NCBI GenBank assembly: GCA_902596375.1
Contig: CACJTU010000009.1
Location: 1 to 36,011, forward strand
Direction: 5' to 3'
Origin: an uncultured Pelagibacteraceae bacterium
GTDB taxonomy: Bacteria > Pseudomonadota > Alphaproteobacteria > Pelagibacterales > Pelagibacteraceae
Length of the DNA: 36,011 nt
The position numbers and the translations under genes were made by a program. How positions within the stretch are numbered: the first letter of the stretch is position 1; every line of letters starts with the position of its first letter. This document shows positions 1-36,011 of the stretch, one piece after another. The notes below the pieces were generated by a model, which was not told the origin of the DNA, searched no databases, and saw only the letters and a program-made list of their open reading frames with translations.

Positions 1-109
1 TGATAAATATAGTTTGCATAAAAATAACTGATAGAATAATTACTAAATAATTTTTTTATATGAAATATTTAAAGTCAAATTACTTAATTAATATATTGGA
101 TAAAAATTA

Positions 110-1648
110 ATGGATATAGTTTTTATTAATCCTTCGATAGGTCAAAATTATCAATCACTTAAATCTAAATATACAGCGATTGAGCCACCTACATGGTCTT
201 TATTATTAGCGGAGTCTATGAGAAATTTTGGTTTTACAGTTTCTATAATCGACGCTAATGCTGAAGAACTTACTAAAGAAGAAATATTTCGAAGAATCGA
301 AAATCTTAAACCAAGATTAGTTGCATTTGTAGTTTATGGACAAAATGTTAATGCTGGAACAACTAATATGGAAGGTGCTCTTGAAGTAAGCAAATATCTA
401 AAAGAAAAAAATAATGAGTTAAAAATATCATATATAGGATCTTATGTTCAAGCGCTACCGATAAAATGTTTAAAAGAAGAGAAAAGTATTGATATTGTTT
501 TTACAAATGAGGGAGTTTACGCTCTAAAAAATATTTTATCATTAAAGAGTATAGAAAATGACAAGCTTAAGGAAATAAAAGGAATAGCCTTTAGATTAAT
601 GGATGAGATAGTCCATAATGATCCTGAAAAAGTTGTTCCAGGTGAAAGAATGGATCAAGATTTGCCTGGTTATGCTTGGGATTTGCTTCCATTTAAAAAT
701 AGACCTTTAGATTTGTATAGGTCACCTATGTGGCATGCAGAGTATGATGATGATAAAAGATCCCCATACGCTGCTTTACAAACTTCACTAGGTTGTCAGT
801 TCAAATGTAGTTTCTGTATGATTAATTTAATTAATAGAAATGACTCAGAAGAAATTGGAGTTTCATCTAATTACAGCAAAATGAGATTTTGGAGCCCTGA
901 TTTTATTATAAAAGAATTTGAAAAATTAATTAACATGGGAGTAAAAACAATAAGAATTACAGATGAAATGTTTCTTCTTAATCCAAAATATTATTTACCA
1001 TTATGTAAAAAATTAGCAGAGCTAAACTTTGATGATAGTTTAAGAATGTGGGCTTATTCGAGAATAGACACTGTAAAAAATCCTGAAGTTCTGTCTATAG
1101 TTAGAAAAGCAGGTATAAAATGGCTTTGCTTAGGTATAGAAAGTGGTGATAAAAAAGTGCGGCTTGAAGTTGCTAAAGGGAAATTTGAAGATGTTGATGT
1201 TAAGAAAGTTATTAATCAAGTGCATGAAGCAGATATAGATGTAATGGCAAACTATATGTTTGGACTTCCAGGGGATGACGATGAAACTATTAAGAAAACT
1301 TTTGATCTTAGTGTAGAATTGTGTACTTCCGGGTGGAACACATATGCGGCAATGGCTTTACCAGGAAGTTTGCTGTATAAACAAGCCGTTGAAAAAGGTC
1401 TTGAACTGCCAAAAAGTTATTCAGGTTACTCTTTCCATGCATACGATACCGTATGTCTACCAACTGAAAAGCTAAAAGCATGGCAAATTTTAAAATTGAG
1501 AGATGAAGCATTTATAAATTATCATACTAATCCCAAGTTTTTGGAAAGAATTAAAACTAGATTTGGAAATAAAGCTGAACAAAATATAAAAGAAATGTCT
1601 AAGATAAAACTTACTAGAAAAATTGTGGAAGAAAATTTGAAAAATTAA
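110..1648 (+). CDS. B12-binding-domain radical SAM protein
   Basis: The 512-residue protein has two visible parts. Residues 1-150 look like the N-terminal cobalamin-binding Rossmann domain common in this family (MDIVFINPS start, then a PTW segment), but lack the DxHxxG lower-ligand motif. Residues about 220-450 form a radical SAM core with CxxxCxxC at C229, C233 and C236 in the context SLGCQFKCSFC. Family members use SAM, and often B12, for methylation or other radical chemistry on unactivated carbons. The gene is followed after 16 bases by a PhyH-type dioxygenase, so both may modify the same glycan or lipid. The ATG at 110 has no clear Shine-Dalgarno sequence. Bases 1-109 hold no gene I can support. 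Radical SAM assignment is firm; the substrate is unknown. Confidence 0.85.
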   Translation: MDIVFINPSIGQNYQSLKSKYTAIEPPTWSLLLAESMRNFGFTVSIIDANAEELTKEEIFRRIENLKPRLVAFVVYGQNVNAGTTNMEGALEVSKYLKEKNNELKISYIGSYVQALPIKCLKEEKSIDIVFTNEGVYALKNILSLKSIENDKLKEIKGIAFRLMDEIVHNDPEKVVPGERMDQDLPGYAWDLLPFKNRPLDLYRSPMWHAEYDDDKRSPYAALQTSLGCQFKCSFCMINLINRNDSEEIGVSSNYSKMRFWSPDFIIKEFEKLINMGVKTIRITDEMFLLNPKYYLPLCKKLAELNFDDSLRMWAYSRIDTVKNPEVLSIVRKAGIKWLCLGIESGDKKVRLEVAKGKFEDVDVKKVINQVHEADIDVMANYMFGLPGDDDETIKKTFDLSVELCTSGWNTYAAMALPGSLLYKQAVEKGLELPKSYSGYSFHAYDTVCLPTEKLKAWQILKLRDEAFINYHTNPKFLERIKTRFGNKAEQNIKEMSKIKLTRKIVEENLKN

Positions 1649-1664
1649 ACTTTAAAAATTTCAA

Positions 1665-2735
1665 ATGATTCAACATATAAGAAAAAAAATTTTTAAAACA
1701 ATTTGTATTCTAATAGTTAAATTTTTTTCTCCTAAAAATAAACTTATAAGTTATCTTTTTAATTTTTCAAAAAATTTATCAAGTGATGCAATTTATTTTG
1801 CAAAATATGAAGATAAAAAAAATATAATTAATTTTATTAACAAAAAATTTCAAAATGAAAATTATAAAATTTATGATGATTTTGAAAAAATAAGTATTGA
1901 CGAAAATATGCATTCTGTTGTTAGAGATTTAAATACAACAGGTATATCAGATAATTTTGAAACATTATTATCATTTCAGGAGGCAGAAGAATTCAATTAT
2001 AAAATAAACAATTCAGATTATTACGATAGTCATGTCCCTTATTTAACAAAGAAAAAGTCTTATAAAGATACACCAGAAGGACCATATAAAAGTTACTCTT
2101 ATGAGACACAATTAAATAACCCGTCAATACTTAAAGTTTGTTTAAATGAAAAAATAATTAAAATTGCAAAAGAATATCTTGGAAGTATTCCAAAAATTTA
2201 CAGTATAAACACTTTTGTAACACTGCCTGGAAAAAAAGCTTTTACTCATGATTTTCACAGAGATATTGATAATCTTAAATGGTTAGTGGTATTTATTTAT
2301 TGGACAAAAACCTTAAATAATGATGGGGCTTTCGAACAAATAAAATTTACTCATAAACCATCTAAAAAATTAGAAGATATTTTAAATAAAAAACCTCAAT
2401 ATTTTTCAAATCAATTCGATAAATTTTTTTTAAAAACTGTACCAGGATATGGATTAAATGAAAAATATAGCGATATATTTAACTCAGAAATAAAAAATGT
2501 ATCAGGAGATCCAGGTAAAATTGTTATGTGTGATACTTTGGGTTTGCATAGAGGTACTAGTGTAAAGAAAATAAGAAATGTTACTTGGATTAGGTATGGA
2601 GTTATATCTTCTAGACAAGAAGCTTTAAAGAGTGGAGAAGTATTAAGTAAAAAAATAATACTATCTGATGAATCAATGAAGATGATTAATAAATCAAGAT
2701 ATAGCTATGTTTTATCTGATATAGTTGAAATATAA
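1665..2735 (+). CDS. Phytanoyl-CoA dioxygenase (PhyH)-like Fe(II)/2-oxoglutarate oxygenase
   Basis: The 356-residue protein carries the facial-triad pattern of PhyH-type oxygenases. HDFHRD at residues 195-200 gives the HxD pair H198/D200, and LGLHRG gives a distal H295, followed by R310 in VTWIRYG, a plausible 2-oxoglutarate anchor. The first 30 residues are basic and hydrophobic and could associate with the membrane. PhyH relatives hydroxylate small molecules, lipids or sugars, and they are common in surface-glycan islands without a known substrate. It lies 16 bases after the radical SAM gene and 100 bases before the transketolase array, so it probably closes the first transcription unit. 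The fold assignment is good; the reaction is inferred only as hydroxylation. Confidence 0.7.
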   Translation: MIQHIRKKIFKTICILIVKFFSPKNKLISYLFNFSKNLSSDAIYFAKYEDKKNIINFINKKFQNENYKIYDDFEKISIDENMHSVVRDLNTTGISDNFETLLSFQEAEEFNYKINNSDYYDSHVPYLTKKKSYKDTPEGPYKSYSYETQLNNPSILKVCLNEKIIKIAKEYLGSIPKIYSINTFVTLPGKKAFTHDFHRDIDNLKWLVVFIYWTKTLNNDGAFEQIKFTHKPSKKLEDILNKKPQYFSNQFDKFFLKTVPGYGLNEKYSDIFNSEIKNVSGDPGKIVMCDTLGLHRGTSVKKIRNVTWIRYGVISSRQEALKSGEVLSKKIILSDESMKMINKSRYSYVLSDIVEI

Positions 2736-2776
2736 ATTAAAACCTTTAATAAAATAAATTATAATTAAGTTTATAT

Positions 2777-2803
2777 TTGAAAAATAATTAAATTTAGTAT
2801 AGT
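2777..2803 (+). promoter_or_regulatory. Possible promoter before the transketolase array
   Basis: The 100-base gap 2736-2835 is the largest before 32009 and precedes 26 tightly packed plus-strand genes. It contains TTGAAA at 2777-2782 and TATAGT at 2798-2803, resembling sigma70 -35 and -10 boxes. The 15-base spacer is shorter than the usual 17, and in AT-rich DNA such matches occur by chance. Placement is the main support. Confidence 0.25.
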
Positions 2804-2835
2804 CCACTTTTCAAATTAATAAATTCTATAAAATT

Positions 2836-3642
2836 ATGAATAAAGCAAATGACCTGTCAGTAATATGTAAAAATTACAGAAAAATATTATTTGAAAAATT
2901 TTTGGAGGTTGGTCAAGGTCATCCTGGGTCAGTTTTTTCGATGTTAGAAATTGTAGTGAGTTTGTTTTACAAATCTCATATAAGATTTGATGAGAGTAAA
3001 AAAAAATTTAAAGATAAAATTATTATAAGCAAAGGCCATGCAACAGTAACTTTATATCCAATATTAAAGGATTTTGGAGTATTAAGTGAGGATGATTGGA
3101 ATAATTGGGGTAAAAAAAATGGTGAATCTATTTTAAGAGTATTTGGCAACACCTCTATTCCTGGAATAGACGCGACATCAGGCTCGTTAGGTCATGGGCT
3201 AGGCATAGGATGTGGTTTAGCTTATCTTTATAAGAAAAAAAATATTGATAAAAAAGTATATGTAGTGATAAGTGAAGGTGAACTTTATGAGGGTTCAACT
3301 TGGGAAGCATTGCTTTTTGCAGCTCATCATAAACTTGATAACTTGAATATAATTATCGATGAGAATTCATTAATTATTTTAGGTAATACAGATAATTGTT
3401 TAAAACTAGATCCAATAAAAAGTAAAATTGAAGGATTTGGATTTGAAGTAATTGAAGTTGATGGTCATAATCTTGATGAATTAGACAATGCTTTTTCAAA
3501 AAAAACTGACAAATCTAAAATTGTTTTAGCTAAAACAATTAAAGGCAAGGGGTTTTCAATTATGGAGAATAAAGCTCATTGGCATTATTGGAATGTTATT
3601 AATGAAAAGGATATTGAAATATGTAGAAAGGATATTGAATGA
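2836..3642 (+). CDS. Transketolase, N-terminal (ThDP-binding) subunit
   Basis: The 268 residues match the N-terminal third of transketolase: GHPGS at 28-32, KGHA at 66-69 and SGSLGHGLGIG at 115-125. The diphosphate/Mg motif GDG-x(~28)-N is altered: the sequence reads SEGE at 146-149 with N177 conserved, so the metal-binding Asp is Glu. The partner C-terminal subunit follows with a 4-base overlap, so the two form a split enzyme. Split transketolases move two-carbon ketol units, and related two-subunit ThDP enzymes attach two-carbon branches to keto sugars. The sugar-biosynthetic neighbours argue for a dedicated role in glycan precursor synthesis rather than the pentose phosphate pathway. Family is certain; substrate is inferred. 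Confidence 0.9.
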   Translation: MNKANDLSVICKNYRKILFEKFLEVGQGHPGSVFSMLEIVVSLFYKSHIRFDESKKKFKDKIIISKGHATVTLYPILKDFGVLSEDDWNNWGKKNGESILRVFGNTSIPGIDATSGSLGHGLGIGCGLAYLYKKKNIDKKVYVVISEGELYEGSTWEALLFAAHHKLDNLNIIIDENSLIILGNTDNCLKLDPIKSKIEGFGFEVIEVDGHNLDELDNAFSKKTDKSKIVLAKTIKGKGFSIMENKAHWHYWNVINEKDIEICRKDIE

Positions 3643-4562
3643 CAAAGCTTCAAAGAGATATCTTTTTAGATGAGATAAATTCCCAACTTGAGAAAGATAA
3701 AGATATTTTTGTAATGAGTGCAGACTTTGGTGCAGCATCATTAGATATTACTAGAGATAAATTCAAAGAGAATTTCATTCATTGTGGAATATCTGAGCAA
3801 GCAATGTTTGATATAGGAACAGGTTTGGCTCTAGAAGGAAAAAAAGTGATTGCATATGCAATGGGACCATTCATTTCTTTAAGAGCAATTGAGCAAATTA
3901 AATGTGGACCAGCAATGATGAATCTTCCAATGACAATTTTATCAGTTGGTATTGGTTTAGGTTACGCTGATGCTGGGCCAACTCACTATGCAACTGAAGA
4001 CTATGCATGTTTAAGAGCTATAGGTGGAACTTCAATTTTTACAGCTTCGGATAACAAAATTGTGAAACAAATTGCTGAAAAAGTTTTAAATCATCAAAAG
4101 GTAAACTATGTTCGTCTAGACAGACATCCTACAAATGATTTAAATGAATTATCTAATAATTATGATTTTGAGGATGGATTTAGAATATTTGGATCTTATT
4201 CAGAGAACAAAATGGCAATCATCTCTCATGGAAGAATTTTACATAACTGCATAAAATCTGTGAAAGAGTTAAGTAATGAAGTTTTTTTAATCGATTTATT
4301 TCGATCCAAACCGATATCAAAAAAATTTTCAGACATTCTTAAAAATGTAAAATCGATATTAGTTGTAGATGAACAAACACAATACGGAAATTTAACTTCA
4401 GCTGTACAGTCTGAATTATCAAAGAATCAAATATTTCCAAAAATAAAAAATTTATCTTTGCCTGATGAATATATATTTAAAAATGGAGGTAGAGATTTTT
4501 TACTCAGCTTACACAAATTGGATGAAGATAATATCTTGAATTCGTGTAAGGAATTATTGTGA
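3639..4562 (+). CDS. Transketolase, C-terminal (pyrimidine-binding) subunit
   Basis: The 307-residue protein has the middle and C-terminal transketolase domains. GISEQ at residues 50-54 supplies the Glu (E53) that activates the thiamine aminopyrimidine, and GPTHYATED around H116 is the conserved substrate-side segment. The C-terminal domain includes DEQTQYGNLTSA, typical of the transketolase/DXS group. The start overlaps the N-terminal subunit stop (ATGA, 3639-3642), implying coupled translation and equal amounts. With the upstream gene it should form an alpha2beta2-type enzyme. I see no loss of key residues in this half, so the complex is likely active despite the altered metal motif in its partner. 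Function in the window is inferred from neighbours. Confidence 0.9.
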   Translation: MTKLQRDIFLDEINSQLEKDKDIFVMSADFGAASLDITRDKFKENFIHCGISEQAMFDIGTGLALEGKKVIAYAMGPFISLRAIEQIKCGPAMMNLPMTILSVGIGLGYADAGPTHYATEDYACLRAIGGTSIFTASDNKIVKQIAEKVLNHQKVNYVRLDRHPTNDLNELSNNYDFEDGFRIFGSYSENKMAIISHGRILHNCIKSVKELSNEVFLIDLFRSKPISKKFSDILKNVKSILVVDEQTQYGNLTSAVQSELSKNQIFPKIKNLSLPDEYIFKNGGRDFLLSLHKLDEDNILNSCKELL

Positions 4563-5554
4563 TAATCTCGAGAACTCCCTATAGAATATCTTTTTTTGGT
4601 GGTGGTACTGATTACCCTGAATGGTATAAAAAATTTGGCGGGGAAGTTATATCAACATCAATAAATAAATATGTTTATATTTCTGTTAGAAATCTTCCAA
4701 AATTTTTTAAACATAAATACAGAATCTTATACTCAAAAGATGAACAAGTTCAAAAATTAGAGAATATAAAACACAAGCCTGTAAGAGAAATTCTAAAGTA
4801 TTATAAAATTAATAATGGTATTGAAGTTCATTATGATGGTGATATTCCTGCAAAAACAGGAGTTGGATCTAGTTCAGCTTTTGTAGTTGGTTTTTTAAAT
4901 GCAATTTCTGAATTGAAAAATAAAAATATAAATAAATTAGAGTTAGCAAGAAAAAGTATTTTTTTAGAAACGAAAATATTAAATGAAGTTGTTGGATCAC
5001 AAGATCAGGTTGCTTGTGCTTGCGGAGGTTTTAATAATATAATTTTTCATAAAAATGGTTCATTTAAAATTAAAAAAATAAATATTGAAAATAACGACAA
5101 GATGATTTTGCAAAATAATTTATTTTTAGTTTATTCAAAAATACAAAGAACAGCAGAGATTATTGCTAAATCTTTTGTAAATAACCTTTCTGAAAAGAAA
5201 ATAAATGAAATGCAAATGATTAATGGAATTTTGAAAGATGCTAAAAAAATTATTCGATCAAAAAAATTTGGTGATTTTGGAAAATTATTGCATGAAAGTT
5301 GGTTGGCAAAAAGAAGTTTAAGTAGCAAGGTCACAAATCATAAAATTGATGAATTGTATAATTATGCTTTAGAGGCAGGTGCAGATGGTGGAAAATTATT
5401 AGGTGCTGGAGGGGGTGGTTTTTTTGTTTTTTATGTTAAAAGGAATAATCAAAAAAAATTTATAAAAAAAATGAAAAAAACACTTATACTGCCTTTTCAG
5501 TTTGATGATACAGGAAGTAAAATTATAGTTAATACGAATTCACATGAAAAATAA
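4559..5554 (+). CDS. GHMP kinase, heptose-7-phosphate kinase (HddA)-like
   Basis: This 331-residue GHMP-superfamily kinase starts at GTG (4559) overlapping the previous stop. It begins with RTPYRISFFGGGTDYPEW, typical of D-glycero-alpha-D-manno-heptose-7-phosphate kinases and related sugar kinases. The ATP loop GVGSSSA lies at residues 101-107, and the C-terminal glycine-rich motif GGKLLGAGGGG is near residue 280. HddA-type enzymes make heptose 1,7-bisphosphate for GDP-heptose synthesis, but the usual partners GmhA, GmhB and HddC are not in the window, so they may be encoded elsewhere or the substrate may differ. Its place directly after a split transketolase suggests phosphorylation of a transketolase-derived sugar. 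Kinase family is clear; the exact sugar is not. Confidence 0.8.
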   Translation: MIISRTPYRISFFGGGTDYPEWYKKFGGEVISTSINKYVYISVRNLPKFFKHKYRILYSKDEQVQKLENIKHKPVREILKYYKINNGIEVHYDGDIPAKTGVGSSSAFVVGFLNAISELKNKNINKLELARKSIFLETKILNEVVGSQDQVACACGGFNNIIFHKNGSFKIKKINIENNDKMILQNNLFLVYSKIQRTAEIIAKSFVNNLSEKKINEMQMINGILKDAKKIIRSKKFGDFGKLLHESWLAKRSLSSKVTNHKIDELYNYALEAGADGGKLLGAGGGGFFVFYVKRNNQKKFIKKMKKTLILPFQFDDTGSKIIVNTNSHEK

Positions 5555-6722
5555 AATTAAGTTTCCATTAATGCAAAACAATATTCTTAAACAGGATATT
5601 GATAAAGTAATAAAATTTTTAAAAAAAAGTTCAATTTTAACTCAAAATAAAGAAGTGCTAAAATTTGAGAAAATTTGGTCAAAATGGTTGGGAGTTAAAT
5701 ATAGTGTTTTTGTAAATTCAGGCTCATCTGCAAATCTTTTATCAATTCAATTGTTGAAATTAAAATATCCTAAAGGGGGTGAAGTAATAGTGCCTCCTTT
5801 AACTTGGTCATCTGATGTAGCATCTTTAATTCATTGTGGATTTAAACCAGTGTTTGTAGATATAGACTTAAATACCCTTGGGATGAATACTGAGGGAATA
5901 ATTTCGAAAATAAATAAAAATACAAGAGCAGTTTTCTTAAGCTATATTCAAGGATTTAATTGTCTAAGTGATAAATTAAATAATTTTTTAAAAAAGAAAA
6001 AAATTATGCTTATCGAAGATGTATGTGAGTCCCATGGAGCTCAATTTAAAAATAAAAAATTAGGTACTTATGGATGGACTTCAAACTTTTCATTTTATTA
6101 CGCTCATCATATGAGCACAATCGAAGGAGGAATGATTTGTACTAATGATAAAAAAGCATACTATGATTTGCTTATGTTGAGGTCGCATGGAATGATAAGA
6201 GAGGTAAAAGACCAAAAATTTCAAAGTTTTATGAAAAAAAAATATAAAGACCTTAATTCAAAATTTATTTTTTACCACCCAGCATACAATGTAAGAAATA
6301 ATGAAATTGGTGCAATAATTGGTCAATCTCAAATTAAAAGATTAGACTCAAATATAAAAAAAAGAAATTCAAATTTAAATTATTTTTTAAATAAATTAGA
6401 TAAAAATATCTATTTTACAGATTTTGATACTAAGGGACAAAGTAATTATGCATTTAATGTAATTTTAAAAGAAAAAAATAAAAAATTGATTGATAGGCTA
6501 CAAAAAAGATTAGATAAAAATGGTATTGAGTTTAGACTTGGATCAGCAGGTGGCGGTAATCAACTTAGACAACCATACATAAAAAAATTATTTCCTAAAA
6601 ATACGATGTTAAAATTTAAAAATACCGAACACATGCACTTTTATGGAATGTACATTGGAAATTATCCAGAATTAAATAAAAATAAAATTGATTTTATCTT
6701 AAAAATTTTAAATACAATATAA
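5544..6722 (+). CDS. DegT/DnrJ/EryC1-fold PLP enzyme with His at the Lys position (ColD/RfbH-like dehydratase)
   Basis: The 392-residue protein has the sugar-aminotransferase fold: NSGSSAN at 58-64, the PLP-pyridine Asp in IEDVCESHGA (D159), and SFYYAHHMSTIEGG at 183-196. In aminotransferases the sixth residue of that last motif is the Schiff-base Lys; here it is H188. This substitution is the hallmark of PLP-dependent sugar 3-dehydratases such as ColD and RfbH, which remove the C3 hydroxyl. Length is close to ColD (about 388). I see no RfbH-type iron-sulfur cysteine set, so ColD-like chemistry is the better guess. The gene overlaps the kinase by 11 bases. Likely product: a 3-deoxy-4-keto sugar nucleotide. 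Databases may label it aminotransferase. Confidence 0.8.
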   Translation: MKNKIKFPLMQNNILKQDIDKVIKFLKKSSILTQNKEVLKFEKIWSKWLGVKYSVFVNSGSSANLLSIQLLKLKYPKGGEVIVPPLTWSSDVASLIHCGFKPVFVDIDLNTLGMNTEGIISKINKNTRAVFLSYIQGFNCLSDKLNNFLKKKKIMLIEDVCESHGAQFKNKKLGTYGWTSNFSFYYAHHMSTIEGGMICTNDKKAYYDLLMLRSHGMIREVKDQKFQSFMKKKYKDLNSKFIFYHPAYNVRNNEIGAIIGQSQIKRLDSNIKKRNSNLNYFLNKLDKNIYFTDFDTKGQSNYAFNVILKEKNKKLIDRLQKRLDKNGIEFRLGSAGGGNQLRQPYIKKLFPKNTMLKFKNTEHMHFYGMYIGNYPELNKNKIDFILKILNTI

Positions 6723-6724
6723 AA

Positions 6725-7657
6725 ATGAAAATTTTAGTTACAGGTGGTGCGGGATATATAGGATCAATTTTAGTTCCAGAATTATTGAATAAGGGACACC
6801 AAGTTACCGTTTTAGATAATTTTATGTTCAAACAATTAAGTCTAAATCACTTATGTGTATTTGATAAATTTAAAATTTTGAATGGAGACATAAGGGATAA
6901 AAAATTAATGAAATCTCTGCTAAATTCAAATGATGTAATTATTCCTCTCGCAGCAATAGTAGGTGCTCCTCTCTGCAATAAAGATCCTTATTCTGCCCAA
7001 AGTATAAATTCAGATGCAATAAAAGATATGATTAAAATGGCTTCTAAAAATCAAATGATAATAATGCCAACAACCAATAGCGCATATGGAACAGGAGATA
7101 AAAATAATTTTTGTGACGAAAATTCCCCTTTAAGACCAATTTCTAAGTACGCTATAGATAAAGTTGAAATAGAGAAACTTTTAATGGCTAGGGAAAATTC
7201 TATAAGTTATAGATTAGCAACGGTCTTTGGTATGTCTCCTAGAATGAGAATTGATTTATTAGTAAATGATTTTACCTATAGAGCATTCCATGATTCTGCG
7301 CTAATTATCTTTGAAGGACATTTTAAAAGAAATTATATTCATATTAGAGATGTAGTTAACGCTTTTTTACACGCTTTAAACAATCTGGATTCCATGAAAT
7401 CAGAAATTTATAACGTCGGACTAAGTGATGCAAATTTATCAAAATTAGAACTTTGTGAAGAAATAAAAAAACATTTACCAAATTTTACTTTTGTTGAAGA
7501 GAAGATTAAAAAAGATCCTGACCAAAGAAATTATATTGTATCTAATGAAAAAATTGAGAAAACAGGTTTTAAACCAAAATATTCTTTATCAGATGGAATT
7601 AGTGAATTAATAAAAGGCTATGTTATGCTTAAAAATCAAAGTTTTGGTAATTTTTAA
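6725..7657 (+). CDS. NAD-dependent epimerase/dehydratase (extended SDR)
   Basis: The 310-residue protein has the NAD(P)-binding GGAGYIGS at residues 7-14, acidic DN at 31-32 (NAD preference), TNSAYG near 117-122 and the catalytic Y142-x3-K146 pair. This is the extended short-chain dehydrogenase fold used for sugar-nucleotide epimerisation, dehydration and reduction. It starts 2 bases after the PLP gene and is likely in the same sugar pathway. The usual SSVYG-type serine segment reads TNSAYG, so the catalytic Ser is shifted or replaced. It might be the 4-epimerase or 4,6-dehydratase step feeding the dehydratase, but the sequence alone does not decide. Confidence 0.8.
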   Translation: MKILVTGGAGYIGSILVPELLNKGHQVTVLDNFMFKQLSLNHLCVFDKFKILNGDIRDKKLMKSLLNSNDVIIPLAAIVGAPLCNKDPYSAQSINSDAIKDMIKMASKNQMIIMPTTNSAYGTGDKNNFCDENSPLRPISKYAIDKVEIEKLLMARENSISYRLATVFGMSPRMRIDLLVNDFTYRAFHDSALIIFEGHFKRNYIHIRDVVNAFLHALNNLDSMKSEIYNVGLSDANLSKLELCEEIKKHLPNFTFVEEKIKKDPDQRNYIVSNEKIEKTGFKPKYSLSDGISELIKGYVMLKNQSFGNF

Positions 7658-7668
7658 TTAAATTTGAC

Positions 7669-7674
7669 AGGAGA
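7669..7674 (+). promoter_or_regulatory. Shine-Dalgarno sequence for the gene at 7683
   Basis: AGGAGA lies 8 bases before the ATG at 7683. It is one of few strong ribosome binding sites in the window, and it occurs at the widest gap (25 bases) inside the long array, where translational coupling would be weakest. Confidence 0.6.
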
Positions 7675-7682
7675 TTTAATCA

Positions 7683-8591
7683 ATGAATATACTAATAACT
7701 GGTGGAAGTGGTTTTTTAGGTAAGTATTTAACTAAATCTCTTAAAAAAAAAAAATCTATTAAAGTAATTAGTTTGTCATCAAAAGATGCTGACTTAAGAT
7801 TAAATGGATCTTTAAGTAAATTAAATAAAATAAAATTTAAAAAAATCTATCATTTAGCTTCTTGGTCACAAGCTGGTAAATTCTCATTACATCATTCTGG
7901 TGAACAGTGGTTAAATAATCAACTGATAAATACAAATGTACTTAATTGGATTCATAAATATCAAATGCAGGCAAAACTTATTACCATCGGCACAAATTTA
8001 TCATATCAGGAAGGAATTAAACTAAATGAAAATAATTATTTGAAAGGAGAACCAATTAAAGCTTATACATCATATGCCATGTCAAAAAGAATGTTGTTAA
8101 TCGGACAACAAGCGATGGCTAAACAATTCGGATTAAAGTTTATAACATTCGTTCCACCCACACTTTATGGGAAAGGATATGAAATAAATAAAAAAGAACC
8201 ACATTTTATTTTTGATATTATTCAAAAGATTCTGAAAGCAAAAAAAAATAATACTAATGTTGAATTATGGGGTGATGGAAGTCAAAAAAGAGAATTATTG
8301 CATGTTAATGATTTCATTAAAATTATGCTAAGTTTAGAAAATAGATGTGAAAACGAGGTAGTAAATATTGCAGCAAAAAAAGACTATGAAATAAAATATT
8401 TGGCTAAAATTATTTGTAAAATTGTTGGATATCCTTATAAACGAATAATATTCAACCAACAGAAATTTATAGGACCTAAGTCAAAAAAACTTTTGATAAA
8501 AAAATTGGAAAAATATGTTCCAAGTTACAAATTTATCACATTAAATGATGGATTGTTAGAAACTATAAAATATTTAAAAAAAATAATCTAA
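7683..8591 (+). CDS. Extended SDR, GDP-fucose synthase-like sugar reductase/epimerase
   Basis: The 302-residue protein shows GGSGFLGK at 7-14 and the catalytic Y131-x3-K135 in SYAMSKRM. The segment VPPTLYGKGYE and the WGDGSQKRELLHVNDF stretch resemble GDP-fucose synthase (Fcl/WcaG) and ColC, which epimerise and reduce 4-keto-6-deoxy sugars. Aligned from memory to Fcl, the catalytic His is retained (H174) but the catalytic Cys is replaced (GTNLS at 103-107), so it may reduce without full epimerisation. It has its own strong ribosome binding site. A run of 12 A (7743-7754) encodes four Lys. Likely role: last reduction of the sugar made by this module. Confidence 0.75.
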   Translation: MNILITGGSGFLGKYLTKSLKKKKSIKVISLSSKDADLRLNGSLSKLNKIKFKKIYHLASWSQAGKFSLHHSGEQWLNNQLINTNVLNWIHKYQMQAKLITIGTNLSYQEGIKLNENNYLKGEPIKAYTSYAMSKRMLLIGQQAMAKQFGLKFITFVPPTLYGKGYEINKKEPHFIFDIIQKILKAKKNNTNVELWGDGSQKRELLHVNDFIKIMLSLENRCENEVVNIAAKKDYEIKYLAKIICKIVGYPYKRIIFNQQKFIGPKSKKLLIKKLEKYVPSYKFITLNDGLLETIKYLKKII

Positions 8592-8592
8592 A

Positions 8593-10356
8593 TTGATAAA
8601 AACAATAATTTCATCTATTCATTTAATACCCAAAAAATTTAAAGGTAAATTTTACTTTTTGCTATTTCTTTCATTGTTGAGCATTTTATTTGAAACATTG
8701 TCAATTTCTCTTTTTATCCCTTTTTTATCTCACTTGACAGGTTCAGGAGAATTAAATTCTGGGTATTTTTTGATGATTTTAAATTTTATTAAAAGTATAA
8801 ATTTTTTTGGTTTGGGAAATTTTTTTGAAAATGAATCAATTAAAATTTTTTCTTCGATAGTTATTTTATTTTTAATCAGATCTATTATTCAGGCTTTCTT
8901 TATTTTTAAAAATGCTCAACTTTCGTACGGTATTGAAATGAGCCTTTCTAAAAAAATTTTTAAGATGTACCTAAATAAAGATTATGATTTTCATTTAAAG
9001 AATAACCCATCTTTTTTACTTAGAAATATATTGACTGAAACAAATAAATTTTGCTTAGGTGTTTTAGCAAATTTTGTCTCTATATTTACTGAATTATTCA
9101 TAGTTATTGCCTTGATTGTATTGGGTTTTATAACAAATAAATTTTTTTCAATTGGTGCTTTTTGTTTTTTTATTTTTTTTGGATCTTTATTTTATTTTTT
9201 TACAAAAAACAAAATAATAAATTATGGCAAAGTAAGATTTGATGCAGATGGTAAAAAAATGAAACATGTTCAAGAAGGCTTAATGTCTGTAGTAGAAATA
9301 AAATTAATGAAAATCTCTGATATATTCATAGATTTCTTTAAAAAACAGGCACTTAGTTCATATAATATAAATATTAGATACTCATTTTTAACTCATTTAC
9401 CAAAAATAATGTTTGAGCTGTTGTTTATATTTACTCTTTTTATTTTATTTATTTCTTTATTTTATTTTAACTTTACAGAAGAAAAAATTCTAAATTTGAT
9501 AGCAGTATTTGCAATAATTTCAATTAGATTGATACCCTCGATAGCTAAATTAATTAGCAACATTCAAGCATTTAATTTTTCTAAAAAATCAATAGATGTA
9601 CTAAGAGATTTAATTGATGAAAAAAAAAATGATCAACTAAACAATTTTAAAAAAAAATATAAAGGTCAAAATGAGATTAAGTTTGATAATGATATTAAAT
9701 TTAAGGACATAAGTTTTTCTTATGTAGATGATAATAATAAAAAAAAAGAAATAATTAAAAATCTAGATCTTGAGATAAAAAAAAATCAAAAAATAGGTAT
9801 ATTTGGAGGCAGCGGGATTGGAAAAACTACTTTCTTAAAAATTCTAATTTCTCTTATTAAACCAGAAGAAGGAAATATCTTAATTGATAACAAAGAATTA
9901 AACGATCAAAATACAGATTTTTGGCACTCTAAAATTGGTTATGTATCCCAAAATACAACTATTCTTGATGATAATTTAGTATTTAACATAACTCTTTCCA
10001 ACTCTGAAATAGACTATGATTATTTGAAACACCTATTAAGAAAACTTAATTTGGAACGTTTTATAGATAATCAAGGAAATATCGAAAATGTAAATATTGG
10101 TGATAAAGGTTCTAAAATTTCAGGTGGAGAAAAACAAAGAATAGGAATTTGCAGAGCGCTTTATAAAAAACCAGAGGTATTAATTTTAGACGAACCAACT
10201 AGCTCTCTTGATGAAGAAAATGAAAAAAAAATTATTAAAGACATATTCGAAGTTGATAATATAACTATCATTTTAGTTTCTCATAACTTAGAAAATTTTA
10301 AGTTTTGTAATAAAACTTATGAATTATTAAATAAAAAATTGCACCAATTGAAATAG
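8593..10356 (+). CDS. ABC transporter, fused membrane and ATPase (PglK-like polysaccharide/oligosaccharide flippase)
   Basis: The 587-residue half-transporter has about six membrane segments in residues 20-325 and an ATPase in residues 365-587. Walker A GGSGIGKTT starts at G405 with K411, the signature SGGEKQR starts at S510, Walker B ends in D533-E534, and the H-loop reads VSHN. This architecture matches type IV exporters such as PglK and MsbA; among glycan loci PglK flips lipid-linked oligosaccharides across the inner membrane. The start is TTG at 8593, one base after the previous stop; the next in-frame Met lies beyond the first membrane segment. Likely exports the repeat unit built here. 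No Wzx-type flippase is visible in the window. Confidence 0.9.
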   Translation: MIKTIISSIHLIPKKFKGKFYFLLFLSLLSILFETLSISLFIPFLSHLTGSGELNSGYFLMILNFIKSINFFGLGNFFENESIKIFSSIVILFLIRSIIQAFFIFKNAQLSYGIEMSLSKKIFKMYLNKDYDFHLKNNPSFLLRNILTETNKFCLGVLANFVSIFTELFIVIALIVLGFITNKFFSIGAFCFFIFFGSLFYFFTKNKIINYGKVRFDADGKKMKHVQEGLMSVVEIKLMKISDIFIDFFKKQALSSYNINIRYSFLTHLPKIMFELLFIFTLFILFISLFYFNFTEEKILNLIAVFAIISIRLIPSIAKLISNIQAFNFSKKSIDVLRDLIDEKKNDQLNNFKKKYKGQNEIKFDNDIKFKDISFSYVDDNNKKKEIIKNLDLEIKKNQKIGIFGGSGIGKTTFLKILISLIKPEEGNILIDNKELNDQNTDFWHSKIGYVSQNTTILDDNLVFNITLSNSEIDYDYLKHLLRKLNLERFIDNQGNIENVNIGDKGSKISGGEKQRIGICRALYKKPEVLILDEPTSSLDEENEKKIIKDIFEVDNITIILVSHNLENFKFCNKTYELLNKKLHQLK

Positions 10357-11388
10357 ATGAATTTATCAATATTTATTCCTACCAAGAATAGAATATATTA
10401 TGTAAGCAAACTTATAAAATATTATTCATCTATAGAATTTAATGGTGAACTGATTATTTTGGATAGCTCAGATAAAGAAATAAAAGATAAAATTTTTGAA
10501 TTAATTTCAATATATAAAAATCTAAAAATTAAATATTTTCATTCATTGGGCTTGCCATGTGCAATGATGAAAAAATATATAAATGAAGTAAGTTCAGATT
10601 ATGTAGTATTTTCTGGGGATGATGATTATTTTGTTAAAAGTGGTCTAGATGATTGTTTGAATTTTCTAAATACTAACCCAAACTTTTCTGGTTGCACAGG
10701 AGAAGGGATCAGTGTTCATTCCTCATCACAAAGGAATAAAATAGACTATATTGAAAATTACGATCAAGCAAAAATTTATGGTTCAAGCTCAAAAGAAAGG
10801 CTAAGTATTCAATTTAAAAAATATAGAGTTCCAATTTTTTCAATTTTTAGAAAAAATGATTTTAGAAATTTTCTTGAACCTGTACCAAATACTGAAAATT
10901 TTAACAATTTATGCCCTGATAAAGCAATTGCAGATGAGTATATAATTGAGGGAGCTATGGTTGCTTACTGTAATATCAAAATGTTAAATTCACCTTATCT
11001 TGTAAGACATATTCACAAAGATAGAAATATTGATAATCTTGTTCCAGATTATAAAAAAGATTGGATAAAATCTTCTAATTTTGAAATATCAAAAAATTAT
11101 TTTTTAAAAAAAATATCTCAAATAATTTCTAAAAACGATCAAATAAATCTCGAAGATGCTTCGAAATTTTTAAAAGAAATTTTTGAATTTCACTTAAAAT
11201 ATGAGCTGAAAAAAGAAAAGGCATTTATTTATAAAAATTTTTTTTCAAAAACTATACTAAGATTTAATATAATAAAAAATTTTAGATATTTTTTAAAAAG
11301 AAATATTTTTACTAATAGAAAATATTCAACAATTAAAACTAATAACAACTATGGTATAATTATAAGCTCAATTGAGGGAAATTTGTGA
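10357..11388 (+). CDS. Glycosyltransferase, GT-A fold, TIGR00180-like
   Basis: The 343-residue protein opens with LSIFIPTKNR, the usual start of GT-A transferases, and has a DXD-type metal motif in SGDDDYF (D88-D90). The later pattern, including PIFSIFRKNDF and a conserved CPDKAIADE, recalls the TIGR00180 glycosyltransferase family. It should transfer a sugar from a nucleotide donor to the lipid-linked glycan at the cytoplasmic face. ATG follows the exporter stop directly with no gap, and its own stop overlaps the next GTG. No membrane segment is evident. Donor and linkage cannot be read from sequence. Confidence 0.75.
   Translation: MNLSIFIPTKNRIYYVSKLIKYYSSIEFNGELIILDSSDKEIKDKIFELISIYKNLKIKYFHSLGLPCAMMKKYINEVSSDYVVFSGDDDYFVKSGLDDCLNFLNTNPNFSGCTGEGISVHSSSQRNKIDYIENYDQAKIYGSSSKERLSIQFKKYRVPIFSIFRKNDFRNFLEPVPNTENFNNLCPDKAIADEYIIEGAMVAYCNIKMLNSPYLVRHIHKDRNIDNLVPDYKKDWIKSSNFEISKNYFLKKISQIISKNDQINLEDASKFLKEIFEFHLKYELKKEKAFIYKNFFSKTILRFNIIKNFRYFLKRNIFTNRKYSTIKTNNNYGIIISSIEGNL
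11374..11378 (+). promoter_or_regulatory. Shine-Dalgarno-like site supporting a GTG start
   Basis: GAGGG lies 6 bases before the GTG at 11385, inside the end of the preceding glycosyltransferase gene. It supports GTG as the start of the Gfo/Idh gene. Confidence 0.45.
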
Positions 11389-12335
11389 AAAAAATTAAAT
11401 TCGCTTTTGTAGGAACTGGGTATATGGCAAATCAATATGCAAAAGTTATAAAAAAAGAATTTAATAGTCAAAGTGAGATTGTAGGAGCTATAAACAAATC
11501 TAGTGAAAGCATTAAATTGTTTGTTAAAAATTATAACGTTCATAAAAGTTTTGTAAATTTAACTGAAATGATGAACAGTACCAAACCAGATATAGTTGTG
11601 GTTTGTGTTAATGAACTTTCTACATTTAAGGTTCTAGAAACATTATCCAAATACTCATGTATATCTTTAATAGAAAAGCCAGTTGGAATTAATTTTGAAG
11701 AAAGTAAAAAAATTTTAAAATTAAAAAAAAATAAAAAATTTTTACCTTATGTAGCTTTAAATAGAAGATTTTACTCTTCAGTTTTGAGTGCAAAAAAGAT
11801 TTTAATGCAAGATAAATCTCCGAGAATAATAAATATTTTTGACCAAGAAAATTCAGTGGCAGCCAAAAAATCAGGACAACCAAATAAAGTTGTAAAAAAT
11901 TGGATGTATGCAAATTCTATTCATATGATTGATTTTGCTTATAACTTTGCAAGAGGAAAAATTAAAAAAATGATCAAAACTAATAAAGTACAATTTTTAA
12001 AAGAGGGTATTTTTTCAACGGTATTATATTTTGATAGTGGAGATATAGTAAAATACAATTCTATATGGAATAGACCAGCACCATGGACCGTTCAAGTTTC
12101 TACGAAAAAATATTTTATTGAATTAAAACCCATAGAAGAAATTTCATTTCTTACAAATGAGTCAAGAAAGTGGAATACTTTAAAAAAGTCAATTTTGGAT
12201 AAAAAATATAAACCAGGAATTTATTTGTTGCTTCAAGAGGTTTTAAATTTAAAAAAAGGTAAAAAAACAAATTTACAAAATTTGAAATATTCAAATAAAT
12301 TAATGAAATTAATCAGGAAAATATATTTTGATTAA
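11385..12335 (+). CDS. Gfo/Idh/MocA-family oxidoreductase
   Basis: The 316-residue protein has the N-terminal dinucleotide-binding GTGYMA (10-15) and the family motif EKPVG with E97, K98 and P99. The C-terminal half holds SIHMIDFAY, where the His is the usual catalytic position. These NAD(P)-dependent enzymes oxidise or reduce sugar hydroxyls, often at C3 of sugar nucleotides in polysaccharide loci. It starts at GTG overlapping the previous stop and is followed by a second, divergent Gfo/Idh gene with an 8-base overlap, so the two may act together. Substrate unknown. Confidence 0.8.
   Translation: MKKIKFAFVGTGYMANQYAKVIKKEFNSQSEIVGAINKSSESIKLFVKNYNVHKSFVNLTEMMNSTKPDIVVVCVNELSTFKVLETLSKYSCISLIEKPVGINFEESKKILKLKKNKKFLPYVALNRRFYSSVLSAKKILMQDKSPRIINIFDQENSVAAKKSGQPNKVVKNWMYANSIHMIDFAYNFARGKIKKMIKTNKVQFLKEGIFSTVLYFDSGDIVKYNSIWNRPAPWTVQVSTKKYFIELKPIEEISFLTNESRKWNTLKKSILDKKYKPGIYLLLQEVLNLKKGKKTNLQNLKYSNKLMKLIRKIYFD
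12315..12320 (+). promoter_or_regulatory. Shine-Dalgarno-like site supporting a TTG start
   Basis: AGGAAA lies 7 bases before the TTG at 12328 and supports that unusual start. The Rossmann motif GLGSIG begins at residue 8 of the resulting protein, so a later start would break the cofactor site. Confidence 0.5.
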
Positions 12336-13266
12336 AGTCTTAATAATAGGTTTAGGTTCGATAGGATACCGTCATTTTGAAAGTTTATATAATTTAAGTG
12401 GAAAATTATATATAGATTGTTATGACATTTCTCAGAAAAGTATTTTGAGAGTTCAAAATCATTTGGAGGTTCAAAAAAAAAATCACACAGTAAGGATTAT
12501 TAAATCACTCGATGAAGCTGAAAGTAAATATGATTTTCTTATACATGCAACAGGATCTGACGTAAGACTAAATATACTAAAAAAAGTTTTTAAAAAATCA
12601 AAAATAAAATATGCAATTTTAGAAAAAGTTTTAGGGCAAAGTTTAGATAGTTTGGAAAAGTATAAAAAAATTGAAAAACATTTTAAAAGATGTTGGGTCA
12701 ATACCCCTATGCATGAATGGGATTTATATATTAAATTGAAAAAAAAAATTAATATTAAAAAAGTTAAAAAAATTGAATTTAATAATTTTGATGGTTTAGC
12801 CTGTAATGCAATACATTTTATTGATTTTGTATCAACATGGAAAAAACAACTTCCTGTAAAGTTTGATACATCTAATTTAAAAAATTGGTATAAATCAAAA
12901 AGAAAAGGATTTTTTGATGTATATGGAGAGTTAAAAATTATTTATCCAGATAATACATATTTAATTTTAAAAAGTTTCAAAAAAAATAAAAATTATCACT
13001 GCAATATTTATGAAAACAGTATTAAGTGGACTTTGATTGAGAATAAAAAAATGTTTTATTCATCCAACGGTTTTAAACGCAATGGTAATGTTGAGTACCA
13101 AAGTGAGCTTACAAGTAAAATTATTAAAAAAATTATAAAAAATCAAGATTGTGACCTTCCACAATTAAATTGGTCTATCAAATGTCATTATCTACTTATA
13201 AAATCTTTATTGAAATATTGGAATAGCTTCTATAATACAGCTAGCAAAAATTTGCCAATAACTTAA
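12328..13266 (+). CDS. Gfo/Idh/MocA-like oxidoreductase, divergent motif
   Basis: The 312-residue protein begins at TTG and has a clear NAD(P)-binding GLGSIGYRH at residues 8-16. At the place of the family EKP motif it reads EKVLG (E99, K100, V101), losing the conserved Pro. NAIHFIDF resembles the catalytic His region of the family. It overlaps the preceding Gfo/Idh gene by 8 bases and abuts the NeuD-like gene. It may be an oxidoreductase with altered cofactor handling or a partner subunit of its neighbour. The fold call is good; activity is uncertain. Confidence 0.7.
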   Translation: MIKVLIIGLGSIGYRHFESLYNLSGKLYIDCYDISQKSILRVQNHLEVQKKNHTVRIIKSLDEAESKYDFLIHATGSDVRLNILKKVFKKSKIKYAILEKVLGQSLDSLEKYKKIEKHFKRCWVNTPMHEWDLYIKLKKKINIKKVKKIEFNNFDGLACNAIHFIDFVSTWKKQLPVKFDTSNLKNWYKSKRKGFFDVYGELKIIYPDNTYLILKSFKKNKNYHCNIYENSIKWTLIENKKMFYSSNGFKRNGNVEYQSELTSKIIKKIIKNQDCDLPQLNWSIKCHYLLIKSLLKYWNSFYNTASKNLPIT

Positions 13267-13842
13267 ATGAAAAATATAATTTTAATTGGAGCTGGTGGTC
13301 ATGCTAATTCAGTGTATGATGTATTGTTATCAACAAAAATTTTTAAAATTGAAAAGATATTAGATAACAAAACTAAAAATAAGTTTAATGGATTAAATGT
13401 AATAAATACAAATCTTTATTTACAAAAAAATAAAATCAAAAAAAACATACATTTGTCTTTTGGGGCTATTTATAATTTAAAAGAAAGACACAAATTATTT
13501 ATTAACTTACAGAGAAAAAAAATTTATAATTTTCCAATCATCATTTCTCCTAGATCTTATGTTTCTAAAAATGTTCAAATACTTGAAGGCACTATAGTAA
13601 TGCATAATTCTTTAATTAATTTTGGATCAAGAATATCTAAAAATGTTGTAATCAATACAGGTTCTGTAATTGAACACGACGTAACTATTCAAGATAACTC
13701 ACATATCTCAACAGGTGTTATTGTAAATGGGGGAGTATCTATTGGAAAAAATTGCTTTATAGGAAGTGGCTCTGTGCTTAGAGAAAATGTCAAAATACCT
13801 GATAATTCGTTTATTAAAATGGGTTCAGTTATAAAAAAATAA
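13267..13842 (+). CDS. neuD: NeuD/PglD-family sugar acetyltransferase
   Basis: The 191-residue protein has an N-terminal Rossmann-like domain with IGAGGHA (7-13) and a C-terminal left-handed beta-helix of hexapeptide repeats (about residues 95-191). H137 in SVIEHDV matches the catalytic His of PglD. Family members transfer acetyl from acetyl-CoA to an amino or hydroxyl group of a sugar. Its place immediately before neuB, with no gap, links it to nonulosonic acid synthesis: either NeuD (O-acetylation of sialic acid) or LegH-type (N-acetylation of a 4-amino sugar). The sequence does not separate these. Confidence 0.8.
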   Translation: MKNIILIGAGGHANSVYDVLLSTKIFKIEKILDNKTKNKFNGLNVINTNLYLQKNKIKKNIHLSFGAIYNLKERHKLFINLQRKKIYNFPIIISPRSYVSKNVQILEGTIVMHNSLINFGSRISKNVVINTGSVIEHDVTIQDNSHISTGVIVNGGVSIGKNCFIGSGSVLRENVKIPDNSFIKMGSVIKK

Positions 13843-14847
13843 ATGAAAAATAAAAATAAATTAATAATTATAGCTGAAATAGGAATTAATCATAATGGCT
13901 CATTGAAAATAGCAAAAAAATTAGTTGATAAAGCAAAAGATAGTGGCGCAGATTTTATAAAAATTCAAAATTATTTACCTGGTTTGATAGTTACAAAAAA
14001 CAATCCCAAAGCTCAATATCAAAAAAATAATAATCAAAACGAAAACATGCAATCAATGCTTAGGAAGTATCATTTTAATTTTTCAAAAACATCTCAATTA
14101 TTGAAGTATTGTAAAAAGAAAAATATTAAATTTTTATCTAGTCCATTTGATGAGGTAAGTTTTGATTATCTGAGAAAAAAAAGATTAAGTTTAATTAAAA
14201 TTCCCTCAGGTGAAATTACTAATTTTCCACTATTAAAAGTAATAGCTAAATATAATAAAAAAATAATCCTTTCGACTGGCATGTCTAAACTAAAAGAGGT
14301 AAAGAATGCTTTGGATTTTTTAAGAAGTAATGGTTTAAATAAAAATAATATAACTATACTACATTGTACATCACAATATCCTACTAAACCAGAGGATGTA
14401 AATTTAAAAGCTATGCTTACTTTGAAAAAAGAGTTTAAAGTTGATGTAGGATTGTCTGATCATACTTTGGGATTTGAGTCTTCAATCTGTGCAGTCTATT
14501 TAGGAGCAACAGTTATTGAAAAACACTTTACCTTAAATAAAAAAATGGAAGGGCCAGATCATAATTCAAGTCTGGAACCAAATGAATTTAAAAATTTTGT
14601 TCAAGCTTTAAGAAATACAAAGTTTGTAGCTGGTTCTTCAAAAAAAAAACCGTCAAAAGAAGAGTTAAAATTGGCAAAACTTGTTAGAAAAAGAATTGTT
14701 GCAAAAAAAAATATCTTTAAAGGTGAGATCTTAAACGTTGATAATATTACTACTAAGAGATCTAATAAAGGTACAGATGCTTCTAAATTTTTTGATTTCA
14801 TTAACAAAAAAGCTAAAAAAAATTATAGAATTGATCAAGCGATATGA
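13843..14847 (+). CDS. neuB: Nonulosonic acid synthase (NeuB/LegI family)
   Basis: The 334-residue protein has the NeuB barrel starting AEIGINHNGS, then KIPSGEITNFPLL and VGLSDHTLG, and ends in an antifreeze-like SAF domain (about 280-334). It condenses an N-acetylmannosamine-type sugar with phosphoenolpyruvate to give a nine-carbon acid. MEGPDHNSSLEP favours the NeuB/LegI branch over PseI, which usually lacks GPDH. The ATG abuts the NeuD stop, and the stop overlaps neuC (ATGA). Product may be sialic or legionaminic acid or a derivative. Confidence 0.92.
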   Translation: MKNKNKLIIIAEIGINHNGSLKIAKKLVDKAKDSGADFIKIQNYLPGLIVTKNNPKAQYQKNNNQNENMQSMLRKYHFNFSKTSQLLKYCKKKNIKFLSSPFDEVSFDYLRKKRLSLIKIPSGEITNFPLLKVIAKYNKKIILSTGMSKLKEVKNALDFLRSNGLNKNNITILHCTSQYPTKPEDVNLKAMLTLKKEFKVDVGLSDHTLGFESSICAVYLGATVIEKHFTLNKKMEGPDHNSSLEPNEFKNFVQALRNTKFVAGSSKKKPSKEELKLAKLVRKRIVAKKNIFKGEILNVDNITTKRSNKGTDASKFFDFINKKAKKNYRIDQAI

Positions 14848-16004
14848 AAAAAATTTGTGTAATAACTGGCTCACGGTCAGAATATGGATTATTGAAAAAC
14901 ATAATTTCAGAAATTAAAAAATCAAATAAGCTAAAATTACAATTAGTTGTAACTGGTTCACATTTATCAAATGATTTTGGATTAACTGTAAAACAAATAA
15001 TTAAAGATAAATTTAAAATCAATAAAAAAATAAAAATCTTACAAAAAAAAGATAACGAGACAAATCTAACGAAAGCCATGTCTTATGGATTAATTAAATT
15101 TACAAATGTTTTTAAAACTTTAAAACCAGATTTAATTTTAATTCTTGGTGATAGATATGAAATACTTTCATCGGCAATTTCTGCATTATTCCTAAAAATT
15201 CCTATAGCACACTTACATGGAGGGGAAAGGTCTGAAGGTGCTTATGATGAGTCAATAAGGCATGCGATAACAAAATTTTCACATTTACATTTTGTATCCA
15301 CTCTTTCACATAAAAAAAGAGTTATACAATTAGGAGAGAATCCAAAGAATGTTTATTTTACAGGTTCTATTGGAGTCGAAAATATAAAAAAATTAAAATT
15401 TCATTCAAAAAAATTTTTAGAAAAAAAATTTAATGTTAAATTTGAGAAAAAAAATTTATTTATTATATTTCATCCTGCAACTTTAGAGGATAATACTCAA
15501 AAAAAAAATATGACTGAGATATTAAAAGCTGTTTCTAATTTCAAAAATTATGGTAAATTTTTTGTTTACCCAAGTGCTGACTTAGGAGGAAAATCGATAA
15601 TAAAGTTGATTAATAAATTTGTAAAAAAAAATAAGTTCTCATTTAAATTTAAATCTTTAAATCAAAATGATTATTTTTCATTTGTTAAAAAATGTGACGT
15701 TGTTATTGGTAACTCTTCAAGTGGAATAATTGAAGTTCCAAGTATAAATGTGGGTGTGATAAATATAGGGGATAGACAAAGAGGTAGAGTAAAAAGCAAA
15801 GCTGTTATAGATTGCAAGCCATCTTCTAAGGAAATTATTAAAAGTATAAATACATTAATGAAAAATAAAAAAAAATTTTTGTCTTATAGTAATCCTTATG
15901 ATCTTAGTGGCACAACTAGAAAAATTATAAGCATCATTGAAAGAAAAAATAAAGTTAAGGAATTAATAAAAAAAAAATTTTTTGATTTGGAGAAAGTATT
16001 ATGA
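14844..16004 (+). CDS. neuC: UDP-N-acetylglucosamine 2-epimerase, hydrolysing (NeuC/LegG)
   Basis: The 386-residue protein has the GT-B-like epimerase fold with TGSRSEYGLL at the N terminus, ILGDRYE in the middle, HLHGGERSEGAYDESIRHA, and the nucleotide-binding GNSSSGIIEVP late in the sequence. It converts a UDP-HexNAc to free ManNAc-type sugar plus UDP, the substrate for NeuB. It is translationally coupled to neuB upstream and to the amidotransferase gene downstream by 4-base overlaps. NeuC and LegG differ in substrate (UDP-GlcNAc versus the diacetylated 6-deoxy sugar) and cannot be told apart by eye. Confidence 0.9.
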   Translation: MKKICVITGSRSEYGLLKNIISEIKKSNKLKLQLVVTGSHLSNDFGLTVKQIIKDKFKINKKIKILQKKDNETNLTKAMSYGLIKFTNVFKTLKPDLILILGDRYEILSSAISALFLKIPIAHLHGGERSEGAYDESIRHAITKFSHLHFVSTLSHKKRVIQLGENPKNVYFTGSIGVENIKKLKFHSKKFLEKKFNVKFEKKNLFIIFHPATLEDNTQKKNMTEILKAVSNFKNYGKFFVYPSADLGGKSIIKLINKFVKKNKFSFKFKSLNQNDYFSFVKKCDVVIGNSSSGIIEVPSINVGVINIGDRQRGRVKSKAVIDCKPSSKEIIKSINTLMKNKKKFLSYSNPYDLSGTTRKIISIIERKNKVKELIKKKFFDLEKVL

Positions 16005-17317
16005 TTAAATTTCCAAAAGCAGTAGATATTAGTAGTTTCCATAAGAATCTAAAAATTAAAACGACTAAATATGGTTTACCAAAAGATGTTCTGTATTGTA
16101 AAAAATGTGTAGTTTCTAATCAAAGGCCAAATTCTACGATTGAATTTTTAAACAACATTGATCAAAATAAAACTACTATCAAATTCGACCAGGACGGAGT
16201 TTGTGATGCCTGCAATTTATCTGAGAGGAAGAAAAACAATATAGATTGGGATAAAAGAGAAAAAGATTTAATTAAATTATGTAATAGATTTAGGAAAGAA
16301 GATGGATCATATGACTGTATTGTACCAGGATCAGGCGGAAAAGATAGTTTTTATACTTCTCATGTACTTAAACATAAATACAAAATGAACCCACTTACAG
16401 TTACATGGGCCCCTCATATATATACTGATTGGGGAAGACGAAATTTTGATAGGTGGATACATGCTGGACATGATAATTATTTAATTTCACCTAACGGAAA
16501 AGTACATAGGTTGCTTACTAGATTAGCAATGGATAAATTATTCCACCCATTTCAACCTTTTATAATTGGTCAAAAATTAGTTGCTTCTAAGTTGGCTCTT
16601 CAGCTTAAAATTCCACTTATATTTTATGGAGAAAATGAAAGTGAATATGGAAACCCTATCTCCGATACAGAAACTGCTTTGAGGAGTGAAGAATATTTTA
16701 AATCTGATAGCAAAGACTTGTATTTAGGAGGTGTGCATGTTGATGAGCTATTAAATAAGTTTAGCATCACCAAAAATGAGCTATCTCCCTATTTGCCCCT
16801 AAAATCAGAAAATTTTGAGAAAATTAAAATCGAAACACATTATTTGGGTTACTATTTGAAATGGCATCCACAAGCTTGCTATTACTATTCAGTTGAAAAT
16901 GGTGGTTTTGAAGCTTCACCTGAGCGAACAGTTGGAACTTATAGCAAATACACAAGTATAGATGACAAAATAGATGACCTACATTTCTACACAACAGGAA
17001 TAAAATTTGGTATTGGAAGAGCTTCCCACGAAGCTGCTCAAGAAATTAGATCTGGAGATATTGAGAGAGATGAGGGTGTAAGTTTGGTTAAAAGGTATGA
17101 TCATGAGTACCCTGAGAGATTTAAGGATGAGTTATTTTCATATTTATCAATAAATGAAAAAGAATTTCCAGATGCTCATAAGATGTTTGAGCAACCTATT
17201 TTTGACGAGAAGTATTTTAATAATTTAGCTGATAACTTTAGATCTCCACATATTTGGTATTATGAAAAAAAAAAAGATAGCAATCAAGTTTGGCACTTAA
17301 GACATACCCTTAAATAA
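16001..17317 (+). CDS. wbpG: N-acetyl sugar amidotransferase (WbpG/PseA/PtmG-like)
   Basis: The 438-residue protein has a PP-loop ATP pyrophosphatase motif PGSGGKDS at 109-116 and two N-terminal zinc-type cysteine pairs, C33/C36 and C68/C71. This matches WbpG and PseA, which convert an acetamido group of a sugar to acetamidino using ammonia. The next two genes encode HisF and HisH paralogues, the partners supplying ammonia for WbpG. A GGAG at 15989-15992 gives a good ribosome site 8 bases before ATG. The gene looks less A/T-saturated than neighbours such as 26916-27842 in the lines I counted. Within a neu cluster the target is probably the nonulosonic acid or its precursor. Confidence 0.88.
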   Translation: MIKFPKAVDISSFHKNLKIKTTKYGLPKDVLYCKKCVVSNQRPNSTIEFLNNIDQNKTTIKFDQDGVCDACNLSERKKNNIDWDKREKDLIKLCNRFRKEDGSYDCIVPGSGGKDSFYTSHVLKHKYKMNPLTVTWAPHIYTDWGRRNFDRWIHAGHDNYLISPNGKVHRLLTRLAMDKLFHPFQPFIIGQKLVASKLALQLKIPLIFYGENESEYGNPISDTETALRSEEYFKSDSKDLYLGGVHVDELLNKFSITKNELSPYLPLKSENFEKIKIETHYLGYYLKWHPQACYYYSVENGGFEASPERTVGTYSKYTSIDDKIDDLHFYTTGIKFGIGRASHEAAQEIRSGDIERDEGVSLVKRYDHEYPERFKDELFSYLSINEKEFPDAHKMFEQPIFDEKYFNNLADNFRSPHIWYYEKKKDSNQVWHLRHTLK

Positions 17318-17320
17318 TAA

Positions 17321-18079
17321 ATGAGAAATGTAAGAGTAATTGCAAGATTAGACATAAAAAATAACAACTTAATTAAAGGTATACATCTTGAAGGATTAAG
17401 AAAACTAGGAAAACCCTATGATTTTGCTAAAAAATATTTTCAATCAGGAGTAGATGAAATAATATATATGGATAGTGTTGCAAGTCTATATAATAGAAAT
17501 AGTTTAAATAATATTATTGAGGAAACTTCAAAAAATATTTTTATACCAATTACAGTAGGTGGTGGGATTAGGTCTATTGATGATGCAAATAATATATTAA
17601 GGAGTGGAGCAGATAAAATTGCTATTAATACTGGTGCTGTAAAGAATCCAAAATTGTTAGAAGATCTGTCAAATAGATTTGGAAGTTCAACTATAGTTTT
17701 ATCTGTTGAAGCTAAAAAAAAATATGATGGTACTTGGGAGGCTTATACCAATAACGGGAGGGAAAAAACTGGTTTAAATGTTGTAGAATGGTGTATTGAA
17801 GCAGAGAAATTGGGAGTTGGAGAAATTTTACTTACATCAGTAGATAACGAGGGAACTTGCAATGGTTTTGATTATGAATTAACTCAATCTGTTTCAAAAA
17901 AAACATTTATTCCAATAATTGCTAGTGGAGGAATGGGTCAATTGAGTCATTTTGAAAAGGTTGTAAAACTCTCAAATTGTGACGGTGTTGCGATTGCAAA
18001 CATGTTACATTATTCTAAGACTACAATTTATGAGATTAAATCGTACTCAATTAAATGCGATATTAATATAAGAGCTTAA
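17321..18079 (+). CDS. hisF: HisF-like cyclase-subunit paralogue (sugar amidotransferase partner)
   Basis: The 252-residue (beta-alpha)8 barrel protein resembles imidazole glycerol phosphate synthase HisF: TVGGGIRSIDDA at 78-89 and PIIASGGMG are conserved. The catalytic D11 is kept (RLDIK), but the second catalytic residue, D130 of Thermotoga HisF, is E130 here (SVEAK), and the usual CLD reads RLD. With WbpG upstream and HisH downstream, and no other histidine genes, it most likely channels ammonia to the sugar amidotransferase rather than making histidine. It starts 3 bases after the WbpG-like gene. Confidence 0.85.
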   Translation: MRNVRVIARLDIKNNNLIKGIHLEGLRKLGKPYDFAKKYFQSGVDEIIYMDSVASLYNRNSLNNIIEETSKNIFIPITVGGGIRSIDDANNILRSGADKIAINTGAVKNPKLLEDLSNRFGSSTIVLSVEAKKKYDGTWEAYTNNGREKTGLNVVEWCIEAEKLGVGEILLTSVDNEGTCNGFDYELTQSVSKKTFIPIIASGGMGQLSHFEKVVKLSNCDGVAIANMLHYSKTTIYEIKSYSIKCDINIRA

Positions 18080-18080
18080 A

Positions 18081-18701
18081 GTGAAAGAAATTGCTATAGT
18101 CGATTATAATCTTGGTAATATTACAAGTATTCGACGGGCCTTATCATTTCTTGGCTACAAATCAATAATAACAAATAATCCAGAAATAATTTTAAAATCT
18201 GAAAAAGTGATTTTGCCAGGCGTAGGAGCTTTTCCTACAGCAATGAGTTATTTAAAAAAGTATGATTTAATTGAAGCTATAAATGAAACTGTAAAGAAAG
18301 GAAACGACATATTAGGCATTTGTTTGGGTATGCAATTATTAATGCAATTTAGTAATGAATTTGAAAGAACCAAAGGTCTATCATTAATTGAAGGTGACGT
18401 GATATCAATTAATGATATTTTAGATGATAATATAAAGTTGCCGTGCATAGGATGGTATAAGTTAAATAAAACTAAAGATAACACATTGCTTAAAAATATA
18501 AAGAAAGATCAATGGTTTTATTTTGTACATTCATATATGGTAAATTGTAGAAATGAAAATGATGTTATTGCAGATTATTCAGTTAACGACATTTCTATAA
18601 CTGCGATAGTTAAAAAAAATAATATTACCGGTTTACAATTTCATCCTGAAAACAGTGGAATTGAGGGATTAAAATTTTTTACAAATTTTTGTAAAAGTTG
18701 A
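18081..18701 (+). CDS. hisH: HisH-like glutamine amidotransferase paralogue
   Basis: The 206-residue class I glutamine amidotransferase has the nucleophile C81 in GICLGMQ and the H188/E190 pair in FHPEN. LPGVGAFP forms the oxyanion-strand region. It hydrolyses glutamine and passes ammonia through the HisF paralogue. GTG at 18081 lies one base after the hisF stop. The HPEKSG common in HisH reads HPENSG here. Context (WbpG, HisF, HisH in a row) points to acetamidino-sugar formation. Confidence 0.88.
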   Translation: MKEIAIVDYNLGNITSIRRALSFLGYKSIITNNPEIILKSEKVILPGVGAFPTAMSYLKKYDLIEAINETVKKGNDILGICLGMQLLMQFSNEFERTKGLSLIEGDVISINDILDDNIKLPCIGWYKLNKTKDNTLLKNIKKDQWFYFVHSYMVNCRNENDVIADYSVNDISITAIVKKNNITGLQFHPENSGIEGLKFFTNFCKS

Positions 18702-19664
18702 ATGAATAAAAAAATATTAATTATTGGCTTTGGTGAGATAGCACAAAGACATTATAGAAATTTAAAATTTCTTTTGCCAAATTCAGAAATTGCTATTTTG
18801 ACCAAAAATAAAGATTTTAAGTATAAAAAAGTTATTTATTTTAAAAATTTGAAAGATGCAAAAAAATTCAATCCTGATATCACTTTAATTTGTAGCCCAG
18901 CGCCTTCCCATATTAAATATGCAAGAATATTTACTAAATTAAATTCAAATATTTTTATAGAAAAGCCTGTAGCAACAAGGGTTAATGAATTAAAAAAATT
19001 TCTCAGATTAATAAAAAATAAAAAAATTACATTACTTTCGGGATATAATTTAAGATTTGAGAAGTCTCTTATTTTTTTTCATAAAACTTTAAAAAAGAAA
19101 GAAGTTGGAAAAATACTTTCTGTTAGATCCGAAGTTGGCCAATACTTACCATCTTGGAGAAATAAAGTTTATACTAAAACTGTATCAGCAAACAAAAATT
19201 TGGGAGGTGGGGCTATAAATGAACTAAGTCACGACGTAGATGTTTTACTAATGTTATTTAAAAAATTAAAACTTGTTTATAGCATAAATTTAAATGCAAG
19301 TAATTTAAAAGTAAATGCGGAAGATTCTGCTCACACAATTTTTAAATCAAATTATAATAAAAAAAATTTTTATATTTTTTTAAATATAGATTTTTATAGA
19401 CATGATCACACAAGGACATGTACTGTGATTGGATCAAAAGCCACATTAAAATGGGATGGAATTTTGAATGAGGTTAAAATTTACAAAAAAAATTCAAAAA
19501 AACCAAAATTAGTTAAATTTAATAATACTAAAAATGATTCTTATTTGAATGAAATGAGATTCTTTTTAAAAAATATAAAAAAAAAAAATTCACTATATAC
19601 TGATTTTAAAGAAAATTTAAACTTAGTTAAAATTTTACAATCGATGAAAAAAAATAAAAAGTAA
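18702..19664 (+). CDS. Gfo/Idh/MocA-family sugar oxidoreductase
   Basis: The 320-residue protein has IGFGEIAQRH at 8-17, the motif E87-K88-P89 followed by VAT, and GGGAINELSHDVD with the probable catalytic H177 and D178. It is the most canonical of the four Gfo/Idh proteins in the window. It sits directly between hisH and the CMP-sugar synthetase gene, sharing one base with the latter (TAATG), so a role in nonulosonic acid modification or precursor supply is likely. Similar genes flank ptmA/ptmB in Campylobacter legionaminic loci (recalled). A 12-A run (19577-19588) lies near the 3' end. Confidence 0.85.
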   Translation: MNKKILIIGFGEIAQRHYRNLKFLLPNSEIAILTKNKDFKYKKVIYFKNLKDAKKFNPDITLICSPAPSHIKYARIFTKLNSNIFIEKPVATRVNELKKFLRLIKNKKITLLSGYNLRFEKSLIFFHKTLKKKEVGKILSVRSEVGQYLPSWRNKVYTKTVSANKNLGGGAINELSHDVDVLLMLFKKLKLVYSINLNASNLKVNAEDSAHTIFKSNYNKKNFYIFLNIDFYRHDHTRTCTVIGSKATLKWDGILNEVKIYKKNSKKPKLVKFNNTKNDSYLNEMRFFLKNIKKKNSLYTDFKENLNLVKILQSMKKNKK

Positions 19665-20344
19665 TGATTTGTCTAATTTGCGTTAGATCAGGCTCTAAAG
19701 GTTTGCCAAATAAAAATATAAAAAAAATTGGCGATAAGACACTTTTAGAGATTACAATAAATTTAGCAAAAAAAATAAAAGATATAAAAAAAATAATTGT
19801 TTCTACTGATAGTAAAAGTTATGCAAAAATTAGTAAAAAAACTGGTGCGTGTGTTCCTTTTATAAGACCAAAATCTTTATCGCTAGATAATACTAACGAA
19901 TGGGATGTTTGGAGGCATGCAATTAATCACGTAGAAAAAATTTTTGATTTTGAGGATGTTTTAGTTCTACCTGTAGTTTCTCCTTTAAGAAATAAAAGTG
20001 ATATAAATAATATTATAAATAAATATAAACAAAACAAACGTAAAGCTGTAATTACAATAACTGAGTCTTCGAGAAATCCCTTTTATAACATGGTATTTTT
20101 AGATAAAAAAAATAAAATTAATAAATTAAAATTTAATAAATTAATTCAAAGAAGGCAAGAAGCTCCGATATTTTTTGATGTTTGTACAGTAGGTTATATG
20201 TTACACAAAAAAATAATTAAAAAAAATAACAATATATTTGATTGCAAATTAAGCTATGTAAAAATACCTAAAACAAGAGCAATAGATATAGATGATAAGC
20301 ATGATTTCTTGATTTCAAAAATTTTGTATGGAAAAAATAAATGA
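19664..20344 (+). CDS. neuA: Acylneuraminate cytidylyltransferase (NeuA/LegF/PtmB family)
   Basis: The 226-residue protein begins ICLICVRSGSKGLPNKN, the nucleotide-binding loop of CMP-nonulosonate synthetases. TDS at 48-50 and PVVSPLRNKSDI near 105 follow the family pattern. It activates the nine-carbon acid with CTP to give the CMP-linked donor for glycosyl transfer. Together with neuB and neuC it completes a minimal path from UDP-HexNAc to a CMP-nonulosonate. It shares a base with the upstream stop and overlaps the downstream SDR gene by four bases. Confidence 0.9.
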   Translation: MICLICVRSGSKGLPNKNIKKIGDKTLLEITINLAKKIKDIKKIIVSTDSKSYAKISKKTGACVPFIRPKSLSLDNTNEWDVWRHAINHVEKIFDFEDVLVLPVVSPLRNKSDINNIINKYKQNKRKAVITITESSRNPFYNMVFLDKKNKINKLKFNKLIQRRQEAPIFFDVCTVGYMLHKKIIKKNNNIFDCKLSYVKIPKTRAIDIDDKHDFLISKILYGKNK

Positions 20345-21111
20345 TTAATTTTAAAAATAAGTATGTTTTAGTTACTGGGGCAGATGGTTTTCTAGGCTCT
20401 TCGCTAGCTTCATTTTTTTTTAAAAATAAAGTAAATCTAATTTTAACTGATAATATTGATAAACCAAAAAAAATTAAAAAATTAATTAATAAAAAAAAAA
20501 TTCATTATATAAAATGTGATTTGAATTCTCAAAAATCTATAAAAAATTTTACAAAAATTGTTTTAAAAAAATTTCGTAGATTAGATGTTATTGTTAACAA
20601 TGCATCTTTTACAGGAGATAATAAAATTTCCGGATGGTCTGAAAAATTTGAAAAACAGACTACAGAACACTGGGACAATGTTTTCCAAGTTTCATTAAAA
20701 GCGAATTTTGATATTAGTAAAAGTTTTTTAAGACTTTTAAGAAAATCAGATAATCCAAGTATTATTAATATTTCCTCAATTTATGGTTTTATGGCTCCAG
20801 ATTGGAAAATTTACCGTGGAACTAAAATTAGTAATCCGGCTGGGTATGGAGTATCAAAAGCAGGTTTGAACTATATGACAAAATGGATGGCTAAAACTTT
20901 TGGTCCCAAAATAAGAGTAAATTCTATTTCGCCAGGTGGAATTATAAGAAATCAGCCAAAAAAATTTATTAAACAATATGTTGAAAAAGTACCACTAGGA
21001 AGAATGGCTAATGAAAAAGACGTAATTAATTCAGTAATTTTCTTAGCCTCTGACATGTCAAATTATATAACTGGTCAAAATATTGTAGTTGATGGCGGTA
21101 TATCTTTATAA
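20341..21111 (+). CDS. Classical SDR oxidoreductase, PtmA-like
   Basis: The 256-residue protein is a classical SDR: GADGFLGS at 13-20, NNAS at 86-89, catalytic S145/S146 in NISSIYG, and Y169-x3-K173 in YGVSKAG. The C-terminal VDGG ends the fold. PtmA of Campylobacter, which sits beside the CMP-transferase PtmB, is the closest analogue I recall; its role in flagellin legionaminic acid supply is not fully settled. The 4-base overlap with neuA supports a linked role here. It could oxidise or reduce a precursor sugar. Confidence 0.82.
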   Translation: MINFKNKYVLVTGADGFLGSSLASFFFKNKVNLILTDNIDKPKKIKKLINKKKIHYIKCDLNSQKSIKNFTKIVLKKFRRLDVIVNNASFTGDNKISGWSEKFEKQTTEHWDNVFQVSLKANFDISKSFLRLLRKSDNPSIINISSIYGFMAPDWKIYRGTKISNPAGYGVSKAGLNYMTKWMAKTFGPKIRVNSISPGGIIRNQPKKFIKQYVEKVPLGRMANEKDVINSVIFLASDMSNYITGQNIVVDGGISL

Positions 21112-21113
21112 AA

Positions 21114-22046
21114 ATGAAAGTTCTGATCAAAGAGAAAAAAAATTCGATAGCCTGTATTGCGATAGGAAAAAAGTTCTATAATCATTGGAAGAAGTGCATT
21201 TATCCATATTGGAGATCGTACTGTATAAAGAATAATTTAGGTTTAATTGTTTTTACTGAAGATCTAATAAAAAAAACAGATGTTAATTGGAAAAAACCAA
21301 CTTGGCAAAGATTATTAGTAGGCCATGAAATTAAAAAACGATTCCCCGTTGTAAAAAATATTTGTGTTTTAGATTTAGATATTATTATAAATCCACTATC
21401 ACCAAATATTTTTAATTTTTGTAAAAAGAATAAAATCAACTTAACTTCATTAAGAACAAATCTTCCATTTGAATATAAAAAAACAATTAGAAAGATGGCA
21501 TTTTTTAGAAAAAAATTTACAAATAAAAATTATCCACTTGACTCATTGTTAAATTCAGATCTTAAAAATTTATACTCTGAAGATGGTCTTGAACCACAAA
21601 ATGACGAACTTTGTGTTGGTGTGATGGCCTATAATTTGAAAAAATTTTCAAAAATTCTTCATGATTGGTTTTATAATTTTAATAAAAAAAATATGAAAAC
21701 AAATTTTGGTGGTTGTCAAAATCAAGTTGCCTATAAAATTTTAAGTAATAATTATTGCAATTTATTAGATTATAAATTTCAAGCTATTTGGGTGTTCGAA
21801 ATAGCTGCAAGATTTCCATTTATAATGAAATATTTGAAAAATTATCAATTAATTTCCGAGTTTGTCTTGTCTGCAATTTTGGATAATTATTTTCTACATT
21901 TTGCTGGGGGTGGAGCAGATGCAAAAGTTTGGTTACAACCAAAATTATTTAAAAAAATTAATAAGAAGTTAATTTCTGAATTTCAGTCTTACTATGATAA
22001 AAAATTGCAAGGAAAAAAGATTTATAAAAGGAGACGAAGAGCTTAA
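21114..22046 (+). CDS. Probable GT-A glycosyltransferase (uncharacterised)
   Basis: The 310-residue protein has CVLDLDIIINP with a DxD (D87-D89) in the position of the metal-binding motif of GT-A transferases, and a late HFAGGGADAK segment with a His that often also binds metal. FGGCQNQVAY near 200 may bind the acceptor. No membrane segment is evident. It overlaps the next gene by one base. As the first gene after the CMP-nonulosonate set it is a candidate for adding one of these sugars, though nonulosonic transferases usually have other folds. The transferase call rests on a few motifs. Confidence 0.6.
   Translation: MKVLIKEKKNSIACIAIGKKFYNHWKKCIYPYWRSYCIKNNLGLIVFTEDLIKKTDVNWKKPTWQRLLVGHEIKKRFPVVKNICVLDLDIIINPLSPNIFNFCKKNKINLTSLRTNLPFEYKKTIRKMAFFRKKFTNKNYPLDSLLNSDLKNLYSEDGLEPQNDELCVGVMAYNLKKFSKILHDWFYNFNKKNMKTNFGGCQNQVAYKILSNNYCNLLDYKFQAIWVFEIAARFPFIMKYLKNYQLISEFVLSAILDNYFLHFAGGGADAKVWLQPKLFKKINKKLISEFQSYYDKKLQGKKIYKRRRRA
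22029..22034 (+). promoter_or_regulatory. Shine-Dalgarno sequence for the gene at 22046
   Basis: AGGAGA lies 11 bases before the ATG at 22046, within the end of the preceding gene. It supports that start for an otherwise unrecognised protein. Confidence 0.5.
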
Positions 22047-23683
22047 TGTTTAGAAAACACTATAATATTAGTCCCTTCGATACAAAAAGATCTGCAAAAA
22101 AAAAAATGAGATCTTTTAGACGAGGTTATTTAAATTACAAAAATCAAGATAAATTATTTATTTTTAGAAAAATAAAAGGTGAATTAAACCGTATTAATTT
22201 ACCTTTTAATAAATTATTTTTAAAATGTTTGTGCTTATTTTTTAAGGAATTTAATAAAGTAAATTTTGATTTAGTTTTATCTCAATACACTTTTCAAAAA
22301 TCAAGAATTAAAAGAATTTACTTAGACATGCTTTTATACACCTATAAAAGAAAAAAAATACTTCAACCAATAATTTTTGAATACTCTAGCGTTTTAAGAA
22401 AAAATAAATATGAAGTTTCATCCTTATCTTATCATATTTTATGGCCTTTATTCTGTTTGTTATTTTGGGCTTATGGTAATTATATATTTTTAAATATTTT
22501 AATTAAAAGCCTTTTTAATATTTTTAAAAAACAAAAGAATATTGATCATTATTTTTTTGATATAAATGAGTCCAACCTTCCTAATGAAAATATCAGTAAT
22601 AAATCAAGAGAAAGTTATGATCTAGTTTCTTGGTTTAAAAAATATTTTAAAAATAATTCGGAAACTATTGAAGCCGTAAGCCACAATAATGTTAATTTGA
22701 AAAATAGAAAAATTAATGATTTCGAAATATTTTATTCCCAAGAACCTTGGTTCTATATAGATGGCATTTTAAGATTAATTCTTTTTTTTATATCTGGTTG
22801 TTTAATCTCTTTATGTTCTTTGCTACTCGTTTTTTTTAATCAATGCTCTGTTGCCTTTCTATTTCCAGAAATATTAAAAGCAATATCAACTATATTTTCA
22901 AATAAAAAAAAAATTTCAAAAAAATACATGTTTCACTATTCAGAAACATTTTACAGACCTTTGTGGACATACGTTTTAGAAAAACATAATATTGAAACAA
23001 TCTGTTATTTTTATTCTGCTTACGATAATCCTACAAATAAAATGACAAATGAAATAGGATATTGGCATGAATTTGGCAATATATCATGGCCAAAGATTTT
23101 TGTTTGGGATGAGCTGTCGAAAAAAAAAATATCAAAATATGTAAATAAAAGTGTTCAAAATATTGAAATAATAAATACAGGACCAATATGGTTCTCTGAT
23201 ACGAATTTTACATTTAAAGAAAAAAAAAATAGAATAATTATTTTTGATATGGATGTTCATAGAATCTCAGTCCATTATGGATTTTATGATACAGCTGAAT
23301 ATACCGACAATATTGATAATTTTAATTGTTTATATCTAAGAGATATATTCTCAATTTTCAAATCTTCAAACTATGATATAATTTTAAAAAGAAAAAGAAC
23401 CTCTAATTATTTAAAAACAAATTACAGAAATCTAATCAAAAAATTATCTAAAGAAGGTTTAATTATTATAGATGAACCAGTTTCTCCGTATTATTTAACG
23501 CAAAATTCTGATATTATATTTTCTACACCATTTACATCAGCAAATCTTCTTTCAGACAATTATGAAAATAATTTTTACTATGATCCAATTAGCAAAATTT
23601 CTAAAAATGATATTGCATCTAGAGGGTTACCAATTATATCAGGAATAAAAGAATTAAATAAACTTAAACATCAAATAATATGA
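22046..23683 (+). CDS. Polysaccharide biosynthesis protein with PFTS motif (putative transferase)
   Basis: The 545-residue protein has two hydrophobic stretches (about 130-160 and 236-275) within an otherwise basic sequence. The C-terminal half (about 290-545) resembles a GT-B-type nucleotide-sugar domain: FHYSETFYRPLW, FVWDEL, INTGPIWFS, then STPFTSANLL with P495-F496-T497-S498. PFTS gives its name to a family of surface-polysaccharide proteins I recall from O-antigen loci; no reaction is established to my knowledge. Position after neuA and a probable glycosyltransferase makes it a candidate nonulosonic acid transferase. It overlaps the next gene by 4 bases. Confidence 0.6.
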   Translation: MFRKHYNISPFDTKRSAKKKMRSFRRGYLNYKNQDKLFIFRKIKGELNRINLPFNKLFLKCLCLFFKEFNKVNFDLVLSQYTFQKSRIKRIYLDMLLYTYKRKKILQPIIFEYSSVLRKNKYEVSSLSYHILWPLFCLLFWAYGNYIFLNILIKSLFNIFKKQKNIDHYFFDINESNLPNENISNKSRESYDLVSWFKKYFKNNSETIEAVSHNNVNLKNRKINDFEIFYSQEPWFYIDGILRLILFFISGCLISLCSLLLVFFNQCSVAFLFPEILKAISTIFSNKKKISKKYMFHYSETFYRPLWTYVLEKHNIETICYFYSAYDNPTNKMTNEIGYWHEFGNISWPKIFVWDELSKKKISKYVNKSVQNIEIINTGPIWFSDTNFTFKEKKNRIIIFDMDVHRISVHYGFYDTAEYTDNIDNFNCLYLRDIFSIFKSSNYDIILKRKRTSNYLKTNYRNLIKKLSKEGLIIIDEPVSPYYLTQNSDIIFSTPFTSANLLSDNYENNFYYDPISKISKNDIASRGLPIISGIKELNKLKHQII

Positions 23684-25203
23684 ATATCACAAAATTTTTA
23701 AAAACTGATTTTTCAAAATTAAATTTTCAAAATAAGGACGCAACAGATTTTTTTTATAATTTACTTAGCATTGAAAATCTGAATTCAAGTTTTAATTTAA
23801 AAGAAAATTTATCAAATATAATGAAAATCGTTCATATATTTGCAAACGATCCTCTTATAGCTCAAGAGGAGATACTTAAAAAATTATCTATTTCTAAAGA
23901 CAAGCTAATAGATTTAAATTTATTTATTCGATCAAATAACAAATTGCAAAATATAATTTTGAAAATGGGTAGTGGTGAGAGATACTGGAATAGTATTTTG
24001 CCTTTTGCAAAATATACAAAAAAGGTTTTAAATGACGAATATAATTTTCCCTTAAGAATTGCTTTTTTTCCAGGAATATCATGCATGTTTTACTGTGGAT
24101 TTTGTGGCAGAAATCAAGATGCAAAATATCCATCAAATTCAGCAGAACTAGGTATTCAAAAATTAAAAAAAGTTGTAGATGACATAAATATTGGATCAAC
24201 GGCAATTTCAATTTCTGGAGGTCTAGAACCTTTAACAAACCCTCATCTTGGAAGTTTTATTACTCACGCTAAAAATGCAGGTTTAAGAGTCCCGTTGATT
24301 ACAAATGCTTATAGCATGACTCCAGCATACGTAAATAAGAATCCTGGTTTATGGGATTTAGACTCATTAAGAGTTTCGCTTTATGGTGTTGATGAAACCT
24401 CATACGATTTTGTTACTAGATCAAAAAAGTCGTATAAGATGGTAAGCAGGAACATAATCGAATTTTTAAAGAGACGGACTCAAGAAAATAAAAATGTTAA
24501 ACTTGGACTAAATTTTATTATTTTAAAGGAGAATATAAAAGATATTAAAAAATTATGTAGCTTTATTAATTTTATAAATAAAGAATCAGGAGCAGAAATA
24601 GATTTTCTAACGTTACGTGAAGATTTTGGGAGCGTTACTGGACACAATACTACGCTAGATAAACAAAGAAAATACAGACTAGATGGTATTCTAGATAAAA
24701 AAGATAGATTGTATTTATTAAATGAGCTTAACTATTTGGAAGATTTTAAAAAAAAAAACTTTCCAAATATGAATATAGATTATGGCTATGCATTGAATGG
24801 TTTAATTAATAATAGACTTGATTATTATTTAGTAAGAGCTGAGGATAGTGAGGTTACAAAAAGAGGCTACTCTCAATTGTCCGTAGCTATTGATCTTTTT
24901 GGAGATGTGTTTCTTTATAGAGAAGCTGGCTTTTTAAATAGAGAAGGAAATCAAAACTATATTATAGGTAGATTAGAAAACAATAGATCTTTAAAAGAAG
25001 TAATTTCAAATCATTTAAAAAGTTATAAAGAAATTTATCATAAAGATTCAAATAGATTTTTAGATTCCTTTGATCACCTTTTAACAAAATTGGTTACTCA
25101 GGCATCAAAAGATAAATTTATTGGAATACCTTTTGAAAAAGGTCCAATTAATTTAAGATCAGAAAATGTAAACATAAATTTAGGTAATAACTGGTATTCT
25201 TAA
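23680..25203 (+). CDS. Radical SAM enzyme, DesII/EryCV-like (amino-sugar ammonia-lyase family)
   Basis: The 507-residue protein has CxxxCxxC at C135, C139 and C142 in FPGISCMFYCGFCGR, then SGGLEPLTNP from 179. Further segments, GLWDLDSLRVSLYG, DFLTLRED, DYGYAL and LFGDVFLYREAGF, resemble DesII, the SAM-dependent enzyme that deaminates TDP-4-amino-4,6-dideoxyglucose in desosamine synthesis (comparison from memory). An N-terminal helical domain (1-125) fits DesII. In this cluster it would make a deoxy sugar by radical deamination or a related dehydration/oxidation. No Lys-type sugar aminotransferase is visible in the window to supply a 4-amino sugar, so its substrate is open. Confidence 0.75.
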   Translation: MNITKFLKTDFSKLNFQNKDATDFFYNLLSIENLNSSFNLKENLSNIMKIVHIFANDPLIAQEEILKKLSISKDKLIDLNLFIRSNNKLQNIILKMGSGERYWNSILPFAKYTKKVLNDEYNFPLRIAFFPGISCMFYCGFCGRNQDAKYPSNSAELGIQKLKKVVDDINIGSTAISISGGLEPLTNPHLGSFITHAKNAGLRVPLITNAYSMTPAYVNKNPGLWDLDSLRVSLYGVDETSYDFVTRSKKSYKMVSRNIIEFLKRRTQENKNVKLGLNFIILKENIKDIKKLCSFINFINKESGAEIDFLTLREDFGSVTGHNTTLDKQRKYRLDGILDKKDRLYLLNELNYLEDFKKKNFPNMNIDYGYALNGLINNRLDYYLVRAEDSEVTKRGYSQLSVAIDLFGDVFLYREAGFLNREGNQNYIIGRLENNRSLKEVISNHLKSYKEIYHKDSNRFLDSFDHLLTKLVTQASKDKFIGIPFEKGPINLRSENVNINLGNNWYS

Positions 25204-25204
25204 T

Positions 25205-25921
25205 ATGATAAACTTTGGATTAGTTGGATATGGTAAGTGGGGAAAGATTTTAAGCAAATCTATATCTTTAGTTGGGAATTTGATTTTTATTAGTAACACA
25301 AAAAAAACATACAAAATTAAAAAAAAAATTGATTGGTGTTTAGTCGCAACTAATGATAGCTCCCACTATAAAATTACTAAATATTTTTTAAAAAAAAGAA
25401 TACCTGTTTTATGTGAAAAGCCTCTAACAAGAAATTTAAAACTAAGTAGAGAAATAATAAAAATATCAAAACAATATAAAACTAAATTATATATTAATCA
25501 TGTAGAATTATTTAAGAAAAAGAAGTTAAAAATTTTAAAATCTAATTTAATTGTAAGAAAGAAAATATCTAATGATAAAATAAAAGATGTATTATGGAAA
25601 CTTTGTTATCATGATCTTTATTTATTATATGATTATTTGAAGGATAAAAAACTCTATATAAATCTCATTTTTTTAAAAGAAAAACAAGTTAAGTTCTCTA
25701 TTTTTGATGGAAGTAAAGAATATATATTTTTCTATGATTATCAAAGTAAGAAAAAGATGCATAAAATCAATAATATTAATTTTATAACTAAAATTAATTA
25801 TTTAAAAAACATGATTAAAGCTGTAATAAATAACAGGGTTAATTTAAAATTGAATCATAAACAAGCCTTATTTTGTATTAAAACTATCTTATTGATTGAA
25901 AAACGAGTTTTCAAAATATGA
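25205..25921 (+). CDS. Short Gfo/Idh/MocA-like oxidoreductase
   Basis: At 238 residues this is about 80 shorter than its three relatives in the window. The NAD-binding GYGKWG (8-13) and E71-K72-P73 motifs are intact. CYHDLYLLYDYL retains a His-Asp pair in the catalytic region, but the C-terminal beta-sheet domain is cut down. Similar short forms are known from polysaccharide loci. It lies 1 base after the DesII-like gene and overlaps the PseB-like gene by 4 bases (ATGA). It may act on the keto sugar made by the radical enzyme; this is inference. Confidence 0.75.
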   Translation: MINFGLVGYGKWGKILSKSISLVGNLIFISNTKKTYKIKKKIDWCLVATNDSSHYKITKYFLKKRIPVLCEKPLTRNLKLSREIIKISKQYKTKLYINHVELFKKKKLKILKSNLIVRKKISNDKIKDVLWKLCYHDLYLLYDYLKDKKLYINLIFLKEKQVKFSIFDGSKEYIFFYDYQSKKKMHKINNINFITKINYLKNMIKAVINNRVNLKLNHKQALFCIKTILLIEKRVFKI

Positions 25922-26919
25922 AGAAAAGAATTTTAATTACTGGTGGTACAGGAACATTTGGAAAGGCATTTGTTAAATATTCATTAAACAAAAGTGATAT
26001 TGAAAAAATATTTGTTTTTTCAAGAGATGAGATGAAGCAATGGAATATGCATAAAAATTTTATAAATCATTCAAAAAAAATATCTTATATCATAGGTGAT
26101 GTAAGAGATTATTCTAGAGTCAATTCTGTAATACGTGATAACAAAATAAATTATATTGTTCATGCTGCAGCGACTAAAATAGTTTTATCTGCAGAATTTA
26201 ATCCTGAGGAGTGTATAAAAACTAATATTAATGGTGCTATCAACATCATTGAAGCAGCGAAATCAAATAATATAAAAAAAGTGATTGCTTTATCTACAGA
26301 TAAGGCCTCAAGTCCTATAAATTTATACGGGTCAACAAAGTTAGCATCAGATAAATTATTTATATCAGCAAATAATAATTTTAAAAATACTACAACTTTC
26401 TCAGTTGTTCGTTATGGGAATGTTATGGGATCTAGAGGGTCTGTGATACCTTACTTTTTAGATATAAAGAATAATCAAAAGTTTCCGATTACAGATTTAA
26501 AAATGACAAGGTTTATGATTTCAATTAAGGATGCAATAAATCTAGTTTTTCAAGTTATGGAAAAATCCATTGGAGGTGAAGTTTTTGTAAAAAAATCACC
26601 ATCAATGAAAATAGTTAATATTGCTAAAGCTATAAATAATAAAGCTAAATTTATTATTACTGGAATTAGACCTGGAGAAAAATTACATGAGCAAATGATC
26701 GGTGTTGATGAGGCTAATTTTACTTATGAGTTCAAAGATCATTATGTAATAATCCCAGCAATTTTAGAAAAAAATAAGTATAAAAATATATTAAGAAATT
26801 CTAAAAAGGTTAAACCAAATTTCATATATTCATCTGATTTAAATAGTGAATGGTTATCAGAAAATAAATTTAGAAAGTGGCTATCCGATTTTAAAAAAAA
26901 TCAAGATGATTTAAATTGA
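25918..26919 (+). CDS. pseB: UDP-N-acetylglucosamine 4,6-dehydratase, inverting type (PseB/CapD-like)
   Basis: The 333-residue extended SDR has GGTGTFGKAF at 9-18, FSRDEMKQW near 34-42, STDKASSPINLYGSTKLASD with T127-D128-K129 and Y137-x3-K141, and a late GIRPGEKLHEQM. This pattern is that of PseB and related 5-inverting 4,6-dehydratases, making a 4-keto-6-deoxy-L-HexNAc sugar nucleotide. HAAATKIVLSAEF differs somewhat from the usual HAAALKHVP. PseC, the aminotransferase that follows in pseudaminic synthesis, is absent; an RmlD-like gene follows instead, suggesting reduction to an L-6-deoxy HexNAc such as L-RhaNAc or a relative. Confidence 0.82.
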   Translation: MKKRILITGGTGTFGKAFVKYSLNKSDIEKIFVFSRDEMKQWNMHKNFINHSKKISYIIGDVRDYSRVNSVIRDNKINYIVHAAATKIVLSAEFNPEECIKTNINGAINIIEAAKSNNIKKVIALSTDKASSPINLYGSTKLASDKLFISANNNFKNTTTFSVVRYGNVMGSRGSVIPYFLDIKNNQKFPITDLKMTRFMISIKDAINLVFQVMEKSIGGEVFVKKSPSMKIVNIAKAINNKAKFIITGIRPGEKLHEQMIGVDEANFTYEFKDHYVIIPAILEKNKYKNILRNSKKVKPNFIYSSDLNSEWLSENKFRKWLSDFKKNQDDLN

Positions 26920-27842
26920 AAAAAAAAATTCTTATTCTAGGTGGAAGTAGTCTAATTTCTGTAAATATAGCTTTTTTTTTAAAAAAAAAATTCGATTTAT
27001 TTTTAGCATGTAATTCAAAAAAACCAAAAATTAAGTCTACAAAAAATTTTTTTACAAATTTTGATAAATATTCATTAAATTTATTAATAGATAATATTAA
27101 GCCTGAAATTGTAATAATTTCATCTGCAAATACAAATATTGAAGATTGTGAAAAAAATAAAAAAAAAACTTTTTTGCTAAATTTTGAACTTGTCAAAATA
27201 GTTACTGACTTATCAAAAAAATATAAATTTAAAATTATTTTTTTTTCTTCAGACCAAGTTTATAAAGATGGTATTGATTTTTCTAACGAAAAAAACAAAT
27301 TAAAACCATTAAATTATTATTCAAAAACAAAAATATTAGCTGAAGACTATATAAAAAAAAAATTAAAATATTATTTAATACTAAGGACGAACTTTTTTGG
27401 ATATGGTCCAAAATATAGAAGCTCGTTTAGTGATTTAATATTAAGCGAAAACAAAAAAAAAATTAAAAAAAATTACTTTGCTGACAATAAGTTTTCTTCA
27501 ATCTATTTGCCTTTTCTAGTTAAAGCTTTAGAAAAACTAATTACAAAAAATGTACTAGGTATTTACAATTTATGCAGCCCGAACTATATGAGCAAATATG
27601 AATTTGCTATTCAATTGACTAAAGAATTTAATTTAGATGGCAAGTATATAAAAAAGGGTTTTTTAAGTAATAATTCTAAATTAGTAAAGCGACCATTGAA
27701 TATGAGTATGAGTAATCAAAAATTAACAAAAAAAATAAATTTCAAAATTCCTAAACTTCAAAAACAAATTTCAATAATGAAAAAAGATCTTAATAAGGAT
27801 TATCATTTATTTATGAAAAAATTAAAAATAGTTAAAAAATGA
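26916..27842 (+). CDS. RmlD-like sugar-nucleotide reductase (SDR)
   Basis: The 308-residue protein starts at TTG, overlapping the previous stop (TTGA). GGSSLIS at 9-15 replaces the usual GxxGxxG with a weak third Gly. SSDQVYK at 111-117 and Y135-x3-K139 in YYSKTK are the SDR catalytic segments, and NLCSPNYMSKYEFA resembles the RmlD C-terminal region. It likely reduces the 4-keto group made by the PseB-like enzyme. A T9-A10 run (26972-26990) lies early in the gene. An alternative is a role in dTDP-rhamnose-like synthesis, but RmlA, B and C are absent here. Confidence 0.75.
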   Translation: MKKKILILGGSSLISVNIAFFLKKKFDLFLACNSKKPKIKSTKNFFTNFDKYSLNLLIDNIKPEIVIISSANTNIEDCEKNKKKTFLLNFELVKIVTDLSKKYKFKIIFFSSDQVYKDGIDFSNEKNKLKPLNYYSKTKILAEDYIKKKLKYYLILRTNFFGYGPKYRSSFSDLILSENKKKIKKNYFADNKFSSIYLPFLVKALEKLITKNVLGIYNLCSPNYMSKYEFAIQLTKEFNLDGKYIKKGFLSNNSKLVKRPLNMSMSNQKLTKKINFKIPKLQKQISIMKKDLNKDYHLFMKKLKIVKK

Positions 27843-28771
27843 ATGTAAAAGGATACAATTGCCAATTATGTGATTCAAAAATTTTTACAAAGATAGCTGA
27901 TTATACATTTAAAAATAAAATTTTTAAAAATAAAATTATTGTAGAGTGTAAAAAATGTTCCTTTAAATCAGTACATCCTATTCCTGATGAAAAACTATTG
28001 GAGGAATATAATAAGAATTATTTTTTAAATGCACATAATGATTTAAAATTAAATACGTTAGAAGAAACTTACTTTAACTGTATAGCAAAATGTAGAATAA
28101 ATTTTCTTGAAAGTAGTATAAAAAAAAACTTGGACTTTAAAAATGTTTTGGAAATAGGTCCAGGCAAAGGTCATTTTTATGAAAATTTTAAAAAAAATAA
28201 CAAGAATGTTAAATACTCTGTTTTGGAAACTGATTTAGGTGCACAAAAAATTTTAGAAAAAAAAAATATAAAAGTTTATGATAAGTATGAAGATTTATCT
28301 GAAAATTATTTTGATTTAATAATTTTTTCACATGTACTTGAGCACGTTGGAGATCCAAACTTATTTTTAAAAAGAATTCATAAATTTTTAAAAAAAGATG
28401 GAATAATTTTTTTAGAAATTCCTTGTTTAGATTATATTTATAAGGATTTAATTGAGCCTCATATTTTTTTTTATGACAAAAATTCACTATCCTCATTATT
28501 ATCCAAAAATAATTTTGAAAATCAGGCTATATCATATTTTGGAAAAAAAATTGAACAAATGAAAAAAAAACCATTACATAAACAGTTTAAGTTTAGATTT
28601 TTATATTTTCTACTAAAATTAAATTTTATCTTTTTTGTAAATCTAAAAGAAGATGAGAAATATAATTTTTTAAATTCAAAATATGAAAAAATACTTGCTA
28701 ATATGTACCAAATGAATGATTTAAATAATGAACCATCCTGGTGGATTAGGGCAGTAGCAACAAAAAACTAA
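27839..28771 (+). CDS. Class I SAM methyltransferase with N-terminal zinc ribbon
   Basis: The 310-residue protein has two Cys pairs, C8/C11 and C37/C40, forming a zinc-ribbon-like domain, followed by a Rossmann methyltransferase core: VLEIGPGKGHF with E105-G111 and FSHVLEHVGDP at about 163-173. This arrangement is seen in sugar-nucleotide C-methyltransferases of the TylC3/NovU type and in related surface-glycan proteins. It is the last gene of the plus-strand array and ends one base from the convergent TylF-type gene. Methylation is likely; C- versus O-methylation is not decided. Confidence 0.75.
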   Translation: MNVKGYNCQLCDSKIFTKIADYTFKNKIFKNKIIVECKKCSFKSVHPIPDEKLLEEYNKNYFLNAHNDLKLNTLEETYFNCIAKCRINFLESSIKKNLDFKNVLEIGPGKGHFYENFKKNNKNVKYSVLETDLGAQKILEKKNIKVYDKYEDLSENYFDLIIFSHVLEHVGDPNLFLKRIHKFLKKDGIIFLEIPCLDYIYKDLIEPHIFFYDKNSLSSLLSKNNFENQAISYFGKKIEQMKKKPLHKQFKFRFLYFLLKLNFIFFVNLKEDEKYNFLNSKYEKILANMYQMNDLNNEPSWWIRAVATKN

Positions 28772-28772
28772 A

Positions 28773-29561
28773 TTAATTTACTCCCATATTAACTATAAAA
28801 GATTTTTGCGACTTACCGTATCTAGAATGCTCAAGTAGATTAATATTATTGTTGATCTTTAACCACTCGTAGGTTGCTTTTTGTTGTCCTTTATTTTTCA
28901 TCCCCTTATATGTAAACCAATCATCAAAGATTATGATTGTGCCATTCTGTAAAAGAGGTGTAATAAAGTTTAATACAGTTTGCGTTGATGAATATAAGTC
29001 ACAATCTATCATTACGATAGCTGCTTTAGTCAAACTGTTGTTTTTTAAAAAATCCTCATTTAGAGACTTTTCATAAAATCCTTCACAAACTATAATTTTC
29101 GATAAATCAAGATTATTTAATTTGCATGATTTTATAAAAAATTCTTTTGATGATTTAAATCTGCCTTGATGAAATCTTGGATGTTCAGCATCATCATTAT
29201 TTTCTTTTGGCAATCCTTCAAATGAGTCAAAAGCAAAATACCTAATTTCATTTTTAATAATAATTTGTTCAAATTTTTTATCAGCGTTTTTTTTATTTTC
29301 GAAGGATTGTTCATTAAACTTTTTTGAATTCCACTTTTTTGCTCCTTCACAAGCATCATAGGCTTCTATAAAGCTAGCTCCTTTAAATACACCAAATTCA
29401 AGATAATCTCCTTCTATGTTTTCAGAAAAAACAAAATCAGCAGCTAAATATATTGGTTGAAAATTTTTCTTTAAAACAAAATCTCTGTTTACTATAGGAT
29501 TTATAATTTTAGATAAAAATTTTAATAGTTTTCTAATGTAAATTTGGATTATATAAGTCAT
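28773..29561 (-). CDS. TylF/macrocin-type O-methyltransferase
   Basis: The 262-residue minus-strand protein has YLEFGVFKGAS at 53-63 (SAM loop), FDSFEGLP at 111-118, the metal-site IDCDLYSST with D186 and D188, and FDDWF at 212-216. This is the TylF (macrocin O-methyltransferase) family, Mg-dependent enzymes that methylate sugar hydroxyls. A basic N-terminal segment precedes the core. It is convergent with the zinc-ribbon methyltransferase (1 base between stops) and divergent from the GT2 gene (37-base gap), so it is transcribed alone. It likely caps or decorates the glycan. Confidence 0.85.
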   Translation of the reverse strand: MTYIIQIYIRKLLKFLSKIINPIVNRDFVLKKNFQPIYLAADFVFSENIEGDYLEFGVFKGASFIEAYDACEGAKKWNSKKFNEQSFENKKNADKKFEQIIIKNEIRYFAFDSFEGLPKENNDDAEHPRFHQGRFKSSKEFFIKSCKLNNLDLSKIIVCEGFYEKSLNEDFLKNNSLTKAAIVMIDCDLYSSTQTVLNFITPLLQNGTIIIFDDWFTYKGMKNKGQQKATYEWLKINNNINLLEHSRYGKSQKSFIVNMGVN

Positions 29562-29598
29562 TTAATTTCTATTTTTAGTGTAAAAGATTTAACATATT

Positions 29599-30483
29599 AT
29601 GAAAAAAAAACTAAATGTTTCTTTAGTAATACCTTCACACAAAGGAAAAAAAAAATTACCAAAATTAATTAATTCAATCAAAGAAAATACATTTTTACCT
29701 AAAGAAATTATTATTTGTGGAACTAATAAAAGTGATATTAATTTAATTAATAAAGAAGATGTAAAGTCATTAAATATCATTTTTTTATTATCTAAAATCA
29801 AAAATCAAGTTTATCAAAGAAAGAAAGCAATTGATAATGCTAAATATGATTTAATTTTTCAATTGGATGACGATGTTATTTTAGAAAAAAATTATATATT
29901 TAATATGAGTAAACACTTTAAACTTGGAAATGAGAAAAAAGTTGTAAGTGCGATTATTTTTACTGATAAAAAAAAGCATCAGGGCATACGATGGAATAAT
30001 GCCTATTATAAAAATTTTTTATTTAGAAAATGTTTATATTTTTTAAATGGATTTCAGAAAATTCGATATATGTCTATTATAAAATCGGGGAGAATCATTC
30101 CTTTAATGCCTAGAGAATTTTTAAATTATCATAAGATGAAAAATTCTAAAAAATTTTTGAAAAATGTTCAATGGGTATGTAGTTCAAATGCTTATTTAAA
30201 AAAATATCACAAAGAAGCTTTTCTATTTCAAACAAATAATAAAAAGTCTTATTTTGAGGATGTTTTTTTTTCACATAGTTTGTATCAAAAAAAATTTAAT
30301 CTTTTAATTGATAGATCATGTGTAGCTTATCATTCTACAAATGACCCAACAAATTTTTTTAATTATAGAAATACAATATCATCGCAATATAATATAGTTA
30401 AATTATTTAAAAAAAATTTATTATTATTTTATTTAGATGTATTTATTTTTTCATTGGTGCATATTTTTATTACTAAAAAATGA
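29599..30483 (+). CDS. Family 2 glycosyltransferase
   Basis: The 294-residue protein opens with VSLVIPSHKG and has QLDDDV with D90-D92 as the metal motif and YFEDVFFS (E220-D221) as the catalytic-base region. A hydrophobic C-terminal segment (about 272-292) may anchor it to the membrane. It should transfer a sugar from a nucleotide donor to the lipid-linked glycan. It begins a short unit with the ATP-grasp and HAD genes, each joined by 4-base overlaps, and is divergent from the TylF-type gene. Confidence 0.85.
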   Translation: MKKKLNVSLVIPSHKGKKKLPKLINSIKENTFLPKEIIICGTNKSDINLINKEDVKSLNIIFLLSKIKNQVYQRKKAIDNAKYDLIFQLDDDVILEKNYIFNMSKHFKLGNEKKVVSAIIFTDKKKHQGIRWNNAYYKNFLFRKCLYFLNGFQKIRYMSIIKSGRIIPLMPREFLNYHKMKNSKKFLKNVQWVCSSNAYLKKYHKEAFLFQTNNKKSYFEDVFFSHSLYQKKFNLLIDRSCVAYHSTNDPTNFFNYRNTISSQYNIVKLFKKNLLLFYLDVFIFSLVHIFITKK

Positions 30484-31364
30484 AACCTAAAATTTTAATT
30501 TCTGGTGCTAACGGGGTAATTATGAAAAGTTTAATTTCTGAACTTAGAAAAAATTTTTATATAATAGGTATTGATATGCATTCAGATGGTGATGCAAGAA
30601 AGTATTGTGATGAATTTTATTCTTCTCCTTTGGGAAATTCTGAAAAATTTATAAGTTTTATAGTTAAATTATCTACAAAAGTTAAATTTATTTTTTTATT
30701 TGTTGATGAAGAGATTCTCAACCTAAATTCTAATAGAAAAAAAATTAAAAATATTGAAGACAAATTAATATTATCAGAATCAAAAACTTTAAATATTTGT
30801 CTCAATAAAAAGAAATTTTCAAATTTTTTTAAAAGTAAAAAAGTGAATGTGCCTTCTTCAAAATTTTCAAATTCAATGGTGGCAAAGCCAATTTATGGTA
30901 GAGGAGGCGCTGGTATTATTAAAATTAAAAATAAAAAAGATTTTCATTTTTTCCAAAAGAAAAAAAATTATATTGTTCAAAAATTAATTAATGGAAAAGA
31001 ATATACAATTGATTGTCTATTTGACTCTAAAGGTAAATTAATTTTTGACTTACCTAGAGAGAGGATCCAAACAAAGGGGGTGAGTATTGTTGGAAAAATA
31101 GTTAGAGATAAAGCTATTTCTAATTTTTTAAGAAATAAAATAGCAAAATATCTTAATTTTTACGGTCCAATCAATGTACAAATTATAAGAGATACTAGAA
31201 ATAAAATTTGGCTGATTGAAATTAACCCTAGGCTATCTGGAAGTATAGAATTTTCTATAAAGGCAGGTTTTAATCCACTTTTATATTTTAAGAGTAAAAA
31301 AACTAAATTTAAAATAAAATATGGAATGGTACTAAGAAGATCTTTTAAAATTTCAAGTGAATGA
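30480..31364 (+). CDS. ATP-grasp protein (carbamoyl-phosphate-synthase-like)
   Basis: The 294-residue protein has an N-terminal Rossmann-like part (ISGANG) and an ATP-grasp core: VAKPIYGRGGAGI with K136 and a glycine-rich loop, EYTIDCLFD for the hinge, and IEINPRLSGS with E247 and N249 binding Mg. It is shorter than most ATP-grasp ligases. The family activates a carboxylate as acyl-phosphate and joins it to an amine or thiol. The neighbours (GT2, HAD and a nearby PIG-L deacetylase) suggest it attaches an acyl or amino-acid group to an amino sugar; this is inference. It overlaps genes on both sides by 4 bases. Confidence 0.8.
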   Translation: MKPKILISGANGVIMKSLISELRKNFYIIGIDMHSDGDARKYCDEFYSSPLGNSEKFISFIVKLSTKVKFIFLFVDEEILNLNSNRKKIKNIEDKLILSESKTLNICLNKKKFSNFFKSKKVNVPSSKFSNSMVAKPIYGRGGAGIIKIKNKKDFHFFQKKKNYIVQKLINGKEYTIDCLFDSKGKLIFDLPRERIQTKGVSIVGKIVRDKAISNFLRNKIAKYLNFYGPINVQIIRDTRNKIWLIEINPRLSGSIEFSIKAGFNPLLYFKSKKTKFKIKYGMVLRRSFKISSE

Positions 31365-32008
31365 AAATTTCAAACATTAGGGGATTAAAAAAAAAAATTA
31401 ATTTTTTTGAAACAATTATTTTTGATCTTGATGACACAATATATAGTCAAAAACATTATGATACACCTGCTTTAAAATTAGTATCAAAATATCTTTCAAA
31501 AGAATTAAATATTAATTCTAGTAAAATATTTAATGAACTAAGAAGTTTAAAAAAAATAAAAAGAGGAAAGCACCCCCTATTAGTTTTTGATAAGTACCTT
31601 AAAAAAATCAAAATAAAAGAAAAACAAAAAAATAAATTAATTAAAAAATCGGTTAATTTATTTCAGTCTTATAATTGTAAAAATCTGAAAAATGTTCCTT
31701 CGTTAAAAAGTATAATTAAATATTTTAATAAAAAAAAAAACTTATTTCTTGTGACTAATGGAAATATTTCTAGACAAAAAAGAAAAATTAAATATTTGGG
31801 AATAAATTCTTATTTTAAAAAAATTTTTATTTTAGATGGTTTAAGTAAACAAATTAAACCTTCAATCAGAGACGTAAAATATTTAGTTAAATACTTAGCC
31901 AGAAGATCGAAAAAAACTGCTGTGTATATTGGTGATAATCAAAAGTCAGATAAAGCTTTTGCCTACAATTTAAAAATAAGTTTTATATATTTTGAATTTG
32001 TTGAGTAA
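31361..32008 (+). CDS. HAD-superfamily hydrolase
   Basis: The 215-residue protein has all HAD motifs: FDLDDT with nucleophile D22 and D24, LVTNGN for motif II, a Lys in KQIKPS for motif III, and YIGDNQKSD for motif IV. An alpha-helical cap lies between motifs I and II (about 30-110). Such enzymes remove phosphate from sugar phosphates or similar compounds. It is coupled to the ATP-grasp gene (ATGA). It could supply the missing phosphatase (GmhB-like) step for a heptose pathway, but its sequence does not look GmhB-specific. Phosphatase activity is likely; substrate unknown. Confidence 0.8.
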   Translation: MKISNIRGLKKKINFFETIIFDLDDTIYSQKHYDTPALKLVSKYLSKELNINSSKIFNELRSLKKIKRGKHPLLVFDKYLKKIKIKEKQKNKLIKKSVNLFQSYNCKNLKNVPSLKSIIKYFNKKKNLFLVTNGNISRQKRKIKYLGINSYFKKIFILDGLSKQIKPSIRDVKYLVKYLARRSKKTAVYIGDNQKSDKAFAYNLKISFIYFEFVE

Positions 32009-32276
32009 AATTAATAAAATTTTACATAAAAATCTTTATTTCCTGTACTTACCTATTCAGGATTTACACTTTTAACCCATACATTAAATTGAATTACTCT
32101 CACTTTTTTTGAATTTCACGCTAAAATAACAATTTTTTATATAAATACTAAAACTTCTCTCAGATTAATAAATTATAAAATTTGCAATTAAACTTTTCAA
32201 ATTCTTAATTATTGGTAGAAATAAATATATTAAATATATATTAATTAAATTAAAATTAATTTAATTAAAAATAGCA
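32009..32276 (+). other. Longest non-coding gap (268 bases)
   Basis: No gene, tRNA or rRNA is visible in this stretch. It separates the HAD gene from the PIG-L gene and so probably contains a promoter for the latter; a TTGCAA at 32182-32187 could be a -35 box but no good -10 follows at standard spacing. A weak 5-bp stem around 32040-32061 (TCCTG/CAGGA) has no T tract. The right end holds the inverted repeat annotated separately. Confidence 0.5.
32241..32268. repeat. Perfect 12-bp AT inverted repeat before the PIG-L gene
   Basis: TTAATTAAATTA at 32241-32252 and its exact reverse complement at 32257-32268 flank the 4-base loop AAAT. The repeat ends 8 bases before the ATG at 32277, in the ribosome-binding region. 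It could be an operator or an mRNA hairpin, but it consists only of A and T, so chance is possible. Confidence 0.5.
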
Positions 32277-32978
32277 ATGATCTTTTCGAATAAAGATAAA
32301 ATATTAGTAATAGTTGCTCATCCAGACGACGATATTTTAGGATGTGGTGGAACTTTACATAAGGCTGTAAAAAAGAAATCTAAAATTAAAGTGATATATT
32401 TTGGAGAGGGAGTTTCCTCAAGATTTCCAATAGGAAAGGAATTGTCAAAAGAAAGTCTGAAAGCTAAGAGGACAAGGGAATTAGAGGCAAAAAAAGCTTT
32501 AAAAGTTTTAAATATTAAAGATTTTAAATTTGGAAATAGATTCTGTACAAAGTTTGATAAATATCCTCTATCAGAGTTTATATCTGAAGCAGAAAAAATA
32601 ATTAGTAATTTTAAACCAAATATAATTTTTACTCATAGCAATAGAGATTTAAATATTGACCATGGAATTGTTCATAAAGCTGTGATGACTGCATCAAGAC
32701 CAAAGATGACAAACACTATAAAACAAATTTATAGCTTTGAAGTTCCATGTAGTTCAAACTGGATTTACGAAGATAAGTTTAATCCAAATGTTTACGTTGA
32801 TATTTCAAAGAGCATAAAAATAAAACAAAAGGCATTTCAGGTATATAAAAATGAGATAAGACCTTTTCCTTTCCCAAGATCGAAGATTGGAATTGATACA
32901 CTAGCAAAATTTAGAGGCATGCAATCAGGCCTTAAGTATGCAGAAGCATTTAGATTGGAAAGAGGCGAATTTTTTTAA
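32277..32978 (+). CDS. PIG-L family N-deacetylase
   Basis: The 233-residue protein has VAHPDDDILGCGG with H15, D17 and D18 (zinc and catalytic residues) and THSNRDLNIDHGIVHKA around H120-H133, which supplies the other zinc ligand. PIG-L/LmbE enzymes remove acetyl groups from N-acetylglucosamine-type sugars. In a glycan island it probably deacetylates a sugar nucleotide or lipid-linked sugar, freeing an amine that could be re-acylated. It is the only gene in this region with a long upstream gap. Its stop overlaps that of the convergent FkbM gene by 4 bases. Confidence 0.88.
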   Translation: MIFSNKDKILVIVAHPDDDILGCGGTLHKAVKKKSKIKVIYFGEGVSSRFPIGKELSKESLKAKRTRELEAKKALKVLNIKDFKFGNRFCTKFDKYPLSEFISEAEKIISNFKPNIIFTHSNRDLNIDHGIVHKAVMTASRPKMTNTIKQIYSFEVPCSSNWIYEDKFNPNVYVDISKSIKIKQKAFQVYKNEIRPFPFPRSKIGIDTLAKFRGMQSGLKYAEAFRLERGEFF

Positions 32979-33940
32979 TGGAAAGAATGTGATTTGTATT
33001 CATTTCCAAAAAGTTTTGAAAGACCAGTTGAAACTGATGTAATAAATCTAACTATTTTATTTTTGTTTTTAAAGAAATTAACAATCTTATTAATTTTTAT
33101 TATCTCTTCTTTAGAAAAGAATTTTTCTAATTTGCAGTCATTTATCAAATCAAATTTATTATAAAGTAATAAAATTAAAATAAATTTTGACATTTTGTTT
33201 GAATCAAAATTTTCATTAGCAAATTCTGGGGTTCTTAAATATAATGCGTCAGCAAATATTGCCTGTCCAAATGAATTTTCATTATTTCTTTCCCATCTTT
33301 TAATTAGAAGAAAATCTATAAATTCAAATTTTTGATTCTTAATGAAATTATTTATATCTCCAAAAATCGGTTGCTCTTCATACATTTTTTGAAATTCTAC
33401 CTCTATTTCTATTCCAATTGTTTCTTTAATAGTATTCACAGATCCGTTTAGTGCCTTTAATTCAGCTCCTTGAATGTCAATTTTTATAAAATCTACTTTT
33501 CTAAGATTTAAATTGTCTAAATAGTTTGCTTCAATATTTAATTCTTTAATGACCTTAAATCTTGCCGAGTTTTTGAATTTAGATAAAAATTTAAAATTCG
33601 GTTTAAAAATTGATGATACCCCAGGGTTGTGACAAATGTTTAAAGTCGTTTCCTCTTTTTTATCGGAAATTAAATATGGATAAACATTATAACTTAAACA
33701 ATCTTTGTTTTTATTTTTGAGTTTATCATGTAGATCTTTATTAGGTTCAAAGCCATGATAATTTAAGATTTTTTTAATTTTTTTCCATCTTGGCTGTATG
33801 TCGTAACTTGAACCAATATCAACAAGTGATATTCCATCTAATTTTGGAAATTCATTTATTTTTTTTATAAAAGTTCTATCGTTAAATAGGTCAATATACT
33901 TGAAAATATAAAGGAAAAATTTTAATATTTTATTTCTCAT
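32975..33940 (-). CDS. FkbM-family methyltransferase
   Basis: The 321-residue minus-strand protein has a SAM-binding LVDIGSSYD at 39-47, GFEPNKDL at 63-70, and the FkbM signature DFIKIDIQGAELKALNG with D155 and E160. FkbM enzymes O-methylate hydroxyls, including those of sugars in surface glycans. The N-terminal 20 residues are hydrophobic and basic. It is convergent with the PIG-L gene and divergent from the Wzy-like gene with a 31-base gap. Fold is clear; target unknown. Confidence 0.85.
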   Translation of the reverse strand: MRNKILKFFLYIFKYIDLFNDRTFIKKINEFPKLDGISLVDIGSSYDIQPRWKKIKKILNYHGFEPNKDLHDKLKNKNKDCLSYNVYPYLISDKKEETTLNICHNPGVSSIFKPNFKFLSKFKNSARFKVIKELNIEANYLDNLNLRKVDFIKIDIQGAELKALNGSVNTIKETIGIEIEVEFQKMYEEQPIFGDINNFIKNQKFEFIDFLLIKRWERNNENSFGQAIFADALYLRTPEFANENFDSNKMSKFILILLLYNKFDLINDCKLEKFFSKEEIIKINKIVNFFKNKNKIVRFITSVSTGLSKLFGNEYKSHSFH

Positions 33941-33971
33941 ATTAGAATATATAACTTATTTATTAAATTAA

Positions 33972-35108
33972 ATGAGTCCAGAAATTCTCACTCTATATTA
34001 CAATCATTCTGTTACAGATATAGCAATAACTATTATTATATTTTTTTTATCAATATTAACAACCATCTACACTAGAAACATTCTTCAGTTAAATAAAGTT
34101 TCTACTTTACTTATTTTTAGTGCGCATAATATTATATTTCCTATCTACATGTTGTATTTGTTTAAATTTGGAAGTGATTCATTGACCTATTTTATTTATT
34201 TTCATGAATATGATTTTGTAAAAGTTGAAACAGGGCATATTTTTATGAATAAAATAATCAATTTTTTTGATTTTTTAAAATTGAATTTTTACAATATAAA
34301 TTATTTAGTTTCTGTACTTTCTCTTTTTTCTTTTTATCTATATTTGAAGATAATAGAAAATTTAAAAATTAGAGACAAAGTTGATTATTATATCTTAGTT
34401 TCTTTTATATGTTTACCATCACTTCATTTTTGGAATATAGGTTTTAGTAAAGATACTTTAACATTTTTTTCTATTTCTTTAATAATCTATCAAATGGTAA
34501 AATCAAAACCAAATATACTTATAGTGGTTATAGTATTATTACTTTTGTATTATGTACGACCACATATAAGTTTAATTGTATTTGTTTCTGTAATTTTTTA
34601 TTACTTAATTAATATTAAAAGCAATCTTTCAAAATTTATAATTATTATTTTATCTCTTTCTCTTAGTCCGCTTTATTTAAAATCAATTTTTAATTTTACA
34701 GACTTAGGAAGTATATTTACTTTTTTGAATATATTTCAGGACTTATATGTTGAAAAAGAGAAAACAGCATTATATTCAGATACAAATTTTCTTCTTAAAA
34801 TGTTTTATTATATGTTTATGCCAAATCTTTTTTCATTAAAAGATACAAGTACTATTTATTTATTAGCATCGTTAGAAAACACTATTTTAATATTTTTTTT
34901 TATTAAAATATTTACGCTCAAGACTTTCAGCTATAAAAATTTTAAAATGTACTCTTTTCTTATAGTTTTCTCATTTATTTCACTACCTCTTTTAGCTTAT
35001 GTAACTTCAAATATTGGAGTAGCAATGAGACAAAAATGGATTTTCTTACCTGCCCTGTTTATTTTATTATCTTCGATTAAGTATAAAAAATTTAAAAATA
35101 ATTTTTAA
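33972..35108 (+). CDS. Polytopic membrane protein, Wzy-like polysaccharide polymerase candidate
   Basis: The 378-residue protein has about ten membrane segments. Small conserved-looking polar patches between them, FGSDSLTYF (66-74), GFSKDTL (157-163), YVRPHIS (194-200, R196 and H198) and a late NIGVAMRQKW, are typical of a Wzy/EpsG-like family in O-antigen loci. Wzy joins repeat units at the periplasmic face. No other polymerase candidate is in the window. Its 3' end overlaps the convergent Wzz-like gene by 17 bases. Wzy proteins vary widely in sequence, so the role is inferred from topology and place. Confidence 0.65.
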   Translation: MSPEILTLYYNHSVTDIAITIIIFFLSILTTIYTRNILQLNKVSTLLIFSAHNIIFPIYMLYLFKFGSDSLTYFIYFHEYDFVKVETGHIFMNKIINFFDFLKLNFYNINYLVSVLSLFSFYLYLKIIENLKIRDKVDYYILVSFICLPSLHFWNIGFSKDTLTFFSISLIIYQMVKSKPNILIVVIVLLLLYYVRPHISLIVFVSVIFYYLINIKSNLSKFIIIILSLSLSPLYLKSIFNFTDLGSIFTFLNIFQDLYVEKEKTALYSDTNFLLKMFYYMFMPNLFSLKDTSTIYLLASLENTILIFFFIKIFTLKTFSYKNFKMYSFLIVFSFISLPLLAYVTSNIGVAMRQKWIFLPALFILLSSIKYKKFKNNF

Positions 35109-35676
35109 ATTTTTTAAAATTTAGAGATAAATAATAAATTAATAACAATACAATACTTAATATAAACAGGTATATTTTTCTTTTTGTCTTCTCTTTATTT
35201 TTAAAAACTTCTAAATCTAAAGGGGTTATGGTACCAAATAATATTTTTTTATCACCAATACTGTTAAATAAGAGTGGGTTTGAAAATAAAGACCTCTCTT
35301 GATTGTTTAATTGTGAAAAATAAAATTCTTCAATCATTTCATTCACATATGCGGCTCGTTTCAATACATCACTATATGTTTTCTCACAAACTTTTTTTGT
35401 ATCTCCTCTAAAAACTAAATTGTATCCATGAAGAGATACATTTTTAAAATTTTCTATTTCTAGATTGTTTATGAAAACTTCATCAACGATTGCTAGATTA
35501 TTTATAGCTTGAGAAATAATAATTCTAGCTGAACCTAAACAAGTTTCATTTTCAACTGTTCTTTCATAAAAAAATAAAATAATTTGAGGTAATATAAATA
35601 TAAGTATAGCTTTCTTAAAATTATTTATGATAAATAAAAACAATGACTCAGAAATACTAAATTTTTGTGTGCGCAT
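35092..35676 (-). CDS. Short Wzz-like membrane protein (chain-length regulator candidate)
   Basis: The 194-residue minus-strand protein has one membrane segment near each end (about 18-35 and 168-186) and a periplasmic middle, the topology of Wzz polysaccharide co-polymerases. The middle includes RTVENETCLGSARIII and a stretch before the second segment with PLDLEVFKNKEKTKRK, resembling the junction of Wzz proteins although the Pro-rich motif is weak. It is much shorter than typical Wzz (about 320). Its tail-to-tail overlap with the Wzy-like gene supports a linked role. The call is tentative. Confidence 0.5.
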   Translation of the reverse strand: MRTQKFSISESLFLFIINNFKKAILIFILPQIILFFYERTVENETCLGSARIIISQAINNLAIVDEVFINNLEIENFKNVSLHGYNLVFRGDTKKVCEKTYSDVLKRAAYVNEMIEEFYFSQLNNQERSLFSNPLLFNSIGDKKILFGTITPLDLEVFKNKEKTKRKIYLFILSIVLLLIYYLSLNFKKFKNYF

Positions 35677-35712
35677 ATATAAATTTAATTAATAAATTAA
35701 TAATTACTTATA

Positions 35713-36011
35713 ATGAAAATAGCAATAATTGGTAGCGGATTTTTTGGATTGGGATGTGCTTTTGAACTTTCAAAAATGGGCCATGAAGTTAATATTTTTG
35801 AAAAAGAAAAAGATATTCTTCAAGGAGCATCTAAAAAAAATCAATTTAGATTTCATCTGGGTTACCATTACCCCAGATCACAAGAAACTGTAGATGAACT
35901 AAAAAAAGCGAATAGATATTTCACAAAATTTTATTCGAACACTGTATTTGGTAATACTAAAAATTATTATGCAATTTCAAAAAATAAATCAAAAATTTCA
36001 CTTAAAAGTTA
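35713..36011 (+). CDS. FAD-dependent oxidoreductase, 5' part (runs off the window)
   Basis: An open frame of 99 complete codons starts at ATG 35713 and continues past the window end. Residues 6-14 (IGSGFFGLG) form a dinucleotide-binding motif, with an acidic E30 after the second strand (NIFEKE) as in FAD proteins of the DAO type. HLGYHYPRS at about 48-56 is seen in FAD-dependent oxidoreductases of LPS loci. It is divergent from the Wzz-like gene with a 36-base gap. Likely oxidises a sugar or lipid substrate; the rest of the protein is needed to say more. Confidence 0.75.
   Translation, partial: MKIAIIGSGFFGLGCAFELSKMGHEVNIFEKEKDILQGASKKNQFRFHLGYHYPRSQETVDELKKANRYFTKFYSNTVFGNTKNYYAISKNKSKISLKS

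Follow-up and report, generated by a model that had tools for sequence, protein, structure and literature searches.

Which sugar is made by the genes at the start of this window, a stretch of 36,011 nucleotides from an uncultured Pelagibacteraceae bacterium (contig CACJTU010000009.1 of assembly GCA_902596375.1)? An earlier note on the sequence proposed that six coupled genes make a branched-chain or higher-carbon 3-deoxy sugar. All six open reading frames were found on the + strand: the N-terminal subunit of a ThDP-dependent split transketolase (TKN, 2836-3642; Transketolase_N), its C-terminal subunit (TKC, 3639-4562; Transket_pyr and Transketolase_C), an HddA-like GHMP kinase (4559-5554), a ColD-type PLP 3-dehydratase of the DegT family in which a histidine replaces the PLP lysine (5544-6722), and two SDRs of the Epimerase family, SDR1 (6725-7657) and SDR2 (7683-8591). 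Pfam and NCBIfam agreed with the families that had been named. Successive genes overlap by 4, 4 and 11 bases and are then separated by gaps of 2 and 25 bases, which is consistent with gene coupling.

The boundaries drawn around the six genes did not hold. A gene at 110-1648 (+ strand), which had been overlooked, encodes a B12-binding-type radical SAM enzyme of 512 aa (Pfam Radical_SAM and B12-binding) and is the most conserved member of the module, with 66-73% identity across loci L035-L039. No counterpart of SDR2 was found in these loci. SDR2 is GDP-L-fucose-synthase-like (NCBIfam GDPFucSynFcl, 112 bits against a cutoff of 500) and has a 62% relative in the nearest locus, L056; it is a variable accessory, outside the core module. 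Between the core genes lies another accessory gene (1665-2735, + strand), encoding a 356-aa protein that had zero Pfam or NCBIfam matches at 0.001 and whose 55% relative occurs, among the compared loci, only in L056. The module comprises the radical SAM enzyme, the ColD-type 3-dehydratase, the HddA-like kinase, SDR1 and the two-subunit ThDP enzyme.

The radical SAM family was present in 80 named loci, and the module recurs in Pelagibacteraceae, SAR116, Verrucomicrobia, Planctomycetes, Chloroflexi and others, with plasmid examples in A. lipoferum 4B (AZO_p6) and S. magneticus (pDMC1). The core set is kept together, in shuffled order, in L035-L037 and L039. Co-occurrence of the six genes was thus borne out for the set across phyla, with SDR2 as the variable part. 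In 39 well-flanked radical-SAM loci, having at least 7 kb on either side, we found the ThDP pair in 36, ColD in 33, the kinase in 30, SDR1 in 25 and a nucleotidyltransferase in 24, and all five parts within the sequenced stretch in 24; ColD was absent from the stretch in 6 loci, the kinase in 9, SDR1 in 14 and the nucleotidyltransferase in 15. The varying gene order, and the fact that 15 of these loci miss one or more of the five parts, would fit genes that serve different sugars and lie together by chance in a variable O-antigen island. However, these genes remain partners in six or more phyla although their order is shuffled, and module-type ColD, found in 8 of 398 Pseudomonadota genomes, lay within ~6 kb of the radical SAM gene in 8/8 cases, which makes chance highly improbable. 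Module-type ColD was not found in 6 of the 14 Pseudomonadota genomes that have the radical SAM gene.

Predicted GDP-heptose supply, oxidation and dehydration

The kinase at 4559-5554 is predicted to be a D-glycero-D-manno-heptose 7-phosphate 1-kinase. HddA was its best NCBIfam match at 141 bits, below the 600-bit cutoff, and its best PDB matches were the heptose phosphate kinases 4n3o and 3k85. GmhA and HddC-GmhB are absent from the first 9 kb of the window, and the earlier note had taken the lack of GmhA, GmhB and HddC as an argument against plain GDP-heptose. The same genome encodes GmhA and a relative of an HddC-GmhB fusion at G000:C20:2837-4566, on a contig that synteny with L056 places directly upstream of the window. 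The fusion, the domains of which were identified on the L063 relative, and GmhA were also found in the loci of relatives. GmhA, the HddA-like kinase (sub-cutoff), GmhB and HddC, the four activities of a GDP-heptose supply, are all encoded.

SDR1 matched PDB entry 6vo6 over its full length (373.6 bits, residues 2-310), and 6vo8 likewise; a profile search of PDB sequences gave 421 bits for 6vo6 compared to 94 for the runner-up. The residues of the YxxxK motif, Y142 and K146, are conserved among relatives. The molecule name of 6vo6 in the PDB is putative sugar-nucleotide epimerase/dehydratase, and we take this entry to be Cj1427, the GDP-heptose C4-dehydrogenase. The dismissal of heptose fails because the supply genes sit next door and because SDR1 matches this presumed GDP-heptose dehydrogenase. 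We predict that SDR1 is an NAD-dependent GDP-heptose C4-dehydrogenase, which would oxidize C4 of the GDP-heptose. Cj1427 is described as oxidizing GDP-heptose with NAD, which is recycled with 2-oxoglutarate, and as yielding GDP-D-glycero-3-deoxy-4-keto-heptose in vitro together with a PLP C3-dehydratase (PMC10680097). ColD was the best PDB match of the dehydratase at 5544-6722, and all 59 module relatives that were aligned carry the histidine in place of the PLP lysine (HH188-189). By removing the C3 hydroxyl, this enzyme is predicted to produce GDP-3-deoxy-4-keto-heptose.

Proposed branching by the ThDP enzyme

The thiamine-binding, pyrimidine-binding and C-terminal transketolase domains of Pfam all scored above cutoff, spread over TKN and TKC, and the split transketolase PDB entries 6yak and 6yaj were among the top matches of the two subunits. 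Module TKN proteins fall in module-specific clades. In ordinary transketolases the histidine of the GHP motif, presumably H100 in E. coli and H103 in yeast numbering, binds substrate. This active-site histidine was missing from 32 of 34 module transketolases, that of the window included, with Phe/Tyr or Ile in its place. All 25 other split transketolases that were examined, and both of the full-length type, retain the histidine. With this residue lost, the module enzymes may donate a unit other than hydroxyacetyl, and they should not be presumed to carry out ordinary sugar-phosphate chemistry.

The ThDP slot was filled in 66 of the 80 loci, either by a split transketolase or by a pyruvate-dehydrogenase-E1-type pair. 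E1-type genes replace the transketolase in 43 loci (33 short, 10 full), the shortened subunits having cluster means of 223 and 179 aa, and a fewest-changes inference on the radical-SAM tree gave a minimum of 21 switches of ThDP type. No ThDP pair was found in 14 of the 80 loci, 10 of which are shorter than 14 kb; among the 39 well-flanked loci it was lacking in three (L094, L127 and L129). The transketolase might only feed sedoheptulose 7-phosphate, its textbook product and the textbook substrate of GmhA, into ordinary GDP-heptose synthesis with no branching, as the linkage of GmhA and HddC-GmhB to the module would allow. We consider this very unlikely, since the E1-type genes that so often take its place are not expected to yield sedoheptulose 7-phosphate, the active-site histidine is gone from nearly all module transketolases, and the genome has another transketolase, a full-length frame of 661 aa at G000:C7.

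Where a two-subunit ThDP enzyme accompanies a ColD-type 3-dehydratase, the best interpretation is that a 3-deoxy-4-keto sugar receives a C2 branch. This reading is favoured by the E1-type pairs that stand in for the transketolase in the same module, and by L041, where a split transketolase is again paired with a His-dehydratase, this time of RfbH type, next to a CDP-glucose 4,6-dehydratase. From the gene context, the split transketolase would place a C2 unit on the C4 ketone, so that C4 would carry an acyl branch as well as a tertiary hydroxyl group, and the E1-type pairs would perform the same step in other bacteria. Homology and gene context together suggest that the product of the module is probably a branched 3-deoxy sugar of nine carbons, linked to GDP and destined for a glycan on the surface of this SAR11 bacterium. 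The branched or higher-carbon 3-deoxy sugar first proposed is supported in outline, although a heptose had been wrongly set aside. The module, carried by an abundant ocean bacterium, also occurs in many distant bacteria, and its probable product is an unusual nine-carbon surface sugar.

The earlier note had also stated that two-subunit ThDP enzymes of this fold branch keto sugars in antibiotic pathways. This holds for E1-type pairs, which have been tested, whereas transketolase pairs have only been proposed to do so; in its account of the field, a 2025 review describes the action of split transketolases on ketones as proposed, not tested, and the branching of surface-glycan sugars as the work of YerE-type enzymes (PMC12247030). 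Since split transketolase and E1-type pairs interchange in one conserved setting, the ketone-branching proposal becomes directly testable, and enzymatic synthesis of a test substrate is already published (PMC10680097).

The proposed radical SAM step

The constant gene company of the radical SAM enzyme suggests that it acts on the branched sugar or a precursor, as a final tailoring step. C229, C233 and C236 (CxxxCxxC) were invariant in 38 aligned sequences. The AlphaFold model (pLDDT 92.5) had AprD4 as its closest solved fold (Z 29.8; next entry 26.5), with TsrM, CysS and MgmA also among the nearest (Z 25.6-26.5), and it also matched the OxsB fold. AprD4 was the best PDB sequence match as well (49 bits). 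NCBIfam scores were 124.8 bits for HpnJ, 109 for BchE and 61 for AprD4, and identity to an HpnJ was 27% across 345 residues. The enzyme shares the B12-domain radical SAM architecture of HpnJ, OxsB and AprD4 but belongs to a distinct, module-defined family. To our knowledge, AprD4 itself carries no cobalamin, and cobalamin binding by the module enzyme is therefore uncertain.

The radical SAM step is about as likely to join the heptose tail to the branch in a ring as to dehydrate a diol. If the former, ThDP-dependent addition of C2 at C4 would be followed by a bond from C7 to the branch carbonyl that closes a cyclopentane, and we tentatively entertain a caryose-like carbocyclic nonose as the product. 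E1-type versions would then give the 9-deoxy (caryose) skeleton; with a transketolase, either this skeleton or its 9-hydroxy counterpart would result. A plant-pathogen sugar known from one species would prove widespread across phyla, the origin of such carbocyclic sugars would be explained, and they would be present on the SAR11 surface, which matters for how phages and grazers recognize these cells.

It is possible, on the other hand, that branching proceeds as proposed and that the radical SAM enzyme, as an AprD4-like 1,2-diol dehydratase, removes water from the heptose tail at its C6-C7 diol, leaving an open, further-deoxygenated branched sugar. Both the fold and the PDB sequence match point to AprD4, whose substrate is a sugar according to the title of 6fd2; HpnJ and BchE nevertheless outscore it in NCBIfam, and a common fold is no demonstration of function. 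We think it unlikely that the ThDP pair adds the branch while the radical SAM enzyme is a cobalamin-dependent C-methyltransferase acting on the heptose. Most cobalamin radical SAM enzymes are described as methylases (PMC13142503) and TsrM, CysS and MgmA are near folds, but AprD4, the closest, is no methylase, and the top-scoring families HpnJ and BchE are classed as non-methylating (PMC13142503). Among the literature matches listed, no title or abstract opening tied a radical SAM enzyme to a C2-branching GDP-heptose pathway.

Comparison with known systems

The module resembles GDP-heptose modification in C. jejuni in its GmhA/HddA/GmhB/HddC supply, C4-dehydrogenase (SDR1) and ColD-type PLP C3-dehydratase, and in the RmlC-like and GDP-fucose-synthase-like genes that recur nearby (15 and 21 of the 80 loci, respectively). 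The C. jejuni set comprises the Cj1427 C4-dehydrogenase, a PLP C3-dehydratase, a C3/C5-epimerase and a C4-reductase; the native route epimerizes and reduces at C4, whereas the module combines a ThDP carboligase with a radical SAM enzyme. In the C. jejuni work, GDP-3-deoxy-4-keto-heptose, the intermediate that both would have in common, is presented as the product of an artificial enzyme combination (PMC10680097).

The yersiniose and erwiniose pathways (YerE, ErwE) likewise form a ThDP-dependent C-C bond at C4 of a 3-deoxy-4-keto sugar nucleotide for a surface glycan (PMC12247030), but with a CDP-hexose and a decarboxylase fold in place of GDP-heptose, a split transketolase or E1-type pair and a radical SAM enzyme. 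The eight genes of 110-8591 include neither the CDP-glucose 4,6-dehydratase nor the decarboxylase-fold YerE enzyme of a yersiniose-type pathway: SDR1 is of C4-dehydrogenase type, SDR2 resembles GDP-fucose synthase, and a transketolase fold characterizes the ThDP enzyme.

The branched sugars of aldgamycin and kibdelomycin are dTDP-type antibiotic sugars. Their acetyl branch is described as being put on a keto sugar by alphaKADH2 E1-type two-subunit pairs, such as kibdelomycin KbDH (PMC12247030). Two-subunit E1-type pairs also occur in module loci, though with GDP-heptose, in environmental bacteria and with many shortened E1 subunits. For miharamycin and amipurimycin, split transketolases adjoin sugar-modifying genes as in the module; their role is described as proposed, with 13 Streptomyces sequences and none characterized in vitro (PMC12247030). 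The module clades come from SAR11, Verrucomicrobia and others, and in most of their members another residue takes the place of the active-site histidine.

No paper on caryose biosynthetic genes was among the literature matches listed. Caryose, from Burkholderia caryophylli LPS, is a C9 3-deoxy sugar with a C4-C8 bond, a C9 methyl and the C6 hydroxyl kept, a structure that equals the expected outcome of a heptose, a C2 unit at C4 and ring closure.

Composition and distribution of the module

Contig CACJTU010000009.1 (C9) makes up the entire window and belongs to a Pelagibacteraceae (SAR11) genome of 1.16 Mb that is 87% complete. Judged by its genes, the window region looks like a glycan-gene island. 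Genes that by eye resemble NeuD/NeuB/NeuC, PseA and HisF/HisH lie at 13267-18701 and suggest a nonulosonic acid bearing an amidino group. A match to PseF below the cutoff (19664-20344), a second radical SAM-looking protein with a CxxxCxxC-like motif judged by eye (23680-25203) and an LmbE-type deacetylase that matches BshB1 weakly (32277-32978) were also observed.

All six open reading frames that the earlier note had grouped into a sugar pathway were found as described and in the families stated, and the replacement of the PLP lysine by histidine was confirmed. We compared the surroundings of the closest relatives of the transketolase subunit TKN (loci L035-L039) with the window. Common to the window and L035, L036, L037 and L039 were genes for a radical SAM protein (110-1648), the split transketolase TKN (2836-3642) and TKC (3639-4562), the HddA-like kinase (4559-5554), the ColD-type 3-dehydratase (5544-6722) and SDR1 (6725-7657). 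Four of the six were seen in L038, where a contig end cuts the locus. The radical SAM protein was the best conserved member, at 66-73% identity across L035-L039. The proposed check for conserved co-occurrence thus showed a set that is kept together in L035-L037 and L039 with its order shuffled, three gene orders being found among these loci and the window. The original six-gene unit held for TKN, TKC, the kinase, the ColD-type gene and SDR1; its last SDR (SDR2, 7683-8591, GDP-L-fucose-synthase-like) had no counterpart in L035-L039. SDR2 and the gene at 1665-2735 were therefore rejected as core members, neither being common to these loci. The latter encodes 356 aa without a Pfam or NCBIfam match and lies between core genes here; its only relative among the compared loci, at 55% identity, was in L056, the nearest relative of the window. 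The surroundings of less closely related split transketolases (15 stretches, L040-L054, 36-45% identity) gave no radical SAM match above 60 bits.

Named genomes were scanned with a radical SAM alignment, and 80 loci, mostly from MAGs or single-cell genomes, were taken from 100 stretches encoding a relative. They came from Pelagibacteraceae, SAR116, Rhodospirillaceae, Bacteriovoracaceae, Myxococcota, Verrucomicrobia, Planctomycetes, Chloroflexi, Nitrospirota, Bacteroidota and others. With gene-typing HMMs applied to the same loci from which they were built, the 39 loci that extend 7 kb or more to either side of the radical SAM gene contained a ThDP enzyme in 36 cases, ColD in 33, kinase in 30 and SDR1 in 25, and the complete five-part set in 24. 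The same 39 loci held a nucleotidyltransferase (24), GDP-fucose-synthase-like (10), RmlC-like (7), GmhA (5) and GMD-like (5) genes.

The radical SAM profile matched 14 of 398 Pseudomonadota genomes, the window's own included. The 13 other loci carried a transketolase pair (nine), E1-type genes (two, L162 by the beta subunit only) or neither (two). The module ColD profile matched 21 of the same genomes in two sharply separate groups: 16 matches of at most 274 bits, and eight of at least 626 bits, all eight on the same contig as the radical SAM gene and within about 6 kb of it. No module-type ColD was found in six of the 14 genomes having the radical SAM gene. Within Pelagibacteraceae, 26 of 297 genomes had a radical SAM match at 1e-60 (above 860 bits in 16 of the 26), indicating that a minority of the family carries the module. 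A second, more distant SAR11 group scored 572-587 bits (genomes G056, G061, G072, G081, G094, G118, G132 and G295); seven of its eight matches cross one in-frame TAA, and in G056, G061 and G081 the radical SAM relative and the split transketolase are on different contigs.

Plasmids carry related sets. Azospirillum lipoferum 4B is a cultured strain beneficial to plants. On its plasmid AZO_p6, a ColD-type gene (HH site), an E1 pair, SDR1 and an HddC-GmhB fusion share one stretch; the radical SAM gene, a kinase gene and a GDP-fucose-synthase-like gene lie at a distance of about 20 kb. Solidesulfovibrio magneticus, of which RS-1 is a cultured strain, has on pDMC1 consecutive genes for radical SAM, NUDIX, kinase, E1 pair, GDP-fucose-synthase-like, His-type DegT, SDR1 and nucleotidyltransferase proteins. 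In A. argentinense Az39 the radical SAM gene is accompanied by a transketolase pair, SDR1 and kinase, and the 25 kb covered there contained no ColD match. On AZO_p6 (L173:4745-10436), mtnA and a methylthioadenosine phosphorylase gene adjoin the E1/DegT genes, possibly for salvage of 5'-deoxyadenosine, the radical SAM by-product. With the caryose idea for Burkholderia (Trinickia) caryophylli in view, plasmids were queried with the radical SAM protein, which matched 88 records; seven Burkholderiaceae were among the 40 listed, all annotated HpnJ (one inspected), and four Paraburkholderia matched outside those 40. An HpnJ query of 200 Pseudomonadota genomes gave seven matches, the best at 67% identity, too distant for any of them to stand for Burkholderia. 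The module ColD query found no plasmid match at 1e-60, a limit too strict in that it also missed the AZO_p6 gene. A short E1-alpha query (1e-15) matched two of 72,556 plasmid records, both Azospirillum plasmids also bearing the radical SAM gene, and missed the pDMC1 E1-alpha; as weak support, this result was left out of the argument. Phage matches were confined to Streptomyces phage SF3 (one phage, two records), at 23% identity.

The proposed heptose route

Heptose phosphate kinases are the closest matches to the window kinase. Related loci encode GmhA and a protein in which an HddC-like nucleotidyltransferase is fused to a GmhB-like phosphatase. The earlier note had described GmhA, GmhB and HddC as not present here. 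We found relatives of GmhA and of the HddC-GmhB fusion on C20, another contig of the same genome, and L056 has the genes of C20 (reversed) followed directly by those of the window. This synteny places the two genes upstream of the radical SAM gene, contrary to the argument that the heptose genes are missing.

SDR1 could alternatively act as a 4,6-dehydratase in a 6-deoxy route. The TDE motif of such enzymes is absent from SDR1 by eye, and the protein is instead a specific relative of PDB 6vo6, presumably Cj1427; the 6-deoxy role was set aside. A GMD-like gene of at least 500 bits occurs in seven of the 80 loci, so 6-deoxy variants may exist elsewhere. In vitro, Cj1427 combined with a PLP C3-dehydratase yielded GDP-D-glycero-3-deoxy-4-keto-heptose (PMC10680097). 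For the window, the module genes predict GDP-3-deoxy-4-keto-heptose as a natural intermediate. Homology and published work give good support to the chain as far as the 3-deoxy-4-keto heptose.

Interchange of the ThDP enzyme

Family clustering and scans with cluster representatives showed three kinds of occupant for the ThDP slot: a split transketolase, a pair of full-length E1 subunits, or a pair of short ones (cluster means 223 and 179 aa). Among the 80 loci, 33 had short E1 (L062 by the beta subunit alone, at a contig edge), 21 transketolase, 10 full E1 (assigned weakly in L130 and L132, 91-139 bits) and 14 none, 10 of these last being shorter than 14 kb; one locus combined transketolase with short E1 and one with full E1. 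In L080, from SAR11, the radical SAM gene has a short E1 pair as well as a transketolase pair next to it, perhaps a replacement caught midway. The pair might have been the genome's only transketolase, acting in central metabolism. This reading was rejected because the genome also encodes a full-length enzyme and E1-type genes replace the pair in 43 of 80 loci.

On a radical SAM tree of 85 proteins, the 68 with a ThDP type required a minimum of 21 type changes, against a shuffled mean of 28.8 (0 of 200 as low), with the full-E1 label of L069 left off (E1 pair about 8 kb from TKN) and with L080 and 16 typeless rows unlabelled, including L139 and L140, whose E1 genes are some 20 kb away. Well-supported branches alone forced fewer changes, at least nine for the transketolase label. 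The history of the ThDP type combines some inheritance with much exchange. The module transketolases themselves fall in few clades: 25 rows required two changes (shuffled mean 17.6), and 34 rows, after nine more loci were added, three (20.3), in trees omitting duplicates and rows below 115 bits (200 for the added nine).

In 32 of 34 module transketolases an active-site histidine has been replaced: the window's clade has Phe or Tyr there, a second clade Ile. All 27 non-module transketolases examined retain it. This residue (E. coli H100, yeast H103) binds substrate in ordinary transketolases. These replacements suggest that the C2 donor may differ from the ordinary one; acetyl is a possible unit.

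Probable C2 branching, the proposed radical step and known sugars

According to PMC12247030, keto sugars of antibiotics receive C2 branches from E1-type pairs, the same reaction is proposed for split transketolases, which are uncharacterised, and branching in surface glycans is mainly the work of YerE-like enzymes. A split transketolase pair adjoins an RfbH-type His dehydratase and a CDP-glucose 4,6-dehydratase (433 bits, above cutoff) at L041:8364-12305, a stretch with no radical SAM match above 60 bits. This arrangement looks like a yersiniose-type cluster, but with transketolase where that type has YerE. The same His-type dehydratase adjoins the pair in L043 and L044. Given the transketolase/E1 interchange and the L041 pairing, the ThDP enzyme is best read as adding a C2 branch to a 3-deoxy-4-keto sugar, in line with the branched 3-deoxy sugar proposed in the earlier note, and branching by the module ThDP enzyme is likely on this gene content. 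The module would be a sugar-nucleotide branching variant with a radical SAM enzyme as fixed partner.

The radical SAM protein was modelled confidently (pLDDT 92.5). Its closest solved structure was AprD4, a sugar diol dehydratase (Z 29.8), ahead of MgmA, CysS, TsrM and OxsB (Z 25.1-26.5); absence of HpnJ or other families from this list is no evidence on function. Its highest named-family scores were to HpnJ and BchE. According to preprint PMC13142503, ring formation or rearrangement is common to all known cobalamin radical SAM enzymes that do not methylate. A caryose-like ring closure is suggestive only as the radical step, and diol dehydration is about as likely. The C10 skeleton of bradyrhizose would fit less well. 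This sugar was considered as the product (PMC4743980) and set aside. Caryose (named in PMC9026286) has the skeleton expected of a heptose with a C2 unit at C4 and closure from C7 to the branch.
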